64,000 nucleotides of DNA. Origin: a virus. Position numbers and translations under genes: made by a program. Shown here piece after piece: positions 1 through 64,000 of this stretch (positions are counted from its first letter, which is position 1; the number at the start of each line of letters is the position of its first letter). The notes beneath the pieces were generated by a model that did no database searches, was not told the origin of the DNA, and was given only the letters and a program-made list of their open reading frames with translations. Location of the stretch: IMG/VR virus record IMGVR_UViG_3300045972_000291, positions 1 through 64,000 of that record; one strand, 5' to 3'.

Positions 1-63
1 GGAGTGGCTACGCAGAGGACTGCAAATCCTTGCACCCCGGTTCGATTCCGGGCGAGGCCTCCA
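1..63 (+). tRNA. tRNA-Cys (GCA), 5' end cut by the window edge
   Basis: The anticodon loop reads CTGCAAA, giving anticodon GCA for cysteine. It is followed by a T-arm built on CCCCGG/CCGGG around TTCGATT, and by GGCCTCCA with a genomically encoded CCA at 61-63. The first bases of the acceptor stem lie outside the window. A tyrosine integrase begins its stop codon 27 bases downstream and points towards the tRNA, the usual arrangement for a phage that uses the tRNA 3' end as its attachment site. The tRNA is most likely host-derived and restored by phage attP sequence. Confidence 0.95.
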
Positions 64-89
64 ACGGACTTTCAACCCACTGTTTTCAC
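25..89. other. Candidate attachment site (attL side) in the 3' half of tRNA-Cys
   Basis: The segment from the anticodon loop to the CCA plus the short spacer before the integrase stop codon is the expected crossover core for a tRNA-targeting integrase. A matching copy should lie at the far end of the prophage, outside this window, so the core length cannot be fixed here. This is an inference from gene order, not from a visible repeat. Confidence 0.5.
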
Positions 90-1196
90 TTATTCTTTTT
101 TGTCCCACTTTCCCGGTGGCTCCAAAAGTGGGACAGTTGACGCCGGACGCAAAAGGCCCATCGACTGCGCAGCAAGGCGCTTCTGATCGGCCTTCCTGAT
201 GTAGTTCGACGCCTGTTTTTCGTTCGACCATCCAAAGATCGCCATCATCTGTTTATGCGTCGCGCCGCCCTCGGCCATCGTGGTGGCGCCGGCCTTGCGG
301 ATCCCGTGCGCGGAGCAATGAAGCAGGCCGGCCTCGTCGCACCAATCCCGCATCTTGTTTCCAAAACTCTTGACGGACTGGAAGGGTTCGCCCCATTCCG
401 AAATCAGGAATGTCTTCTGGCTTTTCGGGATTTCCGCCAGCAGGGCCTTGAGTTCGGGCAAGAGGGGTAGGACCAGCGTGACGGGTTTACGGTCCTTGTT
501 CTTGGCTTGCGTGAAAATGATCTCATCGCCGACGATATGTTTCGGGCCGAATCGGGCGACGTCCGAAATGCGCTGGCCGGTGAAATAGAACAACGCGAGC
601 GCCAGGTGCGCCTTGGTCCCTGGCGGATGCCACGCGACGAATTGCGCCAGTTCGGCTTGCGTCCATGTGTGATGGCCGCCGCTCGCGGTTTTGAATCGCT
701 CGACATCGCGCACCGGGTTCGGCTTGATCTTTTTCCATTTGAAAAGCTGGCTCAGGGTTTTGAGCCTGTGGTTGGCCGCCTCGGGCGCGTGCATCTTGCG
801 GTCACGCAGGACTTCGACCGCGTCGGCATTGAAATGCTCCATGGGCATATCGCCGTAAATGTCCGGGCTGTCCGGCGTGATGGGCTCAAGGCAGCAAGAG
901 TCGAGGACACGGCGGCGCTGATCTTTGGTCGCCCGGTTTAATCTCTGAAAATCGGCGGATGCCTGGTAGGCCGCGCACAATGCACGAAACGTGTCTTTTC
1001 CCGGTTTCGCGGTTTTTTTTGCTTTAGCCGGCGCGGGCTTGACGATCAGGGCGGCGTGGTATTCAGCCCACCATTCCGGGCTCGGAAATTTCGACTGGAA
1101 GCGATATTTGGGCTGGCCGGCGCGCCGGAAATAGACCCTGACATTGCCATGCCGGTCTATGTCTTCGATCACATAGCGCGGGTAATCCCCCGGCAT
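90..1196 (-). CDS. int: Tyrosine-family site-specific integrase
   Basis: This 368-aa protein would catalyse recombination between attP and the tRNA-Cys attB. The C-terminal catalytic domain shows the family residues: Arg209 in TGQRISDV, Lys232 in the beta-hairpin, His297 and Arg300 in HGIRKAG, Trp323 in FGWSN and nucleophile Tyr332 in SNYIRK. The N-terminal 70 residues resemble the arm-binding region and are followed by a helical core-binding domain. It is the last gene of the leftward operon and sits directly beside the tRNA-Cys target, as expected for an integrase next to its att site. All catalytic residues are present, so it looks functional. Confidence 0.96.
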   Translation of the reverse strand: MPGDYPRYVIEDIDRHGNVRVYFRRAGQPKYRFQSKFPSPEWWAEYHAALIVKPAPAKAKKTAKPGKDTFRALCAAYQASADFQRLNRATKDQRRRVLDSCCLEPITPDSPDIYGDMPMEHFNADAVEVLRDRKMHAPEAANHRLKTLSQLFKWKKIKPNPVRDVERFKTASGGHHTWTQAELAQFVAWHPPGTKAHLALALFYFTGQRISDVARFGPKHIVGDEIIFTQAKNKDRKPVTLVLPLLPELKALLAEIPKSQKTFLISEWGEPFQSVKSFGNKMRDWCDEAGLLHCSAHGIRKAGATTMAEGGATHKQMMAIFGWSNEKQASNYIRKADQKRLAAQSMGLLRPASTVPLLEPPGKWDKKE

Positions 1197-1208
1197 AAGC
1201 GCGCCCCA

Positions 1209-1517
1209 TCATGCCTTTGGCCTCCACCTGTCGGGGGCGTCCACCTTTTCAACCGCCGCGCCTTTGCGGGGCAAGCGGCGAAAGGCCGTAATAAGCTCCT
1301 CGGCGTCCCAGATCAGGCGCCCGGCCAACTGGCGCGGGGAGGGGAGTGAACCACTATCCACAGCGGCATGGAAGAGGGTTTCGCTCACGCCGATGAATGT
1401 GGCCGCCTCCTCCGACGAGAGGCCGATGGGGTCGCGCGGGCAGTCAATCAGCTTTCTGGCGCGCGGGCGGCTCATTGTTGGTCTTTCCGTAAATGGGCTA
1501 TCCAATTCATCGGTCAC
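1209..1517 (-). CDS. Small AlpA/excisionase-like helix-turn-helix protein
   Basis: A 102-aa protein containing an AlpA/MerR-type DNA-binding motif (LSSEEAATFIGVSETLF, then a wing-like GRLIWDAEEL). Proteins of this kind next to an integrase often act as excisionases or direct the recombinase. The GTG start at 1517 is preceded by a GAAGG/TAGGG ribosome site and overlaps the upstream stop by four bases (GTGA). An alternative ATG at 1475 (MSRPRARK) would remove 14 residues that are not needed for the HTH. Position immediately upstream of int supports an Xis role, but this is an inference. Confidence 0.7.
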   Translation of the reverse strand: MTDELDSPFTERPTMSRPRARKLIDCPRDPIGLSSEEAATFIGVSETLFHAAVDSGSLPSPRQLAGRLIWDAEELITAFRRLPRKGAAVEKVDAPDRWRPKA

Positions 1518-1786
1518 GCCCTACCTTCCGCCGGGATGACTTCGAGCGGGTCGTGACGCCCCGCGTTGATGTCACCCAGGACTTGCGTCCCGATTGCATC
1601 CATCGCCCTCATCATGGCCGGAGTGATGCCCCACGAGCGACATCCGACACGTTCAGTGTCGAATTGGATGAGGACGACGCCGGCCAGTCCATGGCGCTTG
1701 GCCAGCTCTCCGAGCTCGCGCTGAAGGCTGTCCTTTGGGTTGATAGTCTCTCTGTAATCCGGCAGCTTATTGAGCGTTTTGGTCAT
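1514..1786 (-). CDS. Hypothetical small phage protein
   Basis: A 90-aa soluble protein of unknown function. It begins at an ATG that overlaps the upstream stop codon (TGATG) and ends in a four-base overlap with the HTH gene, so it is translated as part of the coupled leftward operon. No signal peptide, membrane segment or catalytic motif is visible. The end of the protein is rich in short charged segments. Support for it being real comes from operon coupling and compact spacing, not from a recognised family. Confidence 0.65.
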   Translation of the reverse strand: MTKTLNKLPDYRETINPKDSLQRELGELAKRHGLAGVVLIQFDTERVGCRSWGITPAMMRAMDAIGTQVLGDINAGRHDPLEVIPAEGRA

Positions 1787-1989
1787 CAGATCAGTCCTTT
1801 ATCTCGCGCGAGCCATTCCGGGAGGGTGATTTTCGCGAAGCCGGGCTTGGGCTGGTCGCGCTCGATTTCGATCTGGCTCAAGGGGAGCCAAGCCGTCTTG
1901 ATCCCGTCGTTGACGCGCACGGCTTTGGGCGATTCGAATTCAAGACCCACGGTCAGGTCGATGAGGTCGGAGCGGGCGAAGGCGCTCAT
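1786..1989 (-). CDS. Hypothetical small phage protein
   Basis: A 67-aa soluble protein with no recognised domain. It contains a stretch of alternating hydrophobic residues (TVGLEFESPKAVRV) that suggests a small beta fold. Both ends overlap neighbouring genes (ATGA with the gene before, TGATG with the gene after), which argues for co-translation. The function is unknown. Confidence 0.6.
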   Translation of the reverse strand: MSAFARSDLIDLTVGLEFESPKAVRVNDGIKTAWLPLSQIEIERDQPKPGFAKITLPEWLARDKGLI

Positions 1990-2417
1990 CGGCCGCCTCG
2001 CACGAATTTTCCGGCCTCGGCGTCGAAGCTCCAGACTTCGTCGTGCCAGGTGTAGAAATTCAGGACGTAGCAGCCAGGATCGGGAACGAAATTCGCGACA
2101 AGATTTTCGACCGAATCGTCCATGCTATCAGGGTCATCGTCGATCATGACATGCTGCGCGCCTTCGGGCGCCGGGGGATCGCAGGTCCACGCCCCGCCTT
2201 TCGCGACAGTAAGCGTCGCGTCGGGAAATTCTTCGAGTCGAGAGAAGGGGACAGCTTCGCCGTGGGCGACCGCGACGTCGCTTTCCTCGTCTTCATACGC
2301 CGCGCCGCTCGTGAGGAAATATTTGCCGTCGCGGTGAACGAGCCAGTCATCGGGCGTCGCGCGCGGCGGCGGGGTGACTTCGTCGGCGAAGCATGTGGGG
2401 ACGTAGTCTTTTGTCAC
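1986..2417 (-). CDS. Hypothetical acidic phage protein
   Basis: A 143-aa acidic protein starting at a GTG that overlaps the stop of the DUF5131-like gene. The C-terminal half has aromatic-rich segments (CYVLNFYTWHDEVWSFD) and the centre carries DDDPDSMDDS, so it may be a small single-domain protein with a flexible acidic linker. I do not recognise a family. Its place in the coupled operon is the main evidence that it is expressed. Confidence 0.6.
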   Translation of the reverse strand: MTKDYVPTCFADEVTPPPRATPDDWLVHRDGKYFLTSGAAYEDEESDVAVAHGEAVPFSRLEEFPDATLTVAKGGAWTCDPPAPEGAQHVMIDDDPDSMDDSVENLVANFVPDPGCYVLNFYTWHDEVWSFDAEAGKFVRGGR

Positions 2418-3358
2418 TGCGGAAACTCCTTGTGTTGGACGCCATCGAGAAGGGAGCCGGCGCGGCGCTTGCCGACGCGGACCACCGCTTGGCCGGGCGC
2501 CATGAAAGCCGCGACCGTTTCCCTAAATCCGTATGCGCGGAACGAAAATCCGTCCCACCTTCTCATCGTACCGAAAGCGGAAACCGGGAAGGGTGGATCG
2601 ACCGCGCCGGTTTCCGACAATGTCACCGGCATCCATTCGCCCCATTGCTTGAAGAAAAACGGGACGCCCGCCGCCGCGCATTGATCGCGCAGGGATCGGA
2701 ACCAGTCGGGATGTGAGGGGCGCGCGGCCGGGCCGCTTTCGCCGCCGGCGATGACCCAGTCGAGGCCGGGGCCGCAATCCAGATCGGGCAGATAACCGCT
2801 CACGTCCATCGGCCCAAGCATCGGCTCGATAGAAAGCCCGATGCGAGAGACGACGCCGGCGCCCTTGAGCGCGAGCAGCTTCGGCACGTCGCGGTCGGCC
2901 TCGGCTTGGTTGCAGACCGTAGCGAGCAGGATGACGTTCGGGCGGAAATTGTCGCCCGGCGCCATATCCCAATGGCTTCCTTTTTTGACGTTTCCGACCC
3001 GCTTGGTGACGATGATGATTTCCAGATCAGGGCAGGCCCGCAGTTCCGACCAAAGATCGTCACGCCATTCGAGAGGCACGGCATTGTCGAAAACATCGGC
3101 CTGGCTGGCGATGAACACCCGCTGTTTACGCCCATGCTCGGCGATGAACGCGGGCGCCTTGGCGTTCCACTTCCTCAAGTTTTTCCAATAGACCGGCGTC
3201 GTGCGCTTGCGCTCGGCGCCAACGCCCCAATGCGCGCCGCCGAAACGCTTGTCCTGCGCCTCGGCATAGCAATTGTCGCAACCCGGCCCGACCTTCGTGC
3301 ATCCAATCCACGGATTGAAGGTCGAGTCCGTCCATGAAATTCCAGTCGTCTCGCCCAT
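2414..3358 (-). CDS. Phage Gp37/Gp68-like (DUF5131) protein
   Basis: This 314-aa protein opens with the hallmark MGETTGISWTDSTFNPW, followed by the cysteine cluster GCTKVGPGCDNCYAE (C-x6-C-x2-C-Y). Members of this phage family are thought to bind a metal, possibly an iron-sulphur cluster, and have been compared with radical-SAM proteins; the biochemical role is not established. Later motifs include VFDNAVP, LSIEPMLGP and VIAGGESGP, all characteristic of the family. The start at 3358 overlaps the upstream stop (TAATG), so the longer in-frame extension is unlikely. It is coupled to a short membrane protein and a cytosine methyltransferase. Confidence 0.85.
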   Translation of the reverse strand: MGETTGISWTDSTFNPWIGCTKVGPGCDNCYAEAQDKRFGGAHWGVGAERKRTTPVYWKNLRKWNAKAPAFIAEHGRKQRVFIASQADVFDNAVPLEWRDDLWSELRACPDLEIIIVTKRVGNVKKGSHWDMAPGDNFRPNVILLATVCNQAEADRDVPKLLALKGAGVVSRIGLSIEPMLGPMDVSGYLPDLDCGPGLDWVIAGGESGPAARPSHPDWFRSLRDQCAAAGVPFFFKQWGEWMPVTLSETGAVDPPFPVSAFGTMRRWDGFSFRAYGFRETVAAFMAPGQAVVRVGKRRAGSLLDGVQHKEFPQ

Positions 3359-3540
3359 TATTGGCCGCCTCCGGTCTCTTCGCCGACCTCGGCATCGACG
3401 CGGGATTGGAGGTCGCGTAGCGCGCGGCGCTCGCAAGCGTTCAAAACCACCTCGATGCCGCTGTAGACGACCACCAAAAGCACAAAGCCCAAGGCTATTT
3501 GCAGGCCCGGAGACAGGGAGGAAAGATAATCAGCCATCAT
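3358..3540 (-). CDS. Small single-span membrane protein
   Basis: A 60-aa protein beginning MMADYLSSLSPG, with one hydrophobic segment (LQIALGFVLLVVVYSGIEVVL) followed by a charged C-terminal tail, so it is probably an inner-membrane protein with a cytoplasmic tail. The double ATG at 3540/3537 is preceded by a very good ribosome site (AAGGAG), and the first ATG overlaps the stop of the tiny upstream reading frame (ATGA). The function is unknown. Confidence 0.7.
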   Translation of the reverse strand: MMADYLSSLSPGLQIALGFVLLVVVYSGIEVVLNACERRALRDLQSRVDAEVGEETGGGQ

Positions 3541-3587
3541 TGATCTCCTTTTCCGCAATTCGGACAGCGCGCGAGCATCGGCGTCAT
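3537..3587 (-). CDS. 16-residue CPNCGK zinc-knuckle-like peptide
   Basis: A reading frame of only 16 codons whose product is MTPMLARCPNCGKGDQ. It starts inside the stop codon of the cytosine methyltransferase (ATGA) and its own stop overlaps the start of the next gene (ATGA). That double coupling is the main reason to regard it as translated rather than as a spacer. The CxxC pair resembles half of a zinc ribbon, so it could complete a metal site in a partner or simply re-initiate ribosomes. The call is tentative. Confidence 0.4.
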   Translation of the reverse strand: MTPMLARCPNCGKGDQ

Positions 3588-5647
3588 TCCGCTGCTTCGA
3601 ATAGGGTTGGAAGTTCCGCCTTGGCGCGGGACTTTTTGCGCGTCGGTTTGGCGTCTTCGTCCGGTGTGTAATTCGCGGCGACAAGGGCCTTGGCCATGAC
3701 GGGGCTGACGCTGTTGCCGCACATGCGGACCGAGGCCGTGCCGGTCAGTTTTGTGCCGTCCGGGCGGCGGTCGATCACGTAGGAATCGGGGAAGCCCTGG
3801 GCGCGGAAAAGTTCGCGCGGGCGCAACATTCGCATGCCGATATCGACGATCTCATAAGGCTCGCCGTGGACCATCACGAGGCCGAAGCGGTCGCGGGTCG
3901 GGACGGTGTGCATCGGCTCGGCCGGGCTGACGCCGTCCTTGTCGTTGCCGTAATATTTGACCAGGAAGGCGCGCACCTCGGCGCTGTGCGTGCCCTGCGC
4001 CGTCACGGTCGGATGCGGAACTTCGATGTCGCTGGCTCGGCGATCCGAGCCCTTGAGGCTCAAGAGATGTGCCGAAACCACGCCCTGTTGCGCGCCGGTC
4101 GCGGTGACCGTCGAGACCGGTTCGTCCGCCGGGCGCGAGCCGGGGCATTTGCCGCCATTATGCTGGGCGAGGAAGGCCGCGACGACGCCGATAGGAGCGG
4201 CGCCGCCCGGGCGCTTGATGAAACTGTTCGCGGTGATGGTATGCAGCGGCTCGTCGGCGCCGGAGCCGACCGATCCGGTGTTGAACTTGGTGATATGCGC
4301 CGCGACGACGCCGTGACGCGGCGCGCCGGCCATGACGGTATGCAGCGGCTCGTCGGGCAGATGGCCGACTGAGTTCTCGCTGAACTTGGTCAGGTGGACG
4401 GCGGCGAGGACGGAATCGGCCTTGGTGGTCACCGTCTGCAGGGGTTCGTCCGCCGAGCGCGGTCGCGATTGGCCGGCGCGACCGCCGCAACCGGCGATGA
4501 CGGGCACGACGATCGCGTTCTGGTCCTTCTGCGACGCGGTGATCGTGTGCAGCGGAGCATCGGCAGGGCGGTTCGCCCCGCCGTGCTGGGCGTAGGTGAC
4601 AAAAGGAGCCGGCTCAAGAACGGTCTCAACGAGGGCGTGCTTAACGCCCCCGGCGACGACGGTGCCAAGTGGCTTATCAATGCCGGGGACACGTGGCGAC
4701 TGCCCGGCGCGCTCACCATAGCCGGTCTGGATGATTGTCGGCACGACGAGACCGTGCGCGATCCCGCCGCCCGTCACCGTGCCGAGGGGCTCTTCCATAG
4801 GATATTCGCGGCGCCCGCCTGAAAAACCGTGCGCGACGGAAATGATGAAAGGCTCGGCCGCGTCGATGACATAGCGCTGCACGCCCTTGGCGATGCGCGC
4901 CATGGTCGCCTCGGCCAGCGGGCGGTTGACGCCGACGGCGCGGCCTTCCTCGCGCGTCAGGAAAATGCTGTGGCAGGGCAGCGTCCAGTCGATGATTTCC
5001 GCCGCCGTGCGCCAGGGCTGGAGCTTGCCGCTTTGGACCTCTTCGGATTTCGGATTGCCATGCGTCGGCGTCGGCCAGACGATGGGGCGGCCATCGCAGC
5101 GGGCAGCGAGAAACAGGCGCTTACGGATGGTGGGCGCGCCATAGTCGCAGGCGCGCAGTTGGCGCCACTCGACCTTGTAGCCGAGCTTTTTGAACTCGCC
5201 GACCCATTTGCGGAAGGTCTCGCCCTTGCGGCCCTCGGCGGGCCGGTCGGTCTCGTCGAGCGGGCACCAATCCTGAAACTCTTCGACGTTTTCGAGCAGG
5301 ATCACGCGCGGGCGGCGGCGTTGCGCCCAGAGGACAACAACCCACGCCAGGTCGCGGATGTTGCGCGAGAGCGGTTTGCCGCCCTTGGCCTTCGAGTGGT
5401 GTTTGCAATCCGGGCTGAACCAGGCGAGGCCGATTGGACGGCCCGGCATGACTGCATCGGGATCGATCTGCCAGATGTTCGAATTCAGGTGCAGCGTGTG
5501 CGGGTGGTTGACCTCGTGCATGGCCAGCGCGTCGGCGTCGTGATTGATCGCGACGTCCGGCGAACGTCCGAGCGCCATTTCGATGCCGGTCGAGGCGCCG
5601 CCGCCGCCAGCGAACGAGTCGAGAATGATTTCGCGCGGTGCGTTCAC
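3584..5647 (-). CDS. C5-cytosine DNA methyltransferase with repeated insert
   Basis: A 687-aa enzyme expected to methylate cytosine C5 using S-adenosylmethionine. Motif I is FAGGGGAS (residues 12-19), the motif IV region is FSPDCKHHS with catalytic Cys81, motif VI is ENVEEF (119-124), and motif VIII is TIRKRLFLAA (173-182). C-terminal motifs LRPRELFRAQGFPDSY and GNSVSPVMA close the fold. The usual PPC is SPDC here, a known variant in phage enzymes. Between roughly residues 270 and 590, where the target-recognition domain should be, the protein has about nine degenerate copies of a unit centred on ADEPLHTVT. Likely role: protecting phage DNA from host restriction or altering host methylation. 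Start is GTG 5647. Confidence 0.92.
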   Translation of the reverse strand: MNAPREIILDSFAGGGGASTGIEMALGRSPDVAINHDADALAMHEVNHPHTLHLNSNIWQIDPDAVMPGRPIGLAWFSPDCKHHSKAKGGKPLSRNIRDLAWVVVLWAQRRRPRVILLENVEEFQDWCPLDETDRPAEGRKGETFRKWVGEFKKLGYKVEWRQLRACDYGAPTIRKRLFLAARCDGRPIVWPTPTHGNPKSEEVQSGKLQPWRTAAEIIDWTLPCHSIFLTREEGRAVGVNRPLAEATMARIAKGVQRYVIDAAEPFIISVAHGFSGGRREYPMEEPLGTVTGGGIAHGLVVPTIIQTGYGERAGQSPRVPGIDKPLGTVVAGGVKHALVETVLEPAPFVTYAQHGGANRPADAPLHTITASQKDQNAIVVPVIAGCGGRAGQSRPRSADEPLQTVTTKADSVLAAVHLTKFSENSVGHLPDEPLHTVMAGAPRHGVVAAHITKFNTGSVGSGADEPLHTITANSFIKRPGGAAPIGVVAAFLAQHNGGKCPGSRPADEPVSTVTATGAQQGVVSAHLLSLKGSDRRASDIEVPHPTVTAQGTHSAEVRAFLVKYYGNDKDGVSPAEPMHTVPTRDRFGLVMVHGEPYEIVDIGMRMLRPRELFRAQGFPDSYVIDRRPDGTKLTGTASVRMCGNSVSPVMAKALVAANYTPDEDAKPTRKKSRAKAELPTLFEAAE

Positions 5648-6219
5648 GATGTCATCTCCCTATCCGCTTCGGCCTTGGCCTCATTCAGTTCCGCCATGGC
5701 GCCAGCAGAGCCACCCGTATCGGGGTGACGCTCTTTCGCCAGAGCGCGATACCGGGCCTCGATTTCTGTCCGGCTGCCGGCAAAGCTGGATGAAAATCCG
5801 AAGACTTCTCGCCAGGTCTTTTTTGCCGGCGCCGGCAGGGCGATAAATCCCTTCATCGTCGCGTGAACGAGCGCCAGCGTCCCGTGACGGAGCTCGACCC
5901 GGCGCGCCTCGATGATGTGGTAAATTGCCTGCAGGTTGGCCTCGACCGTCGCGTATCGGTCAACTGCGATGCAGACCTGCAGACCGTCCCATGTGAACCA
6001 CGCCGCCACGCCAGGGTCTTGCGGCCGCTCGGCGCCAAGAGACACGTTTGACGACAAAACGATGTGCTCCAGCTTCCGTCCGCTATCGCGGCCAAAGGCG
6101 ACGAGCGATCCCTGAACATTCTTCAGGGCGCCGGAGAGCGATGTCTTGAACTGGCCCTTTTCCCGCGATCTCGTGCGTGGGAAGCCCTCGGGCCACTGAA
6201 GAGGATAGGCCTGCGTCAT
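5644..6219 (-). CDS. J-domain (DnaJ-like) phage protein
   Basis: A 191-aa protein whose last 65 residues look like a J domain: EVFGFSSSFAGSRTEIEARYRALAKERHPDTGG contains the HPD tripeptide needed to stimulate Hsp70 ATPase. The N-terminal 120 residues form a separate domain of unknown role (MTQAYPLQWPEGFPR onwards). It probably recruits host DnaK to a phage substrate, possibly in replication or assembly. The ATG at 6219 overlaps the stop of the preceding small membrane gene, which rules out the longer in-frame extension. Similar J-domain proteins occur in other phage early operons. Confidence 0.8.
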   Translation of the reverse strand: MTQAYPLQWPEGFPRTRSREKGQFKTSLSGALKNVQGSLVAFGRDSGRKLEHIVLSSNVSLGAERPQDPGVAAWFTWDGLQVCIAVDRYATVEANLQAIYHIIEARRVELRHGTLALVHATMKGFIALPAPAKKTWREVFGFSSSFAGSRTEIEARYRALAKERHPDTGGSAGAMAELNEAKAEADREMTS

Positions 6220-6428
6220 ATCGCAATCCCCAGATGCGCAAACCGCTTCACCCGCGACCGATCCGGCACGCATGGTGTTTGCGGCTCGATCCGATGAAAG
6301 ACCGGGATATTCGGTCGGGACCGGATTTCGACGATCTCGGAAACCGACCAAGCAAAGACTACGAACGCCAGCGCGGTCATGAAGCGCAGGGCGATGTCGG
6401 TGAGGGCGGAACGGGTGCGGTGGGTCAT
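6216..6428 (-). CDS. Small membrane protein
   Basis: A 70-aa protein with one hydrophobic helix near the N-terminus (IALRFMTALAFVVFAWSVSEIV) followed by a basic soluble tail. It is coupled by ATGA overlaps to the genes on both sides. No family is recognised. The topology suggests a single-pass inner-membrane protein. Confidence 0.6.
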   Translation of the reverse strand: MTHRTRSALTDIALRFMTALAFVVFAWSVSEIVEIRSRPNIPVFHRIEPQTPCVPDRSRVKRFAHLGIAI

Positions 6429-7492
6429 TTGCTGACAACCGAATAATGGGTGCGTCGTACTTCTCCCAACGTCGCGTCACCGCGTAAAAATGGGTTCCAC
6501 CAAAACACGCCACCTTTCCGAACCTTGAAATGGCCCATAACGATATGTTGTCTAATCTCTGACGGGCTCGCATTGGCGCTCTCTGCGCGGCGCGCGTCAT
6601 TCCTGGATAGATTGATTTCGACTGATGAATAAGAGAGGAATGGTTTTTTATTCCCTGCGTTACGGGCTTTATTAAACTTAGATAACTCGACCTTTTCAGT
6701 AGATACGCAGTTACGACTGTTCATCATGCATATAATTGCAATTATCTTTTGATATTCCCCTTCCCAGTCTTGAGAAGAAGCCTTCATCATTCGGTCAAAT
6801 TGGCTGTGATTTGCCTTTCGAACCGTTTCACAAAACTTTTCTGTATAAGGAGTAAAGGTAGGAATGCGATTACGATTCAACTGGCGCATCGCTTCCATTT
6901 CTGTCTTGTTCGTGCTGAATTTTGTATATGATCCGCGCGGAATTGGCTCCGCAGGCGGGTTGATAGTTAACGGCCAATCACGATCCCAATTGATAACATA
7001 TCCAATAGACGAAATTTCGACCGGATACCCTATCTTGGCCCGCACATCTTTCGCGGTTGCCCCATTTTCTTGGCGCAATGCTTTGGCAAACAGACTAGAT
7101 GATGGCGAGTGAGCCCAGACAAGTGTTAGTCCAAACCGCCGGTACGTTTCATCTAGGCATTCAGCTAGAAAACCCATACGCACCGGGGCTTCAACGTCTA
7201 ATTCTGGGTTCCAATGGTCCATTTTAAGCGTTCGGGTATCATTACCTGTTGACCACTCAAACCATGTTGTTTGAAACGGTATGCGACAAAATTTAGTCGC
7301 TTCGAGCAGTGAAGACGGCCTCGATTTAGACAACTTTTCGCAAGCAGTTAGTGCGGTTTCGGAAAATACAAATCTTTGTGCTTCATTAATTCTTGTCGCC
7401 AACGCGCTGATGCCGCCACTCATTGCATCATCTAAAGATTTACCAACCGCCATGTGGACAAAATCTGCGAGTGTGGGCTCATGCTTTTTCAT
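6425..7492 (-). CDS. Hypothetical phage protein, AT-rich insert
   Basis: A 355-aa soluble protein with visibly lower GC than its neighbours and AT-rich codons (many AAA, AAT, TTT), so it was probably acquired recently. The C-terminus carries QHIVMGHFKVRKGGVFWWNPFLRGD; I have seen HxVxGHFKxR...WWxPxxRGD-like endings in phage-encoded hypothetical proteins, but no activity is known. Start is an ATG at 7492 within TGATG, with a GTG three bases earlier. The gene remains in frame and overlaps the next one, so it is integrated into the operon despite its base composition. Confidence 0.7.
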   Translation of the reverse strand: MKKHEPTLADFVHMAVGKSLDDAMSGGISALATRINEAQRFVFSETALTACEKLSKSRPSSLLEATKFCRIPFQTTWFEWSTGNDTRTLKMDHWNPELDVEAPVRMGFLAECLDETYRRFGLTLVWAHSPSSSLFAKALRQENGATAKDVRAKIGYPVEISSIGYVINWDRDWPLTINPPAEPIPRGSYTKFSTNKTEMEAMRQLNRNRIPTFTPYTEKFCETVRKANHSQFDRMMKASSQDWEGEYQKIIAIICMMNSRNCVSTEKVELSKFNKARNAGNKKPFLSYSSVEINLSRNDARRAESANASPSEIRQHIVMGHFKVRKGGVFWWNPFLRGDATLGEVRRTHYSVVSK

Positions 7493-7776
7493 CACGCCGC
7501 ATCCTTCAACTTGCCGGCCTCAGCCAACCCGCGCGCCGTCGCCTTGATCGTCAGCGACTCCGGGTCTTTCGGGTCGTCGATCATCTCGACCAGGCCGAAG
7601 GCGGAAAGCGTCGCGATATCGGAAATCCTGATCCGGACGCCGGACTCCTTGGTCGCGGCATTGGCGAAAAAGAACAGCTGGCGCCGCTCGCCGTTGGTCG
7701 CCCATTCGGTCGAAAGGGTCAGGGGCTCGGTGGTGAGCGCGGATAGGGCTGCGGTTTGGGTCTGGGAAAGGGCCAT
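7492..7776 (-). CDS. Hypothetical small phage protein
   Basis: A 94-aa protein of unknown function. Its sequence (MALSQTQTAALSALT, ending GLAEAGKLKDAA) could be a compact winged-helix-like fold: helices, then a short beta hairpin (SLTIKATARGLAEAG) typical of a wHTH wing. That reading is weak. It is coupled to the AT-rich gene downstream (overlap at 7492) and separated by 3 bases from the DUF6745 gene's stop. Confidence 0.6.
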   Translation of the reverse strand: MALSQTQTAALSALTTEPLTLSTEWATNGERRQLFFFANAATKESGVRIRISDIATLSAFGLVEMIDDPKDPESLTIKATARGLAEAGKLKDAA

Positions 7777-7779
7777 GGC

Positions 7780-8985
7780 TCAGGTCCTCACAGCTTCGAT
7801 GTAAAACTTGGAATTGATGCCGTAGCTGGCGGCAATGACGTCGTGGGGCGTCCGGCCAGCGAGCGCGCCGAGCAGGAATTTGCGGCGCGATCCGTCCGGC
7901 TCAAGCGAGCCGTTCTGGACTTCGACGATGCGGATCACGTCGCCTTTGATATTTGCGGTCATCAGCCGGCGGGCGTGGCCGTTTCCGTCCACATCCTCGG
8001 CCACGACCTCGGCTATCGCGCGGATCGGATCGAACGCGGTGACCTCGCACATGATGCGGCGCAGTTCCGCGTTCGGCTCCGCCATGATGGATTCCGCCGT
8101 GATGCGCGCCTTGTCCGTGATGATCCACGAATGATCGTCAGGGATGCGGTAGCCGTGCCAGGAATAGAGGCCCCATCCGGTGCCGGCATAGCGGATCGCC
8201 ATGCCGTCTTCGGCGTGCAGCTGGCCGCCTTGATCGAGGTGGATTTCAGAAGGGCGTTCCGACGCGAAGCAGATGCCATCCAGCGTCCAGTAGAACCCCG
8301 CGCTCGCGGTCATTTCAAGAAAGTTGCGGTCTATGGCGACCGCGCACGCCTCGTTGAAATAATCCGCCCAGGCTGAATATCCGGAATTCCAGAGTGAGCC
8401 GCCAAAGAAGGACCAACCCGCCGAGTCCACCGCCGAGCGCACCGCCGAGCCCACCGCCGAGCCCACCGCCGAGTCCACCGCCGAGTACACCGCCGAGCGC
8501 ACCGCCGAGCGCACCGCCGAGTCCACCGCCGAGCGCACCGCCGAGTCCACCGCCGAGTCCACCGCCGAGTCCACCGCCGAGCGCACCGCCGAGTCCACCG
8601 CCGAGTCCACCGCCGAGTCCACCGCCGAGCCCACCGCCGAGTACACCGCCGAGTACACCGCCGAGCGCACCGCCGAGCGCACCGCCGAGCCCACCGCCGA
8701 GTCCACCGCCGAGCGCACCGCGACGTTTTTATCGCCGCCCTCGACGAGTCGATGCTGGATGATCGCGGCGTAGCAAACCGCACTCAAGGCGGCGCTGATC
8801 GGGCAAGGTAACCAGATGACACGCGGCTCTTTGAGCTTCGCCAGCGCGTAGAGGCCGCGAATGGCGCGCTCGGCGCGGTCGCGATCTGCGGATTTGGTCG
8901 AAAGCCCGATCTCCGTCCATTTTCGGACGAATTCTGGAAAACGCGCTTTCTGTTCAGGCGTCAACGACATGATTTTCTGAGACAT
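7780..8985 (-). CDS. DUF6745-like protein with 25 SAV tetrapeptide repeats
   Basis: A 401-aa protein made of an N-terminal helical segment (MSQKIMSLTPEQKARFPEF), a tract of 25 X-S-A-V units where X is D, R, G or Y, and a C-terminal domain matching DUF6745: FYWTLDGICFASERPSEIHLD, HAEDGMAIRY, LYSWHGYRIPD, ITAESIMAEPNAELRRIM and a final LEPDGSRRKFLLG. DUF6745 proteins are found in phages and actinobacteria without known function. The start at 8985 is preceded by GGAGGT; an upstream in-frame extension lacks such a site. The repeat probably folds as a regular helix or solenoid linking the two domains and could vary in length between related phages. Confidence 0.8.
   Translation of the reverse strand: MSQKIMSLTPEQKARFPEFVRKWTEIGLSTKSADRDRAERAIRGLYALAKLKEPRVIWLPCPISAALSAVCYAAIIQHRLVEGGDKNVAVRSAVDSAVGSAVRSAVRSAVYSAVYSAVGSAVDSAVDSAVDSAVRSAVDSAVDSAVDSAVRSAVDSAVRSAVRSAVYSAVDSAVGSAVGSAVRSAVDSAGWSFFGGSLWNSGYSAWADYFNEACAVAIDRNFLEMTASAGFYWTLDGICFASERPSEIHLDQGGQLHAEDGMAIRYAGTGWGLYSWHGYRIPDDHSWIITDKARITAESIMAEPNAELRRIMCEVTAFDPIRAIAEVVAEDVDGNGHARRLMTANIKGDVIRIVEVQNGSLEPDGSRRKFLLGALAGRTPHDVIAASYGINSKFYIEAVRT
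8419..8715 (-). repeat. 12-bp tandem repeat, about 25 units, coding XSAV
   Basis: On the minus strand the unit is TCG GCG GTG plus one variable codon. The nine constant bases are identical in almost every copy, while the fourth codon alternates between GAC, CGC, GGC and TAC only. The array is uninterrupted and in frame with the DUF6745-like gene. DNA-level identity at silent positions points to recent slippage or recombination, so copy number is likely to be unstable. Confidence 0.95.
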
Positions 8986-9048
8986 GATAAACCTCCAGCC
9001 AAATGCGGTTTGGAACGCCCGCCGCTCGGACGGGCGCGCAAACAGCAC

Positions 9049-10074
9049 TTAGTCGGCGACAATCCTTTCCTCGGCGCCGGCGCTCTCGATCTGGCGCCCG
9101 ATCAGGTATTCGCCGGGTGGAATGCGGATCGTGTCGTGCTCTTCATGGCTGAGGCACATCGGCCCGGTTTCGACGATCAGGACGGCGACGGCGAGATCGA
9201 CACGGGTGATGATGCCGGCGGCGCGCATCGACTCGACGGCGGCAGGGTCGCGGTAAAGCCGCGCGGTCGGAACGGCGATCTTGCCCGCTTGCGCGTCGGC
9301 CATAAGGTCCTGGACGGCTTTCGACGTCTTGACCGGCGCAATGGCGTCCGCCGAGCGGTCCAGAAGCGCAATCGCGTGATGGTGACCGGTCGTCTCGCCA
9401 GCGGCCAAAATCAAATGGCGCCCAGATGCGGCGAAGGCCTGATGGTGCGTGAGTTCTGCCGCCGCATAAGCATCCCGCGCCGCGTCCAGGTCGTGGAAAT
9501 ATCCAAGATGCTGGCGAACATCTCCACCAAGGCAAATCCGCGCCTGCCACTTGTTCCGCTTTGAATTCCAGAAAACGCCCTTGATCCCTGACGTGCTATT
9601 TTTCGCTGGGCCAGAATTGTGCCTGTTCTGCGCGGGCGTCGCTTCCCGAAGGTTTTCGAGGCGGTTATCAACCCGGTTCCCGTTGATATGGTCGATATAG
9701 TGTTCTGGCCATTGGCCATGAACATAAAGCCACGCAAGGCGGCTGGCTTGGTGCTTCGCGCCATCAACCTTGATGAGCGTATAGCCAGCCGAATTGACAG
9801 AACCAGCGACAGTTCCTTCCCGCGCCGTTCCACCGACCGTTTTCCGCCATTTGAATTCGCCGGTCTCGGCGTCATAGGAAAGCAGATCGCGGACGCGCAC
9901 GGCGAACGGGATTTCAGGCACATACGCCGGATGGCCATGCATCTTGATCGGCGCGATTTCATCGCTGCGGTCGATCTTGATCTTTTTGGGGATCGGAATG
10001 ATGGACACGTCACCCTGGAACGCCATTCCCTTGGCGGGGTCATAATCGTGGATTGTGGAAGACGGATTTTGCAT
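9049..10074 (-). CDS. GETTGHHH-type phage protein interrupted by HNH-AP2
   Basis: A 341-aa composite. Residues 1-45 (GMAFQGDVSIIPIPK) and 217-341 (GRHLILAAGETTGHHHAI, then LSHEEHDTIRIPPGEYLIGRQIE) look like the two halves of one small phage or bacterial protein family. Between them, residues 50-214 form a complete homing-type endonuclease: HNH core WPEHYIDHINGNRVDNRLENL, then an AP2-like DNA-binding domain (GIKGVFWNSKRNKWQARI). There is no intein splice chemistry visible. The product is either a functional fusion or an interrupted host gene translated through. The gene ends 63 bases before the DUF6745-like start. Confidence 0.8.
   Translation of the reverse strand: MQNPSSTIHDYDPAKGMAFQGDVSIIPIPKKIKIDRSDEIAPIKMHGHPAYVPEIPFAVRVRDLLSYDAETGEFKWRKTVGGTAREGTVAGSVNSAGYTLIKVDGAKHQASRLAWLYVHGQWPEHYIDHINGNRVDNRLENLREATPAQNRHNSGPAKNSTSGIKGVFWNSKRNKWQARICLGGDVRQHLGYFHDLDAARDAYAAAELTHHQAFAASGRHLILAAGETTGHHHAIALLDRSADAIAPVKTSKAVQDLMADAQAGKIAVPTARLYRDPAAVESMRAAGIITRVDLAVAVLIVETGPMCLSHEEHDTIRIPPGEYLIGRQIESAGAEERIVAD
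9433..9927 (-). mobile_element. In-frame HNH-AP2 homing endonuclease segment
   Basis: This is the inserted part of the gene at 9049-10074. It encodes an N-terminal VRDLLSYDAETGEFKW region typical of the start of free-standing HNH-AP2 endonucleases, the HNH core, and the AP2 domain ending DAARDAYAAAELTHHQ. Boundaries are estimated from where endonuclease-like sequence stops and GDVSII/GETTGHHH-type sequence resumes, and may be off by about 15 codons either way. Confidence 0.65.
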
Positions 10075-10107
10075 GTGTTGATTTTCCTTCTGGGTTGAAG
10101 CGGTTGG

Positions 10108-10314
10108 TCAGTCGTCAAATTCGCCGAAGCCCTCATCGACTTCGTCTTCGTCGTCATGATCGTCGGCCCCGGAAAACGGGCACCGCTCCGGGCCGGGGCA
10201 GCCAAAACCGGGGATGGTTCCGCATCGGCATCGGCTGGCGTGCCTGCGCTCTGCGGCCTCGTGGCGGGCCTCGCGCAGATCTTCGTCGAAACCTTCGTCG
10301 CCGTGTTTCAGCAT
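10108..10314 (-). CDS. Small cysteine-containing acidic protein
   Basis: A 68-aa protein (MLKHGDEGFDEDLREARHEA) with four cysteines in SRCRCGTIPGFGCPGPERC, compatible with one zinc site, and a strongly acidic tail (DDHDDEDEVDEGF). It begins two bases after the exonuclease stop codon and lies in the same operon. No function is known; an acidic zinc protein could be a DNA mimic or an adaptor, but that is speculation. Confidence 0.6.
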   Translation of the reverse strand: MLKHGDEGFDEDLREARHEAAERRHASRCRCGTIPGFGCPGPERCPFSGADDHDDEDEVDEGFGEFDD

Positions 10315-10316
10315 GG

Positions 10317-11030
10317 TCAGGCGTCCTCTTTCCGGCGCTGCAATTCGTGTTTGACGGTGAATTTGACGTCGGGATCGGACGTGTCCTGCTTCCCGAGCCA
10401 GACCAGGTAATCGAGCGGAACTTCGGCCCATGTTTTGCCGACGTGTTTGCCGAACCGGACCTTGCGCAGGACGACGGCTTTGGTGGAAAGCTTCAGCAGT
10501 TCGTCGACGGTGTGATCCTTGAGAAGCGCGATCAGAAGATGCGCGGTCACGGTGGCGTCGGCGAGCGCCCGGTGCGCGCCTTCGCGCGGCAGGTCGATGC
10601 CGAGCCAGTAGCGCAGCGTCATGTTCGAGTGGCTGGGGGCGTCGGGCCAGACATGCAGGGCACAGCGATAGGTGTCGATCCATCGCTGGTCTCGCAGCAT
10701 CGGCAGGAATTCGCGGTCGAACCTCGCATTATGCGCGGCGACGATATCGATGCCGTTGGGCCAGTCCGGACCGATCACCAATTCGACGGCGTTCCCGAGA
10801 AGGGGCGCGCCGGAAACGTCGGCGTCGATGATGTGATGGATCGCGCTGGCCTCGGGAGGAATTGCGCGGCCGGGATTGGCGAAGGATTGCCAGCCGCTTC
10901 GGGCGACCCATCCCGGACCCGCCGCTCCGTCCAATTCGACTTTGACGGCGGCGATCTCGACGACCCGGTCTGTTGCGGGATCAAGGCCAGTGGTTTCGAC
11001 GTCGACGATATGAATGTGATCGGATGTCAT
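10317..11030 (-). CDS. DnaQ-like 3'-5' exonuclease
   Basis: A 237-aa DEDD-family exonuclease expected to remove 3' nucleotides from DNA or RNA. Exo I is HIVDVETTGLD (Asp10, Glu12), Exo II is HNARFDREFLPM, and Exo III is HRALADATVTAHLL, giving the DEDDh type with the preceding histidine. The C-terminal 60 residues contain a FGKHVGKTWAEVPLDYLVWL segment seen in several phage and bacterial exonucleases. It sits in the recombination part of the leftward operon near the RecE-like nuclease. ATG 11030 is within TGATG; a GTG lies just upstream. Confidence 0.88.
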   Translation of the reverse strand: MTSDHIHIVDVETTGLDPATDRVVEIAAVKVELDGAAGPGWVARSGWQSFANPGRAIPPEASAIHHIIDADVSGAPLLGNAVELVIGPDWPNGIDIVAAHNARFDREFLPMLRDQRWIDTYRCALHVWPDAPSHSNMTLRYWLGIDLPREGAHRALADATVTAHLLIALLKDHTVDELLKLSTKAVVLRKVRFGKHVGKTWAEVPLDYLVWLGKQDTSDPDVKFTVKHELQRRKEDA

Positions 11031-11323
11031 CACGCCCTCGCTTTTTCAGATTTAGCGGCGCGAAATTTGCCGGCGCGAACCCAGTCCAGCACCGCATTAT
11101 TGCAGCCCCAGCAGTGGTCGGGCGCCTCGTTGATGAGCCAGCGCGCGATCTCCGGCAGCGCGAGCGCGGATTTGTCGTCGGCGCGGACCACGGCTGAAAC
11201 GAAGTCGTTCTCGAACGCGGCGCGCAGGAATGATCCTGGCATGATGCCTTGCTCGACATACCGCTGGGCGCCCTCGCGGAGGTGTTCGGGTAGGGATGAA
11301 TAATCAATATCGGCCATGGTCAC
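11030..11323 (-). CDS. Hypothetical phage protein (PEHLREGAQRYVE type)
   Basis: A 97-aa protein with the segment SLPEHLREGAQRYVEQGIMPGSFLRAAFENDFVSAVVRAD and a central NEAPDHCWGC. Similar short proteins occur in the early regions of many siphoviruses and myoviruses of proteobacteria, with no function assigned. The GTG at 11323 overlaps the upstream stop (GTGA); ATG 11317 is an alternative that removes two residues. Confidence 0.7.
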   Translation of the reverse strand: MTMADIDYSSLPEHLREGAQRYVEQGIMPGSFLRAAFENDFVSAVVRADDKSALALPEIARWLINEAPDHCWGCNNAVLDWVRAGKFRAAKSEKARA

Positions 11324-11544
11324 GCAACCTTTTCGATTTCAGGAAGATCGATCGAAGCCCCGCGCTCGAACCCGAAGCACGTGTCCTCCTCGCGCCGATA
11401 TTTCCCGGCATGGATCGATGTCGGGGACAGGCATTTTGCGACCACGGTCCCCTTCCGGTTGACTTTGGCGTCTTGGTCGCTCAGGAACCGGCAGGCGTCG
11501 CAGGCGCGGAAAACGCCGCGGCGATATTGCGTCTTCTCGACCAC
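11320..11544 (-). CDS. Small cysteine-rich protein
   Basis: A 74-aa protein starting at GTG 11544. It contains CDACRFL, a distant KCLSP and a CFGFERG, so four cysteines that may bind zinc. It lies between the putative annealing protein and the preceding hypothetical gene, in the same direction, with short overlaps. It could be an accessory factor for recombination, but nothing in the sequence proves this. Confidence 0.6.
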   Translation of the reverse strand: MVEKTQYRRGVFRACDACRFLSDQDAKVNRKGTVVAKCLSPTSIHAGKYRREEDTCFGFERGASIDLPEIEKVA

Positions 11545-11547
11545 GGC

Positions 11548-12651
11548 TCAGCCCTCCGCCTTGGTCGCAGCATCAAAGCCGGCCTGCCATTCGGCGGCGT
11601 CGGCCTCGCGTCCGGGCGCCCGCAGATCGGTGGGGAGCGCCTTGCGGCTGGACCCGGCGCGCGCGGCCTTTTGACCGGCGATGAAAAAAGGGCTCGGCTC
11701 CGGGGCCGATTCCTGGGCGTCGTTGGTGGGTTCGTCGTCTTCGGGGGCGGTGGCATGCTCCTGGGACGGTGGGGCGACTTCGCCGGTGGTCTCGGCTGGC
11801 GGCGGCGGGGCGTCGGCTTTCTTCGGTTCCGGTTCCCTGTCCGAAAGCGGGTTCTTGACGACTTCGTGCGTCGGCCCGGCTGCGGCGAAGGCCTTCCCGG
11901 AGAACATTTCCTCGACGGTCGCCTCGCCATTTTTCAGCGCCGAGAACATGCCGCGCAAGATCGGGATATGATCGAGGCCGACGTCCTCGAGGCCGGCGAC
12001 GCCGAGGGCGATGAAGATTTGCTCCGGCTTGACACCGAAATTGGCGAAGGCCTTGAGCGATTTATCGCGGGTCACCGTCAGTGTTTCGATGGTGCCGGAA
12101 ACGACCTGCTGCGAGGCCTCATAAGCGCGGCGCCAGACCGGTTTCGGGACGCCGCCAAGGATGGCGTTGCGCTTCGCAATCGAGCACGCCGCGTTGCCGG
12201 TAACGATGATCATGTCGTCGGAATAGATGCGGCCGCGCGAGTCCACGATGCGGCGCCGGACGCGCGCCATCGTCGCCGAGTTCGTTTCAAGATCGTGATA
12301 GATGCCTTCCGCCTCGACGTATTTCTCGGTGCGGTCGACGTGGACGACGCGCGCGGCGACGCGGCAATTTCCCCATGACTGCTGGATGATTTCCGCGAGG
12401 CGGATGCTCGGACCCTGGATCGGCTTCCCGCCGCGCGGCAGCGCATACATGCACTCGGCGGCGGTTTCCTCGTCCAGCGTCGCCAGCGACAGGATGTCGT
12501 CGGTCGCCCGCTTGATCGAGCGCGGCCAGGCGCGCGCCGTGGCGATCTGGGTGTCGATCTCGGCGCGGGTCAGGCCGATGGCCAAACTGACGTCGGGAAG
12601 CGGTTTCTGCTCGACGATTTCGCCGTCGGCCGTCACAAGTTCGTTGCTCAT
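11548..12651 (-). CDS. Putative phage recombination (single-strand annealing) protein
   Basis: A 367-aa protein with a conserved core of about 250 residues (SLAIGLTRAEIDTQIATARA, LDEETAAECMYALPRGGKPI, GPSIRLAEI, VTGNAACSIAKRNAILGGVP) followed by a low-complexity acidic/proline-rich tail and a short C-terminal helix. I recognise the core as a phage family encoded next to PD-(D/E)XK nucleases. That pairing resembles RecE-RecT or Red exo-beta, so an annealing role is likely but inferred. Start ATG 12651 is preceded by GGAG. The nuclease gene ends immediately upstream. Confidence 0.72.
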   Translation of the reverse strand: MSNELVTADGEIVEQKPLPDVSLAIGLTRAEIDTQIATARAWPRSIKRATDDILSLATLDEETAAECMYALPRGGKPIQGPSIRLAEIIQQSWGNCRVAARVVHVDRTEKYVEAEGIYHDLETNSATMARVRRRIVDSRGRIYSDDMIIVTGNAACSIAKRNAILGGVPKPVWRRAYEASQQVVSGTIETLTVTRDKSLKAFANFGVKPEQIFIALGVAGLEDVGLDHIPILRGMFSALKNGEATVEEMFSGKAFAAAGPTHEVVKNPLSDREPEPKKADAPPPPAETTGEVAPPSQEHATAPEDDEPTNDAQESAPEPSPFFIAGQKAARAGSSRKALPTDLRAPGREADAAEWQAGFDAATKAEG

Positions 12652-12653
12652 TG

Positions 12654-13610
12654 TCAGCTCCTGAAGGCCCAAGCGGGCAGGCTATTGATGTCGATTTCCT
12701 CGAGCGGCTCCGCCAAAACCCAAGGCAGGTCGAAGCCGAAGCGCGCGACGTGGTCGCGGTAGTTCTGTTCCGCGATGCGCAGCGTCGTCCGCGCGATGTC
12801 GCGCAGGCCATTGGCCGGAGACAGGCTGACGCCATAGGTCAGCGGGGCGCCATCGGCTTGGTAGAAAACAAAAACGAAGGCCCACTCGTTGGCGCCGGCG
12901 ACGCGGCGCAGCCATTCCGGATCGTGGTCGCCCTGCACGGCGCCGTCGGCGATCAGCGTCCGAGCTGCGGCGCGGCCATGGTCGTAATGCTCGGCCTGGG
13001 CGTCATAGCGGTACTCGGCCAGCGAGCGGCGGCAGGCCTCGCGGAAGTCGATGCTCCGGCTGTTGCGAATCGATTTGAGATCGACGCTGGCGCGCGGTTT
13101 CAGGTAATCGATCCGGCATTTCTTGCGGAGGCCGTTGTCTTCCCAGAAGATCGACACTTCCGACATGCCGCCCGAAAAGGCTTCTGCCAGATAAGGGTTC
13201 GACCGGATCATGGCGCCGGACGAACAAATCTGGTTCCAATCGTCGCGCTTGATCGGCGTCTTGCCGGCGTCTTCGATGGCTTTTCGTTCGGCCTTGCCGT
13301 CTTTGGTCGCGCCGTTGAAGTTGGTCGGCGCATAAAGCGCCTCGAACAGGTCGCGGCCCTCGAGGACGAACTTGTGAACGGCGCGGCCGAAGAGCTGCTG
13401 CGGCGTCGGGTCTTTCTGAACCCGCATCGGATTGTGGACGGACTCGAACCAGTAATCGCAGGGCGAATAGGCCAGGCGCTTCATGTCGGTGGAGCCCAGC
13501 GCTGGGTCGGCATGATAGGTCTCCTCATCGAGGCCGAAATAGACGCCAGGGGCAAAGGGCTTGGCGCCCAGGCGCTCGACAGCCTCGGATAGGGCGGTGT
13601 AGTCCAGCAT
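12654..13610 (-). CDS. RecE/Cas4-like PD-(D/E)XK exonuclease
   Basis: A 318-aa nuclease of the RecE C-terminal (DUF3799-like) type, expected to resect double-stranded ends before annealing. It shows FGRAVHKFVLEG (conserved histidine), EVSIFWEDNGLRKKCRIDYL with the metal-binding aspartate, SVDLKSI supplying the E/D-x-K lysine, and a final YDAQAEHYDHG helix. The N-terminal segment carries the LSSTDMKRL-like element (ALGSTDMKRLAYSP). Start is ATG 13610 in TGATG, or the GTG just before it. It is the partner of the putative annealing protein. Confidence 0.88.
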   Translation of the reverse strand: MLDYTALSEAVERLGAKPFAPGVYFGLDEETYHADPALGSTDMKRLAYSPCDYWFESVHNPMRVQKDPTPQQLFGRAVHKFVLEGRDLFEALYAPTNFNGATKDGKAERKAIEDAGKTPIKRDDWNQICSSGAMIRSNPYLAEAFSGGMSEVSIFWEDNGLRKKCRIDYLKPRASVDLKSIRNSRSIDFREACRRSLAEYRYDAQAEHYDHGRAAARTLIADGAVQGDHDPEWLRRVAGANEWAFVFVFYQADGAPLTYGVSLSPANGLRDIARTTLRIAEQNYRDHVARFGFDLPWVLAEPLEEIDINSLPAWAFRS

Positions 13611-13879
13611 CACGCCGGCTCCTTTCCATCAAAAGCGCTCAGCACTCCCGCCGTCTTCCCGAACTGATTCAGAAGCCCGTCGCAGGCGATGCCGATACGT
13701 TTGCGGAGAAACAGCGCCGGCGCGTCGTCAGGGATCGTGGTCGCGCGGATGGCGTCGACGACATCCCTCGCGGCGTCGAAATCGCCCATGTCGGCAAGGA
13801 TCAAGGCGTCGTCGATTTGGGTGTTGACCCGCTCGAGCACGGCTTCCATGGCCTTGAGGCAGATGATTTGGCCGCTCAT
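13610..13879 (-). CDS. Hypothetical small helical protein
   Basis: An 89-aa protein, predicted mostly helical, starting MSGQIICLKAMEAVLERVNTQI. The start at 13879 overlaps the stop of the small membrane gene upstream (ATGA) and the end overlaps the nuclease start (TGATG). The length and coupling suggest an accessory protein of the recombination cluster. No family recognised. Confidence 0.6.
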   Translation of the reverse strand: MSGQIICLKAMEAVLERVNTQIDDALILADMGDFDAARDVVDAIRATTIPDDAPALFLRKRIGIACDGLLNQFGKTAGVLSAFDGKEPA

Positions 13880-14007
13880 TGGCCTGCTCCGTGGGTGGCT
13901 TGGAAAATGACCCAGGCAATCGCGATGGCGACGCCCCAACATGAGATCGCGAGGGCCAGCAGGAACGCGATGGCGGTTTCGGGGCGGAGTTGTTTTTCCG
14001 GGCGCAT
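13876..14007 (-). CDS. 43-residue membrane protein
   Basis: A short protein, MRPEKQLRPETAIAFLLALA then ISCWGVAIAIAWVIF, with a single transmembrane helix and positive residues at the N-terminus, so the N-terminus is probably cytoplasmic. It is bounded by an ATGA overlap with the next gene and starts five bases after the previous stop. Function unknown. Confidence 0.55.
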   Translation of the reverse strand: MRPEKQLRPETAIAFLLALAISCWGVAIAIAWVIFQATHGAGQ

Positions 14008-14012
14008 GGCCG

Positions 14013-14348
14013 TCACTCCGCTTCCGCAAATTTGGCGATCTGGCTTTCGACCGCTTCCATGGCGGCCTTGTCGGTCGTCAGAAGAGTCTCGATCACGGCG
14101 GCGAATTCCGGCCCGATGGCCACCGGCTCGCCGTCGCCACCGCTGTCCAGGAACAGTTCCGGCGTCCCGGCGACGGTCCAGTCCGGTCCGCCTCCGGGGT
14201 CGTACAGATCGGGCCGGTTGTACGGCGGGATGTATTCGGCCGATCCGAAATGCGTGACCTCGATGACGGCCTTGACGTAGAAATCCGCACCGAAATGCAG
14301 GCCGGGGAGCGGGATGGTTGCGGTGATTTTGGTGGCCATCGTCGTCAC
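14013..14348 (-). CDS. Hypothetical phage protein
   Basis: A 111-aa soluble protein (MATKITATIPLPGLHFGADFYV) containing an AEYIPPYNRPDLYDPGGGPDW loop and an acidic/helical C-terminus. The GTG at 14348 overlaps the preceding stop; ATG 14339 is an alternative. No family is recognised; the first half looks beta-rich. Confidence 0.6.
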   Translation of the reverse strand: MTTMATKITATIPLPGLHFGADFYVKAVIEVTHFGSAEYIPPYNRPDLYDPGGGPDWTVAGTPELFLDSGGDGEPVAIGPEFAAVIETLLTTDKAAMEAVESQIAKFAEAE

Positions 14349-14671
14349 TCCGCAGCGCTGGCGAGCGTTTCAACGCCGTCCGCTTCCGGCGTCAGGCCGG
14401 CGACGACGGTGGCCGCAGCCTCCCCGAGGGGCGTGAAGGTGTCGCTGGCGATGGCTTCGACGAGCGGCGCGTCGACGCCGTCGTCTTCGGCCATGATTTC
14501 GTTGATCGCGGCGGCGATGCGGGCGTATTTCTCGCGCTCGCCCTCGGGGTAATAGAGGACGATGCTGGGGTCGAGCGGTCTGTCGTGAGTGTGGATTTTC
14601 AAGGCATTTACACCGACATGAGCGCCGATTTTTTCGCGGATGAAAAAGGACGCTGAATAAAATTCCATCAT
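14345..14671 (-). CDS. Hypothetical phage protein
   Basis: A 108-aa protein starting MMEFYSASFFIREKIG, with a beta-rich N-terminal half and a helical C-terminus ending VAGLTPEADGVETLASAAE. The double ATG at 14671 is preceded by GAGGAAG, a good ribosome site. It is coupled downstream by a GTGA overlap. Function unknown. Confidence 0.6.
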   Translation of the reverse strand: MMEFYSASFFIREKIGAHVGVNALKIHTHDRPLDPSIVLYYPEGEREKYARIAAAINEIMAEDDGVDAPLVEAIASDTFTPLGEAAATVVAGLTPEADGVETLASAAE

Positions 14672-14682
14672 GACTTCCTCCC

Positions 14683-15054
14683 TCAAAACTGCTGGCGATG
14701 ATTGAGCGTGTTGTGCTCGGCGAAATCGGAGCGCGCGCCGGCGCTCTCCTCGATCTCCTCGGCCGCGTGCGTCAGGCTCCAATCGAGGTTCCCGGCGACG
14801 GCGTCGGTGACGTAAGTTTCGTGGCCATCGGGGACCGCCGCCGTCGCCAGTCCGCCTTCGACCACGATTGCGAAAAACAGCGGGTCGAGTTTGGTCGCGA
14901 GTTTGGCTGCCAGACCGGACAGGGCACGGAGATGATCGGGGTCGGTTTCGTCGACGACCGCGTGGCAGATCGTGTCCAGACGCGCGGCGACGAGGTTGGC
15001 GATGGCGTCGTCGATGGCCTGCTGCAGGCCGGTGCGGGCGAAGTGGGCGGACAT
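14683..15054 (-). CDS. Hypothetical phage protein
   Basis: A 123-aa, largely helical, acidic protein beginning MSAHFARTGLQQAIDDAIAN. It contains a VVDETDPDHLRALSGLAAKLATKL helix pair and a late NLDWSLTHAAEEIEE segment. It begins 4 bases after the stop of the regulator at 15059-15631, so it is the second gene of the leftward operon. No family is recognised. Confidence 0.6.
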   Translation of the reverse strand: MSAHFARTGLQQAIDDAIANLVAARLDTICHAVVDETDPDHLRALSGLAAKLATKLDPLFFAIVVEGGLATAAVPDGHETYVTDAVAGNLDWSLTHAAEEIEESAGARSDFAEHNTLNHRQQF

Positions 15055-15058
15055 CGGG

Positions 15059-15631
15059 TTAGGCTCCCTTGGTGGTGACAGGCGCCGGCTCGCGGCCGGA
15101 CAGAAAGCGGGAAAACTGCACGACCGCGCGCATGTCGATGGCGAGGACGTCGACGCCCAGGTCATCGAGCGCCATGACGGCGCGGGCGAGGTCGAGCTTG
15201 TGCCGGCGGATGAGTTCTTTGCCGCGCCATTCGCAGCGGGTCGGCTCGGCAGGGCCGCGCACTTGGGGTTGCGGGCGGGGTTGCTGGCCTTTGCGGAACG
15301 CGACGAAACACTCGATCAGGGCGCGGCGGACGGCGGGGGCCCTTGGGGCTTTCGAAAGGATCGTGACGAGAAGCGCTTGATGCTCCGTCAAGAAATAGAC
15401 GCGCCCCGCCGTGGGGCGCGTGCCGCCGTGAGTGGTAACCGTCCCGGTTTGCAGCTTGCCATAGGACAAAAGCTCGTCGTGGTGGCGTTCGATAATTTCC
15501 CGGATTTTACGACCACGAGAAAAACCAAGCGCTTCCGCCAAGACGGTGTCGGCGATCATGGGCTCGCCGTTGACGAGAGCGCTGACACACGACGTCGGTA
15601 GCTGAATCTCGGGATCGGCATCGGTCGGCAT
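15059..15631 (-). CDS. Rha/antirepressor-like phage regulatory protein
   Basis: A 190-aa protein. Its N-terminal 115 residues read NGEPMIADTVLAEALGF, IREIIERHHDELLSYG and YFLTEHQALLVTILSKA, ending VRRALIECFVAFRKG. This is the pattern of Rha/ORF6N/KilA-N-associated phage regulators, a DNA-binding group used as antirepressors or interference factors. A flexible proline/glutamine linker joins it to a helical C-terminal domain. It is the first gene after the repressor-controlled leftward promoter (about 25-base leader), so it would be made immediately on induction. Its own target is unknown. Confidence 0.75.
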   Translation of the reverse strand: MPTDADPEIQLPTSCVSALVNGEPMIADTVLAEALGFSRGRKIREIIERHHDELLSYGKLQTGTVTTHGGTRPTAGRVYFLTEHQALLVTILSKAPRAPAVRRALIECFVAFRKGQQPRPQPQVRGPAEPTRCEWRGKELIRRHKLDLARAVMALDDLGVDVLAIDMRAVVQFSRFLSGREPAPVTTKGA

Positions 15632-15662
15632 GTCAGCGGCTCCATCGGGTTTCGATGGGGCT

Positions 15663-15715
15663 AATGTTGCCTAATAAGAAACAGGCGTCAAGCGAAATGT
15701 TGCCCATTAAGCAAC
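15663..15715 (-). promoter_or_regulatory. Leftward early promoter (PL-like) with two operators
   Basis: Reading leftward, TTTCGCTTGACG gives a -35 (TTGACG, 15691-15686), then 17 bases, then AACATT (15668-15663) as a weak -10. Two 17-bp operator-like palindromes sit at 15666-15682 (GTTGCCTAATAAGAAAC, overlapping spacer and -10) and 15699-15715 (GTTGCCCATTAAGCAAC, upstream of -35), spaced 33 bp, about three helical turns. The same motif is found at the repressor/Cro intergenic region. The promoter drives the whole leftward operon. Confidence 0.7.
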
Positions 15716-16269
15716 CTTTTTCACAGGAAGGAAATTGCGGCCTGAACCAGTTTCAAAAACCGTCCCCTGCGCACGCGCGCGATATTTCCCGCGTGGCTGT
15801 GCGCACATGCGAAAATCCATTAAGAACACGCGCGGTTTTATTAGTTATCTATATTACGGCTGGATTCGGATACCGGAGAGAAGCCGGCGAGAAGTGACCT
15901 GGCAACGTGAGAGGGGGCGGCCTACGCCGCCCTCCTGATCCGCCACAGAACTGTCGCTGGCAGATTGGCGACCAATCCCCATCGCTCTTGAGGGTCGCAA
16001 GAATCTTCATCGTGAGCTTAGTTTGCCGCGCGAGGGATGCTTTTTCCGCAAATTGCGGTATCATCCCGCGAACACTGGCGACTTGGGTGAGCAGATGTGG
16101 GCAACGGCGATAGCTGAAACTGCGGATCGCATCCGTTATTTGATTCCAACCATCCGTCAATGGCGCCAAGAGGCTCTGCTGGCGAGAATATTCGGCCAAA
16201 AGCAGTTTTTGTCTGATCGCGGTTTTCGGGAATATTTCAGATCGAGCTACAGGACAAAATTTATTGGGT
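15716..16269. other. Stretch without a convincing gene; possible repressor-operon terminator
   Basis: The 554 bases between the leftward promoter and the gene at 16270 hold no reading frame that I would defend. A 116-codon minus-strand frame (15849-16199) exists but its C-terminal third reads through a GC hairpin. That hairpin at 15915-15932 (GGGCGGC, loop CTAC, GCCGCCC) has no T-run. It lies downstream of the leftward repressor operon and would be well placed to stop that transcript before the early promoter. The region is AT-rich from about 16100. Confidence 0.4.
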
Positions 16270-16554
16270 CTAGCGCAGCGGCCTTAGGAACTGATTTTGC
16301 GCATCGGTCCCAAACTGAGAGTAATCAGGCCCAATTTCAAAAACAGAAATCTGGTGATGATCTCCCATTGCCGCGTTTATAGAAAAAGAGATTTCTTTTG
16401 CGCTTTTTTCTGTAGCAAAAATGATGGAGAGACCGATTCCCCACGCCATTACGGGGGTCGTTTGCTCTCCAAGAAGCCTTTTTATCTCTGAAAGTTGGCC
16501 TTTGGAAATCGGTATCTTTCTAAGAGATTGAACAAGCAATATATATCTTTTCAT
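16270..16554 (-). CDS. Hypothetical protein co-transcribed with the repressor
   Basis: A 94-aa protein, MKRYILLVQSLRKIPISKGQ, with a hydrophobic stretch in the centre (VMAWGIGLSIIFATEK) and a beta-rich second half (SVFEIGPDYSQFGT). It starts three bases after the repressor stop, so it should be expressed in lysogens. It is AT-rich compared with the rest. A role in immunity or superinfection exclusion would fit this position but is only inferred. Confidence 0.6.
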   Translation of the reverse strand: MKRYILLVQSLRKIPISKGQLSEIKRLLGEQTTPVMAWGIGLSIIFATEKSAKEISFSINAAMGDHHQISVFEIGPDYSQFGTDAQNQFLRPLR

Positions 16555-16557
16555 CTA

Positions 16558-16887
16558 TCACCCCGATTTTCTCGGAAGAGCGTTCTCGATTACTATTTTC
16601 AACCGATCGCTATCTTCTTTCTTATGGTTGGCAAAAAGCTTCGACAGCCAATCGTCTTTGGGGTGGCGAAATAGGTCGTTCGGTTCGATTGAGAGTGCGT
16701 CGCAAATCAGCAACAGGTTTTTTTCGGATGGGAGCGATCCGCCGCACCACTTCGAAACCGTAGCCTTGTTGACGCCAACAAGCTTCTCCAGATCGGCCTG
16801 GATCATGTGACGCGTCTCCAGCCATTCAACCAGATAGTGAATGCGGATCGGGCGCTTATCTGCATGAATTTTTGCAATCTTTGGCAT
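16558..16887 (-). CDS. CI-like HTH repressor
   Basis: A 109-aa XRE-family protein, probably the lysogeny repressor. The HTH reads IQADLEKLVGVNKATVSKWCGG, followed by LPSEKNLLLICDALSIEPNDLF. There is no LexA-like protease domain, so induction would not be by RecA-stimulated self-cleavage but by an antirepressor or another signal. It faces the Cro-like gene across an 85-94-bp intergenic region with three operator-like motifs. The start ATG at 16887 lies 6 bases beyond a TAAAAT -10, so the message may be leaderless. Confidence 0.82.
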   Translation of the reverse strand: MPKIAKIHADKRPIRIHYLVEWLETRHMIQADLEKLVGVNKATVSKWCGGSLPSEKNLLLICDALSIEPNDLFRHPKDDWLSKLFANHKKEDSDRLKIVIENALPRKSG

Positions 16888-16893
16888 TTACGG

Positions 16894-16976
16894 ATTTTAG
16901 GAAACTCGCGCCGCGCCGTCGTTAACCCAATAGGAAACTTTTCGCTTGACGTAAGTTGCCTGATAAGCAACTATGT
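16894..16976. promoter_or_regulatory. Divergent repressor/Cro promoters with operators
   Basis: Rightward: TTTTCGCTTGACG gives a -35 (TTGACG, 16946-16951), 17 bases of spacer, and AACTAT (16969-16974). Leftward: TAAAAT (16899-16894) is a good -10 for the repressor. Operator-like sites: GTTGCCTGATAAGCAAC at 16955-16971 (near-perfect dyad), GTTAACCCAATAGGAAAC at 16921-16938 (imperfect), and a half-site TTTAGGAAAC at 16896-16905. The TTTCGCTTGACG block is shared with the leftward early promoter at 15691. Binding of CI and Cro to these is inferred from arrangement. Confidence 0.7.
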
Positions 16977-16981
16977 CCGCC

Positions 16982-17203
16982 ATGGTTCACATTCTTCGCG
17001 CATATCGCCAAAAGACCGGCGTCACCCTTGAGCAGCTCGGACGCACCATCGGGGCGAGCAAGGGCTTTTTGAGCAAGGTCGAAAAAGGCCAACAAACGCC
17101 GTCGCTCAAGCTCGCTGTCAAAATCAGCGAGGCGACCAACGGCGAGGTTGCACCCGGTGATTTAGTCGCCCCTGCGTCGGGTGCTGGCGGAGACGCGTCA
17201 TGA
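16982..17203 (+). CDS. Cro-like HTH regulator
   Basis: A 73-aa XRE-family protein beginning MVHILRAYRQKTGVTLEQL. The HTH is LEQLGRTIGASKGFLSKVEKG with a classical second helix. It is divergent from the CI-like repressor and would be the first gene of the rightward early operon, acting like lambda Cro. An ATG at 16973 would add three residues but overlaps the predicted -10 (AACTAT), so 16982 is preferred; transcription starting there would be leaderless. Confidence 0.8.
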   Translation: MVHILRAYRQKTGVTLEQLGRTIGASKGFLSKVEKGQQTPSLKLAVKISEATNGEVAPGDLVAPASGAGGDAS

Positions 17204-17214
17204 CCGCCCCCGAT

Positions 17215-17517
17215 CTACTGCTTCGTGGCGTGGCGGGCGCTTGCCAGAACGTGGGCGAATCCGGCCCTGGCTTGCTCGTCGCATTTGATGTTGCTCGCCC
17301 GGCAGTAGGCGAGAAGCGCATCCGGATCGATATCCACCCGCTCTATCCGGACGCCGGTCGCGGCGATCTTCAAGACCGTTTGCTGGGCTTCTTCAAGCCA
17401 CTCCTCGAACGTTTCGTGCAAGCCCCCGCCGTCGGGCTCAATCTGCCTGATGCGGTAGAAATTGTCGCGGCTGTACCAGGCGATGATGACCAAGTCGGGT
17501 CTGGGGTTTTGGGGCAC
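17215..17517 (-). CDS. Hypothetical protein on the strand opposite the early operon
   Basis: A 100-aa protein starting at GTG 17517 (VPQNPRPDLVIIAWYSRDN), preceded by GGAGA eight bases upstream. Its sequence (IIAWYSRDNFYRIRQIEPDGGGL, FEEWLEEAQQ, GVRIERVDIDP, ARAGFAHV) is well-formed and globular, and resembles short proteins seen in proteobacterial genomes of unknown role. It is convergent with the Cro-like gene. An extended in-frame version back to 17745 is less convincing. A strand switch here suggests a moron. Confidence 0.65.
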   Translation of the reverse strand: MPQNPRPDLVIIAWYSRDNFYRIRQIEPDGGGLHETFEEWLEEAQQTVLKIAATGVRIERVDIDPDALLAYCRASNIKCDEQARAGFAHVLASARHATKQ

Positions 17518-17703
17518 ATGTCTTCTCCATCGTGCGATTCGACCTCCGCGATGGTAGGGGCGGCGGCGGGGCGCGTCAGCACAGTTGCTGGCCCCGCCGC
17601 CACGGGTTTGAAAAAAGGCGACGCGGAATGAAAATTTCCCTTCGGCGCCGCCCGCCTGAACTCGCCTTGGGTCGTAACCTTGGCCAAGATCGTGAGCTTG
17701 GCG

Positions 17704-17731
17704 AAAAAAAAGCGACCGTTGGCGCGGTCGC
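17704..17731 (-). terminator. Rho-independent terminator, leftward
   Basis: On the minus strand GCGACCG, loop CGCCAA, CGGTCGC is followed immediately by eight T. This is a textbook intrinsic terminator. It should end a transcript coming from the right, between 17732 and about 18100, so at least one leftward promoter or gene probably exists there, or it insulates the gene at 17215-17517 from upstream leftward transcription. Confidence 0.6.
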
Positions 17732-18079
17732 GATTTCCCGTTCATCCACCCGCGCCGCTCCCTCCACCAGTGCCTCCGAGGGCGGGCTGGTCAAACACGC
17801 TCCGAACCATCGAGCGACGCGGGGGCCGCAAGGCCGTTATTCATTGTGGAATTCGGAGAGGCCCTCGTCCTATTCGCGCGATCTCGCGCGTCCGCCGTTC
17901 GCGACTGACATCGCGAACATTCGCCCCTTCTGGGGCGATTCCCTCCTCGACTTGGGCGGCTTGGCTTTGGCCTCGCCGTCCATTTTTCGAGGTTTCTTTG
18001 GCCAAGGCGTTGCCGCGCCCGGATGCCGCCGTCTGATTGTCAATCCGTCCAGGAAATACCGTGCGGAGGCGTCTTCGCG
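17732..18079. other. Ambiguous stretch; weak leftward reading frame 17870-18102
   Basis: Several overlapping frames cross this segment in both directions and none has a recognisable product. The best leftward candidate runs from an ATG at 18102 to a stop at 17870 (77 aa, MHGIDEGHREDASARYFLDG, lysine/arginine-rich C-terminus) and would be ended by the terminator at 17704-17731. The rightward frames are rich in arginine and serine and look like shadows. I leave the segment without a firm gene. Confidence 0.3.
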
Positions 18080-18496
18080 ATGACCTTCGTCGATACCGTG
18101 CATCAGAAAACATCCCCCGTTCCAGTGCGTAAAATCTCGCACGGGGGTTTGGAATTGTCCGGTTCGATCGGCGCCCGTTTCCGGGCACATCTCATAGATT
18201 TTTCGGGCCTCGTCGCCTTCTTGCGGCAGGAGCATCCGAACAAGACGGCTGAGGCTGTCGAGGCGATTTGCGGCGTTCCCGCCGCGACCGTCCGCAAATG
18301 GCTTTCCGGGGAAACGAACCCGAATGGGACCGCGCTGGCGACGCTGCTGCTGGCCTATGGGCCGGAAGCGTTCGCGTCATGCGTCGCGTACTCGCCCGGC
18401 TGGCTCAAGGCCGCCGTGCGCGACGAGATGACGCGCAAGTTGGAACAGCAGATTTCCGAACGCGAACGGCGATTGGCCGAACTCCGCGCGAAGTAA
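18080..18496 (+). CDS. HTH-containing phage protein
   Basis: A 138-aa protein with a helical core (LIDFSGLVAFLRQEHPNKTA, AVEAICGVPAATVRKWLSGE) that fits a helix-turn-helix with VPAATVRKWLSG as recognition helix, then a coiled-coil C-terminus (RKLEQQISERERRLAEL). It may be a transcription factor or replication accessory protein. GGAGG lies about 10 bases before the start. The first 40 residues (MTFVDTVHQKTSPVPVRK) look unstructured, and a downstream start cannot be excluded. Confidence 0.65.
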   Translation: MTFVDTVHQKTSPVPVRKISHGGLELSGSIGARFRAHLIDFSGLVAFLRQEHPNKTAEAVEAICGVPAATVRKWLSGETNPNGTALATLLLAYGPEAFASCVAYSPGWLKAAVRDEMTRKLEQQISERERRLAELRAK

Positions 18497-18589
18497 AGGG
18501 CGGCGCCGGCTGTCCGCTGGCGCCTTGGACAAATTGCGATCAGCCCGGCCGCGTAACGAGCCAGGCGATCCTTGAATGGGCGCAGGGCG

Positions 18590-18772
18590 ATGTCGGACGG
18601 TTTGGGAAGGTGGCTCGCGGGCATCGCGTGGCCCTTTGTTTACGCACTCGTTTTCATCTCGGAAAACGTCGCGCTTCTTCTGTCGCTGCCCGAAATCGGA
18701 CTGCGCGCCGGTGTCGTCCGTCCGCTGCGGCGGCTGCTGGCCCGGCTGAGCGCGGCCCAGGTGCGGCGATGA
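18590..18772 (+). CDS. Small membrane protein
   Basis: A 60-aa protein, MSDGLGRWLAGIAWPFVYAL and VFISENVALLLSLPEIGL, with one or two hydrophobic helices and an arginine-rich C-terminus that should remain in the cytoplasm. It is in the rightward early operon between a HTH gene and a larger hypothetical gene. An in-frame ATG at 18572 would add six residues. Function unknown. Confidence 0.55.
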   Translation: MSDGLGRWLAGIAWPFVYALVFISENVALLLSLPEIGLRAGVVRPLRRLLARLSAAQVRR

Positions 18773-18837
18773 CTGCATAACCGCGCCGGGCCGTGTCGGT
18801 TCCGGTGTTTGAAACTTTTTTCACGGAGCAAAAGGGC

Positions 18838-19374
18838 ATGAGTGAACACGGTCAGAACAGCATCGACAAAACCGTGCTGGCGCGGTGGGCTGGGGAAATC
18901 CTCGCGATTCATTCCAAGCTTGACGATCAGAAGATGGAAAATCTTCGCATCTGCAAGGAAATCCGGGAGCCGCTAGCCGATCTCTACGACGCAGCCAAAA
19001 ATGCCGGGCTGCCGTCGAAGGCGTTCAAGGCCTACGTCAAATCCGAGTTGGCGAAGCGCGCCTACGAAAAGCGGCTGGCGAACCTTGAGCCCGAGGATGA
19101 GGACGATTCGGCCATCTACGAGCTGATGCGCGAGATCGCGCAGAACGGTGACTTGTTCGATGCTGCCGTGAAGGCGCATGACGCGAAAAAGGGCGATGAC
19201 GACGCCGATCTGCGCCCCGGGTTTCTCAAGGATAAGGGCGTCACGGCGACGGTCAAATTCGGCGATGGTCCCGAGGTTTCTTTCGATGCCGCCCGCGTGA
19301 CGGAAAACATCAGGCGCTTGAAAACGGGCATCAAGCCGATTGGCCTTCCCGGCGCCGACGCGAACGAGGCCTGA
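18838..19374 (+). CDS. Hypothetical phage protein, helical
   Basis: A 178-aa, charged, mostly helical protein. Residues KLDDQKMENLRICKEIREPLADLYDAAK NAG and SKAFKAYVKSELAKRAYEKRLANLE form long helices reminiscent of DUF2312/GapR-like DNA-associated proteins, but the resemblance is loose. The start at 18838 has GGAGC upstream and a short spacer. It precedes the resolvase by 6 bases in the rightward operon. Confidence 0.65.
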   Translation: MSEHGQNSIDKTVLARWAGEILAIHSKLDDQKMENLRICKEIREPLADLYDAAKNAGLPSKAFKAYVKSELAKRAYEKRLANLEPEDEDDSAIYELMREIAQNGDLFDAAVKAHDAKKGDDDADLRPGFLKDKGVTATVKFGDGPEVSFDAARVTENIRRLKTGIKPIGLPGADANEA

Positions 19375-19380
19375 CGCGCC

Positions 19381-19974
19381 ATGCATCTGATGGCCCTCGA
19401 CATCGCCGTGAAACTGGGCTTCGCCATTGGCGAGGCCGGCACGACGCCGCGATCCGGAAGCGTCCGGCTCAAATCGCCGGAAGACGATCCATCGAGGGCC
19501 TGCCGCCGTTTCGGCATCTGGCTCCGCGACGAATTCAGCCTGCGGATTCCCGACCTCGTCATCATCGAGGCGCCGGTCAATATCGGGGCGTTCATCGATT
19601 GGAAAGATGACGGCAGAAAGCCGATGTTCCGCTCGAACCCGCAAACGATTTCGCTCCTGCATCGCCTGATCGGCGGCGTCGAGACGCTATGCGGCCCCTA
19701 CGGCGTCCGGTGCGTCTCCGCCAATGTGCAGACCGTCCGCAAGCACTTTCTCGGCGCAGCGCGCCCCTCTGAGCCGAAGAAGGCCGTTGTCGCGCGATGC
19801 CATCAACTCGGACTGATGCCGCGCGACTGCAAAGACGATAATCGCGGGGACAGCCTGGCCCTCTTCGAGTACGGCGCCGCCCATTACGCCCGCGCCATCC
19901 CCTCGCAACTGATCCTGCATGGCGAAACGCCGGCGGAGACGGTGGAATCGGTGTTTGGAGGGCGTCAGGCATGA
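19381..19974 (+). CDS. RuvC-like Holliday junction resolvase
   Basis: A 197-aa RNase H-fold nuclease. The first acidic residue is Asp7 in MALDIAVKLGFAIG, the second Glu63 in VIIEAPV, and the C-terminal pair is Asp153 and Asp157 in KDDNRGDSLALFEYG. This gives the D-E-D-D set of RuvC-family resolvases, which cut four-way DNA junctions during recombination and packaging. It overlaps the following gene by four bases (ATGA). The order is typical of phages that encode their own resolvase. Confidence 0.85.
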   Translation: MHLMALDIAVKLGFAIGEAGTTPRSGSVRLKSPEDDPSRACRRFGIWLRDEFSLRIPDLVIIEAPVNIGAFIDWKDDGRKPMFRSNPQTISLLHRLIGGVETLCGPYGVRCVSANVQTVRKHFLGAARPSEPKKAVVARCHQLGLMPRDCKDDNRGDSLALFEYGAAHYARAIPSQLILHGETPAETVESVFGGRQA

Positions 19975-21650
19975 GCGACCGCCGCTTTACCGAAAAACCC
20001 GCGCTTGATCCCGGCTCGATCTGGGAACTTCCGCCCGATCATGCCGCCATGCGCGAGAACAGGACGCTGTTTCCGTCCACGGTCGTTCCGGTTCTGGCGA
20101 CGACTCCCGACCGGATCCTGATCTCGGGTTTCAACAATCGCAAGATCGGCAAGACGGTCGAAAAAGGCGCCTTCAAGGGCTATGGCCTCTATTGCCTGTC
20201 GCTGGAAGAGCGCGCGACCTGCCCGCTGGGTTGCGACATGCGCGCCGGCTGTTACGGCAACGCGATGCAGATGGCGCGCCGCCACAGGATCGAGAACCCC
20301 GACATTTTCTTCGCCCGGCTTGAAGAAGAAATCGCCGGGCTACTGAAAACCGAGAAGGGCTTGCTGATCCGGCTCCATGTCCTCGGCGATTTTCCCTCGG
20401 TCGAGTATGTCGCGTTCTGGCTCGACATCCTGGCGCAATACCCGAACGTCGCCTGCTACGGCTATACCCACCGCCTCGAAACGGCGCTGGAGGGCGATGA
20501 GATCGGCGACGCCATCGCGAGCGTCAAGGCGCAATATCCCGACCGCTTCCGCATCCGCTGGTCTTTCGGCGCCGCGCTGGTCGATGGCGCGATGGTGGTC
20601 GAGAACCAGGACGATATCGACGGGGCCAGCCAGGACGAAATTCAGGCGATTGTCTGCCCGGCGCAAACCGACGCTACCGCCTGCTGCGCGACGTGCGCGC
20701 TGTGCTGGGCGACCGTCGACAATTGCGTTCTGTTCTGGAAGCACGGCAAGAAGTCCGTCGATGTTGCGCTGGAGAAAGCGGCGCGGGCTTCGGATGCCGC
20801 GACGACTGAGGGGGAGTCTGGCGCCGTTCGCCCCGTGACGCCGATCCAGTTGCCGCCGTCGCCGAAGCCGGCGCCTGTCTCCGCCGACGCGCCCGAAATC
20901 CGCATGGTCTATCCGACCGAACTGCGAATCGAGGCGAGCTATCAGCGCAATCTTTCCGGCAAATCCATTCGGATGATTCGCAAGATCGCGACGGAATGGT
21001 CATGGGCGAAATTCAAGCCGCCGATCTGCGCCGAGACGCCGGATGGCCTGTTCATCATCGACGGCCAACACACGGCGATCGGCGCCGCCAGCCATCCCGA
21101 TCCGTTCAAAATCCCGGTTCTCATCGTCAGCGCCGACAAGGTCGAGGACCGCGCCAGATCCTTTGTCTCGCATAACCGCGAGCGGGTGAATATGAGCGCG
21201 TTCGACGTCTTCCATGCCGAGGTTGCCGCCGGCGTCGGTTCGGCCGCGCAACTGGCCAGTATCGCGCAGGAAGCAGGGTGCGCCATTCCCCGCGGAGCCG
21301 TCGCCAGGAACAAATTCGAGCCCGGCCAACTGATCGCGCTTAATGAGGCGAGGACGGTTCTTGGCGGCGCCGGCGAAAAGACAGTCGCGCGGGTCCTGTC
21401 GATTTGCGCGAAGGCGAAATTGACGCCGATCACCTCTGTTCCGCTGCGCGCGGTTCGTAGAATGCTCGAAAACGACGCCTATGCGTGGTCGAGGGATTTC
21501 AGCGACGATCAGATCGCGGCGGCGATGGCGACGATTCCCGATCTTGACGACGCGGCACGCACCCACGCCGCGAAAACGGGGCAGGATCGTCAGCGCGCCT
21601 GCATCATGCTGATCCGAGACGCCTTGCTCGGAAAGGCGGCAGCCGAATGA
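19971..21650 (+). CDS. Gp88-like cysteine protein fused to a ParB-like domain
   Basis: A 559-aa two-part protein. Residues 1-270 resemble the phage gp88 family: GFNNRKIGKTVEKGAFKGYG, then CPLGCDMRAGCYGNA and a second cluster CCATCALCWATVDNC, ten or more cysteines suggesting a metal or Fe-S site. Residues 300-559 match ParB/DUF6551-like proteins: IRMVYPTELRIEASYQRNL, FIIDGQHTAIGAA and VSHNRERVNMS, the box II-like segment. ParB-like domains often bind nucleotides and DNA. The two halves are usually separate genes in other phages, so this looks like a fusion. Its role is not known. Confidence 0.75.
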   Translation: MSDRRFTEKPALDPGSIWELPPDHAAMRENRTLFPSTVVPVLATTPDRILISGFNNRKIGKTVEKGAFKGYGLYCLSLEERATCPLGCDMRAGCYGNAMQMARRHRIENPDIFFARLEEEIAGLLKTEKGLLIRLHVLGDFPSVEYVAFWLDILAQYPNVACYGYTHRLETALEGDEIGDAIASVKAQYPDRFRIRWSFGAALVDGAMVVENQDDIDGASQDEIQAIVCPAQTDATACCATCALCWATVDNCVLFWKHGKKSVDVALEKAARASDAATTEGESGAVRPVTPIQLPPSPKPAPVSADAPEIRMVYPTELRIEASYQRNLSGKSIRMIRKIATEWSWAKFKPPICAETPDGLFIIDGQHTAIGAASHPDPFKIPVLIVSADKVEDRARSFVSHNRERVNMSAFDVFHAEVAAGVGSAAQLASIAQEAGCAIPRGAVARNKFEPGQLIALNEARTVLGGAGEKTVARVLSICAKAKLTPITSVPLRAVRRMLENDAYAWSRDFSDDQIAAAMATIPDLDDAARTHAAKTGQDRQRACIMLIRDALLGKAAAE

Positions 21651-22345
21651 CGCCGCTCCAGACCATCATCGCCTTAGGCGAAATCCTCGCGGCCAAGTCG
21701 GACAACATGGTCGAATTCGGTGTCGCGCAGCTGATCGTCAAACTGGCGCGCGAGGAAGAGGCCTCCACGCGCGAGTTGGTTTTTACACCCTCAAATGAGG
21801 GGACAAAAAAAGACATGCCGGTCGGGCCGATTGTCGAGGCGACCCCGTCCGCCGTCCGTCCGTCCATCTCGCCCAAGGTCAGGAAAGGCCCGGTCGATCC
21901 GAACAGCCTTGCCGGCCAGGTGCTGGAATTTCTGCCGACGCTGATCGATGTCTTTCCGAAGGGGCCGACAAGCAAGGTCCTCGCAGACAGAATGGACGCC
22001 GATGAGGCGCATATCCGCGCGGCCATGCGCGAATTGCACGATTCGGGGCAGGCGGCGCGTGTCCGCCGCAGCGACTCGCCGGCATGGCATCTGATCCCGG
22101 CGGGCTATGTGCCGCCGCAGGAGGAATTAACGGAAACGCAGGCGAAGGTGTTCGAGGCGATCAGGGCGGCGGCGGGCGAAGACGGTGTCTCGCAGATCAG
22201 CCGCAACGATATCTGCGATTCCGCGCACGTCTCGAAAGGCGCCATCCACGCGGTTCTCGTCGCGCTCGAGCGCAAGGGCTACATCCATCAGGTCGAGGTC
22301 GGACGAGGGACAACGCCGTCGAAGATAAAGGCGCTGGCCCCATGA
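21647..22345 (+). CDS. Double winged-helix phage protein
   Basis: A 232-aa protein with a helical N-terminus and two predicted winged-helix domains. The first spans about residues 85-150 (LEFLPTLIDVFPKGPTSKVL, IRAAMRELHDSGQAARVRR) and the second about 160-228 (TQAKVFEAIRAAAGEDGV, SKGAIHAVLVALERKGYI). Such a tandem wHTH is suited to DNA binding in replication or transcription. It is coupled (ATGA) to the methyltransferase gene. Confidence 0.7.
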   Translation: MTPLQTIIALGEILAAKSDNMVEFGVAQLIVKLAREEEASTRELVFTPSNEGTKKDMPVGPIVEATPSAVRPSISPKVRKGPVDPNSLAGQVLEFLPTLIDVFPKGPTSKVLADRMDADEAHIRAAMRELHDSGQAARVRRSDSPAWHLIPAGYVPPQEELTETQAKVFEAIRAAAGEDGVSQISRNDICDSAHVSKGAIHAVLVALERKGYIHQVEVGRGTTPSKIKALAP

Positions 22346-22917
22346 GCAACTGGCCCTTTGGCGCCCTGCGCCCGCTCTCCTTCGACCTCATCATGATCGA
22401 CCCGCCGTGGTCGCATGAAATGCGGTCCGCGAAAGGCGTCACGGCCAAAAGCGCCGGCGGCCAATATTCCCTGATGTCGCTCGATGACATCGCGGCTCTT
22501 CCCGTGGCCATGCTCGGGCGCGGCGACGCGATCTTCTGGATATGGGCGACCCACGCCATGATCGACCAGCAGATCGCCGTTGCCCGCCGCTGGGGCCTGA
22601 CGTTCTCGACAACCGGCGTCTGGGTCAAGCGCACCGCGCACGGCAAGCTCGCGTTCGGCACCGGCCAACGCCTGCGCTGCGCCTCGGAACCTTTCATCAT
22701 CGCGACGCTCGGCGCGCCTTTGACGGCCAAGAGCGTTCGCACCGTCATCGAAGGCCCGGTCCGCGAACATTCCCGCAAGCCCGATGAAGCCTACGCCGCC
22801 GCCGAGTCCCTCTATCCGCGCGCGGTCAATCGCGCCGACATTTTCGCGCGGGAGACCCGCCCGGGTTGGACGACCTGGGGGAATGAGCAAACCAAATTTG
22901 ACGGAGCCGCAGCATGA
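22342..22917 (+). CDS. MT-A70-family adenine methyltransferase
   Basis: A 191-aa enzyme with the DPPW catalytic tetrapeptide in FDLIMIDPPWSHEM, followed by DAIFWIWATHAMIDQ and RLRCASEPFIIATLG, all hallmarks of phage MT-A70 N6-adenine methyltransferases. It probably methylates a DNA sequence motif using S-adenosylmethionine, either for protection or to change host regulation. It overlaps the preceding and following genes by four bases each. The next gene is GcrA-like, and GcrA activity in alphaproteobacteria depends on adenine methylation. Confidence 0.9.
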   Translation: MSNWPFGALRPLSFDLIMIDPPWSHEMRSAKGVTAKSAGGQYSLMSLDDIAALPVAMLGRGDAIFWIWATHAMIDQQIAVARRWGLTFSTTGVWVKRTAHGKLAFGTGQRLRCASEPFIIATLGAPLTAKSVRTVIEGPVREHSRKPDEAYAAAESLYPRAVNRADIFARETRPGWTTWGNEQTKFDGAAA

Positions 22918-23522
22918 CCTGGGGATGGACAGAAGCCAACGTTGAACAACTGAAAAAGCTCTGGGCGCAAAACTGGAGCGCCGGCCAGATCGCCGCCGAA
23001 TTCGGCCCCGAATGCACCCGCAATGCCGTCATCGGCAAAATCAATCGCCTCGGACTTTCAGGCCGCATCTCGGTCGCGAAAACCGAAGAACCGATCAAAC
23101 TCTGCGCCATCGCCCCGCTTGCGCCGACGCCGACCATGGGTGAGGGCCGCGCCAAGATGGAAGATGCGCGCCGGGCTCAAAATCTCGCGGCCAAGAGCGT
23201 TCGGAAGCCCAACGCCTTCATCGAGCGGCTCCGCACCAACGCGGCCAGCAACGACCGCGCCGGCGACGACGCGCGGGCTTTAGCCGGCGAAGGCGTCACG
23301 ATCATCGATCTGCGGCCCGATTCCTGCCGCTGGCCGATGGGAGACCCCGGCAGCGAATCCTTTCTTTATTGCGGCGACAGACGCGACGGCGCCGGGCCCT
23401 ACTGCGCCTGCCACCGTGTCAGGGCCTATCAGCCCCGTGCCCTGCGGCCCGTCGGCTATTCCGATGGCAGCGTCAGGAAGACGGACCGCGAGGATGCCGA
23501 GCCGAAGGAATTGGTGCTTTGA
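22914..23522 (+). CDS. gcrA: GcrA-family cell-cycle regulator
   Basis: A 202-aa protein starting MTWGWTEANVEQLKKLWAQN with SAGQIAAEF and NAVIGKINRLGLSGR, the DNA-binding signature of GcrA. The C-terminal segment DLRPDSCRWPMGDP and FLYCGDRRDGAGPYCACH matches the conserved sigma-factor-contacting/cysteine region. In alphaproteobacteria GcrA binds methylated GANTC sites and stimulates sigma-70 promoters. The phage copy could redirect that regulon or activate phage promoters. Linkage to an adenine methyltransferase in the same operon strengthens this. Confidence 0.9.
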   Translation: MTWGWTEANVEQLKKLWAQNWSAGQIAAEFGPECTRNAVIGKINRLGLSGRISVAKTEEPIKLCAIAPLAPTPTMGEGRAKMEDARRAQNLAAKSVRKPNAFIERLRTNAASNDRAGDDARALAGEGVTIIDLRPDSCRWPMGDPGSESFLYCGDRRDGAGPYCACHRVRAYQPRALRPVGYSDGSVRKTDREDAEPKELVL

Positions 23523-23731
23523 GCGATGAGCGTGTCGCCGCAGATGCCGATGGGCCGATTCCGATGAGCCAGTTGCTCGCCACCTTGCGCGAGATCGCAA
23601 ACGACGAGGAGCGGATGTTCAAGGTCTACGGCCACTGGTCCCGGAAGCATCGCGCCAGATGCCTCGATATCGCGGCGAACTTCATCTTGGGCGAGCTGAT
23701 CGAGCAGAAGCAATATCGGAGGGGGAGATGA
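23519..23731 (+). CDS. Hypothetical small phage protein
   Basis: A 70-aa protein if started at TTG 23519, which overlaps the GcrA stop and has AAGGA at ideal distance; an ATG at 23564 (MSQLLATLREIANDEER) would give 55 aa and lacks a clear ribosome site. The C-terminal part is helical (FKVYGHWSRKHRARCLDIAANF). No family recognised. Confidence 0.55.
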   Translation: MSDERVAADADGPIPMSQLLATLREIANDEERMFKVYGHWSRKHRARCLDIAANFILGELIEQKQYRRGR

Positions 23732-23883
23732 AAGAGGGCGATGTGATCTGGTTCAGATACGTGCGCCACGCCGAGCGCGCCGCCTATGAGGCGCGCGGCT
23801 GGGTTTTTGCCGCCGATCTCGGACTGCCGCACGGGGCCTATTCGGTCCTCATGCAGTGGCCCGGCGAAGGGAGCCCGCAATGA
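23728..23883 (+). CDS. 51-residue hypothetical protein
   Basis: A short protein, MKEGDVIWFRYVRHAERAAY, that reads as a small beta-barrel-like sequence ending LMQWPGEGSPQ. The ATG overlaps the preceding stop (ATGA) and GGAGGGGGAG is directly upstream. The next gene also overlaps it, so it is well anchored in the operon. Function unknown. Confidence 0.6.
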   Translation: MKEGDVIWFRYVRHAERAAYEARGWVFAADLGLPHGAYSVLMQWPGEGSPQ

Positions 23884-24239
23884 AATCCAAAGGCCGCCCC
23901 CGCACCTATCTTCCCGCCGAACATGCCCGCGCGATCTATCTGGCCGGTGCCGGGGAGGATGCTGGCGCCATCGCCGACCTGATTGGCAACACGGACGCGG
24001 CCCGCATCCGGGCGATGCTGTCCGGATACGGCGTCCCGCTGCTGCGGAGAGGGCCGAACCAGACTGCGATGCTGATCATCGTCGGCGACGTCACGGCTAC
24101 GGACATCGCGCGCGAGGCTTCGCTGAAGGGGTTCGCGCCGGCGCTGCTGATCGGCGGGATGGTAGATGCGCATTTCGCGCGGCGGCGGCCGGTGGCGATT
24201 CAAGACCCGGACGCGGCTCTGGCTGCGCAGAAAGGTTGA
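23880..24239 (+). CDS. Hypothetical phage protein
   Basis: A 119-aa protein beginning MKSKGRPRTYLPAEHARAIY, with a helical N-terminal half (EDAGAIADLIGNTDAARIRA, HTH-like) and a hydrophobic/beta C-terminal half. The possible HTH would be ARIRAMLSGYGVPLLRR. It overlaps the upstream gene by four bases. A regulatory role is possible but unproven. Confidence 0.6.
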   Translation: MKSKGRPRTYLPAEHARAIYLAGAGEDAGAIADLIGNTDAARIRAMLSGYGVPLLRRGPNQTAMLIIVGDVTATDIAREASLKGFAPALLIGGMVDAHFARRRPVAIQDPDAALAAQKG

Positions 24240-24243
24240 CCCA

Positions 24244-24504
24244 ATGAGCAAGGAGCCGCTGACGCCTCGCGAGATTGAAACGCTGGCCTTCGCCAGCGCA
24301 GGGCTGATGAACAAGCAAATCGCGTTCGAACTTGGCGTGAGCGAACCAACGATCAAGGCGCATATGGGCAAGGTTTTGCACAAGCTCGGCGTGCCGTCGC
24401 GCGTGGATGCCGTGCTGAAATTTCACCAAATCGACCACGCGGCGGCACTGACCCTCGCCCGCGAGATTTTGGCCGGAGACATCCTTTTCGACGTGGAGTT
24501 TTAG
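24244..24504 (+). CDS. LuxR-type helix-turn-helix regulator
   Basis: An 86-aa protein that is essentially a free GerE/LuxR DNA-binding domain: LTPREIETLAFASAGLMNKQ then IAFELGVSEPTIKAHMGKVL and HKLGVPSRVDAV. It has no sensory domain, so activity is presumably set by its level. Start ATG 24244 follows the previous stop by two bases. Stand-alone GerE proteins in phages have been associated with control of late genes, which is one possibility here. Confidence 0.85.
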   Translation: MSKEPLTPREIETLAFASAGLMNKQIAFELGVSEPTIKAHMGKVLHKLGVPSRVDAVLKFHQIDHAAALTLAREILAGDILFDVEF

Positions 24505-24506
24505 CA

Positions 24507-24854
24507 GTGACCACGGAATCCGAACAGAACCTGATCCGCTTATGCCACTACGAGGCGTTCCGCACCGGTCTGGAATGGGCCGTCACCACGCTCCCCGCCG
24601 ATCATCGCGCGATCTATCTCGAACAGGCGCTGGCCGCCGCGATGTCGGTGCTGCGCCAGCATTGTCCCGACGAAATAACAGCGGTCTGCCGCCGCACCGG
24701 CCTCGATTTGATGCCGTCGCCGCCGCAGAAGCCGAAGCCGCGCCGCATCGTCGATTGGTTCCGGCGCCAGGATGCCGGCTCCCTTGTGGCGCTCGCCTCA
24801 TATGCCGTGCTGATCGGATGGGGCGTGTTTGCGGTCGTGAAATCCATTTGGTGA
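24507..24854 (+). CDS. Hypothetical protein with C-terminal membrane helix
   Basis: A 115-aa protein starting at GTG 24507. The first 85 residues are soluble and helical (YEAFRTGLEWAVTTLPADHR), and the C-terminal 25 contain a transmembrane helix (SLVALASYAVLIGWGVFAVV). It would be a tail-anchored inner-membrane protein. No family recognised. Confidence 0.65.
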   Translation: MTTESEQNLIRLCHYEAFRTGLEWAVTTLPADHRAIYLEQALAAAMSVLRQHCPDEITAVCRRTGLDLMPSPPQKPKPRRIVDWFRRQDAGSLVALASYAVLIGWGVFAVVKSIW

Positions 24855-24866
24855 AAGGTGCGGCCG

Positions 24867-26024
24867 ATGCCGGACGATATTGCATTTCAGGACTGGGTCG
24901 CGCGCGCCAAGGAAGCCGATATCCGCTGCGTCGCCGACCGTCTCGGCGCCCAACTCAAAAAGGCCGGCGCGAAGGAATTCCAGGGGCCATGCCCGAAGTG
25001 CGGCGGCACCGATCGGTTCAGCCTGAACATCGCCAAGCAAGTCTTCAACTGCCGCAGCGCCGAGGGCGGCGGCGTCATCGGGATGGTGATGCACGTCCAG
25101 GGCTGCGAATTCGTTCCGGCGTGCGAATTCATTCTCAATGAAAATGCGCCCGGCCGCGACGCCGCCTATCGCCCTGATCCCGAAATCATGCGGGAGCGGC
25201 GCCAGGAGCGCGAGGAACATAAGATCGAGCAGGCGGTCAAGGAGCGCCACGAGGTCGACGAAGCGGTGGTCGCGGCGACGGAGATGTTCGAATCCGCGGC
25301 GCCGATTCAGAACACGAGAGCCGAAGATTATCTCGAATTCCGAGGCATCCGTCTCAGACCACAATTCGCCGCCGATCTGCGCTTCATCCCCAACCTAGAA
25401 TATTGGGGCTACGCCGATGCTGGGGCCGAAGACCTGACGATGCTGGGACGCTGGCACGCGATGGTCGCCGCGATCCGCGATGTCCACGGCCGCATCATCG
25501 GGATCCACCGGACCTATATCGAGCACGACAGGCCGGTCAAACTGCGCCCGCCCGGCGACCAGAAGCGCAACAAGGCGAAGAAGGTCTTCCGCAAGATGAT
25601 GGGCGGCCTGATCCGGCTCGGTCCTGTCGGCGAGACGGTGGCGATTGGTGAAGGGATCGAGACGACGCTGTCATGGTGGCAACTCGGCTACGGGCCGGAG
25701 GACGTCACCGTCGCCTGCGGCGTCAATCTCGGCAATATGTCGGGATCCTCGACGGACACGATCCCGCATCCGAAGCACGCCAACCAGACGATCCAGAACG
25801 GGGTTCCCGACCCCGCCCATCCCGGCATGATCCTGCCATCTGAGGTCAAAAACCTGATCCTGATCGGCGACGGCGACAGCGATCCTCACGCAACCCGCGC
25901 AAAGCTTCTGACCGGTGCCCGCCGCTTCCGGGGCCAAGGCCTTGAGGTCTCGATTTCGATGGCGCCGGCAGGCTGCGATTTCAACGACGTGCTGCGCCGC
26001 GCGGAAGAAGTGGTGGCGGCATGA
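24867..26024 (+). CDS. Primase-like zinc-finger/TOPRIM protein
   Basis: A 385-aa protein with a CHC2-like zinc finger (QGPCPKCGGTDRFSLN, FNCRS) at residues 35-65, a helical linker, and a TOPRIM-like region with GEGIETTLSW (metal-binding Glu) and a downstream LILIGDGDSDPH (DxD). Together these fit the phage primase family that makes RNA primers. GTG 24858 would add three residues; ATG 24867 has GAAAGG upstream at proper distance. It precedes the RepA-type helicase in the operon, which completes a primase-helicase pair. Confidence 0.88.
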   Translation: MPDDIAFQDWVARAKEADIRCVADRLGAQLKKAGAKEFQGPCPKCGGTDRFSLNIAKQVFNCRSAEGGGVIGMVMHVQGCEFVPACEFILNENAPGRDAAYRPDPEIMRERRQEREEHKIEQAVKERHEVDEAVVAATEMFESAAPIQNTRAEDYLEFRGIRLRPQFAADLRFIPNLEYWGYADAGAEDLTMLGRWHAMVAAIRDVHGRIIGIHRTYIEHDRPVKLRPPGDQKRNKAKKVFRKMMGGLIRLGPVGETVAIGEGIETTLSWWQLGYGPEDVTVACGVNLGNMSGSSTDTIPHPKHANQTIQNGVPDPAHPGMILPSEVKNLILIGDGDSDPHATRAKLLTGARRFRGQGLEVSISMAPAGCDFNDVLRRAEEVVAA

Positions 26025-26305
26025 CGGACGATATCGACGACGAACCCGAAGAAACATCCGAAACAGCCTTTTTTGGCCGCTTCGACGATGCGCTCGACAT
26101 GCTGGTTTCCGGCGCCGTCGCCTCATCCGAGCAAGAGGACATCGACCCGTCCGAGGTCGTCAAGGACGTCGTCACGGCGCTCGTCGTCCACGCCTACGAT
26201 TTTGCCGCCTCCGTGATGTCGCAAGCTGATGCCGTGGCTTTGGTCGCCGCTATTCTGCAAACCGCCTCGGAATTCTACGGCAAAAAGGCGCGCCTCGATG
26301 CGTGA
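26021..26305 (+). CDS. Acidic hypothetical protein
   Basis: A 94-aa acidic protein (MTDDIDDEPEETSETAFFGR) with an amphipathic helical C-terminal half. It overlaps the primase stop by four bases (ATGA) and the wHTH gene by eight. It may be a small adaptor in replication. No family recognised. Confidence 0.6.
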   Translation: MTDDIDDEPEETSETAFFGRFDDALDMLVSGAVASSEQEDIDPSEVVKDVVTALVVHAYDFAASVMSQADAVALVAAILQTASEFYGKKARLDA

Positions 26306-26711
26306 CGAAGCCGCCACCATTGCCTGGCACCTGGATCGCATCCGCGCGCAAAGCGACAGGATCGAGGAGCTTGAGGAAGAGGTCCGGCAGCTGCGCGAGC
26401 AATTGGCGCCGCAGATCTATTGGGCGCCCGACCTCGGATTGACGAATCTCGATAAGAGGGTTCTGGAGGCGCTGCTTGGCCGGTCGCCGACGCCGCTGAC
26501 CCGGGAACGGATCATGGTTGCGGCCTATCCCGATCCCGACCGGGCGCCTGACGCCAAGATCGTCGACACCGTGATCTGCAGGATGCGGAAACGTCTGGCA
26601 CTCCACGGCGTCCGGATCGGAACCGGCGGCTATAACTGCGGCTGGTTCATCGATAAAGAAAACGCCGCGATTCTCGCCAAGCTGCAGGTCAGCGGGGCGT
26701 CGCCGCCATGA
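26298..26711 (+). CDS. OmpR-like winged-helix protein with coiled coil
   Basis: A 137-aa protein. The N-terminal helix (IRAQSDRIEELEEEVRQLRE) is a short coiled coil for dimerisation. The C-terminal 80 residues match a trans-reg-C/OmpR winged helix: LDKRVLEALLGRSPTPLTRE, AKIVDTVICRMRKRL, and RIGTGGYNCGWFI as the wing. Without a receiver domain it is probably constitutive. Likely a phage transcription or replication regulator. Confidence 0.75.
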   Translation: MRDEAATIAWHLDRIRAQSDRIEELEEEVRQLREQLAPQIYWAPDLGLTNLDKRVLEALLGRSPTPLTRERIMVAAYPDPDRAPDAKIVDTVICRMRKRLALHGVRIGTGGYNCGWFIDKENAAILAKLQVSGASPP

Positions 26712-28036
26712 ACGCACATCCATCGCCCGATTCCGCCATCATTCAGGACTTCGCGGCGTTTGAAGCGGAAACGCTGCGGATGCTGGCGCCGCCGCGCGAA
26801 AGCCGGCTGGGCCGGATCTCCATCGGCGAGGTCGCCACCCGGAAGGTCAAGCCGGCGTCCTATATCATCGACGGCTGGATGCTGGCGCGCGAACAATCAT
26901 TCTTGGCCGGCGAATCCCAGAGCGGCAAATCCTTCCTGGCCCTTCACGCCGGGATGTGCATCGCCACCGGGCGCGATGTTCTGGGCCGGAAAACCAATCC
27001 TGGTCTCGTCATCTATCAGGCCGGCGAATCGGGTTTCGGCGTCACCGGCCTCCGCATTCCGGCATGGATCCAGCACTTCGGGGAAGGTGTCGATTTCTCT
27101 GCGGTCCCTTTCGAAATCATCCCGGCGCGCGTCAATCTGTTCCGTCCCGACGGCAACGCCGAGGAATTCCACCAGGTCGTCGCTGCGATCCAGAAGGAAT
27201 GGGCCGGCCGCGCCGATCTGCGCGCCGTCATCATCGACACCATGTCCAAGGTCATGTCCGGGGCCAACGAAAACGACGGCCGCGACGTCGGCCGCGTGCT
27301 GGAGAACGGCGAACGGATCAGCCGCGATACCGGCGCCCATGTCTGCTTCGTCCACCATCTGCCCAAAAACGGAACCGGCATGCGCGGGCACGGATCGCTG
27401 AAGGGCGACACCGATTCCGTCGTCATGGTCTCCGCGGCGCCCAACGGGGTCCGCACGGTCCTGTTCGACAAGGTCAAGGACGGCGAGGCCGGCGGGAAAC
27501 TTTCGTTCGAACTCAGCCAGGTCAAGATCGGTGTCCGCGATGACGGGAAACCGATCACGTCCTGCATCGTTTCCGGCGTCGGCGAAAAGGAAGCGGCGCG
27601 CAAGGCGGAAGAGGCCAAGGGCTTTTCGCTGCGGCCGCGCGAGGAGCCGATCTTCCGGGCGCTTCTTACCGCATTGGCGCGCTATGGCCGCGTTGCCGAC
27701 GCCGACATGGAGGCCAAAGGCGTTCCGGCAGGCGTCGCCGCCGTCGAGCTGTCGGAATGGCGCGAGGTCTACAAATCCATCGCGCCGCCTGACGCCAACC
27801 TGCAGGAACCGAGCGCCGACGCGATCCGGAAGCATTTCGAACGCTACGGCCAGAGCCTGGTCCGATACGAGGTCATCGGGTTTTCCAACCCCTATTTGTG
27901 GCATACGGGCAAGGCCATTCGCGGTTTCCCGGAGACGCATCGCAATCTGGACAAAACCCGGACAAGCGCCGGACAAAACCCGGACAATACCGGGACAACG
28001 TCTGATTGGATCAACGACCTCGGGGAGACGTTCTGA
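26708..28036 (+). CDS. RepA-type AAA/RecA-fold replicative helicase
   Basis: A 442-aa protein of the RepA/AAA_25 family. Walker A is GESQSGKS (residues 68-75), Walker B is RAVIIDTM, and VCFVHHLPKNG is a sensor-like motif following it; DTDSVVMVS comes next. Family members form hexameric helicases loading at iteron origins or accompany phage replication. The C-terminal 150 residues form a separate helical/winged region. The coding sequence near the 3' end (27947-28001) contains five 11-bp iteron-like repeats. It overlaps the next gene at TGATG. Confidence 0.88.
   Translation: MNAHPSPDSAIIQDFAAFEAETLRMLAPPRESRLGRISIGEVATRKVKPASYIIDGWMLAREQSFLAGESQSGKSFLALHAGMCIATGRDVLGRKTNPGLVIYQAGESGFGVTGLRIPAWIQHFGEGVDFSAVPFEIIPARVNLFRPDGNAEEFHQVVAAIQKEWAGRADLRAVIIDTMSKVMSGANENDGRDVGRVLENGERISRDTGAHVCFVHHLPKNGTGMRGHGSLKGDTDSVVMVSAAPNGVRTVLFDKVKDGEAGGKLSFELSQVKIGVRDDGKPITSCIVSGVGEKEAARKAEEAKGFSLRPREEPIFRALLTALARYGRVADADMEAKGVPAGVAAVELSEWREVYKSIAPPDANLQEPSADAIRKHFERYGQSLVRYEVIGFSNPYLWHTGKAIRGFPETHRNLDKTRTSAGQNPDNTGTTSDWINDLGETF
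27947..28001 (+). repeat. Iteron-like array, 5 x 11 bp (CCGGACAAAAC)
   Basis: Five directly repeated 11-mers: CTGGACAAAAC, CCGGACAAGCG, CCGGACAAAAC, CCGGACAATAC and CGGGACAACGT. The invariant core GGACAA recurs exactly every 11 bp, about one helical turn, on one DNA face. They lie inside the 3' end of the helicase gene. A second array of the same repeat is at 29716-29759. Protein binding is inferred. Confidence 0.75.
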
Positions 28037-28272
28037 TGCCGGAACCCCGCCAGCCCGACCTTTTCGCCCCGCTCTATCTCGGCGCCCGCGTCGAGCTTTT
28101 CCATCAGGTCCGCGACGGCCAGACCGCATGGTTCGCCCAGGCTGTGGAGACGACGCCAACCGGGCGGCCGAAGATCGTCGACGGCAAGATTGCGTTGGTC
28201 GGCGGATTGGCGGGGCCGTTTCCGTCCTCCGAGGCGGCGCGGAAAGCGATCGATTTGCGGAGAAAGCCATGA
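28036..28272 (+). CDS. Hypothetical small phage protein
   Basis: A 78-aa protein, MPEPRQPDLFAPLYLGARVE, with beta-rich sequence in the middle (AWFAQAVETTPTGRPKIVDG). It starts in the helicase stop codon (TGATG) and ends in a four-base overlap with the next gene. No family recognised. Confidence 0.6.
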   Translation: MPEPRQPDLFAPLYLGARVELFHQVRDGQTAWFAQAVETTPTGRPKIVDGKIALVGGLAGPFPSSEAARKAIDLRRKP

Positions 28273-28958
28273 GCAAGCGTGATCCCGCCCGCGCCGCCAC
28301 CAAGGCCATGCTGCGGGAGTTTTCGAATCGCAGGCTGGTTGTGCCAGCGCGTGTCCGATTGCCGGAGTATGCCGACGACGATGATGATGGGATTGCCCAA
28401 GCCGGCTCTCTTGCTGCGATGCTGGATGACCCCTTGGACCCGAGATCAGCCGTCTCGCCGGCCCGCGCGCGCCGGTGGCTTGAGCAGCAGGCCCAAGATA
28501 GGGACGCCGAGCAGGTCTGGACCGTCAACGAGGTTAAGTGGCGGCTGGAGGAAGCGGCGCGGATCGGCGAACGTGTCGTCAGGCGCGACGGCCCAAGCCA
28601 GGATTTAGGGTTCTGGCCGGCGCTTGGCCGCCCCACGTTCGCCGAACAAGTCGCGATGATTGAAACTGGCGAGCTTGAACGGCTGAGGCGGCAAATCAAC
28701 GACGAAGGCGGCGGCGGCGCTTCCGAAATTCAGGTCTCGCGGTTCGAACAGGCGATCATGTGGCCGATCCATTACCTCGGTCCGGATCGATTCGAGCGGG
28801 AGCGGATGGTGCTGCAATCCTGGATCAAGGCGCTGGCGTTCCGGGAGCCGTGGCGCCGCTGGATGATCGAGCCGGAGCCGACGTCGCATCGGGTCCGCTG
28901 GCAGGCGCTGGTGCTGATCACGTGCGGGCTGATCCGCGATAAAGCGAGGATGGTGTGA
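28269..28958 (+). CDS. Hypothetical phage protein
   Basis: A 229-aa protein beginning MSKRDPARAATKAMLREFSN. It has two helical segments (VNEVKWRLEEAARIGERVVR and FEQAIMWPIHYLGPDRFERE) and several conserved tryptophans (RRWMIEPEPTSHRVRWQAL). Position at the end of the replication region suggests a replication accessory or late regulator, but there is no motif to prove it. Confidence 0.65.
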   Translation: MSKRDPARAATKAMLREFSNRRLVVPARVRLPEYADDDDDGIAQAGSLAAMLDDPLDPRSAVSPARARRWLEQQAQDRDAEQVWTVNEVKWRLEEAARIGERVVRRDGPSQDLGFWPALGRPTFAEQVAMIETGELERLRRQINDEGGGGASEIQVSRFEQAIMWPIHYLGPDRFERERMVLQSWIKALAFREPWRRWMIEPEPTSHRVRWQALVLITCGLIRDKARMV

Positions 28959-29290
28959 TGCTCGATTTCATCCGCGATTTTCTGAGGTGGAGACGTCTTG
29001 ACCGGCAAGAACGCTGCGTCGCGACGGATGTATACACGACGACATTTGTTAATGAGGACTACGAGGAAACCGGCGAGATCGTAACGCATGTCGTCGAATT
29101 CTGGATCGACGGGACCGGGAAAAGATGGACTGTTGTTGAAACTTCGGACCAATACCTTGCAAAGGAACATAACGGTATAACCGTGGCAAAATCGAATTGG
29201 CGGCACCATGCCGACCTACCGCCCGCCGCAAAAAGGGTAAGCGGCGGGGCGCCGGTCGCGCTTGTTGTTGTCGAGCGCGACGCGGGATGA
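28958..29290 (+). CDS. Hypothetical small phage protein
   Basis: A 110-aa protein starting MLDFIRDFLRWRRLDRQERC. The middle (HVVEFWIDGTGKRWTVVETS) is beta-like. The ATG lies in TGATG with the preceding stop. The central part is less GC-rich than its neighbours. It resembles no family I know. Confidence 0.6.
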   Translation: MLDFIRDFLRWRRLDRQERCVATDVYTTTFVNEDYEETGEIVTHVVEFWIDGTGKRWTVVETSDQYLAKEHNGITVAKSNWRHHADLPPAAKRVSGGAPVALVVVERDAG

Positions 29291-29604
29291 CTGCCTTCCG
29301 CCAGCGCCGCCGCGCCCGCAACCCCTACCACGGCTTTGACGAGCCGCCAGCACCCCGCCGCGCCCGGCCCATCATCCCCGAAGACGATATCAGGATCCTC
29401 AAACCCGCCGTGATCACCATGATGGTGTTGGAACGGATCGACAAGCGCGCCGGCGATGCCGAACCCTGCACCTTTGCCGAACTCTGCCTGGTCGTCGGCG
29501 GCGAAAATGCGCCCGAACTGAAGCGGACGCTGTTACGGCTGGAGCGGGAAGGGCGAATCACGGGGAAGGTCGAGGGCCGGGCGATTGCGTGGCGGCCGGC
29601 GTGA
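29287..29604 (+). CDS. Hypothetical protein, possible winged helix
   Basis: A 105-aa protein. The N-terminal 30 residues are arginine-rich and probably disordered. The C-terminal 70 (VITMMVLERIDKRAGDAEP, LKRTLLRLEREGRITGKVEG) fit a small winged-helix DNA-binding fold. It is coupled to the upstream gene by ATGA. It could be the last regulator of the early operon. Confidence 0.6.
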   Translation: MTAFRQRRRARNPYHGFDEPPAPRRARPIIPEDDIRILKPAVITMMVLERIDKRAGDAEPCTFAELCLVVGGENAPELKRTLLRLEREGRITGKVEGRAIAWRPA

Positions 29605-29834
29605 ACAAACCGCGATTTTCTGGGTCCGTTCCGTGGCGCCGAAAAGGCCGAAAAATCCGGACCTTTGGCAATAACTGTAGCAATTTCAATACCATAACAT
29701 CGGTGCCGGGTGATTCGGACAAAAACCGGACAAAATGCGGACAAAACCCGGACAGGCCTCAAAAAGCGGGTCTGGCGCCAAAATCCGTCAAGCAAAATCA
29801 GCCTGAAAACAGGACTGAAATGAAAAATAGTTGA
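29601..29834 (+). CDS. Weak reading frame crossing the second iteron array
   Basis: A 77-codon frame from GTG 29601, overlapping the previous stop (GTGA). Its second half is low-complexity (KNRTKCGQNPDRPQ) because it is written in iteron DNA. The overlap suggests coupling, but the composition suggests the region serves as DNA rather than protein. I would not rely on it. Confidence 0.3.
   Translation: MNKPRFSGSVPWRRKGRKIRTFGNNCSNFNTITSVPGDSDKNRTKCGQNPDRPQKAGLAPKSVKQNQPENRTEMKNS
29716..29759 (+). repeat. Iteron-like array, 4 x 11 bp (CGGACAAAACC)
   Basis: Four directly repeated 11-mers, CGGACAAAAAC, CGGACAAAATG, CGGACAAAACC and CGGACAGGCCT, in the same orientation as the array at 27947-28001 and with the same GGACA core. 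They sit next to a relatively AT-rich stretch (29660-29700). Two phased arrays close to the primase/helicase genes make this a good candidate replication origin. Confidence 0.75.
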
Positions 29835-30226
29835 AGCCCTTTGAAATCATGAGTTTGAGGCCGAAAAAGCCCCGAAAATCGGTATTTGATCTACGCCCCC
29901 TTATTGACGTGGAGGGATTTGTCGGTCTTTCATGCGCTAGTCAGCCTCGGCATAGTTAGTGACCGATCAGACAGCGCTGGATCTGAGTTGATGAGCGTGA
30001 GGCGGCCTCAAGCCGCCGCTCTCTCACACAGTGCGAGTCTCTTATATCAGCGGTAACATTGTTGATGTTGATAGAGGCGGTTCAGATTCTTAACAATGCC
30101 GAGGCCGGAAGATTTTTCCGAATCGGTGGCCGATAACGATCCTTCCTTCGCTGGCTTGATTCGGACCGCGCGCGCTGTCCGGTTTTTGAGGTTCTCCAGA
30201 TGTCATCACCTGATCGATCACGCATC
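29835..30226. other. Non-coding stretch between early genes and tRNAs
   Basis: About 390 bases with no supported gene. A hairpin at 30001-30017 (GGCGGC, loop CTCAA, GCCGCC) follows GTGA and is followed by a pyrimidine-rich CTCTCTCAC, so it may stop early transcription. A TTGACG at about 29903 could be a -35 for the tRNA/late region but has no good -10. The segment 30041-30110 is AT-rich. Confidence 0.45.
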
Positions 30227-30314
30227 GGAGCGGTGGCAGAGAGGCTTATTGCGTCGGTCCCGAAAACCGAAGGACCGCAAGGTTCCGTGGGTTCAAATCC
30301 CACCCGCTCCTCCA
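30227..30314 (+). tRNA. tRNA-Ser (CGA), unusual loop base 33
   Basis: Class II tRNA. Acceptor GGAGCGG pairs with CCGCTCC (30304-30310), followed by T and encoded CCA. The anticodon stem TCGGT/ACCGA encloses loop CCCGAAA, giving anticodon CGA. A long variable arm (GGACC, GCAA, GGTTCC) and T-arm GTGGG-TTCAAAT-CCCAC complete it. Base 33 is C rather than the near-universal U, and the discriminator is T (U73) rather than the G usual in tRNA-Ser. It may be poorly charged or used in a special way. Confidence 0.88.
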
Positions 30315-30335
30315 ACCGACAGCAACGCTAGACGA

Positions 30336-30410
30336 TCCCGCTTCGTCTAGTCGGTAGGACAAGGGCCTTTGAAGCCCTCAACCTTGGTTCGAGCCCAAGA
30401 GCGGGAACCA
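30336..30410 (+). tRNA. tRNA-Gln (TTG)
   Basis: Acceptor TCCCGCT pairs with AGCGGGA, the anticodon stem AGGGC/GCCCT encloses CTTTGAA with anticodon TTG, and the T-arm has CTTGG/CCAAG around TTCGAGC. The CCA end is encoded (30408-30410). All expected invariant bases appear present. It would read CAA, a rarer codon in GC-rich hosts. Confidence 0.92.
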
Positions 30411-30530
30411 GTTCAAAGCGCAGAACTGCGGCCAAGGCCCGTCACTGGATGGGATGCTTTCCGTAGGTGTGCGCAGATCGGCATGCATCTGGCTCCGGGG
30501 CGCTCCGAACCTGATGCCGCCGAGAGTTTT

Positions 30531-30607
<77 letters not shown>

Positions 30608-30628
30608 CATCCCCAGGGAGGAGCGCAC

Positions 30629-30835
30629 ATGACCGGCTGGCCATTCGACGGCGCGCCGAAGCGCGTCCGACTCGACGCCGATCTCTACGACCACGCCAAA
30701 GCGGGAGAACCGCGCCCGGCCGAACCGGCGCGCGACACCGTGCTGGTGGATCAGCCTCTGCGTATGGTTGGGGCGGATCGGGGGAGGATTGAGGACCAAA
30801 AACGACCGCAGGGGCCGGATTGTGACTGCCGTTAA
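30629..30835 (+). CDS. Hypothetical small protein before the terminase
   Basis: A 68-aa protein, MTGWPFDGAPKRVRLDADLY, preceded by GGGAGGAG, a strong ribosome site. It overlaps the start of the next gene by 14 bases. Composition is charged and partly disordered. It opens the late operon after the tRNA cluster. Function unknown. Confidence 0.55.
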   Translation: MTGWPFDGAPKRVRLDADLYDHAKAGEPRPAEPARDTVLVDQPLRMVGADRGRIEDQKRPQGPDCDCR

Positions 30836-31130
30836 AAAAACCACGAAAAAACAGCTTCCGCCTGGGCCGGGCCGCCCCAAAGGCCAGCCCAACAAGACGA
30901 CCAAGATCCTCAAGGAAGCGATCCTCGAAGCGGCAACCAGCGCGGGCGGGAAAGATGGCATCGTCGGCTATCTGAAGACCCAGGCGACGAAGAACCCCGG
31001 ACCGTTCATGGCCCTGCTCGCGAAAGTGCTCCCGCTTCAATTGACCGGCCCCGGCGACGGCCCTGTACAGGTGGCGAAAGTTGAATGGGCGATTGTCGAT
31101 CCTTCGTCCGACGATAGCGAGGGCGTTTAA
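30822..31130 (+). CDS. Putative small terminase-type protein
   Basis: A 102-aa protein from GTG 30822. It starts VTAVKKTTKKQLPPGPGRPK and continues GQPNKTTKILKEAILEAATS, then FMALLAKVLPLQLTGPGDGP. This matches short DUF5681-like proteins located immediately before the large terminase in many phages, thought to recognise packaging DNA. The end overlaps the terminase start by about 50 bases. I infer a small-subunit role from order and basic N-terminus. Confidence 0.65.
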   Translation: MTAVKKTTKKQLPPGPGRPKGQPNKTTKILKEAILEAATSAGGKDGIVGYLKTQATKNPGPFMALLAKVLPLQLTGPGDGPVQVAKVEWAIVDPSSDDSEGV

Positions 31131-32316
31131 GCCTCTGCTTGCACCGCGCCGCTACAAGGGCGCGCGGGGAGGCCGCGGCGGGGCAAAATCGCACTTCTTC
31201 GCCACGCTCGCCGTCATGGAGGCTGTGACCGGTCATCAGCGATTTGTCTTCGCCCGCGAGGTGCAGAACTCAATCGCGGATTCATCCAAGCAGCTGGTCG
31301 AGGATAAAATCCGGCAATTCGGGCTGGCCGACCAGTTCAAGATCACGGATCAGGAAATCATTTACCCGGCGACGGACTCGCTGTTTGTTTTCCGCGGCCT
31401 GATGAAGCACACGGTTTCATCGGTCAAATCGATGGAAGGCTTCACGCGCCTCAATCTTGAGGAGGCGCAGACGATCAGCAAGAGGTCGCTTGAGATCGCG
31501 GTCCCGACGTTCCGCGCGCCTGGCTCGCAGATATGGGCGGCGTGGAACCCGGTCAAAGACACCGATCCGATCGACAAGCTTTTCGTCGACAACAGGGACG
31601 ATCCCGACTTCGCGCTGGTCGACGTCAACTATTACGACAATCCATGGTTTCCAGCCGAACTCAGGAAGGACATGGAGCGCGACAAGGCGCGCGACCCCGA
31701 CAAATATGCGCACGTCTGGCTTGGCCACTACCAGCGCAATTCCGAAGCGCGGGTTTTCCGCAATTGGACGGTTCGGAAGTTCGATACGCTGGCCAATGCG
31801 CGGTTCTATTTTGGCGCCGACTGGGGATTTTCGGTCGATCCGTCCGTTCTGGTCCGATGTTTCATCGATGGGCGGACGCTTTATGTCGACCAGGAGGCAT
31901 ACAAGGTCGGATGCGAAATCGACCACACACCGGAGCTTTTCGATACAATTCCTGGCTCTCGCAAATGGCCCATCACGGCGGATAGCGCCCGACCGGAAAC
32001 GATCAGCTATATGGTCCGCAAGGGATTCAGGATCAAACCTGCGGTCAAGGGCGCGGGCTCGATAGAAGAAGGCATCGAATTCCTGAAAAATTACGATATC
32101 GTCGTGCATCCGAGATGCACCCACACAGCCGATGAACTGGCGCTTTACTCGTTCAAGACCGACAAGCTGACGGGAGACGTTCTGCCTGTCCTTGAGGACA
32201 AAGAAAATCACGTCATCGACGCTTTGCGTTATGCGGTTGAAGGGCTGAGGCGAGGCGGCATGATGGTTATTTCGGACAATGCCGTGCGCGCCGCAATGAC
32301 AGGCGGCCGTCGATGA
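31081..32316 (+). CDS. terL: Large terminase subunit
   Basis: A 411-aa PBSX-type large terminase, the ATP-driven DNA packaging motor and nuclease. Walker A is GGRGGAKSH near residue 31, Walker B lies around GFTRLNLEEAQTI, and the RNase H-like nuclease domain starts at ARFYFGADWGFSVDPS with later ITADSARPETISYM and NHVIDALRYAVEGLR, giving the acidic triad. Start is TTG 31081, supported by preservation of the pre-Walker segment; a later TTG at 31093 is possible. It is the first large late gene. Confidence 0.93.
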   Translation: MNGRLSILRPTIARAFKPLLAPRRYKGARGGRGGAKSHFFATLAVMEAVTGHQRFVFAREVQNSIADSSKQLVEDKIRQFGLADQFKITDQEIIYPATDSLFVFRGLMKHTVSSVKSMEGFTRLNLEEAQTISKRSLEIAVPTFRAPGSQIWAAWNPVKDTDPIDKLFVDNRDDPDFALVDVNYYDNPWFPAELRKDMERDKARDPDKYAHVWLGHYQRNSEARVFRNWTVRKFDTLANARFYFGADWGFSVDPSVLVRCFIDGRTLYVDQEAYKVGCEIDHTPELFDTIPGSRKWPITADSARPETISYMVRKGFRIKPAVKGAGSIEEGIEFLKNYDIVVHPRCTHTADELALYSFKTDKLTGDVLPVLEDKENHVIDALRYAVEGLRRGGMMVISDNAVRAAMTGGRR

Positions 32317-33932
32317 GCAAGCGTGGGGCCCGTCGCCAGCGCGCGCGAGCGCCGGCTGCGCCATCCATCCCGCCGCGGCTGTCGATGAAGATTTCGCCGG
32401 AAGCGCTCGCCAGGGCGCGGGTCGGGACAGCGGAGCATGCCGCCCCGGTCAGGAACGGCGACGCGTTCGCGCCCTATCAACCGGCGCCGGGCGTGCTGCC
32501 TGCCGGACAAAAGATCGCGATGGATAGCGCCTTTGCGGGCGCCGGAGATTGGCTCGGCGCCATCGGCGCCAGCCTCTACGCCGAGGGGCAAATCTTCCTC
32601 GGCTATCCCGAGCTCGCCGCGATGGCGCAGCGCCCCGAATATCGCGTCATCTCCGAAACCATCGCGCAGGAAATGACGCGCGAGTGGATCGAGTTCACCA
32701 CGGCCGGCGACGACAACAAGGCGGACCGGATCAAGGAAATTGAGGACGAGTTGACGCGTCTCGGCGTCCAGGACCTGCTTCGGGTAACGGCGGAAAAGGA
32801 TGGATTTTTCGGCCGCCACCACATCTTCGTCGACTACGGCGACAAGTTCGAAGACCCCGAACTGCAACTCGATATCGGCGACGGCGAGGACGCGATCAGT
32901 CTCGCCAAGGTCAGGAACAAGCCGATCAAGGCGCTGAAATCCGTTGAAGCGTCATGGACCTATCCGGCCAATTACAACGCCTCGAACCCACTTGCCGACG
33001 ACTGGTACAAGCCCAAATCCTGGTATGTGATGGGCCGGGAAATCCACGCCTCGCGCCTGCTGACGTTCGTCGGCCGCGAAGTGCCGGATATGCTGAAGCC
33101 GGCCTATTGCTTCGGCGGCCTGCCGATGTCGCAGATGGCCAAGCCTTATGTGGACAACTGGCTCCAGACCCGGCAGGGCGTGAACGACATCATTCAGGCC
33201 TTCTCGGTCTTCGTGCTCGCCACGGACATGTCGAGCGTCATGGATGGCGGCGCAGGCGAGACCTTCTACAATCGCCTCGATATTTTCAGCGCCACCCGCA
33301 ACAATCGCGGCGTCATGGCGCTGAACAAGGACACGGAAGATTTCAAGAACGTCTCGGCGCCGCTCGGCACGCTCGACGCCCTGCAGGCGCAGAGCCAGGA
33401 GCACATGGCGTCGGTCTCGAAGCTGCCGCTGGTCAAGATGACCGGCATTTCTCCGTCCGGGCTCAACGCGTCGTCCGATGGGGAACTGCGCTGCCACGGC
33501 GACAACATCAAGGCCAATCAGGAGACTTTGTTCCGGCCCAACCTGACTAAGATCATCAACCTGATCCAGCTTTCGCTTTGGGGCGAGGTCGATCCCGCCA
33601 TCGGATTCAAGTTCAGGTCGATCTATCAGCTTTCGGAGAAGGAAGCGGCGGAGGTCCGCAAGATCGAGGCCGAAACAGGGGCAATCCTGATCGACGACGG
33701 CGCGCTGGCGCCGCATGAGGAGCGCGAACGCGTCGCGAAAGACCCGACGACACCCTATCAGGGGCTCGATCTGAATGATGACCCGGAGATTCCAGGGGAC
33801 GGCCTTGATCCCGAAGCCGATGCGGGTGAAGATGGCGGGCTGAACAGCCTGTTCGACGCATCAAAAAAGGCCGACCTTGATCGACATCAATCTCGCGGAA
33901 ATGATGTCCGCGCTGGCGGCGGAAGAGGCTGA
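32313..33932 (+). CDS. Portal protein (DUF1073-like)
   Basis: A 539-aa portal, forming the dodecameric ring through which DNA enters the head. Characteristic segments are FLGYPELAAMAQRPEYRVIS, SRLLTFVGREVPDMLKPAYC, FGGLPMSQMAKPYVDNW and SKLPLVKMTGISPSGLNASS. The last 70 residues are acidic and low complexity. The gene overlaps the terminase stop by four bases. The related fold also appears in the anti-CBASS protein Acb1, but this full-length late-operon copy is a portal. Confidence 0.92.
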   Translation: MSKRGARRQRARAPAAPSIPPRLSMKISPEALARARVGTAEHAAPVRNGDAFAPYQPAPGVLPAGQKIAMDSAFAGAGDWLGAIGASLYAEGQIFLGYPELAAMAQRPEYRVISETIAQEMTREWIEFTTAGDDNKADRIKEIEDELTRLGVQDLLRVTAEKDGFFGRHHIFVDYGDKFEDPELQLDIGDGEDAISLAKVRNKPIKALKSVEASWTYPANYNASNPLADDWYKPKSWYVMGREIHASRLLTFVGREVPDMLKPAYCFGGLPMSQMAKPYVDNWLQTRQGVNDIIQAFSVFVLATDMSSVMDGGAGETFYNRLDIFSATRNNRGVMALNKDTEDFKNVSAPLGTLDALQAQSQEHMASVSKLPLVKMTGISPSGLNASSDGELRCHGDNIKANQETLFRPNLTKIINLIQLSLWGEVDPAIGFKFRSIYQLSEKEAAEVRKIEAETGAILIDDGALAPHEERERVAKDPTTPYQGLDLNDDPEIPGDGLDPEADAGEDGGLNSLFDASKKADLDRHQSRGNDVRAGGGRG

Positions 33933-33934
33933 AC

Positions 33935-34762
33935 GTGGCCTCGAAGCAGCGCGCGCGCCGGGACCGGAACGAAAAGGTTCTCCGCGCGGTCCAGCCCAAC
34001 GCCGGGATCGAAGCGGCGCTGCGCCAGAAACTGACGGTGCTGATCGACGAAATGGCGAACTCGGTCCAGTATTGGACGACGGCGGCATATCGCCAGAATG
34101 AGCTGGAAGTCGTCGCGCTTGCCGAGGACGAAACGCCGGCCTCCGCGCTGCTGAAGACCGTTCGGGCGCTTCGGCGCCGCTGGCTCAAGCGGTTCGATGT
34201 CGCCGCCGAAAAGCTTGCGGACTATTTCTCGACCGCGATCAAGGACAGGTCCGACGCGGTCCTGAAGAAGATCCTCAAGGACGGTGGGTTCGTAATCGAA
34301 TGGAAGATGACGCCAGCCATGCGCGACGTCATGCAGGCCAGCATCGGCGAGCAGGTCGGGCTGATCAAATCCATCCCGGAGAAGTATTTCACTCAAGTCG
34401 AAGGCGCCGTGATGCGATCGGTCCAGACCGGGCGCGATCTGAAGCAACTGACCGACGATCTGCAAAATATCGGGGGCGTCACCCGACGCCGCGCGGCGTT
34501 CATCGCCCGCGATCAGAACAACAAGGCGACCGCAACGATGAAGCGGACGCGCGAGCTCGAGGCCGGGATCGACGAAAACGAGTGGCGGCACAGCGGCGGC
34601 GGCAATCACCCGCGCCCGACGCATCTGAAGGCCGGACAGGACCGGGTTCGGTTCAAGGTTTCGGACGGCTGGGAAGACCCCGCGCTCAAGAAGAAGATTT
34701 GGCCGGGAACAGAACCGAACTGCCGCTGCTTCGGGCGCCCGGTGCTCAAGGGATTTAGCTGA
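33935..34762 (+). CDS. Mu gpF/SPP1 gp7-like head morphogenesis protein
   Basis: A 275-aa minor head protein. The helical N-terminal half is followed by the gpF signature: RAAFIARDQNNKATATMKRT, EWRHSGGGNHPRPTHLKAGQ and IWPGTEPNCRCFGRPVLKGF. Members are injected or sit beside the portal. Start GTG 33935 comes two bases after the portal stop. Confidence 0.88.
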   Translation: MASKQRARRDRNEKVLRAVQPNAGIEAALRQKLTVLIDEMANSVQYWTTAAYRQNELEVVALAEDETPASALLKTVRALRRRWLKRFDVAAEKLADYFSTAIKDRSDAVLKKILKDGGFVIEWKMTPAMRDVMQASIGEQVGLIKSIPEKYFTQVEGAVMRSVQTGRDLKQLTDDLQNIGGVTRRRAAFIARDQNNKATATMKRTRELEAGIDENEWRHSGGGNHPRPTHLKAGQDRVRFKVSDGWEDPALKKKIWPGTEPNCRCFGRPVLKGFS

Positions 34763-34765
34763 TCC

Positions 34766-36226
34766 ATGACGCAATATCGCCTGCCGACCGGCGCCGCCGA
34801 CGCGGTGGCGATGGACCGCGCCTCCGTGCGCACGACCGACCGCGACGGCCATCTCCACGTCGAAATCGCGAACATCTCCAAGGCTGCGGTCAATCCCTAC
34901 ATCGGGCGCGAGATCGTCGGATGGGAAGGACTTGGGCTCGATCCCGACAAGGTCTACAAGCTCTTCCGCGATCCCGATGAACTGGAGCAAGCGGCGCCGT
35001 CGCTGTCCGGCAAGCCGCTGCTTCTGGTTCACCGCCCCGTCAAGGCCGATGATCACCCGCGCACGATCACCGTCGGGGCGATGGGGACCGAACCCAGTTT
35101 CGAGGCGCCATTCCTGCGGGATGCGCTGACGATCTGGGACAAAGAGGCCTTGGACCTCATCAATTCCGACCGGCAGAAAGAGCTTTCCGCCGGCTACCAC
35201 TACACGCCCGACATGACGCCCGGAACCTATGAGGGCGAGTCCTACGACGGCGTGATGCGCGACATCGCCTTCAATCATGTCGCATTGGTCGAACGCGGCC
35301 GCGCCGGGTCGGAATGTTTTGTCGGCGATTCAGCAGGAGAAGTAGAAATGGCTCAAAAACCGCTGTCCCGTAAGGCGGCTTTGTTGCAGGGGGCGGCGCT
35401 GGCCTTTCTGCATCCGAAGATCGCTCAGGATTCCAAGATCGACCTCGCGCCGCTCTTTGCCGGCGTCACGGCCAAGAATTTCGGCGACAAGAAAAAGGGC
35501 ATCGCCGAGGGCCTGGTCAAGGCTGTTTCGGGCAAGCTCGCCCAGGACGCTAGTCTCGACCTCGAAGCCGCCGAAAAGCTGCTCGACGCCCTGTCGGACA
35601 TCAACCCTGTCGAGGCGCAGGACGAACCGCCGGCGCCGCTCGTCCCCGGCAAGGTCCCGGGCCGCGAGAAGGAGGCCTGCGACGCCGACATCGGCAGCAA
35701 GGTCAAGGAATTGCTCGGGGGCAAGATCGACGACGCGACCATGGCTACGCTCGACAAGCTGCTCGAAGGCATCGGCGCGGCCGGGGCCGAACATGAGAAT
35801 TCCGAAATCGCCGGCGACGGCGACGATGACGAGGAGGCCAAGCGCAAGGCCGAAGAGGAAGAGCGCGCCAAGCGCGAGAAGGAAAAGGACATGGTGACGA
35901 AACCCGCAATGGACGCGGCGCTCGCCGCCAATGAGAAGAAGATCATCGCCCGCATGCAGGACGCGGCCCGCGCACGTGAAGCCGTCCGCGCCGATGTCGG
36001 CGTCCTGGACATCGCGCTCGACAGCGCTGAGTCGATCTACCGGGCTGCGCTCGGAGCCCTCGGCTGCAAGACCGCCGCGACGCTGCCGGCCGAAGGCCTC
36101 GCCGATCTCTACGCGGCATGGCCGAAACCCAGCGCGCAGCGCCGCACCCCCGCCATTGCCCAGGACAGCGCCGCTGACGCGGACTATCTGGCGCAGTTCC
36201 CCAACGCGCGCCGCCTCAAGGCCTAA
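34766..36226 (+). CDS. Prohead protease/scaffold fusion (DUF2213-like)
   Basis: A 486-aa protein. Residues 1-190 match DUF2213, a U9/U35-type prohead protease: LSGKPLLLVHRPVKADDHPR, then ELSAGYHYTPDMTPGTYEGE and FNHVALVERGRAGSEC with the catalytic His-Ser region. Residues 195-486 are helical, acidic and low complexity (EEAKRKAEEEERAKREKEKD), typical of a scaffold. An internal ATG at 35348 with a strong ribosome site would produce the scaffold separately. It precedes cement and capsid genes. Confidence 0.85.
   Translation: MTQYRLPTGAADAVAMDRASVRTTDRDGHLHVEIANISKAAVNPYIGREIVGWEGLGLDPDKVYKLFRDPDELEQAAPSLSGKPLLLVHRPVKADDHPRTITVGAMGTEPSFEAPFLRDALTIWDKEALDLINSDRQKELSAGYHYTPDMTPGTYEGESYDGVMRDIAFNHVALVERGRAGSECFVGDSAGEVEMAQKPLSRKAALLQGAALAFLHPKIAQDSKIDLAPLFAGVTAKNFGDKKKGIAEGLVKAVSGKLAQDASLDLEAAEKLLDALSDINPVEAQDEPPAPLVPGKVPGREKEACDADIGSKVKELLGGKIDDATMATLDKLLEGIGAAGAEHENSEIAGDGDDDEEAKRKAEEEERAKREKEKDMVTKPAMDAALAANEKKIIARMQDAARAREAVRADVGVLDIALDSAESIYRAALGALGCKTAATLPAEGLADLYAAWPKPSAQRRTPAIAQDSAADADYLAQFPNARRLKA
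35331..35350 (+). promoter_or_regulatory. Internal ribosome site and nested scaffold start
   Basis: CAGGAGAAGTAGAAATG places AGGAG eight bases before an in-frame ATG (35348) that begins MAQKPLSRKAALLQG, right after the protease domain. In lambda the scaffold Nu3 is translated from inside the protease gene C in the same manner. The product would be about 292 aa and end at 36226. Confidence 0.6.
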
Positions 36227-36241
36227 CCGGAGTTTCCTGCC

Positions 36242-36748
36242 ATGTCTTTCCAAACTCAGGTCAACCTGACCCAGGCGCCCGCCGTTGAAGGCGACATCGC
36301 GTCCACCAACCCGCGCCATTCCCTGCTCGGCGCCGCCGGCTCCTGGACTGCCGGCGCCGGCGGCATCACCATCGGCCGTTTTGCCTGGGGCGATCTCGCC
36401 TCCACCGATTCGGTTCTCGTCAACTCCGGGTCCGGCGTCCCGACGTGCTTCGTCTGCCGCGAATTCGGCGAGGCGATGATCACGAGCTATCTCGCGGAAT
36501 CCGGCCAGGTCATTCCCCAGGGTTTCCAGGTCGGATCGGCGTTCGTCTCCGGCGATTACTGGGTCAAGAACACGGGCGCCGGCGCCGTCACCGTGAACAT
36601 GAAGGCGTTCGCCTCCAACACCACGGGCCAGGTCCAGTTCGCCGCCGCCGGCGCGACCGTGGCCGGCTACACCGAGACCAAATGGTACGCCGCGACCGCT
36701 GGGGCCGCGGGCGAACTGATCAAGATGACCAGCGTGTCGCTGGATTGA
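36242..36748 (+). CDS. Capsid cement/decoration-like protein
   Basis: A 168-aa beta-rich protein beginning MSFQTQVNLTQAPAVEGDIA, with an ASTNPRHSLLGAAGSWTAGA segment and VNMKAFASNTTGQVQFAA. These features match Gp24-like structural cement proteins that stabilise DUF2184-type capsids. It lies 22 bases before the capsid gene. Expected copy number is high. Confidence 0.78.
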   Translation: MSFQTQVNLTQAPAVEGDIASTNPRHSLLGAAGSWTAGAGGITIGRFAWGDLASTDSVLVNSGSGVPTCFVCREFGEAMITSYLAESGQVIPQGFQVGSAFVSGDYWVKNTGAGAVTVNMKAFASNTTGQVQFAAAGATVAGYTETKWYAATAGAAGELIKMTSVSLD

Positions 36749-36770
36749 TAACCGCTTAAGGAGCGCAATT

Positions 36771-37811
36771 ATGAAACTCAGCCAGCACCGCGCGCGCCTT
36801 GAGCGCGATTGGGGCATCGTGTCCCTTGCCCAGGACTATTTGCCCCCCGAATTCGCCAGCAGCTTCACGATGGCTTGCGACGCTCAACCGGCGCTCGTCA
36901 CGACATCGAACTCCGGCATTCCGGCTTATTTCACCAACTGGATCGACCCGGAAGTGATCCGCGTCCTCCAGTCCCCGAACGAGGGCGCCAATATCCTCGG
37001 CGAGCGCAAGACCGGCACATGGACCACACGCACGGCGATCTTCCCGGTGACGGAAAACGTCGGCGAAGTGGCCGCTTATGGCGACCGCAGCTCGAGCGGG
37101 AAATCGAACGCGAACGCGACGTTCCCCCAGCGCCAGAGCTTCCATTTCCAGACCAATATCGAGTACGGAGACCGCGAAGTCGAGGAGGCCGGCGAAGCAA
37201 AACTGAACTGGGTTTCGGAGCAGAAGTATTCCGCAGCCCAGACCTTGGACAAGTTCGCCGACTATACGTATCACTACGGCGTCGCGAACCTCCAGAACTA
37301 CGGCCTGTTGAACGACCCGGCGCTGTCGGCCGCGCTCACCCCGATCACGAAGACGGCGACGTCGACGACCTCGTGGGGCACGACCGGCAACTACGCCGCT
37401 CCGAACGAAATCTTCGTCGATTTCCAGATCCTGTTCAACAAGCTCATCGCGCAGACCGGTGGCCGGGTAAAGTCCAAGGATGCCCTGACCCTGGCGCTGT
37501 CGCCGTCCCGCGAGGCGGCGCTGCTTTCGGTCAACATCTACGGCCTGTCGGCGACGAAGCTGGTCAAGGACGCGTTCCCGAACCTCACCATCAAGTCGTC
37601 GCCGCGCTATTCGACGGCCGGCGGCGAAGTGCTGCAACTGATCGCCGACAAATTCGGCGGCAAGGACACCGGCTATTGCGCCTTCACCGAAAAGCTGCGC
37701 GAGCACGCCCTGATCCGCCACTCGTCCTATATCGAGCAGAAGGTCTCCGGCGGCACCTGGGGCGCGATCATTCGCTTCCCCGTGGCCATTGCGCAGATGC
37801 TGGGGGTTTGA
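36771..37811 (+). CDS. Major capsid protein (DUF2184-like)
   Basis: A 346-aa protein expected to form the icosahedral shell. It contains SNSGIPAYFTNWIDPEVIRV, TWTTRTAIFPVTENVGEVAA, FHFQTNIEYGDREVEEAGEA and a C-terminal YCAFTEKLREHALIRHSSYI; this order is typical of DUF2184 major capsids. GGAGCGCAATT precedes the ATG. The cement protein gene is directly upstream. Confidence 0.9.
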   Translation: MKLSQHRARLERDWGIVSLAQDYLPPEFASSFTMACDAQPALVTTSNSGIPAYFTNWIDPEVIRVLQSPNEGANILGERKTGTWTTRTAIFPVTENVGEVAAYGDRSSSGKSNANATFPQRQSFHFQTNIEYGDREVEEAGEAKLNWVSEQKYSAAQTLDKFADYTYHYGVANLQNYGLLNDPALSAALTPITKTATSTTSWGTTGNYAAPNEIFVDFQILFNKLIAQTGGRVKSKDALTLALSPSREAALLSVNIYGLSATKLVKDAFPNLTIKSSPRYSTAGGEVLQLIADKFGGKDTGYCAFTEKLREHALIRHSSYIEQKVSGGTWGAIIRFPVAIAQMLGV

Positions 37812-37814
37812 GCC

Positions 37815-38222
37815 ATGGGAACGACCGTTACCGTTGCATCCAAACTTCCGCATGGGCTCATCCTGCAGAACAGCCGCCCCATCATGGACGGCGAAAAGGT
37901 CCTGACGTGGGTCAAGGAAGGCCCTGAGGTCGTCATCAAAGGCGCGGCGACCCGCGTCGGCGAGGTGATCGGCAAGGAGATCGCCGGCGGGTTCGCGCTG
38001 ACGCATGGCGTCGACGCCGAATTCTTCGCGGCATGGATCGCCCATCATGCGGAATTTCCCGCCGTGAAGGAGGGTCTGATCTTCGCTTACGAGAAGCCCA
38101 ACGCGGCTGCGTCGCAGGCGAAGGAGTTCGCGGAACTGAAATCGGGGTTCGAGCCTGTCGACCCGGAAAACCTGCCCGACGAATTCAAAGCGCCCGGGGC
38201 GTCCATCGAGAAGTCGGCCTGA
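37815..38222 (+). CDS. Hypothetical head-region protein
   Basis: A 135-aa protein beginning MGTTVTVASKLPHGLILQNS and containing HGVDAEFFAAWIAHHAEFP and an acidic C-terminus (FEPVDPENLPDEFKAPGAS). Genes of this size and pattern commonly follow the DUF2184 capsid gene in similar phages and are virion or connector components. Exact role unknown. Confidence 0.7.
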   Translation: MGTTVTVASKLPHGLILQNSRPIMDGEKVLTWVKEGPEVVIKGAATRVGEVIGKEIAGGFALTHGVDAEFFAAWIAHHAEFPAVKEGLIFAYEKPNAAASQAKEFAELKSGFEPVDPENLPDEFKAPGASIEKSA

Positions 38223-38225
38223 TCG

Positions 38226-38651
38226 ATGGGCGCCGTCGCCAGCTTCAACGGCTCAGCCTGGATGGCCCGCTATCCGGAATTCAGGCATGTGCCGCTGACG
38301 CTGGTCGAATCCTACTTTGCCGAGGCCGGGCTCTATCATTCCAATGATGGGTCCGGCCCGGTTCGCGATGCCGGCCAACAGCTGCTGCTGATGGGCATGG
38401 TGACGGCGCACATCGCGGCGCTCTATGCCAGAAATGAGGACGGTGAGGCGGCGTCGCCGCTCGTCGGCCGCATCACGAACGCGTCCGAGGGCAGCGTCTC
38501 GGTTCAGACCCAAAGCGATTATCCGCCCGGCTCGGCGCAGTGGTGGCAGCAGTCCAAATACGGCGCATCCTATTGGGCCGCGACATCGGGCTACCGCACC
38601 ATGCATTACCGGCCCGGCCGCGGGCGCTTTCTTGGGTCAGTCCCGCGCTGA
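38226..38651 (+). CDS. Head-tail connector (DUF4054-like)
   Basis: A 141-aa protein with WMARYPEFRHVPLTLVESYF, GQQLLLMGMVTAHIAALYAR, and a GRITNASEGSVSVQTQSDYP segment followed by GSAQWWQQSKYGASYWAATS. This is the pattern of DUF4054 adaptor proteins, which bind below the portal and close the head. The gene is coupled by TGATG to the next. Confidence 0.85.
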   Translation: MGAVASFNGSAWMARYPEFRHVPLTLVESYFAEAGLYHSNDGSGPVRDAGQQLLLMGMVTAHIAALYARNEDGEAASPLVGRITNASEGSVSVQTQSDYPPGSAQWWQQSKYGASYWAATSGYRTMHYRPGRGRFLGSVPR

Positions 38652-39187
38652 TGGCGACGATCAGAGGCGGCGACAAGCTCACCGAGCGCCTGCAGGAGAT
38701 TGCCAAGGGGTTATCTTCGGCGAAAACGGTTCAGGTCGGGTTTTTGCCAGATGCGGTTTACGATAACGGGACATTTGTCGCGACGATCGCCGCAATTCAA
38801 GAATTTGGCGCGCCAAAGGCCGGAATCCCACCGCGCCCCTTCTTCCGTGCCATGATCAATGATCACAGCGGCGAATGGCCCGGCGCGGTCAAGGATCAGC
38901 TCAAGGAAACCGATTACGATGCCGCCAAGACGCTGACGCATGTCGGCGCCGGCATTGCCGGGCAGTTGCAGCAATCGATCGCCGACACCAGCAGCCCGCC
39001 ATTGAGCCAGACCACGCTGATGCTCCGCAAGATGAAAGCCGACGATCCCGACCTGGTTGTGACCGGAAAGACCGTTGGTGAGGCCGCAGCAAAGGTCGCG
39101 GCCGGCGAAAGCGCCGCGGGCGTCTCGACAAAGCCGCTGGTCGAAAGCGGTCATCTCTTGGCGTCCGTCGACTATGTCGTGAAGTGA
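38651..39187 (+). CDS. HK97 gp10-like neck/tail completion protein
   Basis: A 178-aa protein starting MATIRGGDKLTERLQEIAKG. The conserved VGFLPDAVYDNGTFVATIAA and IQEFGAPKAGIPPRPFFRAM segments are typical of gp10-like and Mu G-like tail completion proteins that join the connector and tail. The C-terminus ends SGHLLASVDYVVK, also family-like. Start in TGATG. Confidence 0.8.
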   Translation: MATIRGGDKLTERLQEIAKGLSSAKTVQVGFLPDAVYDNGTFVATIAAIQEFGAPKAGIPPRPFFRAMINDHSGEWPGAVKDQLKETDYDAAKTLTHVGAGIAGQLQQSIADTSSPPLSQTTLMLRKMKADDPDLVVTGKTVGEAAAKVAAGESAAGVSTKPLVESGHLLASVDYVVK

Positions 39188-39194
39188 GGGGACG

Positions 39195-39563
39195 ATGAAC
39201 CTGCATCGCATCGTTTCGAAGTCCGTCGGCGTGGTCAACCCGATGCAGCCGATCACCATAAGCCCGTCCATCGGTTCCACGACGGGCGCCGACGGCAAGC
39301 GGACGCCGTCCTATGGACCCGCGGTGCAGGCGAGGGCGCAAATCCAGCCGCTGCAATACACCGACATCGTCCAACTCGATGGGCTCAACATCCAGGGCAA
39401 GCGCCGGGCGCTCTACATCGACGGCAACTGGGAAGGCATCGTCCGCGCCGACAAAAAGGGCGGCGATCTGATCACCTTCAGCGACGGCTCGAGCTGGCAT
39501 GTGGTTCTTGTCCTCGAGTCGTGGCCGGATTGGTGCAAGGTCGCCGTGACGGAACAGGTCTGA
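39195..39563 (+). CDS. Head-tail joining protein
   Basis: A 122-aa protein, MNLHRIVSKSVGVVNPMQPI, with YTDIVQLDGLNIQGKRRALY, GNWEGIVRADKKGGDLITFS and WHVVLVLESWPDWCKVAVTE. This corresponds to the short beta-barrel joining or stopper proteins found between gp10-like and terminator genes. Its ATG has GAGGGGACG upstream. Confidence 0.75.
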   Translation: MNLHRIVSKSVGVVNPMQPITISPSIGSTTGADGKRTPSYGPAVQARAQIQPLQYTDIVQLDGLNIQGKRRALYIDGNWEGIVRADKKGGDLITFSDGSSWHVVLVLESWPDWCKVAVTEQV

Positions 39564-39564
39564 A

Positions 39565-40281
39565 ATGCCGGTTTCGATTTCGCCGACGCAATCTGAGGTT
39601 CAGACGGCGCTTCGATCTTTTTTGCTCAGCATCCTGCCTGACGGGACCGAGGTCATCGAGGGCCAGGACAACGACGTCGCCGAACCGATCGGCCCCGATT
39701 TCGTCGTCATGACCCCGATCCTGCGCAACAGGCTTTCGACCAACATCGACGATTATGTCGACGCCACGTTCACGGGATCGATAGCGGGAACGACGCTCAC
39801 GGTCTCAGATGTCCACGCCGGCGCGCTGGTTGTCGGCGGCCCGGTCTATGGGGCCGCTATCGCGCCAGGAACCGTCATTTCATCCTTCGGGACAGGAACG
39901 GGCGGAGTCGGGACCTATGCCGTCAACAATGCGCAGACCGTCGCGCCGGGGCTGATTGCCTCAGGCTCCGCGCGGATGACGCAGCCGACGCAGCTGACGG
40001 TCCAGATCGACATCCATGGGCCGAACAGCCCGGAACATGCGCAAATCGTTTCGACGCTGCTCCGCGATGACTACGCGACGCAAAGATTCAAGGAACTGAA
40101 CCCTGACGTCTGCCCGCTTTTTGCCGGCGACCCGAGAGAAATCCCGTTCAGCAACGCGGAACAGCAGCTTGAATTCCGGTGGATCGTTGACGCGGTCCTT
40201 CAGGTCAACGCCACCGTCATCGTGCCGGGGCAGCAATTCTTCACCACCGCCGAAATCACGCCAGGCCACGCCGGCGTCTAA
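39565..40281 (+). CDS. Neck/tail terminator protein with inserted beta module
   Basis: A 238-aa protein of the gp12-like neck terminator type: MTPILRNRLSTNIDDYVD (residues 49-66) is followed, after an insert, by MTQPTQLTVQIDIHGPNS (138-155) and RDDYATQRFKELNPDVCPLF. In relatives these two parts are close together. Here residues 67-134 are a separate module (ATFTGSIAGTTLTVSD through GTGTGGVGTYAV). The same module occurs in the sheath and baseplate J proteins. The terminator caps the tail tube before joining to the head. Confidence 0.82.
   Translation: MPVSISPTQSEVQTALRSFLLSILPDGTEVIEGQDNDVAEPIGPDFVVMTPILRNRLSTNIDDYVDATFTGSIAGTTLTVSDVHAGALVVGGPVYGAAIAPGTVISSFGTGTGGVGTYAVNNAQTVAPGLIASGSARMTQPTQLTVQIDIHGPNSPEHAQIVSTLLRDDYATQRFKELNPDVCPLFAGDPREIPFSNAEQQLEFRWIVDAVLQVNATVIVPGQQFFTTAEITPGHAGV
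39763..39966 (+). repeat. Beta module copy 1 (in neck terminator)
   Basis: Encodes ATFTGSIAGTTLTVSDVHAG, then GGPVYGAAIAPGTVISSFG and TGTGGVGTYAVNNAQTVAPG. It is similar at the DNA level to copies at 40762-40968 and 51100-51310, for example gggaCAGGAACGGGCGGA before ACCTATGCCGTC. It is inserted between the two halves of a terminator fold. Confidence 0.8.
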
Positions 40282-40296
40282 AGAAGGATCACTCCC

Positions 40297-42024
40297 TTGA
40301 CGATTCCTGCTTCATATGACGTCCAAATCCTTCCCGGCGTCATCAACGGCGGAGGTTCCGCGCTCGACCTCAACGGGTTGATGCTGACCAAGAATTCGCG
40401 CGTGCCGATTGGAACCGTGCGGTCATTTTCTTCGGCAGCGGCCGTCTCGGCGTTCTTCGGCCCGACGTCGACCGAATTCGCGGACGCGACGGTTTATTTT
40501 TCCGGCTATGAGAACGCCACGGCGACGCCGGGAGCGCTGCTGGTCGCGCAATACCCCGCCACGCCCGTCGCGGCATGGCTGCGCGGCGGTAGCGTCGCCG
40601 GGCTCACCATCGCGCAGCTGGACGCCTTGAGCGGGTCCCTGTCCATCGTCATGGACGGCTATCCCCATTCTGCCGCGACCGTGAACCTTTCCGGCGCGAC
40701 ATCCTTCTCCGCCGCCGCTGCGCTGATCCAGGCCGCTATTGACGCCATCGCGCCGGTCGAGGCCACGTTCACCGGTTCGATTTCCGGGACGACGCTGACC
40801 GTCTCGTCCGTGGCGTCGGGCACGCTCTCCATTGGCCAGACCATCCCGAGCGCGGGCGTCGCAGCCAATACCATCATCACCGGGCTCGGGACCGGGACGG
40901 GGCTGGCGGGCACCTATACGGTCTCGGTGTCGCAGGCCGTCTCGTCCGAAAGCATGACCGCCGTCGCCACAGCCCCGACCGTGACCTACGACAGCCTGTC
41001 GGGCGGGTTCGTCGTGACATCAGGCATCACTGGCGCGCCGTCGATGGCGGCGTTCGCCACCGGCACGCTCGCGGACGCTTTGATGCTGACGCAGGCCACC
41101 GGCGCGACCCTCTCGCAGGGCGCGGCCGCGACGACGCCCGGCGCCTTCATGAATGCGCTCACGCTGCTGACCCAGAACTGGGCCACGTTCTGGACTGCGT
41201 TCGATCCGGACAGCGGGACCGGCAACGCGCAAAAGCTCCAGTTCGCGCAGTGGGTGAATTCGACCAACAACCGCTACGCCTATGTCGCATGGGACACCGA
41301 CATCACGCCGTCGCTCAGCACGACCGCGTCGACGTCGGTGGGCGCCCTCATCGCGGCCGCCGGCCTTTCCGGGACGGTTCCGATCTGGGTTCCCGTCGGC
41401 TCGAACCTCCACCACGCCGCGTTCTTCTGCGGCATGGTCGCCGCGACCGATGTTGAGCGGCTGAACGGCAATATCACCCACAAATTCCGGACCCAGAGCG
41501 GCCTTGTCGCCTCCGTCGCCGATCAGCAGACCGCGACGAACCTCAAGGCGAACGGTTACAACTGCGTCGGCGCCATCGCCACCGCGAACCAGCCCTTCGT
41601 CTATTATCGTGAGGGCACGATTTCCGGCCCGTTCCAGTGGTCGAATACTTACGTCAACGAAATCTGGCTCAACAACGCGCTGCAGCTCTCCGTACTGGAG
41701 TTCATGACGCAGGTCGGCTCCGTTCCGTACAATCACACCGGCGCCGGCCTGATCGAGGCGGCGTGCCTCGATCCGATCGCGCAGGCCCTGAATTTCGGCG
41801 CCATCGTGACCGGTGTGGCGCTGTCGAACGCACAGATCGCGGAAATCACCAACCGCGTCGGGTTCGACGTCTCGGCGACGCTGTTCGACCGCGGCTGGTA
41901 CATGCAGGTTCAGGTCGCGACATCGCAGGTCCGCCAGGCGCGCACGTCGCCGCCGATCCTGTTTTTCTATACCGACGGCGGCAGCGTCCACAACATCGTC
42001 ATTCCGTCCATCGACGTCCAGTAA
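40297..42024 (+). CDS. Tail sheath-like protein (DUF3383)
   Basis: A 575-aa protein from TTG 40297, expected to form the contractile sheath. It begins IPASYDVQILPGVINGGGSA and has DLNGLMLTKNSRVPIG, FFGPTSTEFADATVYFSGY, and a C-terminal RVGFDVSATLFDRGWYMQVQ and TSPPILFFYTDGGSVHNIVI, the DUF3383 pattern. An insert of about 70 residues (156-224, EATFTGSISGTTLTVSS onward) interrupts the fold before VTYDSLSGGFVVTSG. The sheath gene lies directly before the tube gene. Confidence 0.9.
   Translation: MTIPASYDVQILPGVINGGGSALDLNGLMLTKNSRVPIGTVRSFSSAAAVSAFFGPTSTEFADATVYFSGYENATATPGALLVAQYPATPVAAWLRGGSVAGLTIAQLDALSGSLSIVMDGYPHSAATVNLSGATSFSAAAALIQAAIDAIAPVEATFTGSISGTTLTVSSVASGTLSIGQTIPSAGVAANTIITGLGTGTGLAGTYTVSVSQAVSSESMTAVATAPTVTYDSLSGGFVVTSGITGAPSMAAFATGTLADALMLTQATGATLSQGAAATTPGAFMNALTLLTQNWATFWTAFDPDSGTGNAQKLQFAQWVNSTNNRYAYVAWDTDITPSLSTTASTSVGALIAAAGLSGTVPIWVPVGSNLHHAAFFCGMVAATDVERLNGNITHKFRTQSGLVASVADQQTATNLKANGYNCVGAIATANQPFVYYREGTISGPFQWSNTYVNEIWLNNALQLSVLEFMTQVGSVPYNHTGAGLIEAACLDPIAQALNFGAIVTGVALSNAQIAEITNRVGFDVSATLFDRGWYMQVQVATSQVRQARTSPPILFFYTDGGSVHNIVIPSIDVQ
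40762..40968 (+). repeat. Beta module copy 2 (in sheath protein)
   Basis: Encodes ATFTGSISGTTLTVSSVASG, then IGQTIPSAGVAANTIITGLG and TGTGLAGTYTVSVSQAVSSE. Nearly the same sequence pattern as in the neck terminator and baseplate J copies. Located in a surface-loop position of the DUF3383 fold. Confidence 0.8.
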
Positions 42025-42057
42025 TCGGGCGTTTCTCGCCAATCCAGGAGCGCCGTC

Positions 42058-42492
42058 ATGGCCGATATCACTTCCGCCAATTCCGTCCTGATCTTGACCG
42101 CAGTCGGCGTCTGGAACGGGCCGCAGCAGATCCAGGGCTACGCAACCGACGACGTCTATTCGGCCGATCCACTGGACATCGCAGAGACGATGATGGGCGT
42201 CGACGGCGGCCTGTCCGCCGGGTTCGTCTACAACGCGCTTCCCGTCGCCTACAATCTCATGGCCGGGTCGCCATCGATCGCGCTGTTCGACGCTCTCTAC
42301 ACCCAGAGCCGGCAGACGCGGTCGATCTATTGGCTCAATGGCTCGATCACGCTGCCGTCGCTCGGGATGAAATACGCGCTGGTCAATGGCGTGCTGAAAA
42401 CTTACCCGGCGATTCCCGACGGCGGCAAGGTGCTGAAGCCGCGCAAATTCTCCATCGTCTGGGAATCGATCAGCCCGGCAAGGTCGAATTGA
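42058..42492 (+). CDS. Tail tube protein
   Basis: A 144-aa protein, MADITSANSVLILTAVGVWN, with IQGYATDDVYSADPLDIAET and GGLSAGFVYNALPVAYNLMA. The size, position directly after the sheath, and pattern match DUF3277-like tail tube proteins of contractile phages. GGAGCGCCGTC precedes the start. Hexameric rings of this protein would form the inner tube. Confidence 0.85.
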   Translation: MADITSANSVLILTAVGVWNGPQQIQGYATDDVYSADPLDIAETMMGVDGGLSAGFVYNALPVAYNLMAGSPSIALFDALYTQSRQTRSIYWLNGSITLPSLGMKYALVNGVLKTYPAIPDGGKVLKPRKFSIVWESISPARSN

Positions 42493-42506
42493 CGGAGTGA
42501 GGCCAG

Positions 42507-42950
42507 ATGGCGCGCAAGGAAATCGATATCACGATCACGGACGAGGGGCGGGATAAGGGAAAGATTTTCCATATCCGGGAAATGGACGCGGATCGCGCGG
42601 AAAGGTGGGCGGCTCGCGTGTTGCTGGCCATGGCCAAGGGTGGCGTCGAAATCCCAGAAGGGTTTGAGGACCAGGGCCTTTTGGGTGTTTTCGTCACCGG
42701 GTTGAATTCCCTCAAAAACCTGACGTTCCCGGACGCCGCCGAACTGATGGACGAAATGTTCACATGCATATCAATCCGGCCTGATCCCAGAAACGCGCCG
42801 GACTTTCTTCGTCACGAGTTGCTTTCCGACGACATCGAGGAGGTCGCTACACGGGTTAAGTTGCGCGCGGAGGTGCTGAATCTCCACACGGGTTTTTCGC
42901 TCGCCGCGCTCAAGTCGAGGTTCGTCTCGATGAAACGTGCGGCGGCCTGA
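42507..42950 (+). CDS. Tail assembly chaperone, short (G-like) product
   Basis: A 147-aa protein starting MARKEIDITITDEGRDKGK. The pattern and location between tube and tape measure fit tail assembly chaperone G of lambda or its myovirus counterparts. Near its 3' end the sequence GGGTTTT (42890-42896) is a perfect X-XXY-YYZ slippery heptamer in the reading frame. A -1 shift enters a 59+ codon open frame that ends just before the tape measure. The unshifted product is the short form. Confidence 0.85.
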   Translation: MARKEIDITITDEGRDKGKIFHIREMDADRAERWAARVLLAMAKGGVEIPEGFEDQGLLGVFVTGLNSLKNLTFPDAAELMDEMFTCISIRPDPRNAPDFLRHELLSDDIEEVATRVKLRAEVLNLHTGFSLAALKSRFVSMKRAAA

Positions 42951-43123
42951 TCAATTATGCAAATGTCCCGCGCATCATCGGCGCCGTGATATCGAACGAC
43001 AAAGCTAGTCTTCGGGATTGCCAGGAGTTTTATTCGGCGCAAGACATCTATGATCTTTACGAACTGATCCTGGTCGACGCCCATAATTCAAAATTACTGC
43101 ACGAAAATGCGATGAAGGACTGA
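42890..43123 (+). CDS. -1 frame extension of the chaperone (GT-like), via GGGTTTT
   Basis: The extension continues from TTT in -1 frame (FARRAQVEVRLDETCGGLIN) to YDLYELILVDAHNSKLLHEN and stops at 43121-43123. It has no good start codon of its own and is open well upstream of the slippery site. The C-terminal sequence resembles T-domains of other phages (SLRDCQEFYSAQDIYDLYEL). The fused product would be about 205 aa. The stop is followed 4 bases later by the tape-measure start. Confidence 0.75.
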   Translation, partial: GFFARRAQVEVRLDETCGGLINYANVPRIIGAVISNDKASLRDCQEFYSAQDIYDLYELILVDAHNSKLLHENAMKD

Positions 43124-43127
43124 TCCC

Positions 43128-45209
43128 TTGGCGGCAACGGTGATCGACAGCCTCATTCTCGAGCTTGGGATTGACGCAAAAGAATTTCAGAAGGGCGAGA
43201 AAGCAGCTTCGGAGTCGCTCAAGAAAACGCGCGAGGAAGCGGAAAAGCACGGCAAGGGCATTGAGGAGGCGGGAGCCAAGGCCGCCGCGGCAATCAACAA
43301 AATCGCCACCGAGGCGCTGGGTCTCTTCGCAGTCCTGATCGGGGCGAACAGCATCAAGCAGTTCGTCGCCGACCTTACGGAAAGCAATGCTGCGCTTGGC
43401 CGCCTGGCCTACAGCCTAAATGCATCGCCCCAAACGCTGGCCGCGTGGGGGATGGCCGTCGAGCGCATCGGCGGCAATGCCGCGACCACGATGACAAGCA
43501 TCCAAGGGCTTTCTGACAAGCTCTACGACCTGCACGTCAAGGGAAAGACGTTACCGGAAATGGCTCTGCGACTGCAGGCCGAAGGTCACGTCAATATCGA
43601 CACCGAACACGGGCCGATGAAGGCAATCGAGGGCATCGCCGCCAACCTGAAAGCCGTCGCCGCCATCGACCCGGCGCGGGCGTCCTACCTTGGCCGCCAG
43701 ATCGGGCTTGATCAAGACACCGTCACGCTGATGATCAAACACGGCGATCAGATCGGCGCTGTGATTGAAAAGCTGAAGAGGCTCGGCCCAACGCAGGCCG
43801 ATATCGATGCAGCGCAAAAGCTGCAATCGTCCTGGGCGGAGTTGAAGCAGGAAGCGGTCAATCTTGGCCGTGAGGTGATGAGGGAGCTTGATCCGGGGCT
43901 GCAGGCCGCCGCTGACGCCATGATCAAATGGAACGCGGCGAACGGGGCGTGGATTGCCAGCGGCATTTCAGGGGCGATCAAGGCCGAGGTGGCGTGGATC
44001 GAATTCGTGATCACGGAATTTGACAATCTGACGAAAGCCATCGGCGACGCCCAGTATGCGTATATCCACTTTTTCCATCTCGACACGATCCTGGGCGTCA
44101 CGCCGGCTCACGATGGCCAGCCTGCGACGGAAAACCCGGATTCGTGGGGCGGCCGGGCTCGGAAGTGGTTTGGCGAGAAGATCGGCGCTCCGGTCAAGAA
44201 ATGGTATCATGACCAAGTTGATGGCGCGGCTCCCGCTGACACCGGAGGCCCGCGCACGGGCGGCTCGCGCTCCTACAACAACAACAACCCCGGCAACATC
44301 AAATTCGGTGCCTGGGCGAAAGAGCACGGCGCGACCGGGGCGGATGAAAAAGGGTTTGCGATCTTCCCCGATGAGGCGACGGGCCGAAAGGCGCAGCGCG
44401 GTCTCTGGGAACGGGGCGATTATGCCGGCCTGACGGTCGAGGAGGCCGCGCGCAAATGGTCGGAAGGCGGCTATGGCGCCGGGGGGCTCGGGGTCGATCC
44501 GGGCAAAAAGTTTTCCGACTTGGACGAGTTCGAAAAACAGAAGGTCTTGGCGCGGCAGAGGAAGCGCGAGGGGTGGTTCGGCCCCGGGTCCGCGGTCGGT
44601 CGCGGCGGCCGATCCGACGCGATGGCGCCGGCAGGGACATCACCGCAGGAAGAAGGAACGGTCGTTGTCACGTCGAAGGGCGGAGCAAGATTTCGCGTCG
44701 CCTCCGAATTTGCCGAAAACTTCAAGGGCTTCATCGACGATTACGAGGCGGCCGGCGGCGTGATCGGCCCTAACCATGGCGGACTGGGGGAGCGCAAAGG
44801 GAACGCGAGTTACCATCCCATCGGCCGCGCAATCGATGTCAACCAAATCGGGCGGAACGTCCGCGCGGGCGGCGTCACTTTGCCGCAAGATGTCGAAGAT
44901 GCGTTGGCCAAAAAATGGGGGCTACGCTCCGGCGCTAGCTTCAGCAGCCCGGATGGCGGTCACTTCGAGGTTAACGACGCGACCAGGGCACGGGGAGCCT
45001 TGGGCGGCCTGCGCCCGCACACCGGCGCGCATCTCCGCGACCATATCCATCACCACAAGAGCGTGAAAAGCACGACCTCCAGCGAGACGCACGTCGGGAC
45101 CGTGATCGTTCATACGGCGGCGACAGACGCCAACGGCATCGCGCAGGAAATCGGCCCGGCGATCAAGCGCAATTCCTTCGCGTCGCTGGCGAACGCGGGG
45201 CCCTCGTGA
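43128..45209 (+). CDS. Tape measure protein with peptidase M15-like tail
   Basis: A 693-aa protein from TTG 43128. The helical N-terminal 320 residues contain a coiled-coil region (FQKGEKAASESLKKTREEAE) that would set tail length. A central SYNNNNPGNIKFGAWAKEHG with GFAIFPDEATGRKAQ is a structural or lytic domain of the type seen in tail proteins. The C-terminal part has a M15-type signature: NASYHPIGRAIDVNQIG (H and D zinc ligands) and SPDGGHFEVND (catalytic Glu, His). It is likely to open peptidoglycan at infection. Confidence 0.85.
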   Translation: MAATVIDSLILELGIDAKEFQKGEKAASESLKKTREEAEKHGKGIEEAGAKAAAAINKIATEALGLFAVLIGANSIKQFVADLTESNAALGRLAYSLNASPQTLAAWGMAVERIGGNAATTMTSIQGLSDKLYDLHVKGKTLPEMALRLQAEGHVNIDTEHGPMKAIEGIAANLKAVAAIDPARASYLGRQIGLDQDTVTLMIKHGDQIGAVIEKLKRLGPTQADIDAAQKLQSSWAELKQEAVNLGREVMRELDPGLQAAADAMIKWNAANGAWIASGISGAIKAEVAWIEFVITEFDNLTKAIGDAQYAYIHFFHLDTILGVTPAHDGQPATENPDSWGGRARKWFGEKIGAPVKKWYHDQVDGAAPADTGGPRTGGSRSYNNNNPGNIKFGAWAKEHGATGADEKGFAIFPDEATGRKAQRGLWERGDYAGLTVEEAARKWSEGGYGAGGLGVDPGKKFSDLDEFEKQKVLARQRKREGWFGPGSAVGRGGRSDAMAPAGTSPQEEGTVVVTSKGGARFRVASEFAENFKGFIDDYEAAGGVIGPNHGGLGERKGNASYHPIGRAIDVNQIGRNVRAGGVTLPQDVEDALAKKWGLRSGASFSSPDGGHFEVNDATRARGALGGLRPHTGAHLRDHIHHHKSVKSTTSSETHVGTVIVHTAATDANGIAQEIGPAIKRNSFASLANAGPS

Positions 45210-45257
45210 TGGCAGATCCCGTGTAAAATGATAGCCTCCGAAAAATTGGAGGCAGAT

Positions 45258-45635
45258 ATGAAATACAGAACCGCGCCGACCCTCGTTATCGCTGGAATTT
45301 TATCGGCGACTTCCGCAGCCTCGGCCGGCCAATTGAGCGAGGATCAGGCGCGCAGGGCCGCTGCTCTTTTTGTAAGAGATTTCGGATTTGGGTCCGAGGG
45401 CGGTCAAGTCATACGCGTCCCAGACGGTCCCCTTGCCGAGAAATCTTTGGATGAAATCGCAAGTCATTTTGAGCAAATACTGCTCGTTGTGCGGGGAAGC
45501 ACAGGATACTGCGGCATAATCAAGGATCCCACCTGGGTTCTTATATGGGATTCGTCCGCGCCCAAATCATGGTTTGGCGGAAATCCGGTTATGATCAATG
45601 CGAGAACGGGCAAGCCCCTGGATTGCCGATCATAA
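45258..45635 (+). CDS. Secreted or periplasmic moron protein
   Basis: A 125-aa protein with a Sec signal peptide: MKYRTAPTLVIAGILSATSA with ASA-G cleavage. The mature part (LSEDQARRAAALFVRDFGFG, TGYCGIIKDPTWVLIWDSS) resembles small periplasmic proteins of unknown role. GGAGG lies seven bases before the ATG. It sits between tape measure and baseplate genes with its own spacing, a typical moron position; it could be expressed from the prophage. Confidence 0.65.
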   Translation: MKYRTAPTLVIAGILSATSAASAGQLSEDQARRAAALFVRDFGFGSEGGQVIRVPDGPLAEKSLDEIASHFEQILLVVRGSTGYCGIIKDPTWVLIWDSSAPKSWFGGNPVMINARTGKPLDCRS

Positions 45636-45662
45636 AGCTGACGTTCGCGGATTGGAGCAACA

Positions 45663-46268
45663 ATGGCAGACGTTCCAAATGTTGCCGGCGTCCCCGCTCT
45701 GCTGACCGGGTTTGCGCCCGGCGCCATCGGCGCGGCGCTCATGGTTGCTGACGTGGTAGGGCTTGTGTTTGGCTCCGTCGGGCCGCAATGGGGCATCTTC
45801 TCGGGCGGATCATCCGTCATTGCGGCCGATTCCGTGGCCAGCCTTGAATATAAACAGGACTGGGCCATCTGCGACTATCCGGTGGAGCGGGGCGCGTTCG
45901 AGACTTACAATAAAGTTCAGGTTCCCTTCATGTCGCGCGTTCGGTTCATGGCCGGGGGCGCGGAGGGAAATCGCGCCGCGCTGCTTTCATCGATTGCTGC
46001 GATCGCGGGAGACTTCAATCTTTACGATGTCGCGACGCCGGAGACGACGTACATCAACGTGAACGTCAGCCACTATGATTATCACCGCACAGCCACAAAC
46101 GGCGTCGGTCTCCTTGTGGTCGATGTCTGGTTACAGGAGGTTCGCGTCGCTATCCAATCGGGGGCCAGTGTTGCGAGCGTCAGCGGAGCGCCGCAAGTCA
46201 ACGGCGGCAGCCTCCAGCCCACGAAGCCAGAAGCGGGCGTTGCGGGACAATCCAGGAATATCGGTTGA
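45663..46268 (+). CDS. Baseplate/tail hub-associated protein
   Basis: A 201-aa protein beginning MADVPNVAGVPALLTGFAPG. The core (SVIAADSVASLEYKQDWAIC, YPVERGAFETYNKVQVPFMS and ALLSSIAAIAGDFNLYDVA) corresponds to a conserved protein directly downstream of the tape measure in DUF3383-type myoviruses. Its likely role is tail tip assembly. Confidence 0.75.
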   Translation: MADVPNVAGVPALLTGFAPGAIGAALMVADVVGLVFGSVGPQWGIFSGGSSVIAADSVASLEYKQDWAICDYPVERGAFETYNKVQVPFMSRVRFMAGGAEGNRAALLSSIAAIAGDFNLYDVATPETTYINVNVSHYDYHRTATNGVGLLVVDVWLQEVRVAIQSGASVASVSGAPQVNGGSLQPTKPEAGVAGQSRNIG

Positions 46269-46570
46269 TGCTCACCGTCCCTTTGAAGGCAGTCCCATCG
46301 CAAGCGGTGACCGTGACGCTCGCAGGCCAAAACTGCCAGATCAACGTCTATCAGAGGTTTTATGGCCTTTTCGTCGATCTCTACGTCGACAATGCACTCG
46401 TCATCGCCGGGGTTCTGGCGCTGAACCTCAACAAGATCGTGCGCAGCGCCTATTTCGGATTCTCCGGCGACCTCGCCTTTGTGGATACCCAAGGCGCTGA
46501 CGACCCGTCATATTCCGGGCTCGGGTCGCGCTTCGTGCTGGCCTATTGGGATGCGGGTGAGATGGGGTAG
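46268..46570 (+). CDS. Small tail/baseplate protein
   Basis: A 100-aa beta-rich protein, MLTVPLKAVPSQAVTVTLAG then QNCQINVYQRFYGLFVDLYV. This is a DUF6983-type baseplate plug/hub protein placed between hub genes. It overlaps the previous stop at TGATG. After it the gene order switches to the immI-like island. Confidence 0.75.
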   Translation: MLTVPLKAVPSQAVTVTLAGQNCQINVYQRFYGLFVDLYVDNALVIAGVLALNLNKIVRSAYFGFSGDLAFVDTQGADDPSYSGLGSRFVLAYWDAGEMG

Positions 46571-46589
46571 TAGTATAGAGTTTCTGTGT

Positions 46590-46904
46590 TTAATTGCCGT
46601 GCGTACTGTCAATTGCCTTGCTCATAAAAACAAGCACACCCCAAGCGCACGCATCAGCGTTTAGCCCGCTTATACGGCAATTCAGCATCGATTTTCTTAA
46701 TTCTGGCTCGCATTGTTTTTGATAAAAATGCAATTCTTGCTCGTCATCACCTATGCGGTCTTTCCGGATGCGGTCAGAATTGGACCAAATGCACGCGATT
46801 ATAGCCTTATCCGTATCATCGTTTTGCGCAGATACGACGCCAGCATGGGCGACGGATGGAAAAATCTGAGCAAAACACAGAAGGGCAACGGTCGAAAGTT
46901 TCAT
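46590..46904 (-). CDS. Secreted moron, lysogen-expressed
   Basis: A 104-aa protein with a signal peptide (MKLSTVALLCFAQIFPSVAH, cleavage after AHA) and four cysteines in the mature region (IIACIW, KQCEPELRKS, LNCRISGLNADACAWG), perhaps two disulphides. It is AT-rich and transcribed opposite to the tail genes, directly downstream of the ribbon-helix-helix repressor gene. A ribosome site GGGGGG is six bases from the ATG. It is probably expressed from the prophage in the lysogen, as a conversion factor. Confidence 0.7.
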   Translation of the reverse strand: MKLSTVALLCFAQIFPSVAHAGVVSAQNDDTDKAIIACIWSNSDRIRKDRIGDDEQELHFYQKQCEPELRKSMLNCRISGLNADACAWGVLVFMSKAIDSTHGN

Positions 46905-46931
46905 GGGTTTCCCCCCAAAAAGGAGGCCAGC

Positions 46932-47108
46932 CTATTTCGCCAGTGCGATCTCGACAAGACGGCGGATAGCCTCAGGGTGGGAAGGTTTGGGGTCGGGCTG
47001 CTCTTCAATGAAGGAATCGAGCGCGGCAAGCTCGGGCGGGTGAAGACGTACGCCAATCATGCTGATCCGCGACCTGCTCGCGCTCTGACCTTCTGAAAAA
47101 CTGACCAT
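46932..47108 (-). CDS. Ribbon-helix-helix (Arc/Mnt-like) repressor
   Basis: A 58-aa protein starting MVSFSEGQSASRSRISMIGV and continuing RLHPPELAALDSFIEEQP then EAIRRLVEIALAK. The beta strand (ISMIGVRLHPPEL), two helices and the terminal RRLVEIAL are characteristic of Arc/MetJ-type RHH dimers. The gene is divergent from a P22-type antirepressor and begins within 136 bases of it. It is too short for many gene finders. It probably represses the antirepressor, like P22 Mnt. Confidence 0.82.
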   Translation of the reverse strand: MVSFSEGQSASRSRISMIGVRLHPPELAALDSFIEEQPDPKPSHPEAIRRLVEIALAK

Positions 47109-47243
47109 CCAAGAACTTCACCCCCATGGCTGGGGATGATGAGCGCGACCGGATTCCCGAGCTTCTTTGCCGGGGTCGGTCGCTTTGCGACTGCCCGCCG
47201 CGTTCCGGGTCCAGCCAGGACCCCGGCAAAGGAGAACCTGAAC
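47109..47243. promoter_or_regulatory. Divergent control region of the immI-like island
   Basis: The 135-base interval between the RHH repressor and the antirepressor contains the inverted repeats CCCC-atggctg-GGGG (47133 region, imperfect) and GGTCC-AGCCA-GGACC (near 47207), which are candidates for repressor binding. No clear -35/-10 pair stands out. The assignment rests on the divergent arrangement. Confidence 0.45.
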
Positions 47244-48068
47244 ATGGAAAATAGAGAACTTCGCACCGTCCCGTTTCACGGCGACGAAATCGTGACCTTC
47301 GAAGCCGAGGGCGTGCGCTATGTCGCAATGCGCCGGATCGTCGAGAACATGGGTCTGAGCTGGGGAAGCCAGCACGACAAGCTTATGGATCAAAAGACGA
47401 AATTCAGTTGTACCGATATCGCCACAACTGGCGCTGACGGCAAAATCTATGAAATGCTCGCCATGCCAGTCGAAAAGCTTCCCCTTTGGCTGGCGTCAAT
47501 CAACCCGAACAAGATCAAGTCCGAGCCGACGCGCGCCAAGGTCGAGCGCTACCAGGCCGAATCCGCCATCGCTCTGCATGACTATTGGACCAAGGGCGTC
47601 GCGGTGCGCGGCGACATGGATGGCGTCGTGACCGATATCGGCGCCGAGGTCAGGCGGGCCATCGGCGGGATCGTCAAGGGCATCGTCCACAAAGAACTTG
47701 TTTCCGTGCTGCCGCAGATGGTTGAAAGCGCCATCGTTGCGGATTCCCGGCGCGCGGCGCTCAATGTCGTGTCGGTGCGCCAACTTACGGCGGACGCCAT
47801 CGAGAAGGGCCGCAACAGCGTCAATCGCAAGATCGGCTACGGTCTGCGCAATCGCGCCGCCGCCGATCCCGATGGCGGCAAAGCATTCCGATGCCCACAT
47901 ACCGGCGTTTGGCTCTTTGATCGCGCCTTTGCCGAGAGGTTCATGCGCGAGGCTGGAGACACGATGGTGCGCGCACATAACGACCGGATACGGGGCCAGG
48001 GCGTATTGAAGCTCGTGCCGCCCAAGCCGGAGAAAGACGAAAGCGATCTTCCAGGACGTCCGGCCTGA
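47244..48068 (+). CDS. ant: P22-like antirepressor (P22_AR_N domain)
   Basis: A 274-aa protein with the antirepressor N-terminal domain: LRTVPFHGDEIVTFEAEGV, YVAMRRIVENMGLSWGSQHD, and MLAMPVEKLPLWLASINPNK IKSEPTRAKV ERYQAE. The C-terminal half contains helical segments and a YGLRNRAAADPDGGKAF region. P22 Ant binds and inactivates CI-type repressors. It is preceded by GGAGAACC and followed by a strong terminator. Its divergent RHH neighbour makes an immI-like unit inserted in tail genes. Confidence 0.85.
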   Translation: MENRELRTVPFHGDEIVTFEAEGVRYVAMRRIVENMGLSWGSQHDKLMDQKTKFSCTDIATTGADGKIYEMLAMPVEKLPLWLASINPNKIKSEPTRAKVERYQAESAIALHDYWTKGVAVRGDMDGVVTDIGAEVRRAIGGIVKGIVHKELVSVLPQMVESAIVADSRRAALNVVSVRQLTADAIEKGRNSVNRKIGYGLRNRAAADPDGGKAFRCPHTGVWLFDRAFAERFMREAGDTMVRAHNDRIRGQGVLKLVPPKPEKDESDLPGRPA

Positions 48069-48094
48069 TTTTTCGCCCGATTCGCATCAATCAG

Positions 48095-48119
48095 GCCGCC
48101 TTCGGGCGGCTTTTTCTTT
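48095..48119 (+). terminator. Rho-independent terminator after the antirepressor
   Basis: GCCGCC, tetraloop TTCG, GGCGGC, then TTTTTCTTT. This is a strong intrinsic terminator. It lies 27 bases beyond the antirepressor stop and would isolate the island from the tail operon downstream, or require anti-termination for late transcripts to pass. Confidence 0.88.
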
Positions 48120-48133
48120 GAAGGCGTCGCAGA

Positions 48134-49003
48134 ATGACTTTCGTCAAGCGAGAAATCTCCGTTTCCTTCAATCTGGCAAAAGGTAATTTCGAGGGCGGCG
48201 GCAACAAGGCGACTGTGACCGGCTTGCGCATTTCGGCTCACATCCTCAACGCCGGGGGCGGCCATGCTGGCACGCTCGCGATGACGATCTACGGCCTCCC
48301 TTTATCGATGATGAACCAGCTTACAACGCTGGGAACGCGAACAAATTACATCTACCAGAACACCGTTTCCGTCATGGCGGGAGACGCCATCGCTGGCATG
48401 AATTTGGTTTTCAAAGGGAACATCACTTACGCGTGGACCGACGCGGCGTCGCAGCCGAAGGTCTGCTTCCGCCTTGAGGCCGTCGCCAGCGGAGATCAGA
48501 TGGTGAAATCGGCGCCGCCGACGAGTTATCAAGGCGCCGCCGATGTTGCGACGATCATGGGGAAGTTGGCGAAGGCCATGGGCCTTTCGTTCGAAAACAA
48601 TGGCGTCAACGTCAAAATAGCGAACCCCTATCTTGCCGGGTCCCCGTGGCATCAAGTGCTCGCACTGGCTCAGCATGCGGGCATCGAGCACATCATCGAC
48701 AAGGGGACGCTGGCGATCTGGAACAGCGGCCAGTCCCGAAAAAAGGGGCCGGTCCTGATCTCCCCGTCGACAGGCATGGTCGGCTACCCGGCATTCAACG
48801 AGAGCGCGATCGTCGTCAAATCGATCTTCAATCCATCGCTCGACCCCGGCGCCGAGATCACCGTCAAAAGCGACCTGACGCCGGCATGCGGCACTTGGAA
48901 TGTTACCGGCGTCGAGCACGATCTTGAAAGCGAAGTCTATCAGGGGCGGTGGTTTACGTCCGTCGTCGCCACGACGCCGCACCAACCGGGACTGACGCCA
49001 TGA
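48134..49003 (+). CDS. Baseplate hub protein
   Basis: A 289-aa protein of the gp44/gpD-like hub type: MTFVKREISVSFNLAKGNFE, RISAHILNAGGGHAGTLAMT, IYGLPLSMMNQLTTLG and a C-terminal GTWNVTGVEHDLESEVYQG. The hub forms the centre of the baseplate that receives the spike. The gene begins 15 bases after the terminator and overlaps the spike gene by four bases (ATGA). Confidence 0.85.
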   Translation: MTFVKREISVSFNLAKGNFEGGGNKATVTGLRISAHILNAGGGHAGTLAMTIYGLPLSMMNQLTTLGTRTNYIYQNTVSVMAGDAIAGMNLVFKGNITYAWTDAASQPKVCFRLEAVASGDQMVKSAPPTSYQGAADVATIMGKLAKAMGLSFENNGVNVKIANPYLAGSPWHQVLALAQHAGIEHIIDKGTLAIWNSGQSRKKGPVLISPSTGMVGYPAFNESAIVVKSIFNPSLDPGAEITVKSDLTPACGTWNVTGVEHDLESEVYQGRWFTSVVATTPHQPGLTP

Positions 49004-49608
49004 GCGATGATGGAAGCGCCGGATGGGTCGGCCTCACCGACTCCAATTCGGAGTTCAATCGGCATTCGTTTCATGTGCGCCAGCATCTCGCCAAAGTCCG
49101 CACCGCCACCCCCGTCAAAATCATCGCCGTCACCGGCACAAGCCCGAATTTCATCGTCTCCGTCCAGCCGCTCGTCAACCAGGTCGACGGCGCCGGCAAC
49201 GCGACGCCGCACGGCGTGATCCATGGAATCCCGGTCACGTCGATGTCGGGCGGAAACGGCCACGTCACCGTCAAACCGAAAGTCGGCGACCAGGGCCTGA
49301 TGGCGATCTGCGACCGCGACATATCGGCGGTCAAGGCCAATGCCGGGCAGGCCAATCCGGGATCGAGACGGCGGCATGACCTCGCCGACGGCGTCTATCT
49401 CGGCGGGTTCGGCAACATGAACGGCGCGCCGCCCCAAAGCGTCACCTTCGATGAGGCCGGCGTCCATATCGTCGGCGCGCCGGCGGTCAATATCACCGGC
49501 AACCTGACCGTGACAGGCACGATCACGGCGGGGTTCGGCACCGGCGATGCGGTGACGCTGCAGCAGCACAAGCACGCCGGCGGCCCGGTTCCAGATGCGG
49601 GGACATGA
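49000..49608 (+). CDS. Baseplate spike protein (Gp138/gpV-like)
   Basis: A 202-aa protein. An N-terminal OB-fold-like domain (VKIIAVTGTSPNFIVSVQPL then IHGIPVTSMSGGNGHVTVKP, LMAICDRDISAVKANAG) is followed by a beta-helix-like tip (INITGNLTVTGTITAGFGTG-like) and a histidine-rich QQHKHAGG. This is the pattern of spike proteins that pierce the outer membrane. Confidence 0.85.
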   Translation: MSDDGSAGWVGLTDSNSEFNRHSFHVRQHLAKVRTATPVKIIAVTGTSPNFIVSVQPLVNQVDGAGNATPHGVIHGIPVTSMSGGNGHVTVKPKVGDQGLMAICDRDISAVKANAGQANPGSRRRHDLADGVYLGGFGNMNGAPPQSVTFDEAGVHIVGAPAVNITGNLTVTGTITAGFGTGDAVTLQQHKHAGGPVPDAGT

Positions 49609-49611
49609 TCG

Positions 49612-49962
49612 TTGAAAACCATTCTTCTTGATCGCTCGACCTGGGACCTTGTCCTCGATGCCCAACGCAATCTAGCCGTCGCGACGGAGCCCTATCGGCT
49701 GGCGCAGGATGCAGCCTCCGCCTGCCGGGCTTTCCTTGGCGAGGTCTGGTACGACACCAAGAAGGGTATCCCCTATTGGGGTCAAATCCTTGGTCACAGA
49801 CCGCCACTTTCCCTGATCAAGGCGAAAATGGTTGCGGTCGCCATGACGGTTCCGGGCGTCGTCGCGGCGCAGTGCTTCATCTCTTCCGTCGCCGACCGCA
49901 CCGTTCGCGGTCAAATTCAGGTCACGGACGCCAACGGCGTCATCACAGCGGCGGCGTTCTGA
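49612..49962 (+). CDS. Baseplate wedge protein (gp25/gpW-like)
   Basis: A 116-aa protein starting at TTG 49612, [20 protein letters not shown], with [40 protein letters not shown]. These match the short gp25-like wedge proteins that follow the spike in contractile phages. It is coupled to the J gene. Confidence 0.82.
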
Positions 49963-49964
49963 CC

Positions 49965-51398
49965 ATGACGGCAACGACCAACGTTCCGGCGCCGATCTGG
50001 ACGCCCACTGGATTTCAGGCGCCCGCCGAGCTCGATATCCTCACCGCGCGGCAGGCCGACATCAACACCGCGCTTGGCGGCGACGTCAATCCAGACTTGA
50101 CCACACCGCAGGGGCAGTTGGCCTCCAGCGAAACCGCGATCATCGGGAATGTGAACGACGCCTTCCTGTTCATGGCGTCGCAGTTCGATCCCAAATACGC
50201 CGTGGGGCGCAATCAGGACGCCCTGGCCCGCATCTATTTCATCGAGCGCAATCCCGCGCAGCCCACCGTTCTTCAGATCGCATGCACCGGCCTGGCTGGC
50301 GTCGTCATCCCCGTCAATGCGCTGATCCAGGACGCATCGGGCAGCACTTATGCCTGCACCGAAGCCGGGGTCATCCCCGAGGGCGGCTCGATCTCGCTGC
50401 CTTTCGCCAACACCGTCACCGGCGCCATCGCCGTCCCCTCATCGACGGCCGTCTCGATTTACCAGTCGATCCCTGGCTGGGACAATGTGACGTGCGAAGG
50501 CGGAACCATCGGGCGGCCGGTCGAAAGCCGGAGCGATTTCGAGGCCCGGCGCGCGCTCTCGGTTGCCCTGAATTCGAACGGCTCCCTGCCGTCCATCATC
50601 GGATCGGTGCTTTCCGTCGCCGATGTCATCGACGCCATCGCCGTCGAAAACGATACCGGATCGGCCGCGACCACTGGCGGCGTTTCGCTGGTCCCGCACT
50701 CGATCTATGTCGCGGTCGTCGGCGGCGACGCTCAGGCGGTTGCTGAGGCGATCTGGAAAAAGAAGGGGCCTGGCTGCTCCTATAACGGCAACACGACCAT
50801 GACTGTGCTGGATACCGGAAACGGCTACGCTCTGCCCTATCCGGCATATTCGGTTTCTTTCCAAATTCCGGCGGCGCTCCCGATCCTATTCTCGGTCGTC
50901 ATCGTCAATTCGTCGCTCGTCCCATCCAATGCCGCAGCCCTGATCCAGAACGCCATTATTTCCGCCTTTGCCGGAGGCGACGGCGGCCCGCGCGCGCGGA
51001 TCGGGTCCGAGGTGCTGGCGAGCCGTTACTACGCGCCTATCGCCGCCATTGGCCCTTGGATGCAGATCGTCTCCATCGAAATTGGGTCGATCAATTCCGC
51101 CGCGGCAACGTTTGGCGGCTCGATTTCGGGCAACACGCTGACGGTCTCTTCCATCGCATCGGGCGCGCTCGCTGTCGGGCAGACGATCATGGACGCAAGT
51201 GGCAGAATCGCCACCGGAACGCAGATCACGGCGCTTGGGACCGGAACAGGCGGAACCGGAACCTATACCGTCAACGCGCCTCAGACCGTCGCGCTGGAGC
51301 CCATGCGGGCGGTTGTGCCGGGCCTGTTCAAAATCCAGACCAACATCAACCAGGTCCCCTCGATCACGGCCCAAAACATCGCGGTTTCATTCGGATGA
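49965..51398 (+). CDS. Baseplate J-like protein with inserted beta module
   Basis: A 477-aa wedge protein. The J core has [20 protein letters not shown] and [40 protein letters not shown], and [20 protein letters not shown]. Near the C-terminus residues from about 378 ([20 protein letters not shown] to [20 protein letters not shown]) interrupt the fold before [20 protein letters not shown]. It shapes the baseplate periphery and probably contacts fibre proteins. Confidence 0.88.
51100..51310 (+). repeat. Beta module copy 3 (in baseplate J)
   Basis: Encodes [39 protein letters not shown] and [20 protein letters not shown]. It shares the GSI-G-TLTVS and GTGTGG-GTY-V signatures of copies 1 and 2, and is inserted at a loop of the J fold. 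Confidence 0.8.
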
Positions 51399-52129
51399 GC
51401 GGCGGAATTATCGAGACCGGCCCTGACTATCCGCCCGCGCCGTCGCAGCGGGTCCCAACCAATGGCGAAATCGTCCCCTTCAATTATTGGCAGACCGTCA
51501 TCGCGCAATACGCGAACAGTCCTGGCCTGATCGGGATCATTGGAAGTTTCGCAGCCGCCGTCGATCAGTCCGCCAATATCGATGCGTTCTACCGGTTGGT
51601 CATGAACATCGACTCTGCCGTCGAATACGGGCTCGATTGCTGGGGCCGCATCGTCGGTGTCACGCGCACGCTTTACGTGCCTGACGTCAAATGGTTCGGT
51701 TTCTCTCAAGGCGCGCCGAATTCGGTCGGGTTCGGCCAAGGGCCGTTCTACGCCGGCGAGTCGCTCAACAACAATTATCGGCTGGCGGACAATTCCTACC
51801 GGACGCTGATTTTCGCAAAGGCGATGGCAAATATTTCGGATGGGTCGATCCCGAGCATCAATAAAATCCTGATGGCGCTCTTCCCGGGTCGGGGCAATTG
51901 CTATTGCACCGACGCGCCCATGGCCGTCCCTTATTTCGGCTTTTCTCAAGGCGCTCCAGGATCGGTCGGGTTCGGACAGGGCCCGTTCTACATGGGTGAA
52001 GGTTTTGGCGGGATGACCATGACTTACACCTTCGAGTTTCCGCTTTCGAACATCGAACTCGCCATCGTGCAGCAATCCGGCGTGCTCCCGAAGCCGACCG
52101 GCGTCGCCGCCCGCGTCGTCATCATCTGA
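51395..52129 (+). CDS. Baseplate wedge protein (DUF2612-like)
   Basis: A 244-aa protein with a [40 protein letters not shown] and [20 protein letters not shown], characteristic of DUF2612. It contains two copies of [20 protein letters not shown]-like sequence, an internal duplication. It overlaps the J gene by four bases. The duplication may bind a fibre. Confidence 0.82.
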
Positions 52130-52139
52130 GGATCTGTCA

Positions 52140-53453
52140 ATGCTGATTTCCTCCATCCCGGCGAAATTCACCATTCCTTGGGCGAATTCGGCCGGGGGCG
52201 CCTATATCCGATCGATCCCGACGCCATCGCAGATCGGCGTTGCCGACGGCGCGGCGTCGCTCACCGATGGTTTCCCGCCGTGGTGTTTTGCGGCCGGGGG
52301 AGCGCCGGATGGCCGCGATTTCCAGGGCATCCTGAGGTGGGTCACGCAATGGCAGCAGTGGCAGCAGGCCGGCGGTCCGGTTGCTTACGATTCGGCGTTT
52401 CAGACGGCGATTGGCGGATATCCCAAGGGCGCCGTTGTCGCGTCAGCGACGGCGTTCGCGGTTTCCTGGCTCAGCACGGTCGACAATAACGGGACCAACC
52501 CGGACGCAGGTGGGGCAGGCTGGATCAAGGTTGTCGGGAACGGTCCTTTTTATGCCGCCGACACCGGGTCGGCCAATGCACTGGCGATCTCTGTCCCCAA
52601 CATCTCCGCGCTCGCGGCTGGGCAATCGTTCATTGTCAAAAAATCGTCTTCTGCGAATACCAGCGCAGCGACGATTATCGTTACCGGAAGCTCTGGCGCG
52701 CTCGCGTCAACAGCGGTTGTCTGGGCCGACGGAACCGCGCTCGCGTCTGGTGACTGGCCCGCGAATGTGACCGGTCTTGTCGAATATGACGGGGCGCAGT
52801 TCAACCTTCTTTCCGTCATGGGGCCGAGCGTGTTCGCGCGGGCGGGGCGCGGGGCGGCGACAAATATTATTCCCTTCCCCTCATCGACCGCATGGACGGT
52901 CCCTGCGGGCGTGACATCGATCAAACGCGCTCGCTGCTGGGGCGCCGGTGGCGGCGGCGGCGGGTCATTTGGCGCGGGGTCGGGCGGTTCTGGCGGCGGC
53001 GGCGGCGCCTACGCGGAAGCCATCAATATCCCCGTCACGCCCGGCGCAAGCATCACAGTGACGGTCGGGGCGGCCGGCGCGGCCGGCGCGGGAACGCCAA
53101 CCAATGGCGGCGCGGGCGGGACAACGTCGTTCGGCTCCTATTGTTCGGCGGGCGGCGGTGGCGGCGGTTATTCAGGAACGGGCGCGCTCCAATCCACGTT
53201 TCAAGGCGCAGGCGGCACCGCAACTATAGGCTCCGTTTTGCTGTCAGGTGCGGGCGGGGGCAATGCTTATACCACCGGCGCCAATTACGGCGGCGGAATT
53301 GGCGGCCAATCCCCGTTCGGAGCCGGAAGCCCATCGCTCAATCTCAACACGGCAGGGGCCAATGGCAGCTTTCCGGGCGGCGGCGCCAACGCTGGAGCCA
53401 TCGGCAACGGGGGCGGCGCAGGCGGCGCCGGTTTCATCATCATCGAATATTGA
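52140..53453 (+). CDS. Tail fibre with glycine-rich tip
   Basis: A 437-aa fibre. The N-terminal part (MLISSIPAKFTIPWANSAGG then PTPSQIGVADGAASLTDGFP) attaches to the baseplate. The C-terminal 180 residues are glycine-rich (GGGGGGSFGAGSGGSGG and GGAGGTTSFGSYC, ending GGGAGGAGFIIIEY). Such domains form polyglycine-II bundles in adhesins of some phages and recognise receptors. GGGRRE-type repeats are not visible. Receptor unknown. Confidence 0.82.
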   Translation: MLISSIPAKFTIPWANSAGGAYIRSIPTPSQIGVADGAASLTDGFPPWCFAAGGAPDGRDFQGILRWVTQWQQWQQAGGPVAYDSAFQTAIGGYPKGAVVASATAFAVSWLSTVDNNGTNPDAGGAGWIKVVGNGPFYAADTGSANALAISVPNISALAAGQSFIVKKSSSANTSAATIIVTGSSGALASTAVVWADGTALASGDWPANVTGLVEYDGAQFNLLSVMGPSVFARAGRGAATNIIPFPSSTAWTVPAGVTSIKRARCWGAGGGGGGSFGAGSGGSGGGGGAYAEAINIPVTPGASITVTVGAAGAAGAGTPTNGGAGGTTSFGSYCSAGGGGGGYSGTGALQSTFQGAGGTATIGSVLLSGAGGGNAYTTGANYGGGIGGQSPFGAGSPSLNLNTAGANGSFPGGGANAGAIGNGGGAGGAGFIIIEY

Positions 53454-53462
53454 GGGCGGCTT

Positions 53463-54044
53463 ATGTCCATCGCGCAAATCATCGAAGCCGGCGTGGTCGC
53501 CAATGCCATCGCCGTCGACCCGTCTGCTGTTGTCTCGGCGGATGGAAAAAACCTGACATGGGACGGCGGGGAATATGAAGCGCCGGAAGGCCTCATGCTC
53601 ATGATGCAAGAGGGCGCAGGCATCGGCTGGACGCTGTCGGACGGCGTTCTGGTCGCGCCCGCCGCGCCTTCAGCGCCCGCGCCGACAAAAGCCGATCTCC
53701 TCGCCTACGCCGCGCAGAAGCGGTTCGAGATCGAAACCGGCGGGATCGTGGTTGACGGCACGCGCATCGACACCTCGCGCGCGTCGCAGAACATGATTTC
53801 CAATGCGGACCGTTATGCGCAGGCGAGCGGCGTAGCATCCGTCAGGTATAAGGCGGCGTCCGGGTGGATCACGCCCGCGGCGGCGCCGCTCCATGCGGTC
53901 GCGCTTGCTGTCGGCGCGCATGTGCAGGCCTGCTTCGATATCGAATACGACCTCGACGCCGCCATCGAGGCCGGGAGCATCACGACCATGGCGGAGATCG
54001 ACACGCCGCCGGCGCCGATCCCGGCCTGGCCCGCCAATTCGTAA
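53463..54044 (+). CDS. Fibre-associated DUF4376-like protein
   Basis: A 193-aa protein. The C-terminal 120 residues (LLAYAAQKRFEIETGGIVVD, GTRIDTSRASQNMISNADRY, AGSITTMAEI) match DUF4376 proteins often found next to tail fibres, possibly assembly chaperones. The N-terminal 70 are unassigned. It follows the glycine-rich fibre by nine bases. Confidence 0.78.
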   Translation: MSIAQIIEAGVVANAIAVDPSAVVSADGKNLTWDGGEYEAPEGLMLMMQEGAGIGWTLSDGVLVAPAAPSAPAPTKADLLAYAAQKRFEIETGGIVVDGTRIDTSRASQNMISNADRYAQASGVASVRYKAASGWITPAAAPLHAVALAVGAHVQACFDIEYDLDAAIEAGSITTMAEIDTPPAPIPAWPANS

Positions 54045-54141
54045 AGCCGCGGCCCCGCGCAAGCTTCTCTGATCCCCTGACCTCGCAGCCTCTACGCACC
54101 GCCTCGCGCGGCGCTTTGGCGCGCGCCTGCAAGGATGCCCG
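54045..54141. other. Short intergenic stretch
   Basis: About 97 bases with no gene. The sequence is GC-rich and contains no hairpin strong enough to call. The preceding stop and the following ATG (54142) belong to tail genes. Confidence 0.5.
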
Positions 54142-54759
54142 ATGACCCAGCTCAGCCTGCGCGCGTCGAACAACGCGACCTTTCGCTGGACGCGCGACCT
54201 GTCGCAATTCGCGTCAGTCTATGACCTGGCCTCGGCGACGATCCGCATGCAGGCGCGGACCTTCCCGGGGGCGCCGGACCCGCCGACCTATCAATGGGTG
54301 ACAGGCGCGACCTCGGGCGGACGGGTCAGTTTCAACCCGACCACGAATCTCGCCGTCTTCACCGCGCCGCTCGCCGACATGGGCGCACTGTCCGGCGACC
54401 TCGACTATGACGTCCGGCTCGAATTTCCGACCGGCGTCGTCCCGCTGGTCCGCGGTAACCTGGCGTTCCATCCTGGCGTCACGCGGACGTCCGGCGATTC
54501 CTCGGCAACCGGCGTCTCCGGCATCGGCGACACGGTCACGGTGGATGGCGAGCGCGCGTCATCGCCTGTTCCGCTGCCCCTGGCGCTGACCGCCGCCATC
54601 GCCGCTGTTGAGGCGTCGGGCGGCGCGGGCGCGGGCTTCAATGTGTCCCTGACGGACGCCTTCGGCGCGTCGCTGGGTCGTCTCGCCTCCACGTCCGGCG
54701 CCGGGGCTTCCGTTCAAATCACCGATTCCTTCGGGACAGTCTTGGGGTACGCGGCATGA
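54142..54759 (+). CDS. Hypothetical tail protein
   Basis: A 205-aa beta-rich protein, MTQLSLRASNNATFRWTRDL, whose N-terminal half resembles a small domain with a WTRDLSQFASVYDLASATIR and a FHPGVTRTSGDSSATGV linker. The C-terminus has two related short repeats, VSLTDAFGASLGRLA and VQITDSFGTVLGYAA. It overlaps the esterase gene by four bases. It is probably a fibre or baseplate accessory. Confidence 0.65.
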   Translation: MTQLSLRASNNATFRWTRDLSQFASVYDLASATIRMQARTFPGAPDPPTYQWVTGATSGGRVSFNPTTNLAVFTAPLADMGALSGDLDYDVRLEFPTGVVPLVRGNLAFHPGVTRTSGDSSATGVSGIGDTVTVDGERASSPVPLPLALTAAIAAVEASGGAGAGFNVSLTDAFGASLGRLASTSGAGASVQITDSFGTVLGYAA

Positions 54760-56318
54760 GCGTTTCCGTCGTCACGCTTGGCAATTTGGGCGCCGATTTC
54801 GATACAGCGGGCGCGCAGGAGGCGAGCAAAGTCAACGTTTCCGCCGCGCTAAAAGCCAGCCTCGCGCCCAGGGATAACAGCAACAAAAAAACGATTGTCG
54901 TTTTCTGTTCCTCGGGCGGCTTGGCAGGCAGCGGGGCGACGCCATCCGCCGAGAACAACTGGGCGTCGCCCGCCGGCAATTGGAGCGGGCTGCTCGCCGC
55001 CGCGCTCGCGCCGTCCGGCTGGACGGTGTTCAATCGCTCGATTTCGGGGACCGGCGTCGACACCAGCATCGCACGGTTTTGGACCGACGTAGCGCCCCAC
55101 AAGCCCTCGCATGTGATCTTGGCAACGGGCATCGCAAATGATGGCTACAATATTCAACACTATCTGAGCGGAGTTCTGGAGATCATCCGGCTGTGCAAGC
55201 TGATTGGCGCGGTCCCGGTACTTCGCAGCATCTACCCGCACAACGCCATGACGGCGGCGCAATATGCCGCTGTGCTTGGGCTCAACAGGCAACTGTCGAA
55301 TCTCGGCTATCCGTTCATCGACCAGATGAGCATGTTCGACGACGGAAGCGGTCATTTCATCGGCGGATCGACGTATACCAGCGACGGGCAGCACCTGGGC
55401 GATCCGGGCAACGCCGGCCTGTTCAGCGCAATTGACCTTGGCGCGTTCACGGCCTTTACGGGTGGCCAGTGGGTTTCGCCAAGACAGGCCGGCGCCTGGC
55501 AGATGTCGATTGCCGACACGAACGAGATCGGGATCTGGGGCAGATCGACGGAGGGGCTTGGCGGCAATGTCAAGTCATTCTCGATGCGCGCAAAGGTCAA
55601 GTCACAGTCGGGAATTCCCACGTATCGCGGCGTCATGGGCGCTACGAATGCGACGGGAGACGTTATCCGGTTGCGCCATCAGGGAACTTACAATCTGGGC
55701 AGCACGCCGGGCATTGTCGGCTCAGCATCCTCGATCTCGCCGGAAACGGATTTTACCACGCACGAATTCGTCATCACTTACAATCACATGACGGATTTCG
55801 CCGCCCTCTACATAGACGGCGCGCTGGTTGCGTCCGGGGCTGCGGGAACCACGCAAGCCGCGATCGCGCAATTTTCATTCGGATCGCCAGTCGGAGCCGC
55901 CATCTGTGCGGCGGGAATGACATTTTCCGAAATGGGCGTGTGGCAGGTACCGCTCTCCGCGCTCGATGTTGCGGCCATGAACCTGACCGGCGCTGTCCCT
56001 CGGGGCAGCATGATTTTCGACGCCGATCTCAGCGCCAGCCCGAACGGTGTGTCAGGCGCCCAATCTGGCGTCTGCCCTAATGCAATCGGGAACGGACTGC
56101 TTCCGGTTATTGGCGGGTCGTGGCTTCCGGTGGACGCGGGCAGTCCCGCGCTGGCTCCGTCGCCGCTCTATGCCGCGTTCATCGCAATGCTTGGCGCGGC
56201 CTCGCAGGCTGAACGTGACGCTATCGCGGCCCTCCTCGGCACGAGTTCGGGCGGCGGCTCAACATCATCCTTCCAACTCGACCCGATTGACGCGCTCGCC
56301 ACCGCCATCATGCACTGA
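54756..56318 (+). CDS. SGNH-esterase/LamG-like tail protein
   Basis: A 520-aa protein. Residues 45-225 resemble an SGNH hydrolase: block I-like IVVFCSSGGLAGSG with Ser, block III GIANDGYN with Gly/Asn, and DGQHLGDPGNAGL with the Asp-x-x-His pair. Residues 240-430 look like a LamG/concanavalin fold (SMRAKVKSQSGIPTYRGVMG, FALYIDGALVASG-like). It probably deacetylates a surface polysaccharide. The catalytic assignment is moderate because block I deviates from GDS. Confidence 0.7.
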   Translation: MSVSVVTLGNLGADFDTAGAQEASKVNVSAALKASLAPRDNSNKKTIVVFCSSGGLAGSGATPSAENNWASPAGNWSGLLAAALAPSGWTVFNRSISGTGVDTSIARFWTDVAPHKPSHVILATGIANDGYNIQHYLSGVLEIIRLCKLIGAVPVLRSIYPHNAMTAAQYAAVLGLNRQLSNLGYPFIDQMSMFDDGSGHFIGGSTYTSDGQHLGDPGNAGLFSAIDLGAFTAFTGGQWVSPRQAGAWQMSIADTNEIGIWGRSTEGLGGNVKSFSMRAKVKSQSGIPTYRGVMGATNATGDVIRLRHQGTYNLGSTPGIVGSASSISPETDFTTHEFVITYNHMTDFAALYIDGALVASGAAGTTQAAIAQFSFGSPVGAAICAAGMTFSEMGVWQVPLSALDVAAMNLTGAVPRGSMIFDADLSASPNGVSGAQSGVCPNAIGNGLLPVIGGSWLPVDAGSPALAPSPLYAAFIAMLGAASQAERDAIAALLGTSSGGGSTSSFQLDPIDALATAIMH

Positions 56319-56329
56319 GGATACTTCCA

Positions 56330-57166
56330 ATGTCTAATGCACCCGTAGCTTATACTTTCAACGCGGTCGTTGGGGGAGCCCTCACCGGATACACGCGTCC
56401 GCTTGGCGTCCAGCTCAGCGCCAACGCCACGACCGTCACCTTCGCCAGCGACATTGCGGCGTTGCCACTGTCAGCCAATGCGGCGCAAGAGGCGGGAGGC
56501 AATCTCGCGGCCATCGCCACCAGCGTCGCTGCCGGCGCGACGGCGGCCAATCAGGCCACCGCAAACACGACGCTTTCCAGCATCCTGACCAAACTCGGCT
56601 CCGCCGTTCTCGGCGCGGGCTCCGCGATCATCGGCAAATTTGGCATCGATCAGACGACACCCGGAACGACCAACGGCGTCGTGGTCAATGCTTCTGCGCT
56701 GCCGGCCGGCGCGGCGACCGCGACCAATCAGGTGGCGGCGCAGAGTGCGCCGGGCACGCCGCAGACGACGGCCCTTACGGTGCAAGGCAATGCCAACGGC
56801 ATCCCGCAGCCGGTGGCGCTCTCGGCTACATCGGGTGGAGGTTGGACCCCCGGATGTTACGCCGCGATGAGCACCACCCAGCAGATCAAGAGCGGGGCGG
56901 GAAATCTCAGCATGATCGACGGGTTCAACCCCGGCGCGTCGGCGATCTTCCTTCAAATCTTTGACGCCCTCGCGGTGAACGTCACGCTCGGCACGACACC
57001 ACCCATTCATGTCGTGGTTTGCCCTCCCGGTCTTAACGGCGGCTTCGTCCTGTCGGGCGGCCTGCAATTCTCCGCAGGCATCACTGTCGCGGCAACCACG
57101 ACCGCCAACGGATCGACGCTGGTTTCGGGCGGAAACGCGCCGACCGTCTCCTACGCCTTCAAATAA
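56330..57166 (+). CDS. Hypothetical tail/fibre protein
   Basis: A 278-aa alanine/threonine-rich protein, MSNAPVAYTFNAVVGGALTG, with a low-complexity helical centre (ANAAQEAGGNLAAIATSVAA) and a beta-rich C-terminal domain ending GGNAPTVSYAFK. The pattern suits a trimeric fibre segment or adaptor. No specific family recognised. Confidence 0.65.
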   Translation: MSNAPVAYTFNAVVGGALTGYTRPLGVQLSANATTVTFASDIAALPLSANAAQEAGGNLAAIATSVAAGATAANQATANTTLSSILTKLGSAVLGAGSAIIGKFGIDQTTPGTTNGVVVNASALPAGAATATNQVAAQSAPGTPQTTALTVQGNANGIPQPVALSATSGGGWTPGCYAAMSTTQQIKSGAGNLSMIDGFNPGASAIFLQIFDALAVNVTLGTTPPIHVVVCPPGLNGGFVLSGGLQFSAGITVAATTTANGSTLVSGGNAPTVSYAFK

Positions 57167-57178
57167 GGGCCATCCCCC

Positions 57179-60100
57179 ATGAAATTCATTCGTAACGCCG
57201 GCTTCGCGCTGGCTGTCGCCGCTTGCCTGTTCGCCACCGCGGCGCCGGCCCAGCTCATGGGCATCTTCGGCGACATCCGGGCGCGGATCATCTCGATCTT
57301 CACGGCCATTGCGCCGCAGGTCTTCCCCTCCGCGTTGTTCGGCGCAGCCGTTGCGCCCGGCGCGGGCGCGGCCAATCAGGGCCTCGTCGTCCCGGCGGGG
57401 GCCACCTACGTCCCACCAACAACAACGAGCATTTCCTCGTGGGTGTTCGTCTTCGAGGGCGTCGTCAATTCCAACATGCTGACCGGGTCTTATGGTGGTG
57501 AAGCCATCGGAGCCAACTGCACGAACTCGACATGTGGGAATAGTGGCTCTCACCAAATCGTTCTCTCCAACATCGGTTCGCCGGTTGCGCTCGACCTACA
57601 AGTGTTTTTCAAGGGGCCAATCTCTGGCTATCCGTTCTGGGTGCCCTACCAAGCAACATCTTCGGCATCTACGGCAGGCGCTGGATATACGCCGGGCTAT
57701 TACCTATGGGCTCTGTCGGCGACACAGATCACGGCGGGTAGCTGCACAGTTTACCCCTCGGGCTCCTATACCGTCACTGGGTCCACAGTCACCGCCCCAC
57801 GCATCACGCAGCCCGGAATGTGCGCGCCAGGCACGACGTTCAGCGGCCTGTCGCTCACCTCTGGCGCGCCCACCACGCCCGGATCCCTCACTGTGACAAT
57901 GGGGCAGTTGGGTTACACTGGCGTTTCCGCCAAGCCGGGCCAACATTTCTGCGCCGCAATCGGCCAGTGGGGTTCTGACGCCAGTGTGCCGGTGGGCATC
58001 CGAGGCCAGCAATTTGTCATCGCCGTATACGATCAAGGCAACCATCTGACTGGCTCTCCCGCGATTTCCACCACGAGCAACATCGGCGTAGGCTTAACCT
58101 ACAGCTTCTATACTTACAACACCGGAGCAGCGATCCCGAACACCGCCATCGGCAATCTCATTACTACGATTGGCACCAACTATAACGCCAACGGCCAATA
58201 TGCCAACTGGGGCGGCCAACTGTCCAATGTTGGCATGATCTGGTGGCAATGGCCGCAGGTCGGTTCCGCGCCCGACACCGCGCCGCTGGCCTCCATGTGC
58301 AAAAAGCAGGTCGATCCGCTGGCCTATTTCCAGGCGCAGAGCGGCGCGACCGTGCGCAGTTTCTACAAGCTCGACCCATCAACGAACATCCTGACAGACT
58401 CGGGGCCCAACGGCTATACGCTGACGCCCATCACTTCGGCGCCCACGTCAGGCTCGCCCACGGCGCAAGGCGCGGCGTTGACGATCACCGACACCGGCCC
58501 GTCGACGGTCTACCCGGTATCGTCATTCTTTGTTGGCACAGTTGCGGTGGGTTCCGGGCCAGTCGCGATTTCGGGAACCTACAACCCGACCGCGCTTGGC
58601 GGGACGCCGACCGCAATCGAGGCGCAGGTATCCGCGACTCCGGGCGGCTCCCCGCTTGCCGGCTGCTTGTCTTGCGCATGGGGCTCGATCGCTACGCCTT
58701 CGGGTGGGACGTGGAGCGGGTCGGTCCCGAACGTCCCGGCCGGCGGCCCCTATTACGTGTCCGTGCGGGCCTCGAACGCACCCAACTTCGTTCAGACGTC
58801 CGGCCCGGTTTCGGTCGGTGAAGTGGTCGCGTTGCAGGGCCAGAGCCAGATGGCCTATTTGTGCACGGGCCAGACCGGCAACACGCTTTCTCCCACGAGC
58901 AATTTGGGTTGGGCGCTCGGCGGTGAGACAAACAACGTCTCGCAGACCGTCGCCGGCGTGCCGATAGGGTCGCTGGCGTTTCAGCCGGTCACGCCGACAA
59001 CGGTTCCCGGTCAGAACATCACCACCCAAGTCAATTTGGGCGACGGCTGCACGGCCTATCTGCAATCGTTGGCTACGCTGACCGCCAATGTTACCGGCAA
59101 TTCCTGGCCGATCCAGATGCTGAACCTCACCTATTCCGGTCGCTATGCGGAAGTGTGGCTCAACGGCTATCTCCAGATCAAAAACTGGTTGGCGGGATCG
59201 GGAACCGGCCCCTACACCGCGAACGTGCTGGCGTCTGCGTCGAACATCAACGGCAACACGACCTCCGGATCGAACATCATTAACGTCACCGGCATCGGGT
59301 CGGGGACGCTGCAAGCGGGCATGTCAATCGGGTCTGCCACCAACTTGGCCGTCGGGATCATTCAGCCCTTCGGAACCAGTGGAACCACGGGCGCGGGTGG
59401 CGCCGGCACGTATGCGGTGTCGACGACGCAGCCGGGCGGCACGTTTGTGGCCGCCAGCGCCAACGCCGTCAACTATGGGCTGTATCCCGCCATGGCGGGC
59501 GCGAACAATGACATGACCTCGGTCAATATGGTGCTCGCCGGGACCATGATATTCAAGGACGCTACCGGCGCTGTGCTCGGACAGGACACGGCCCCGCTGG
59601 TCATGAACACCTCAACGAGTACGACGTGCTCCGGTGCCACCATTGCGTCGTGCTCCATCGACTATGTCAACGGCGGCGTCTCGATCACGTTCACCACGCC
59701 CCCGGCAGGGCCGATCACGGCGACATGGACCAACATCGTGGATGTCGCGCCTACGGGCTACGGCGGCATTTACGACGGCATCGACTATGTCGGAAATGGC
59801 GACCCGGCGACGGGCACGCTGTCCGCGATGATGGCGCATGTGCCCGCCGGCATTAACCTCATGCTGTTCAGCCAGTGCACGATGAACAGCAACGAGGTCG
59901 CGGCCTATGGCGTCGGCAAACTGTCGATGTCGCAGAAGTATGACTATCTGTTCAACGTCAAATATCCGAGCGTCTTCAAAGGCTATTCGTCCACGACGCC
60001 GATCCTGTCTCTGGAGCATTTCAGGGACTCGCAAAATGTGTCGACCGGAACTGCGGGCCAAATCCTCGGCTGCATGGCATGGTTGCGCGACTATGGCCTG

Positions 60101-61636
60101 TCGGGCGGGAATCATGTCTACGGCGGATCGTATCCCGACCCGACGTCACAGGGCGCCGGCCCGCACGAGTCCAATGGCTTCTACGGCGGCCAGCGTTTTG
60201 GGCGTCGCATGGCGATCAATTCTGCGGCTCAATGGTGGCCTTTGGCGGTGCCCAATCAGGAACCGACGATTGCTTCGGCTGTGCTCGGATATTCGGGCTC
60301 GGGTAACGCTTACGACGCCGGGTGCACGGCGCCGGGCGGCGGCGCGTCGAGCTGCATCAACATTCAGTTCACCATGAACAATCCTTTGGCGACGTCGCTG
60401 GCGACGTGCGGACCCAACCTCAACGGGACCGGAGGCGCGGGAGAATGGGCCGCGACATCCGTCGCAGGCTTGGCCGGAACCACCACATCCGGCTCCAACA
60501 TCATCAATATCACGACCAATCCGGGGACCATTGCTCCGGGGATGTGGCTCTATGGCTCGACGGCGCTGGTCTCCGGCAATGTTCAGCCGTTTGGGACCGG
60601 GGGTTCTACCGGCTCAGGCGGGACCGGCACCTATGCCCTGTCATCAACCCAGACTGGCGCATCGTTTACGGGCGTCTCGGCGCAGTTCAACGCCGCGAAC
60701 GGGACATGCGCCGACGCTGGCATTGGGCAGCATGTATCCGGCTTCCGCATCGGGCCGCATCCTGTTCCGTCAGGCAACGCGGGCAACGTGTTCGAAGATG
60801 GCGCCGACCCGATTGCCGCGTCGGGGTCAGCGGGAATGACGATCACGCCGTCGCTGGCGTTCTCGTGCACGCAGGTTGCCGCGACGACCGTCCAATGCCG
60901 GAGAACAACCGGGACGTGGACGGGAGGCTCGACCTACCTGACTTATGGTGAACCGTGGTCGTCGTCTCGTGACATCACGCTTCAAGGCACGCCGGGCGCG
61001 GTCAACGGGCTCCCCATTCCAACACCGGGCACTTGTACGACGTCAGGTTCCGCCACAGTCGCATTGACGGGGACGGGCGCTGGCTCACTCAAGGTGGATT
61101 ACACCACGGCGGGCATCCAGCGGGCCTACCCGGCGACGACGGGCTATTTGATCCACACCAACCCGACCACACTCGCTTCCGCCGTGCCGAATTGCTCCGG
61201 TTATTCGATCACGCTTCCCGCCGCGTGCGTGGGGCCGGGAACGCCGACGATTCCGTGTTTCGGCAACCTGATCTCATCGGCCAATGTCACCGGGCAACTG
61301 CTGTACGACAATTCGGGCAGCGCGGCGGCCTCGGGCATTTCCGGGACCGCGACGGCGGGTTCGAACGTCATCAGCGTATCTGGCGTCACGACGGGATCGT
61401 TGGTGCGGGGCATGATCCTGAGCGGGACCGGGCTGACCTCGGGCGTCGTGCAGGCCGTGAGCGGCAGCTTGCCAACGCTCTCGGTTACGCTGACCACAAA
61501 GCAGGCTGGCGGCTCGTTTTCGGGCGCTTCGGCCAGCAGTGTAATCGGGTCTGTGTTGGGCGGCTACGAGCCCGGACTGCCGGTCACGCCGGTCATCGGC
61601 GCGGCAGCCGGCTATGCGATCACGGTGACGCCGTGA
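57179..61636 (+). CDS. Large tail-fibre/esterase-like protein with signal peptide
   Basis: A 1485-aa protein. The first 24 residues (MKFIRNAGFALAVAACLFAT and an APA-Q cleavage site) form a clear Sec signal peptide. The remainder is beta-rich with SGNH/acetylesterase-like motifs: ALQGQSQMAYLCT (around residue 555) and GPHESNGFYGGQRFGRRMA. It contains three divergent copies of the GTY-V module (TSGSNIINVTGIGSG, TSGSNIINITTNPGT, TAGSNVISVSGVTTG). It may be a depolymerase or receptor-binding protein. A signal peptide on a virion component is unusual. Confidence 0.75.
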   Translation: MKFIRNAGFALAVAACLFATAAPAQLMGIFGDIRARIISIFTAIAPQVFPSALFGAAVAPGAGAANQGLVVPAGATYVPPTTTSISSWVFVFEGVVNSNMLTGSYGGEAIGANCTNSTCGNSGSHQIVLSNIGSPVALDLQVFFKGPISGYPFWVPYQATSSASTAGAGYTPGYYLWALSATQITAGSCTVYPSGSYTVTGSTVTAPRITQPGMCAPGTTFSGLSLTSGAPTTPGSLTVTMGQLGYTGVSAKPGQHFCAAIGQWGSDASVPVGIRGQQFVIAVYDQGNHLTGSPAISTTSNIGVGLTYSFYTYNTGAAIPNTAIGNLITTIGTNYNANGQYANWGGQLSNVGMIWWQWPQVGSAPDTAPLASMCKKQVDPLAYFQAQSGATVRSFYKLDPSTNILTDSGPNGYTLTPITSAPTSGSPTAQGAALTITDTGPSTVYPVSSFFVGTVAVGSGPVAISGTYNPTALGGTPTAIEAQVSATPGGSPLAGCLSCAWGSIATPSGGTWSGSVPNVPAGGPYYVSVRASNAPNFVQTSGPVSVGEVVALQGQSQMAYLCTGQTGNTLSPTSNLGWALGGETNNVSQTVAGVPIGSLAFQPVTPTTVPGQNITTQVNLGDGCTAYLQSLATLTANVTGNSWPIQMLNLTYSGRYAEVWLNGYLQIKNWLAGSGTGPYTANVLASASNINGNTTSGSNIINVTGIGSGTLQAGMSIGSATNLAVGIIQPFGTSGTTGAGGAGTYAVSTTQPGGTFVAASANAVNYGLYPAMAGANNDMTSVNMVLAGTMIFKDATGAVLGQDTAPLVMNTSTSTTCSGATIASCSIDYVNGGVSITFTTPPAGPITATWTNIVDVAPTGYGGIYDGIDYVGNGDPATGTLSAMMAHVPAGINLMLFSQCTMNSNEVAAYGVGKLSMSQKYDYLFNVKYPSVFKGYSSTTPILSLEHFRDSQNVSTGTAGQILGCMAWLRDYGLSGGNHVYGGSYPDPTSQGAGPHESNGFYGGQRFGRRMAINSAAQWWPLAVPNQEPTIASAVLGYSGSGNAYDAGCTAPGGGASSCINIQFTMNNPLATSLATCGPNLNGTGGAGEWAATSVAGLAGTTTSGSNIINITTNPGTIAPGMWLYGSTALVSGNVQPFGTGGSTGSGGTGTYALSSTQTGASFTGVSAQFNAANGTCADAGIGQHVSGFRIGPHPVPSGNAGNVFEDGADPIAASGSAGMTITPSLAFSCTQVAATTVQCRRTTGTWTGGSTYLTYGEPWSSSRDITLQGTPGAVNGLPIPTPGTCTTSGSATVALTGTGAGSLKVDYTTAGIQRAYPATTGYLIHTNPTTLASAVPNCSGYSITLPAACVGPGTPTIPCFGNLISSANVTGQLLYDNSGSAAASGISGTATAGSNVISVSGVTTGSLVRGMILSGTGLTSGVVQAVSGSLPTLSVTLTTKQAGGSFSGASASSVIGSVLGGYEPGLPVTPVIGAAAGYAITVTP

Positions 61637-61929
61637 GGCGCGCCGCCCTCATCCTCGCCGCGTGCGTGGCCGCAACTCTGGCCCATGCCGCTCCCTGCAA
61701 CGGCGTCTATGGCTGCAAGGTGCGCGCGGAGTTCTGCACGATCGAACAGCCCACGCGCTGCCACTACGAACGCCTGCTCCCCGAACAGGGCGTCGGGCTC
61801 TGCACCATGGTGATGATGCAGGCCGCCGTCCAATGGATCACCGGAGACGCAGCGGCCGGCAAGCCCGCGCATCCGGGCTTTCGGCTGGTGACGGCAAGTT
61901 GTGTCAGCCCTGACGATTCAGACATTTAA
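61633..61929 (+). CDS. Small secreted cysteine-rich protein
   Basis: A 98-aa protein from GTG 61633, overlapping the previous stop (GTGA). The signal peptide VRRAALILAACVAATLAHAA is followed by a mature domain with six cysteines (APCNGVYGCKVRAEFCTIEQ, PTRCHYERLL, GVGLCTMVMM, TASCVSPDDS), likely disulphide-bonded in the periplasm. It may partner the exported large protein or be a lysogenic factor. Confidence 0.65.
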   Translation: MRRAALILAACVAATLAHAAPCNGVYGCKVRAEFCTIEQPTRCHYERLLPEQGVGLCTMVMMQAAVQWITGDAAAGKPAHPGFRLVTASCVSPDDSDI

Positions 61930-61938
61930 GGGTTCCCG

Positions 61939-62157
61939 ATGAGCAAGAAACAGACTTGGGCGCCGAACCAGGTCTCGGCGGCAATCGATGCTTATTACGA
62001 GCACCGTTGCGGCAACATCGATGAGTGGATGGTGAAGGTCTTGGACGCCGCACGCGACACAAAGCCGGAATTTCCTTCGCTTGAACCCACCGCAGCGACA
62101 AGGGCAAGCGATTACATCGACCGCTTTTTTCCGCGCGGTGGTCGCGCATACCGATAA
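61939..62157 (+). CDS. Hypothetical small protein
   Basis: A 72-aa protein, MSKKQTWAPNQVSAAIDAYY, charged and helical, without a signal or membrane segment. GGG lies just upstream of the ATG. It is placed between the secreted gene and the endolysin and has no recognised family. Confidence 0.6.
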   Translation: MSKKQTWAPNQVSAAIDAYYEHRCGNIDEWMVKVLDAARDTKPEFPSLEPTAATRASDYIDRFFPRGGRAYR

Positions 62158-62174
62158 TACTGAAAGGCCCTGAT

Positions 62175-62975
62175 ATGGCTGACTGGGACAAAATCCTGCT
62201 GGCCGTCGCGCCGCATGGGAAACCGGCTGTTCGCGATGGTTTCGCGGCCTCGCTGGATGCCTGCGTTGCGCGCGCGGACCTATCCTCAAAACTGAGGCTG
62301 GCGCATTTCATCGCACAGACCGCGCACGAAAGCGCCGGGCTGGCGACCACGACCGAATACGCCAGTGGTCGCGCCTATGAGGGTCGCAAAGACCTCGGCA
62401 ACGTCTTTCCGGGCGACGGCGCGCGCTTCAAAGGGCGCGGCCTGATCCAGCTTACCGGGCGCGCGAACTATGAGAAATTCGGCAAAGCCCTCGGGCTCGA
62501 CCTTGTCGGCGCTCCCGCAAGCGCGGCGACGTTCCCTACCGCGGCTCTGACCGGGGCCGAATATTGGCGCGAGCGCGGGTTGAACGCCCCCGCTGATCGC
62601 GATGACATCGAGGGCGTGACGCATCGCGTCAACGGCGGCCTGAACGGGCTGGCCTCGCGCAAGGCGTTCCTCGCCAAGGCCAAACACGCGCTGTCCGACC
62701 TCAAGGGCGCGCTGACCGCGCGCGCGGCAGAAGAAACCCACAAGGCGACCGCAAAAGCCGCATCCGCCACGGCGGCAGCCACGACCGGAGCCGCTTCGGT
62801 CGCGCCGGTCATTGTTCCGAACGCCGCGACGCACGCCGCCCTCGGCAGCGGTGGCGAATGGGCCCTGATCGCCCTTGGCCTAGCGCTCGCTGCTGGCGCG
62901 GCCTTTCTTTTCTTCTCGATCCGCAAGCACCAGGACGCAGCCGCCGCGCTGACGTCTGCCTCTCAAGGAGTCTGA
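62175..62975 (+). CDS. GH19-like endolysin with C-terminal membrane helix
   Basis: A 266-aa lytic enzyme. The catalytic domain (residues 1-170) has LAHFIAQTAHESAGLATTTE with the general acid region, a DGARFKGRGLIQLTGRANYE and a C-terminal GVTHRVNGGLNGLASR, typical of GH19 chitinase-like phage endolysins. It would cleave peptidoglycan glycan strands. Unusually, residues 228-247 (LIALGLALAAGAAFLFFSI) form a C-terminal transmembrane helix after an alanine-rich linker. No N-terminal signal is seen. The holin follows. Confidence 0.9.
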   Translation: MADWDKILLAVAPHGKPAVRDGFAASLDACVARADLSSKLRLAHFIAQTAHESAGLATTTEYASGRAYEGRKDLGNVFPGDGARFKGRGLIQLTGRANYEKFGKALGLDLVGAPASAATFPTAALTGAEYWRERGLNAPADRDDIEGVTHRVNGGLNGLASRKAFLAKAKHALSDLKGALTARAAEETHKATAKAASATAAATTGAASVAPVIVPNAATHAALGSGGEWALIALGLALAAGAAFLFFSIRKHQDAAAALTSASQGV

Positions 62976-62977
62976 CC

Positions 62978-63523
62978 ATGGCTGATCTCAAAGACCTCGA
63001 AGCCCTCGGCGCGACGCTGCTGCAAAAGGGCCTCCCCATCCTCGGCGGCATCATCGGCGGCCCTGTCGGCGGCATCATCGGCAATGTCGCCGGATCCGTC
63101 ATTGGACAACTTGCGACGACGCTGGGCCTGCCTGCTGATGCGCCTCCGGCTGTGATCCAAGCGGCGGTGCAGGCCGATCCGCAGGCGAGCGAAAAGCTGT
63201 CGGCGCTGGAGGATGCGCAGAAGACCGCGCTCGCTTTCGCACAGTTGCAGGTCGATCAGAACAACGCCGAACTGGCGACGAAGACAGGCTCCACCGGGCT
63301 TGATTTTTTCTACGGCGGCTGGCGCCCGGCGATGGGTTGGGTCTCCGGGCCCGGCATCCTCGCCTATCAGATCGCAGCCTTCGCGGTTGGCTTCCCGCCG
63401 CTGCCTGACGCACTCGTGAACAGCTTCCTGCTGGTCTGGACGAGCATCGCCGGCCTGCGCACCTATGAGCGGTTTACCGGCGTCGCGCTCGACACGCTGC
63501 CCATTGCAAAGCCGCGCAAATGA
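62978..63523 (+). CDS. Three-TM holin
   Basis: A 181-aa protein. It has a glycine-rich hydrophobic segment (ILGGIIGGPVGGIIGNVAGS), an alanine/glutamine-rich helical middle (KTALAFAQLQVDQNNAELAT), then two hydrophobic helices around GWRPAMGWVSGPGILAYQI and FLLVWTSIAGLRTYERF. This matches the Holin_3TMs family. It makes membrane holes that allow endolysin access. Start is two bases after the endolysin stop. Confidence 0.85.
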   Translation: MADLKDLEALGATLLQKGLPILGGIIGGPVGGIIGNVAGSVIGQLATTLGLPADAPPAVIQAAVQADPQASEKLSALEDAQKTALAFAQLQVDQNNAELATKTGSTGLDFFYGGWRPAMGWVSGPGILAYQIAAFAVGFPPLPDALVNSFLLVWTSIAGLRTYERFTGVALDTLPIAKPRK

Positions 63524-63569
63524 TGGGTCTTTCCGGCGCCCATGCCGGGAAAATGAAGGGACAGAAACC

Positions 63570-63857
63570 ATGTCACTGGCCCTGATCTGGCCGGCAGTCG
63601 TCGGCTGCTGGCTCATTATCCTCACCATAAGGTCAATCACCATGTCCAAAGAACTTGACGCCCTCATCGCCAATGAAGCCGCCCTCGAAGCCGTCGTGGG
63701 CCAGGTTGTGACCGACAACGCGGAAATCCACGCCGAACTGACCGCGGCGCTGGCCAATGCCGATGTCGGCGCCATCCAAGGCGTCGCCGACAAGCTCGCC
63801 GCGCAGACCGCGAAGCTGTCCGCGCTCGTCACCCCGCCGGCCGCCCCGAGCGCCTGA
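63570..63857 (+). CDS. Small protein, possible membrane-anchored form
   Basis: From ATG 63570 (GAAGGGACAG upstream) the product is 95 aa with an N-terminal helix (MSLALIWPAVVGCWLIILTI) and a soluble coiled-coil-like tail (LIANEAALEAVVGQVVTDNA). An internal ATG at 63642 (MSKELDAL) with TAAGGTC upstream would give a 71-aa soluble protein of a common phage type. Possibly both are made. It could be an i-spanin-like component, but there is no second o-spanin visible. Confidence 0.6.
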   Translation: MSLALIWPAVVGCWLIILTIRSITMSKELDALIANEAALEAVVGQVVTDNAEIHAELTAALANADVGAIQGVADKLAAQTAKLSALVTPPAAPSA

Positions 63858-63946
63858 CGCGCCAACACCCGCGCGCCAATCGCGGCGCGCGGGAATCACC
63901 TTGCGGCATCAGAGCGCCAATAACTGGCGGTGGAAAGGATCGGTCC

Positions 63947-64000
63947 ATGGGACGCATCGGATCTTGGCTCATCACCGCCTTTTGTGTCGCCGGGCTGCTG
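63947..64000 (+). CDS. Truncated gene at window edge
   Basis: An ATG at 63947, with GGAAAGGA about nine bases upstream, opens MGRIGSWLITAFCVAGLL, a positively charged then hydrophobic start that could be a signal peptide or transmembrane helix. The rest is outside the window. It follows the holin and might belong to lysis. Confidence 0.5.
   Translation, partial: MGRIGSWLITAFCVAGLL

Follow-up and report, generated by a model that had tools for sequence, protein, structure and literature searches.

The window analysed here (64,000 nucleotides, part of a virus record of 66,904 bases) was found to carry on its minus strand an open reading frame (ORF) at 10074–9049, which runs from ATG to stop without interruption and encodes the 341-amino-acid product that a first-pass annotation had proposed. 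This product joins two proteins in one frame, a protein of the phrog_27831 family (referred to below as the host protein) and a homing endonuclease inserted within it. The nearest homologue of the host protein, termed L044, lies on CAIZGR010000607.1, a contig from an uncultured Rhizobiales MAG (G001), and is ~87% identical in amino acids in both flanks of the insert. The features of the locus, with the basis of each assignment, are as follows.

10085–10091, minus strand: AGAAGGA, a Shine-Dalgarno-like site that stops 10 nt short of the fused gene's ATG (by eye)
9049–10074, minus strand: fused gene, 341 aa, consisting of the phrog_27831 host protein with the in-frame homing endonuclease insert (Pfam and PHROG profile matches)
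9946–10074, minus strand: host N-terminal part, residues 1–43, as far as DEIAPI (comparison with L044)
9424–9945, minus strand: insert, residues 44–217, 174 codons, GC3 0.62 (codon comparison with L044 and alignment A9)
9907–9945, minus strand: leader or linker KMHGHPAYVPEIP, residues 44–56 (no convincing counterpart in free-standing relatives)
9433–9906, minus strand: HNH endonuclease whose C-terminal domain is AP2-like, residues 57–214 (Pfam, phrog_99 and conserved columns)
9049–9423, minus strand: host C-terminal part, residues 218–341 and stop, GR-H-LILAAGETTGHHHAI ... HEEH ... QIESAGAEERIVAD (comparison with L044)
9385–9414, minus strand: LILAAGETTG, ten codons adjoining the insert, including the departures A224 and A225 (comparison of conserved columns)
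7780–8988, minus strand: gene of a DUF6745 protein, next downstream, with a 12-nt tandem repeat (same neighbour in related loci)

The host protein was recognised by the PHROG profile phrog_27831, a family of unknown function, which matches the fused protein at residues 279–341 (E 2.4e-10) and each of the 28 sequences in the host alignment A7. Nothing convincing was found for it in Pfam or NCBIfam. The protein of the window retains the motif of the family (QGDV ... GE-TGHHH ... HEEH ... Q-E).

The limits of the insert were placed at approximately K44 and S217 (window 9424–9945, 522 nt, 174 codons), by a codon comparison with L044 and by alignment A9; each end carries an uncertainty of one to three codons. 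At this site L044 reads straight through as DEIAP-V-DG-RLILQEGEVSGHHHAI (DEIAP-VDG-RLILQEGE), while the window reads DEIAP-I-[KMHGHPAY ... FAAS]-GR-H-LILAAGETTGHHHAI, with junction residues I43-K44-M45 and A216-S217-G218-R219. The N-terminal flank is 86% identical to L044 in amino acids and 78% in nucleotides over 37 codons, and the C-terminal flank 87% and 82%, respectively, over the last 94 codons. The element had earlier been placed at 9433–9927, which covers residues 50–214 and misses six codons at the N-terminal and three at the C-terminal end. A source for the leader KMHGHPAYVPEIP was looked for and none was found.

Homologues of the host gene without an endonuclease were found to be the rule. 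A scan of IMG/VR with the host C-terminal part returned seven loci, all of which read through without an endonuclease, and a further scan with an alignment of these seven (A2) returned 31 viral and four genome loci, a set in which six of the seven contigs from the first scan recur. The insert is absent from all 31 homologues that were read at the site, and the remaining four of the 35 (L032, L033, L036, and L040) give continuous matches of normal length (345–360 nt). The first-pass annotation had named, as the result that would overturn it, homologues that also contain the segment; this comparison gave the opposite outcome. The existence of uninterrupted homologues therefore identifies the middle of the ORF as an insertion, and its interpretation as an ancestral domain of the family was rejected.

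The inserted allele is known as a single copy, that of the window. No second one was found among the IMG/VR loci, in a pattern scan of the genome collection or in a sample of 397 genomes of the order to which G001 belongs. Twelve of these genomes match at E ≤1e-20, with matches to the host part in three (two in G001 and others in G327 and G217), and no match spans both host part and endonuclease; of the homologues in G327 and G217, the one read at the junction (L137, from G327) lacks the insert. The description of the gene as a conserved phage gene has to be qualified, since tblastn with the host C-terminal part against 50,697 records of named phages and 72,556 plasmids gave no match. Here, the close form was found only in IMG/VR contigs and Rhizobiales genomes. 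Eight records of named phages contain distant relatives of the host protein, either labelled as hypothetical or left without annotation.

It could be suggested that a host gene and a stray endonuclease were joined during assembly, the window being a virus record from a public collection of contigs. Against this, both flanks match one and the same L044 gene at similar identity, the downstream neighbour is in place, and two independent mis-joins which both keep the frame would hardly be expected. An artefact of this kind is considered most improbable.

The inserted sequence is that of a nearly complete endonuclease. The Pfam family HNH_3 matches residues 109–151 (E 2.3e-14), AP2 matches residues 162–206 weakly (E 0.0034, 18.1 bits against a cut-off of 33.3), and the profile of the phrog_99 HNH endonucleases matches residues 60–220 (E 4.3e-63). 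Where a conserved column is defined as one shared by at least 85% of 34 relatives, the insert keeps 34 of 35, and the other relatives themselves depart at between zero and five. Its sole departure is the replacement by serine of H111, which is kept in 32 of the 34 relatives. The HNH core contains D128, H129, and N141, which by comparison with I-HmuI are presumably catalytic. By sequence the fusion has no match among PDB chains at E up to 1. A Foldseek search with its predicted structure returned AP2 domains among weak matches (1gcc at 1.7 Å over 49 columns, probability 0.98, E 0.81).

The composition of the insert (computed on residues 43–216) is foreign to its surroundings. Its GC3 is 0.62 compared with 0.78 for the flanks and 0.78 for 15 ORFs of the window that served as reference, and its codon adaptation index is 0.605 compared with 0.697 for the flanks, although some of the reference ORFs (0.51 to 0.80) have values just as low.

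Relatives of the endonuclease are common. At E ≤1e-5 the fusion matches 3044 records of the collection of named phages, all at below 60% identity, and every match among the 60 listed covers the endonuclease. Among the best 80 loci of a scan for the phrog_99 kind, the closest relatives are ~40–50% identical, have the same domain order and are mostly free-standing proteins, mostly of ~155–180 aa, with a start and stop of their own, unlike the insert. A survey of 92 endonuclease ORFs in 85 loci, which drew on these best 80 and included a few partial ORFs, found more than 25 aa before the domain in 13 and after it in four, with none having both. Genomes of the order gave eight more matches (L138–L145), which end at most about 20 residues from the domain. 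Of two phage matches that had been suspected of harbouring an embedded endonuclease, one has a separate HNH gene, and in the second no HNH gene is annotated between exonuclease and NAD synthetase.

A related HNH endonuclease at L082:304–780 starts directly after the stop codon of an upstream gene, the product of which ends like a family A DNA polymerase. Another, at L057:2–829 (G001:C759, in the same MAG as L044), is 33% identical and lies ~1 kb upstream of a stretch that is 77% identical in nucleotides to the terminase region of the window. The latter location means that endonucleases of related phages occupy different places.

Elements by which such an insert might be spliced out were looked for in the sequence. 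A search of 8500–10700 on both strands with Rfam at E up to 5 detected no introns, only three chance-like matches. About 42 of the 522 nt of the insert fall outside the endonuclease domain. Group I intron cores are larger than this, and there is therefore no room for one. Inteins begin with Cys, Ser or Ala, end with His-Asn, are followed by Cys, Ser or Thr at position +1 and contain a splicing domain. The insert has neither Cys, Ser nor Ala as its first residue and no His-Asn at its end, and no intein family of Pfam matches the fused protein. An intein was accordingly rejected on the junction residues and the absent Pfam family, and a group I intron with an endonuclease ORF on the lack of an Rfam intron and the ~42 nt to spare. 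A spliced element of a kind that these models miss could be envisaged, given that the site adjoins a conserved motif as intein and intron sites do. The same features (no C/S/A start, terminal His-Asn or intein domain, and ~42 nt spare with no Rfam intron) speak against it, and it is thought very improbable. The proposal that the endonuclease is an in-frame insertion with no stop, intein signature or intron is thus supported, with the endonuclease near-complete.

No stop codon occurs between the insert and the host C-terminus, and the endonuclease does not have the stop of its own that a free-standing gene would have. Read by eye, the insert showed no endonuclease in either of its remaining forward frames. 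With the endonuclease in the frame of the host and the other frames empty, this is therefore not a hidden gene of the type reported for the ShiLan domain (see below).

A separate endonuclease might still be translated from within the fused gene, initiating at M45 or at a GTG near the start of the insert and ending with the host C-terminus, either beside the fusion or instead of it. There is an ATG at residue 45, two codons into the insert, GTG codons are present at 52 and 59, before or at the start of the domain, and free-standing relatives start near positions equivalent to M45–V59. No Shine-Dalgarno-like site was seen before M45, V52 or V59, whereas the main ATG is preceded by AGAAGGA, and a product so initiated would keep 124 host residues. 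Internal initiation is on balance quite unlikely.

The explanation which we regard as probable is the insertion in frame of a formerly free-standing endonuclease of the phrog_99 kind, now translated as an unspliced fusion of 341 aa. A free-standing HNH-AP2-type gene would have entered the phrog_27831 gene at a short turn that immediately precedes the conserved GE-TGHHH segment and would have lost its stop codon with the reading frame being kept. Translation from the ribosome site of the host gene would then yield a single unspliced chain, in which the endonuclease would form an inserted domain with the host chain on both sides. The fusion is presumably produced and remains intact, and the endonuclease may cut the empty site and may have spread by homing; with a single inserted copy known, its mobility and its persistence are putative. 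That it lives as a stable domain and tolerates or uses its host, as put forward in the first-pass annotation, is conceivable.

The effect of the insertion on the host protein was considered using predicted structures. The AlphaFold2 model of uninterrupted L044 (28 rows) has a pLDDT of 87.6 and a pTM of 0.80, and in it the insertion point (residues 44–46) falls in a turn directly before the strand 47–52. No solved structure like this model was found in the PDB at E ≤0.001. The model of the fused protein (from A9) has a pLDDT of 66.0 and a pTM of 0.38, with block values of 66–90 in the endonuclease region (61–210) and below 50 at residues 41–55 and 211–250. The latter region includes the LIL..GETTGHHH segment, for which the model of L044, without the insert, gives blocks of 77–94. 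The low confidence at 211–250 may be an effect of the alignment (A9 has only nine host rows, with the N-terminus trimmed); as it stands, the model would count against an undisturbed host fold. The host part of the fusion may still fold.

Constraint on the flanks was assessed against the same homologue. The dN/dS between the window and L044 is 0.117 (dN 0.120, dS 1.02, NG86), the lowest of 28 pairs, and polarised changes number 13 nonsynonymous and 25 synonymous on the branch of the window compared with 15 and 22 on that of L044. The flanks therefore show no decay and have been constrained since the split from L044, although this constraint may mostly record the time before an insertion that is possibly recent.

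Conserved residues of the host are altered beside the insert. A224 and A225 replace a conserved Q (17/21) and a conserved E (21/21), and a third departure, R219, lies in a column that depends on the alignment. These make up all 3 departures in 62 conserved columns, with 3/12 near the insert vs. 0/50 elsewhere (Fisher p 0.006). In nucleotides, the best ten-codon window against L044 gave p 0.12, and the ten junction codons gave p 0.04 without correction; against L043, L042, and L023 the best window was found in other parts of the gene (p 0.06 to 0.25), with p 0.12 to 0.57 for the codons at the junction. A co-conversion tract was rejected, as the nucleotide patch is not significant in the scan, and the departures at the protein level are kept as a hint only. 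A donor for the divergent flank was sought in IMG/VR with a degenerate LAAGETTGHHH pattern, which returned nothing. The patch could be a trace of the flank of a donor, the result of relaxed constraint, or chance.

These observations bear on the possibility that the insertion is recent and disruptive, having landed in frame by chance, and that the host protein is non-functional and the allele either transient or tolerated through dispensability of the host gene. The single known copy, the altered residues beside the insert, the low model confidence at 211–250 and a host family that has no known function and is rare in named phages are all in keeping with this. The frame continues across all 522 nt, neither flank contains a stop, the flank dN/dS is low and the branch of the window has no excess of nonsynonymous changes, which argue in the other direction. 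Such a disruption is a realistic possibility that nevertheless falls short of being probable, and it overlaps with the in-frame fusion favoured above, which makes no claim for a working host part.

A close precedent was found in mycobacteriophages. According to Arsenault et al. (2025; PMC11855218), the ShiLan domain is an unspliced insertion in a DNA methylase, with its HNH endonuclease encoded out of frame. Like the present case, it is an endonuclease-encoding insertion in a phage gene which leaves the host frame without a stop, has no detectable intein or intron and is likely retained in the product. It differs in that the ShiLan HNH begins at a GTG and ends at a TAA of its own and that the insertion shows a disjunct distribution, while in the window the HNH, known from one copy, follows the host frame and lacks a separate stop. 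The same report mentions a lone LAGLIDADG in this methylase family, with neither intein nor intron detected (PMC11855218). It is similar as a homing endonuclease within a phage gene, and differs in nuclease family, in host gene and in its apparently vertical inheritance. The view that such endonucleases otherwise reside only between genes, in introns or in inteins, as the first-pass annotation had held, is too strict in the light of these published unspliced insertions in a phage methylase (PMC11855218).

Further related systems are known. In T4-like phages, mobE and mobA are described in the split nrdA of Aeh1 and the split topoisomerase of T4 (PMC2988022). There too a free-standing endonuclease has been placed in a coding region, but the hosts are made as separate polypeptides that reassemble, whereas the window has one frame throughout. 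The order of HNH and AP2 domains is that of a known endonuclease family, and endonucleases interrupting other genes have been reported (PMC10448857). In mitochondria, insertions in atp6 of Allomyces and rps3 of Ophiostoma likewise alter the host coding region, and in atp6 host-like sequence is fused in frame; as summarised in PMC4019555, these involve a foreign or displaced C-terminal part of the host, as opposed to the original C-terminal part that follows the insert here. In the literature searched, largely papers outside subscription, no account was found of a phrog_27831 gene interrupted in frame by an HNH-AP2 endonuclease, nor of any HNH inserted in frame without splicing. The arrangement is unusual, with close precedents in print.

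Homing endonucleases are thought to need splicing in order to reside safely within genes. It might be proposed that the fusion represents a third refuge besides introns and inteins, in which the endonuclease is a stably folded, unspliced domain of a working host protein, borrowing its expression from the host gene and possibly being aided by the host in nuclease binding, stability or timing. This more far-reaching proposal seems unlikely. A clean unspliced in-frame insertion with an uninterrupted relative that is ~87% identical nevertheless provides a small and testable system, in which it can be asked whether a selfish gene may live on as a domain of the protein that it invaded, and how homing events may give rise to fused phage enzymes. 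The case also points to the host protein itself, a member of an unstudied phage family that has no known function and carries a conserved histidine-rich motif.

The gene of the DUF6745 protein which lies downstream of the host gene in the window is also found there in L044 and L043. Of the 22 loci of the close family (L011–L028 and L042–L045), 12 have a DUF6745 match after the uninterrupted host gene, and the available sequence of the other ten ends within ~700 nt of the host gene. The phrog_27831 and DUF6745 genes may form a module of unknown function. The DUF6745 gene of the window (7780–8988, minus strand) contains a 12-nt tandem repeat at 8418–8721 (25.3 copies, 91% matches), which encodes xSAV units in varying order upstream of the DUF6745 domain. 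In the same part of the window, a C-5 cytosine DNA methylase of 687 aa is encoded on the minus strand at 3584–5647 (Pfam DNA_methylase, E 1.4e-24).

Follow-up and report, generated by a model that had tools for sequence, protein, structure and literature searches.

A module of about 70 residues is inserted in the tail/neck terminator, the tail sheath and a baseplate J-like protein of one contractile-tailed phage, while close relatives carry the same host proteins with the site either filled or empty. According to its predicted structure, the module is an autonomously folding domain whose fold is not Ig-like, and its family is absent from the curated domain libraries that were searched (Pfam, NCBIfam). 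Arguing by analogy with known phages, we assign a probability of roughly one half to the reading that it is an autonomous accessory domain in outward loops, whose many copies would form a coat that adheres weakly or decorates the particle.

The module and its three host proteins

The window, i.e., the whole stretch of 64,000 nucleotides that was analysed, covers nearly the whole of a 66,904-base virus record. Its structural genes follow the order terminase, portal, head morphogenesis, protease, minor head decoration, major capsid and neck proteins, and then terminator, sheath, tube, chaperone, tape measure, hub, spike, wedges and fibres. All features given below lie on the plus strand. The module-interrupted terminator (39565..40281, 238 aa, phrog_1876) matches PF23961 (E 1.3e-18) in two stretches, one on either side of the insert. 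The DUF3383 tail sheath (40297..42024, 575 aa), a homologue of gp31 of phage E217, shows both a whole-length match to PF11863 (E 9e-117, again in two stretches) and the sheath fold, i.e., its model reaches a TM of 0.79 (by target length) against 8env_A. The baseplate J-like wedge protein (49959..51398, 479 aa, phrog_6) is identified by its PF04865 profile match and by homology to the solved wedge protein gp44 of E217.

Within these genes, the module occupies about 39760..39966 of the terminator (residues 66-134, from the match to the module profile), about 40759..40968 of the sheath (residues 155-224, from the alignment with empty relatives and the secondary structure of the model) and 51102..51311 of J (residues 382-451, close to the C-terminus, from the profile match, an AlphaFold model with pLDDT 98 and empty relatives). 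All copies are in frame and 68-71 residues long. An earlier note on this DNA had reported such segments inside three unrelated structural proteins. We find them there, and its coordinates were right for terminator and sheath; for J, where it had given 51100-51310, the module is present but the start was two bases off frame.

Compared with the J copy, identity is 56% for the terminator copy and 63% for the sheath copy; the three share 30 invariant columns, and one module profile matches all of them. Both the Pfam and the PHROG matches of terminator and sheath are broken in two by the module, while phrog_21413 and phrog_38233 match all three window modules (E 2e-12 to 2e-17). On the DNA level, a degenerate pattern of the GTGTGG..GTY core yields 2 matches in the window and 0 in 100 shuffles. 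Comparing 45 module members with Pfam and NCBIfam at E <= 1 gave weak unrelated matches and no Ig family, sequence searches of the PDB gave chance matches only, and a literature search with the module motif found no paper describing the domain. A protein BLAST search of phage records with the J module returned nothing, most likely due to low-complexity masking; with the sheath copy it returned 5 records. Searches of the kind that had been proposed earlier place the module also in virion proteins other than the three hosts, namely head decoration, head-stopper and fibre proteins.

Given an alignment of 45 diverse copies, AlphaFold predicts one compact all-beta unit (pLDDT 98, pTM 0.86) with strands at 2-21, 28-31, 41-45 and 53-70. 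That is, the segment is modelled as a compact unit also in isolation, as expected for a domain with a fold of its own. Foldseek finds this fold embedded in many viral proteins with TM 0.8-0.95, among them HK97-type capsid, P22 gp10-type, Stf-type and pectate-lyase proteins. The only credible match to a solved structure is 8eci_1 from Arthrobacter phage Bridgette (124 residues, probability 1.00, 32% identity, E 0.018), with a TM of 0.66 by query length and 0.40 by target length. An Ig-like fold was considered and rejected, i.e., antibody-type Ig structures reach TM values of at most 0.30 and probabilities of at most 0.04 in Foldseek.

More divergent copies had been claimed three times for a 1485-aa fibre-like protein (57179..61636). 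Two of these are remote yet credible, namely residues 689-762 (59243..59464, 14.9 bits to the module profile) and 1091-1167 (60449..60679, 9.7 bits), for which a profile comparison with the module gives a probability of 94.6%. The third (residues 1386-1433, 61334..61477, 8.9 bits) spans profile positions 5-39 of 69 and is a doubtful, possibly partial copy.

Filled and empty insertion sites

In the sheath model, the module sits between a helix (137-149) and a beta hairpin (228-241) of the outer insertion domain, with pLDDT values of 85-96 in this stretch. When module-free relatives are aligned, the helix runs directly into the same hairpin, and E217 gp31, which is without the module, has 504 residues compared to the 575 of the window sheath. 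Members of this sheath family are known to have an extra domain within their N-terminal domain, i.e., InD in gp6 of Vibrio phage XM1 (PMC10457771) and domain A in E217 gp31 (PMC10329688), and our model suggests that the module appears as a further insertion within this extra domain. Domains added to sheaths are known to be located away from the tube (PMC9230969). The J module is found in a loop near the C-terminus with the site empty in loci L115, L131, L151 and L164, and the terminator module in a loop flanked by two presumed beta-strand segments with the site empty in L131, L141, L166 and L176. From the homology to E217 and XM1 and from one predicted monomer, we infer that the loops face outward in terminator, sheath and J.

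Host proteins that are 68-74% identical to each other can nevertheless differ in module presence (sheath L176/L131, L127/L146 and L179/L143; J L115/L101). With filled and empty sites among the relatives of sheath, J and terminator, and with a sheath model that matches the module-free E217 gp31, the module is separable from its hosts, as the earlier note had supposed. Its further statement that relatives run straight through at these positions holds for many of them, while others carry the module at the same position.

We assessed module presence among relatives in 80 loci that were retrieved with the part of J outside the module. It is present in 49/80 J, 37/57 sheath and 28/51 terminator proteins, figures that are biased upward since the seeds of the J search all carried it. 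Sheaths show 0-3 copies (single, double, triple); the idea that the window's single sheath copy is a chimera of two tandem copies was dropped, as a comparison by halves gave no clear crossover. The host trees require at least 6 switches in module presence for J, at least 8 for the sheath and at least 6 for the terminator, and strongly supported branches force at least 3, 5 and 1 of these switches, respectively. The patchy presence in close relatives that had been anticipated is thus observed, with changes on supported branches. In cultured Pantoea phage PA-1, which is matched by synteny, the module is absent from terminator, sheath and J.

The three sites vary partly independently. This is visible in mixed genomes, in which the module is present only in the sheath (L176, L166, L130), in terminator and J without the sheath (L146), or in the terminator and twice in the sheath without J (L115). 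Across genomes, co-occurrence at the three sites is strong, with odds ratios of 27-184. We considered a coordinated gain or loss of the three copies and do not claim it, since there are only 2-5 independent changes, too few to separate coordination from shared ancestry.

The earlier note had further argued, from DNA similarity at silent positions, that the module moves between genes by recombination. For recent movement this did not hold up. Identical codons at shared residues amount to 22/38 (expected 15.9, P 0.03), 20/42 (expected 17.1, P 0.21) and 17/33 (expected 13.6, P 0.14) for the three window pairs, with P values uncorrected, i.e., there is no convincing excess of identity at silent sites and the argument from them is unsupported. 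The longest exact DNA run between window copies is 13 bases, and the similarity of modules across genes is higher within than between genomes by 1.5 points or not at all. Modules from the same host gene group together in the module tree (18 changes vs 92 with shuffled labels), which indicates that most were inherited at their own site. The tree has few supported branches and intermixes single sheath copies with J copies, such that older transfers between genes may have occurred. On the whole, these patterns suggest that the module was mostly inherited vertically at each site after its acquisition.

Occurrence on the particle and beyond

The genome scan used the three window copies as query. 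Within the same loci of the J scan, no module was found in the tube (0/59), chaperone (0/59), tape measure (0/63), hub (0/78), spike (0/80) or gp25-like wedge protein (0/80). On the other side, it is present in 5/55 proteins of the head-stopper family phrog_1912, at the C-terminus of 10/11 XM1 gp53-like head decoration proteins (from loci brought in by the module itself) and in tail fibre proteins. As far as sequence tells, the module is therefore restricted to exterior virion components among the phage structural proteins of the scanned loci, which is in accordance with the earlier idea of a surface decoration.

A few cellular proteins that look secreted also carry the module (GH5 cellulase, DUF6701, FG-GAP/Por-tail). 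Searching the whole genomes of two Rhizobium strains (G001 and G006) gave 6 and 7 copies, all within one prophage stretch of a 7-8 Mb genome, and in two bacterial families any module copy was present in 2/299 and 5/300 genomes. The prophage of Rhizobium freirei PRF 81 (L187/L188) has the module once in its likely head decoration protein, twice each in terminator and sheath, and in J.

Possible roles and relation to known systems

The proposed mechanism is as follows. An all-beta accessory domain of about 70 residues is inserted at one fixed, presumably outward-facing loop per virion protein, i.e., in terminator, sheath and J here and in head decoration and head-stopper proteins too in relatives, and is gained, lost or duplicated as a unit. 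E217 has 204 sheath subunits, 12 copies of gp44 and a hexameric terminator (PMC10329688); by analogy, a particle would display about 6 + 200 + 12 modules on terminator, sheath and J. Such a multivalent, weakly adhesive or decorating coat might keep the virion near cell or matrix surfaces, as with Ig-like domains. We favour an adhesive or decorating coat given the exterior placement, the occurrence in fibres and secreted-looking proteins, and the precedent of the Ig-like domains of mycobacteriophage Douge. A bolder version, which we consider less likely than not, is that an unnamed, non-Ig family of shuffled domains coats head decoration, neck, every sheath subunit, baseplate and fibres, such that the whole particle would be a multivalent binder, in phages of many bacteria and with relatives in secreted cellular proteins.

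The conserved positions of the module are glycines and small hydrophobics, plus one Y/W position and one position that is 73% aromatic. No other aromatic and no charged position is strongly conserved in the module alignment, so that a conserved ligand site is not visible. About half of the relatives do without the domain, which we counted against an adhesive coat.

Less likely, but a serious alternative, is that the module is a stabilising or cementing domain, whose copies on adjacent sheath, neck and baseplate subunits touch and tighten the particle without any role in adsorption. Cementing would fit the strong co-occurrence at the three sites and the tandem duplication in many sheaths. It would also fit phage 812, whose sheath domain II has been proposed, as quoted in PMC9230969, to stabilise the sheath disk, and the sole PDB fold match, since Bridgette is a phage reported with capsid cement proteins (PMC13033339). 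However, the co-occurrence stems from few independent changes and is indistinguishable from shared ancestry, the module is also part of fibres and secreted enzymes that have no sheath lattice, and the mixed genomes imply that no copy needs the others. A tolerated passenger, i.e., a small, soluble, self-folding domain that spreads by illegitimate or homologous recombination and is harmless in exposed loops, is a serious alternative of about the same weight. Gain and loss between relatives of about 70% identity, the missing conserved charged ligand site, the apparent loss in single lineages (e.g., L115 J) and the sporadic occurrence in the two bacterial families all agree with it. Yet large clades have long kept the module per site, at about 50% identity and with open frames, which speaks for selection that acts at least on the fold, and several copies per phage are costly to keep.

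We consider it close to negligible that each segment simply belongs to its host domain or is an artefact of low complexity. G, T, S and V are indeed frequent in the module, and the BLAST search with one copy was empty, but module-free relatives align across the site without a break at 68-74% identity, which contradicts an ordinary part of the host domain, the isolated segment is predicted with pLDDT 98 as a compact fold, and the same sequence is found in unrelated host families. 

A second, structurally different domain has seemingly been recruited to the niche of the Ig-like domains, and a single particle carries it on several of its components. With both filled and empty sites among close relatives, it becomes testable whether accessory surface domains aid in finding or holding cells, stabilise the particle, or merely persist. 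Furthermore, the module accounts for odd 'tail fibre' or 'unknown' annotations and for split domain matches in many environmental phages.

Among the systems with related parts, Pantoea phage PA-1 shows the same structural gene order and homologous terminator, sheath and J proteins, of 183, 492 and 410 aa compared to 238, 575 and 479 aa in the window. The sheath is also homologous to that of the Acinetobacter phage AP22 (Obolenskvirus) type, and the E217 sheath belongs to the same host family without having the module. For the hosts that were tested, the module aligns with an inner part of phrog_21413 (about 395-469 of 595) and of phrog_38233 (about 550-650 of 896), which carries the name tail fibre protein. 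These clusters group whole proteins and do not single out the module as a mobile domain; the sheath, terminator and J proteins fall into other PHROGs. Bridgette's 8eci_1 is a stand-alone chain of an unrelated phage, in contrast to the inserted module studied here.

The closest functional parallel are the Ig-like domains, which have been reported for roughly one in four tailed phages and which, in the case of Douge with such domains on its MCP and TTP, were shown to bind surface glycans (PMC13033339). As with the Ig-like domains of capsid, tail tube and sheath, a small beta domain is added to several exterior structural proteins as an extra that is patchy between phages. Projection from the surface is likewise probable here, while glycan binding has been proposed or shown there. 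In contrast to them, the predicted fold differs, no Pfam Ig model matches, and the module resides inside loops of terminator, sheath and J simultaneously. Our best guess, by analogy, is that the module works like the phage Ig-like domains without being one. The kind of domain is already known; new here are the family itself and the fact that neck, sheath and baseplate all carry it at once.

Module copies in head and neck proteins

The module, an accessory domain of about 70 residues with a predicted all-beta fold, extends the C-terminus of head decoration proteins (Vibrio phage XM1 gp53 / phrog_2122 type) in four loci from other genomes, each carrying one to three copies (L179:2581-3702, L191:7143-8264, L193:1489-2454 and L219:1155-2138; positions after an L handle are those of the locus). 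The window's own head decoration protein (36242-36748) is without the module. In another phage type, represented by L024 and L182, the module is found in an SU10-like adaptor as well as in the adjoining head-closure (Hc3) protein, which holds two modules in tandem (L024:2409-3380, L024:3344-5251, L182:7770-10981).

Proteins of the tail and fibre region

The 1485-aa fibre-like protein of the window (57179-61636) yielded no matches in Pfam or PHROG searches. It contains the motif GQSQM, which recalls SGNH esterases, and it opens with an apparent Sec signal peptide (MKFIRNAGFALAVAACLFATAAPAQ). Such a peptide would be odd on a virion fibre; the prophage may instead express this protein for secretion or for display at the cell surface.

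Another fibre-region protein (54756-56318) shows weak GDSL-esterase and laminin-G matches, i.e., below the Pfam cut-offs. The tail gene cluster also encloses two possible morons (45228-45635, plus strand; 46590-46904, opposite, minus strand), both of them small proteins that seem to start with a signal peptide, and a protein that by eye resembles phage antirepressors is encoded between tail genes (47136-48068).

Occurrence outside tailed phages

Secreted-looking cellular proteins also contain the module (L194:5166-9362, L206:4731-8633, L221:4944-8120), namely in tandem downstream of a GH5 cellulase domain, ahead of DUF6701, and within a protein that combines FG-GAP with a Por secretion tail. 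A search of these three genomes for further copies elsewhere found none. Two collagen-repeat proteins of Indivirus, a giant virus, match the module fold in BFVD, with 51% (A0A1V0SCQ2) and 26% (A0A1V0SDM6) identity across the module.

Follow-up and report, generated by a model that had tools for sequence, protein, structure and literature searches.

A predicted C4-like RNA in an immI-like phage island carries the Shine-Dalgarno sequence of a P22-type antirepressor gene

C4-type RNAs have been described from P1/P7 and P4 and from relatives that are mostly gammaproteobacterial or belong to Burkholderiales, and the criteria for C4 include RNase P processing and action in trans. P1/P7 C4 and P4 CI RNA (RF01695; c4-a1b1, RF03163) have a three-way junction made of a closing stem, a short hairpin, a hairpin with a larger loop, and a linker; a′ lies in the linker and b′ in the loop, and the a1 and b1 sites lie upstream, spaced by ~7 nt. 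In P1, the RNA is located before the antirepressor operon. C4 of P1/P7 acts by pairing in trans (PMC5320573, PMC12197685). Rhizobiales are not among the taxa given for the earlier C4 predictions (PMC5320573). All of the structural features listed, and the location before an antirepressor gene, recur in the element that we describe here.

A second described arrangement is the immI region of P22. Its record reads, in order, sieA, orf59a, and mnt on the minus strand, then arc on the plus strand, sar on the minus strand, and ant on the plus strand, followed by a terminator and gene 9. The IsrK/antQ region of Gifsy-1 (reviewed in PMC12197685) likewise ties a phage RNA to antirepressor-type regulation, and we found isrK beside the P4 C4 RNA. 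However, the fold and target of that RNA are different, and isrK had no match in the 64,000-nucleotide stretch that we analyzed (the window), which comprises positions 1 to 64,000 of IMG/VR record IMGVR_UViG_3300045972_000291 (full record, 66.9 kb).

An island among tail genes compared with P22 immI

The original prediction described an immI-like secondary control island inside the tail operon, in which a ribbon-helix-helix (RHH) gene and a P22-type antirepressor gene face each other across 135 bp. The ORF list contains every ORF at the coordinates given, the gap has that size, and the neighbors are tail/baseplate genes, with a Pam3 gp18-like plug upstream and a gp41-like baseplate hub downstream (Pfam/PHROGs). 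The island contains the following genes and signals.

46590–46904, minus strand: 104-aa ORF with a signal-peptide-like N-terminus, downstream of the RHH ORF (ORF list)
46932–47108, minus strand: RHH ORF of 58 aa, with the core at residues 18–58 and non-homologous residues 1–17 (family comparison, profiles)
47068–47088, plus strand: 3′ remnant (..RDLLAL stop) of a twin-arginine-like gene (21-nt identity to loci L023/L199)
47244–48068, plus strand: P22-type antirepressor of 274 aa with P22_AR_N (Pfam, PHROGs, alignment to P22 Ant)
48093–48117, plus strand: intrinsic terminator after ant, with a stem at 48093–48112 and a T tail

The designation of the antirepressor as P22-type was borne out by matches of the product to P22_AR_N (PF10547; E = 9e-40) in Pfam and to anti-repressor Ant (phrog_524) in PHROGs. 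Across residues 9 to 228, it is 33 to 36% identical to the Ant proteins of P22 and epsilon34. Since its nearest relative (80% over 84 residues) sits in Rhodoblastus, the host of the phage is, on this sequence likeness, probably alphaproteobacterial. In a separate pair of loci, L006 and L007, the ant genes (4959–5759) encode identical C-terminal halves and divergent N-terminal domains, a sequence pattern that suggests exchange of the specificity half. The Rfam RNAs STnc100 (L012:2780–2896) and int-alpA (L011:2442–2506) lie less than 3 kb from other P22_AR_N genes.

A gene-by-gene comparison with P22 supports the assignment as an immI-like control island in the late region. As in P22, a divergent RHH gene (without its N-arm in the window) stands opposite an Ant protein of the same family, the location is among late genes, and the predicted terminator after ant is real. 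The small ORF behind the RHH gene is placed as orf59a is in P22; its signal peptide is plausible by eye, and it had no meaningful family match in Pfam, PHROGs, or NCBIfam and no relatives. RNA-level control at the start of ant is a further likeness, predicted in the case of the window. In contrast to P22, the window has no arc-like second repressor, and the promoter/operator region of its RHH gene appears to have been lost. Moreover, P22 sar is an antisense RNA transcribed separately from within ant, whereas in the window a C4-type structure lies on the sense strand. We rejected a minus-strand antisense transcript of the Sar type, as no terminator lies there. The phage was also said to have a CI-like repressor without a cleavage domain. 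This description holds, since Peptidase_S24 was not found anywhere in the 66.9-kb record and the HTH repressor (16558–16887) is only 109 aa long.

A predicted C4-type RNA in the 135-bp region

The region between the two genes had been read as the operator of the RHH protein. It is filled instead by a predicted structured RNA that was overlooked in that reading, in which a 16-nt inverted repeat closes a three-way junction. The RNA and the sites associated with it are as follows.

47127–47133, plus strand: a1 site, sequence TGGCTGG, located in a small hairpin and complementary to the RNA linker
47141–47147, plus strand: b1 site, sequence GAGCGCG, complementary to the loop of hairpin 2 with one G-U
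47162–47234, plus strand: C4-type three-way-junction RNA (inverted repeat, fold, descriptor, model R1, covariation)
47199–47205, plus strand: b′ CGCGTTC, in the hairpin-2 loop
47211–47218, plus strand: a′ CCAGCCAG, in the linker
47228–47234, plus strand: Shine-Dalgarno (SD) sequence of the antirepressor, AAAGGAG, base-paired within the closing stem's 3′ arm (unpaired probability, ~0)

Within the 16-bp closing stem, hairpin 1 (6 bp, 3-nt loop) abuts hairpin 2 (5 bp, 8-nt loop), and the linker leads back to the stem. This is the topology of P1 C4 RNA and P4 CI RNA. A descriptor of the C4 topology, which also matches P4 CI RNA, was run on both strands of the window, and the sole match with a closing stem of at least 12 bp was 47162–47234. 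Neither the window element nor its relatives matched Rfam at the gathering cutoff, the C4 model RF01695 included, and the window RNA has no sequence or covariance model match to RF01695; kinship to the C4 RNAs of P1 and P4 is therefore one of design rather than of score. The window RNA also differs from these in that its 3′ arm holds the antirepressor SD. C4 of P1 has a second target downstream, a2/b2, over the ribosome-binding site; no matching pair was found downstream of the window RNA, and the SD lies inside the RNA's own stem.

Both a′ and b′ are complementary to sites on the same operon, the pairs in the window being TGGCTGG/CCAGCCA (a1/linker) and GAGCGCG/CGCGTTC (b1/loop). The energy of the window duplex alone is unexceptional in GC-rich DNA (P = 0.03 against shuffled upstream sequence and 0.14 against random 60-mers from the window). 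Across the elements, cognate a1b1 duplexes outdo swapped partners (P, ~1e-5), and the window target favors its own RNA (rank 1 of 17). The ant frame is open upstream through the entire RNA element, adding 36 codons from an ATG at 47136 (47136–48068), and an N-terminally extended form of Ant is possible. We rejected the leader as an Ash/Icd-like peptide gene, for which there was no Pfam, NCBIfam, or phage support.

Relatives of the element and loss of sequence beside the RHH gene

Viral contigs yielded ~17 related elements, almost all of which have a divergent RHH gene. Two loci fetched for their RHH genes (L044 and L023) gave descriptor matches on the strand opposite RHH, a pattern scan of IMG/VR added ~7 elements, and models R1 and R2, run on RHH loci, added L042, L049, L060, L256, L272, L280/L281, L286, and L291. 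Model R1 was built from nine relatives with the window left out, and its top match was the window element (27.9 bits; E = 0.0021; runner-up, 16.2 bits). In alignment A6, which was fitted to the model, 16 of 21 pairs had changes on both sides and 96% of cells were paired; none of 500 shuffles reached its covariation score. The earlier, unfitted alignment A4 agrees, with seven pairs changed on both sides and a covariation score likewise reached by 0 of 500 shuffles.

Complementarity of a1 to the linker and of b1 to the loop was present in all relatives checked, with double changes (P = 0.0005 for b1), and the order and spacing of a1 and b1 upstream of the elements are as in P1. Co-changed b1/loop pairs include GAACGCG/CGCGTTC, AGGCACG/TGTGCCT, AGACGCG/TGCGTCT, AAGCGCG/CGCGCTT, CAGCGCG/TGCGCTG (L042), and GTTGCGCG/TGCGCAAC (L291). 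These data bear on whether the hairpin is purely a leader that masks the SD in cis, as a thermometer or by coupling to translation, and neither releases an antisense RNA nor acts in trans. Such a leader would account for the SD in the closing stem, a1/b1 are in the same transcript and could pair in cis, and leader ORFs (47126–47254 and from 47136 onward) traverse the structure. However, a1/b1 covary with the loop and linker, as in the antisense systems of P1 and P4, and inspection of the relatives' sequences showed that the leader ORFs are not conserved. We consider a purely cis-acting leader somewhat unlikely.

The element was found before none of the other P22_AR_N genes examined. Five close relatives of Ant (L003, L004, L006, L007, and L014) have different strong hairpins before ant. 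These are conserved, of the form GGACGG..CCGCCC, 30 to 130 nt upstream of the gene, and are perhaps a different regulatory RNA. A blastn comparison of the relatives' elements with named phages and plasmids gave no match. A model search of genomes from the host order of one relative, run under strict filters and with no positive control, matched 0 of 397, and one further exact-pattern scan returned just one known element and one chance match. We conclude that, as judged from sequence, the elements are a distinct C4-like RNA family that is absent from Rfam 15 and, at blastn sensitivity, from named phage and plasmid records. The family differs from P1/P7 and P4 C4 also in its link to a divergent RHH gene and in its probable alphaproteobacterial hosts.

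The 58-aa RHH ORF had no Pfam match by itself. Its family did: 9 of 11 aligned members matched RHH_1 (best E = 1.3e-5), and the family profile matched NikR (E = 6e-4). With a profile of the family, we found that nine independent phages have an RHH gene close to a P22_AR_N gene (the window, L002/L005, L003, L006, L024, L033, L047, L070, and L080), divergent in all nine. RHH was also divergent from the C4-like element wherever both were found (~15 loci). We conclude that the recurring link between RHH genes and antirepressors across phages is real.

The order in the relatives is RHH on the minus strand, an intergenic region, and then, on the plus strand, at least one gene followed by a1b1, the RNA, and the target gene; the intervening genes usually end with a twin-arginine-like gene. 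Clear promoter-like sites with palindromes lie in the RHH-side intergenic regions of L044 and L225. The window has neither this intergenic region nor the intervening genes. It retains the final 21 nt of the twin-arginine-like gene, which in L023 sits between RHH and the RNA. The RHH ORF starts within this remnant and is fused to it, its residues 1 to 17 being encoded antisense to the lost gene's end. At that position, RHH relatives have a basic N-arm, often KKRGRP-like, that is absent from the window protein. In a scan of 46500–48200 for consensus matches, which is weak evidence in this host, we found no sigma70-like promoter site. The RHH-side intergenic regions of L042/L271, L023, L200, L213, L044, and L225 also hold a second conserved leader hairpin, GGGCCGG..AAGGTG..CACC..CCGGCCCTAACC, ahead of the first gene after RHH. 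The window lacks this hairpin; the L271 copy has a weak likeness to Rfam Plasmid_R1162 (E = 0.1).

The original prediction held that the RHH protein is an Mnt/Arc-like repressor that binds 47109–47243 and represses the ant promoter, which would leave the RNA a secondary role. Membership in the RHH family, a frame that is still open with an intact beta-alpha-alpha core (residues 18 to 58), the recurrent divergent arrangement, and the parallel with P22 all favor such a repressor. However, the relatives keep their promoter and palindrome elsewhere, between RHH and the next gene, in the segment that the window has lost; the 135 bp encode a C4-type RNA; the N-arm has been replaced by sequence antisense to a gene remnant; and no promoter-like site was seen. 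We regard RHH repression through this region as improbable, and of the original interpretation the immI-like island stands and the operator role of 47109–47243 is unsupported. With the intergenic region and genes lost, the N-arm gone, and no promoter seen, it is doubtful that RHH controls ant in this phage. Its RHH protein is probably impaired or has ceased to regulate the ant promoter, and, judged by sequence, the gene resembles a shortened remnant of a larger control module that recurs in relatives. In the window, silencing of the antirepressor by the RNA has better support than RHH control.

The same deletion could mean that the island is decaying, with RHH and ant promoterless and the locus a relic silenced inside the tail operon and reached only by late read-through. 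The disappearance of the leader genes and of the intergenic region with its promoter, and the lack of a sigma70-like site, agree with this. However, the antirepressor ORF is intact and well conserved, promoter scans carry little weight in this host, and the SD, a1/b1, RNA structure, and terminator have all been kept despite wide divergence of the family. We consider decay unlikely. Our favored reading, which we hold to be probable as a whole, is that the island arose by deletion from a recurrent module (RHH, divergent leader genes, a1b1, C4-type RNA, and antirepressor) in which silencing by the RNA is the main control.

Controlled genes and a proposed mechanism

A start codon closely follows the RNA elements, and for 17 of 18 elements folding predicts a paired SD. 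Six of the elements precede an antirepressor gene, with N-terminal types assigned by Pfam (by sequence resemblance for L272): P22_AR_N (the window), Rha-KilAC (L023, L042, and L049), and Bro-N-KilAC (L060 and L272). The downstream gene is of the phrog_4652 type in ~11, of which just two members were scored against PHROGs, and no clear downstream frame was read in L291. Behind the C4-like RNA, the phrog_4652-type genes stand where an antirepressor gene would otherwise be (L167:6552–7304, L200:5961–6614, and relatives), which suggests that their products are candidate new lytic-switch proteins.

The fold, covariation, complementarity, SD masking, and family context found in silico lead us to a main explanation that we think likely, in which the RNA silences the antirepressor in the lysogen through an SD lock in cis and a1/b1 pairing. 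The mRNA of ant would fold into the C4-like three-way junction and so bury its own SD; on this model, the structured RNA probably keeps ant off. The hairpin-2 loop (b′) and the linker (a′) would pair with a1/b1 of the leader, either in trans, as modeled on P1 C4 and P4 CI RNAs, or in cis. Pairing and cis lock together would hold antirepressor output low in the lysogen. We infer the silencing itself, the antisense action in trans, what the antirepressor targets, and the time at which the lock would open. Antirepressor made in quantity would inactivate a repressor, plausibly the small CI-like protein without S24, and lytic growth or induction would follow. Release of the antirepressor would matter to a phage with a non-cleavable repressor.

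The new RNA family is found repeatedly alongside an RHH gene in immunity islands of the late region and contains the ribosome-binding site of the antirepressor within the RNA itself, and it points to phrog_4652 as a candidate new lytic-switch protein. A broader reading, to which we give slightly less than an even chance, is that these antisense RNAs form an exchangeable cassette that bears the SD of the following antirepressor, in which the covarying letters of a1b1 and a′b′ set immunity specificity. It would cover P22-Ant, Rha-KilAC, Bro-N-KilAC, and perhaps phrog_4652 proteins in phages of probable alphaproteobacterial hosts. If it is true, phages with matching a1b1/a′b′ codes would silence each other's antirepressors, and the covarying target code leads to directly testable predictions on cross-immunity between phages.
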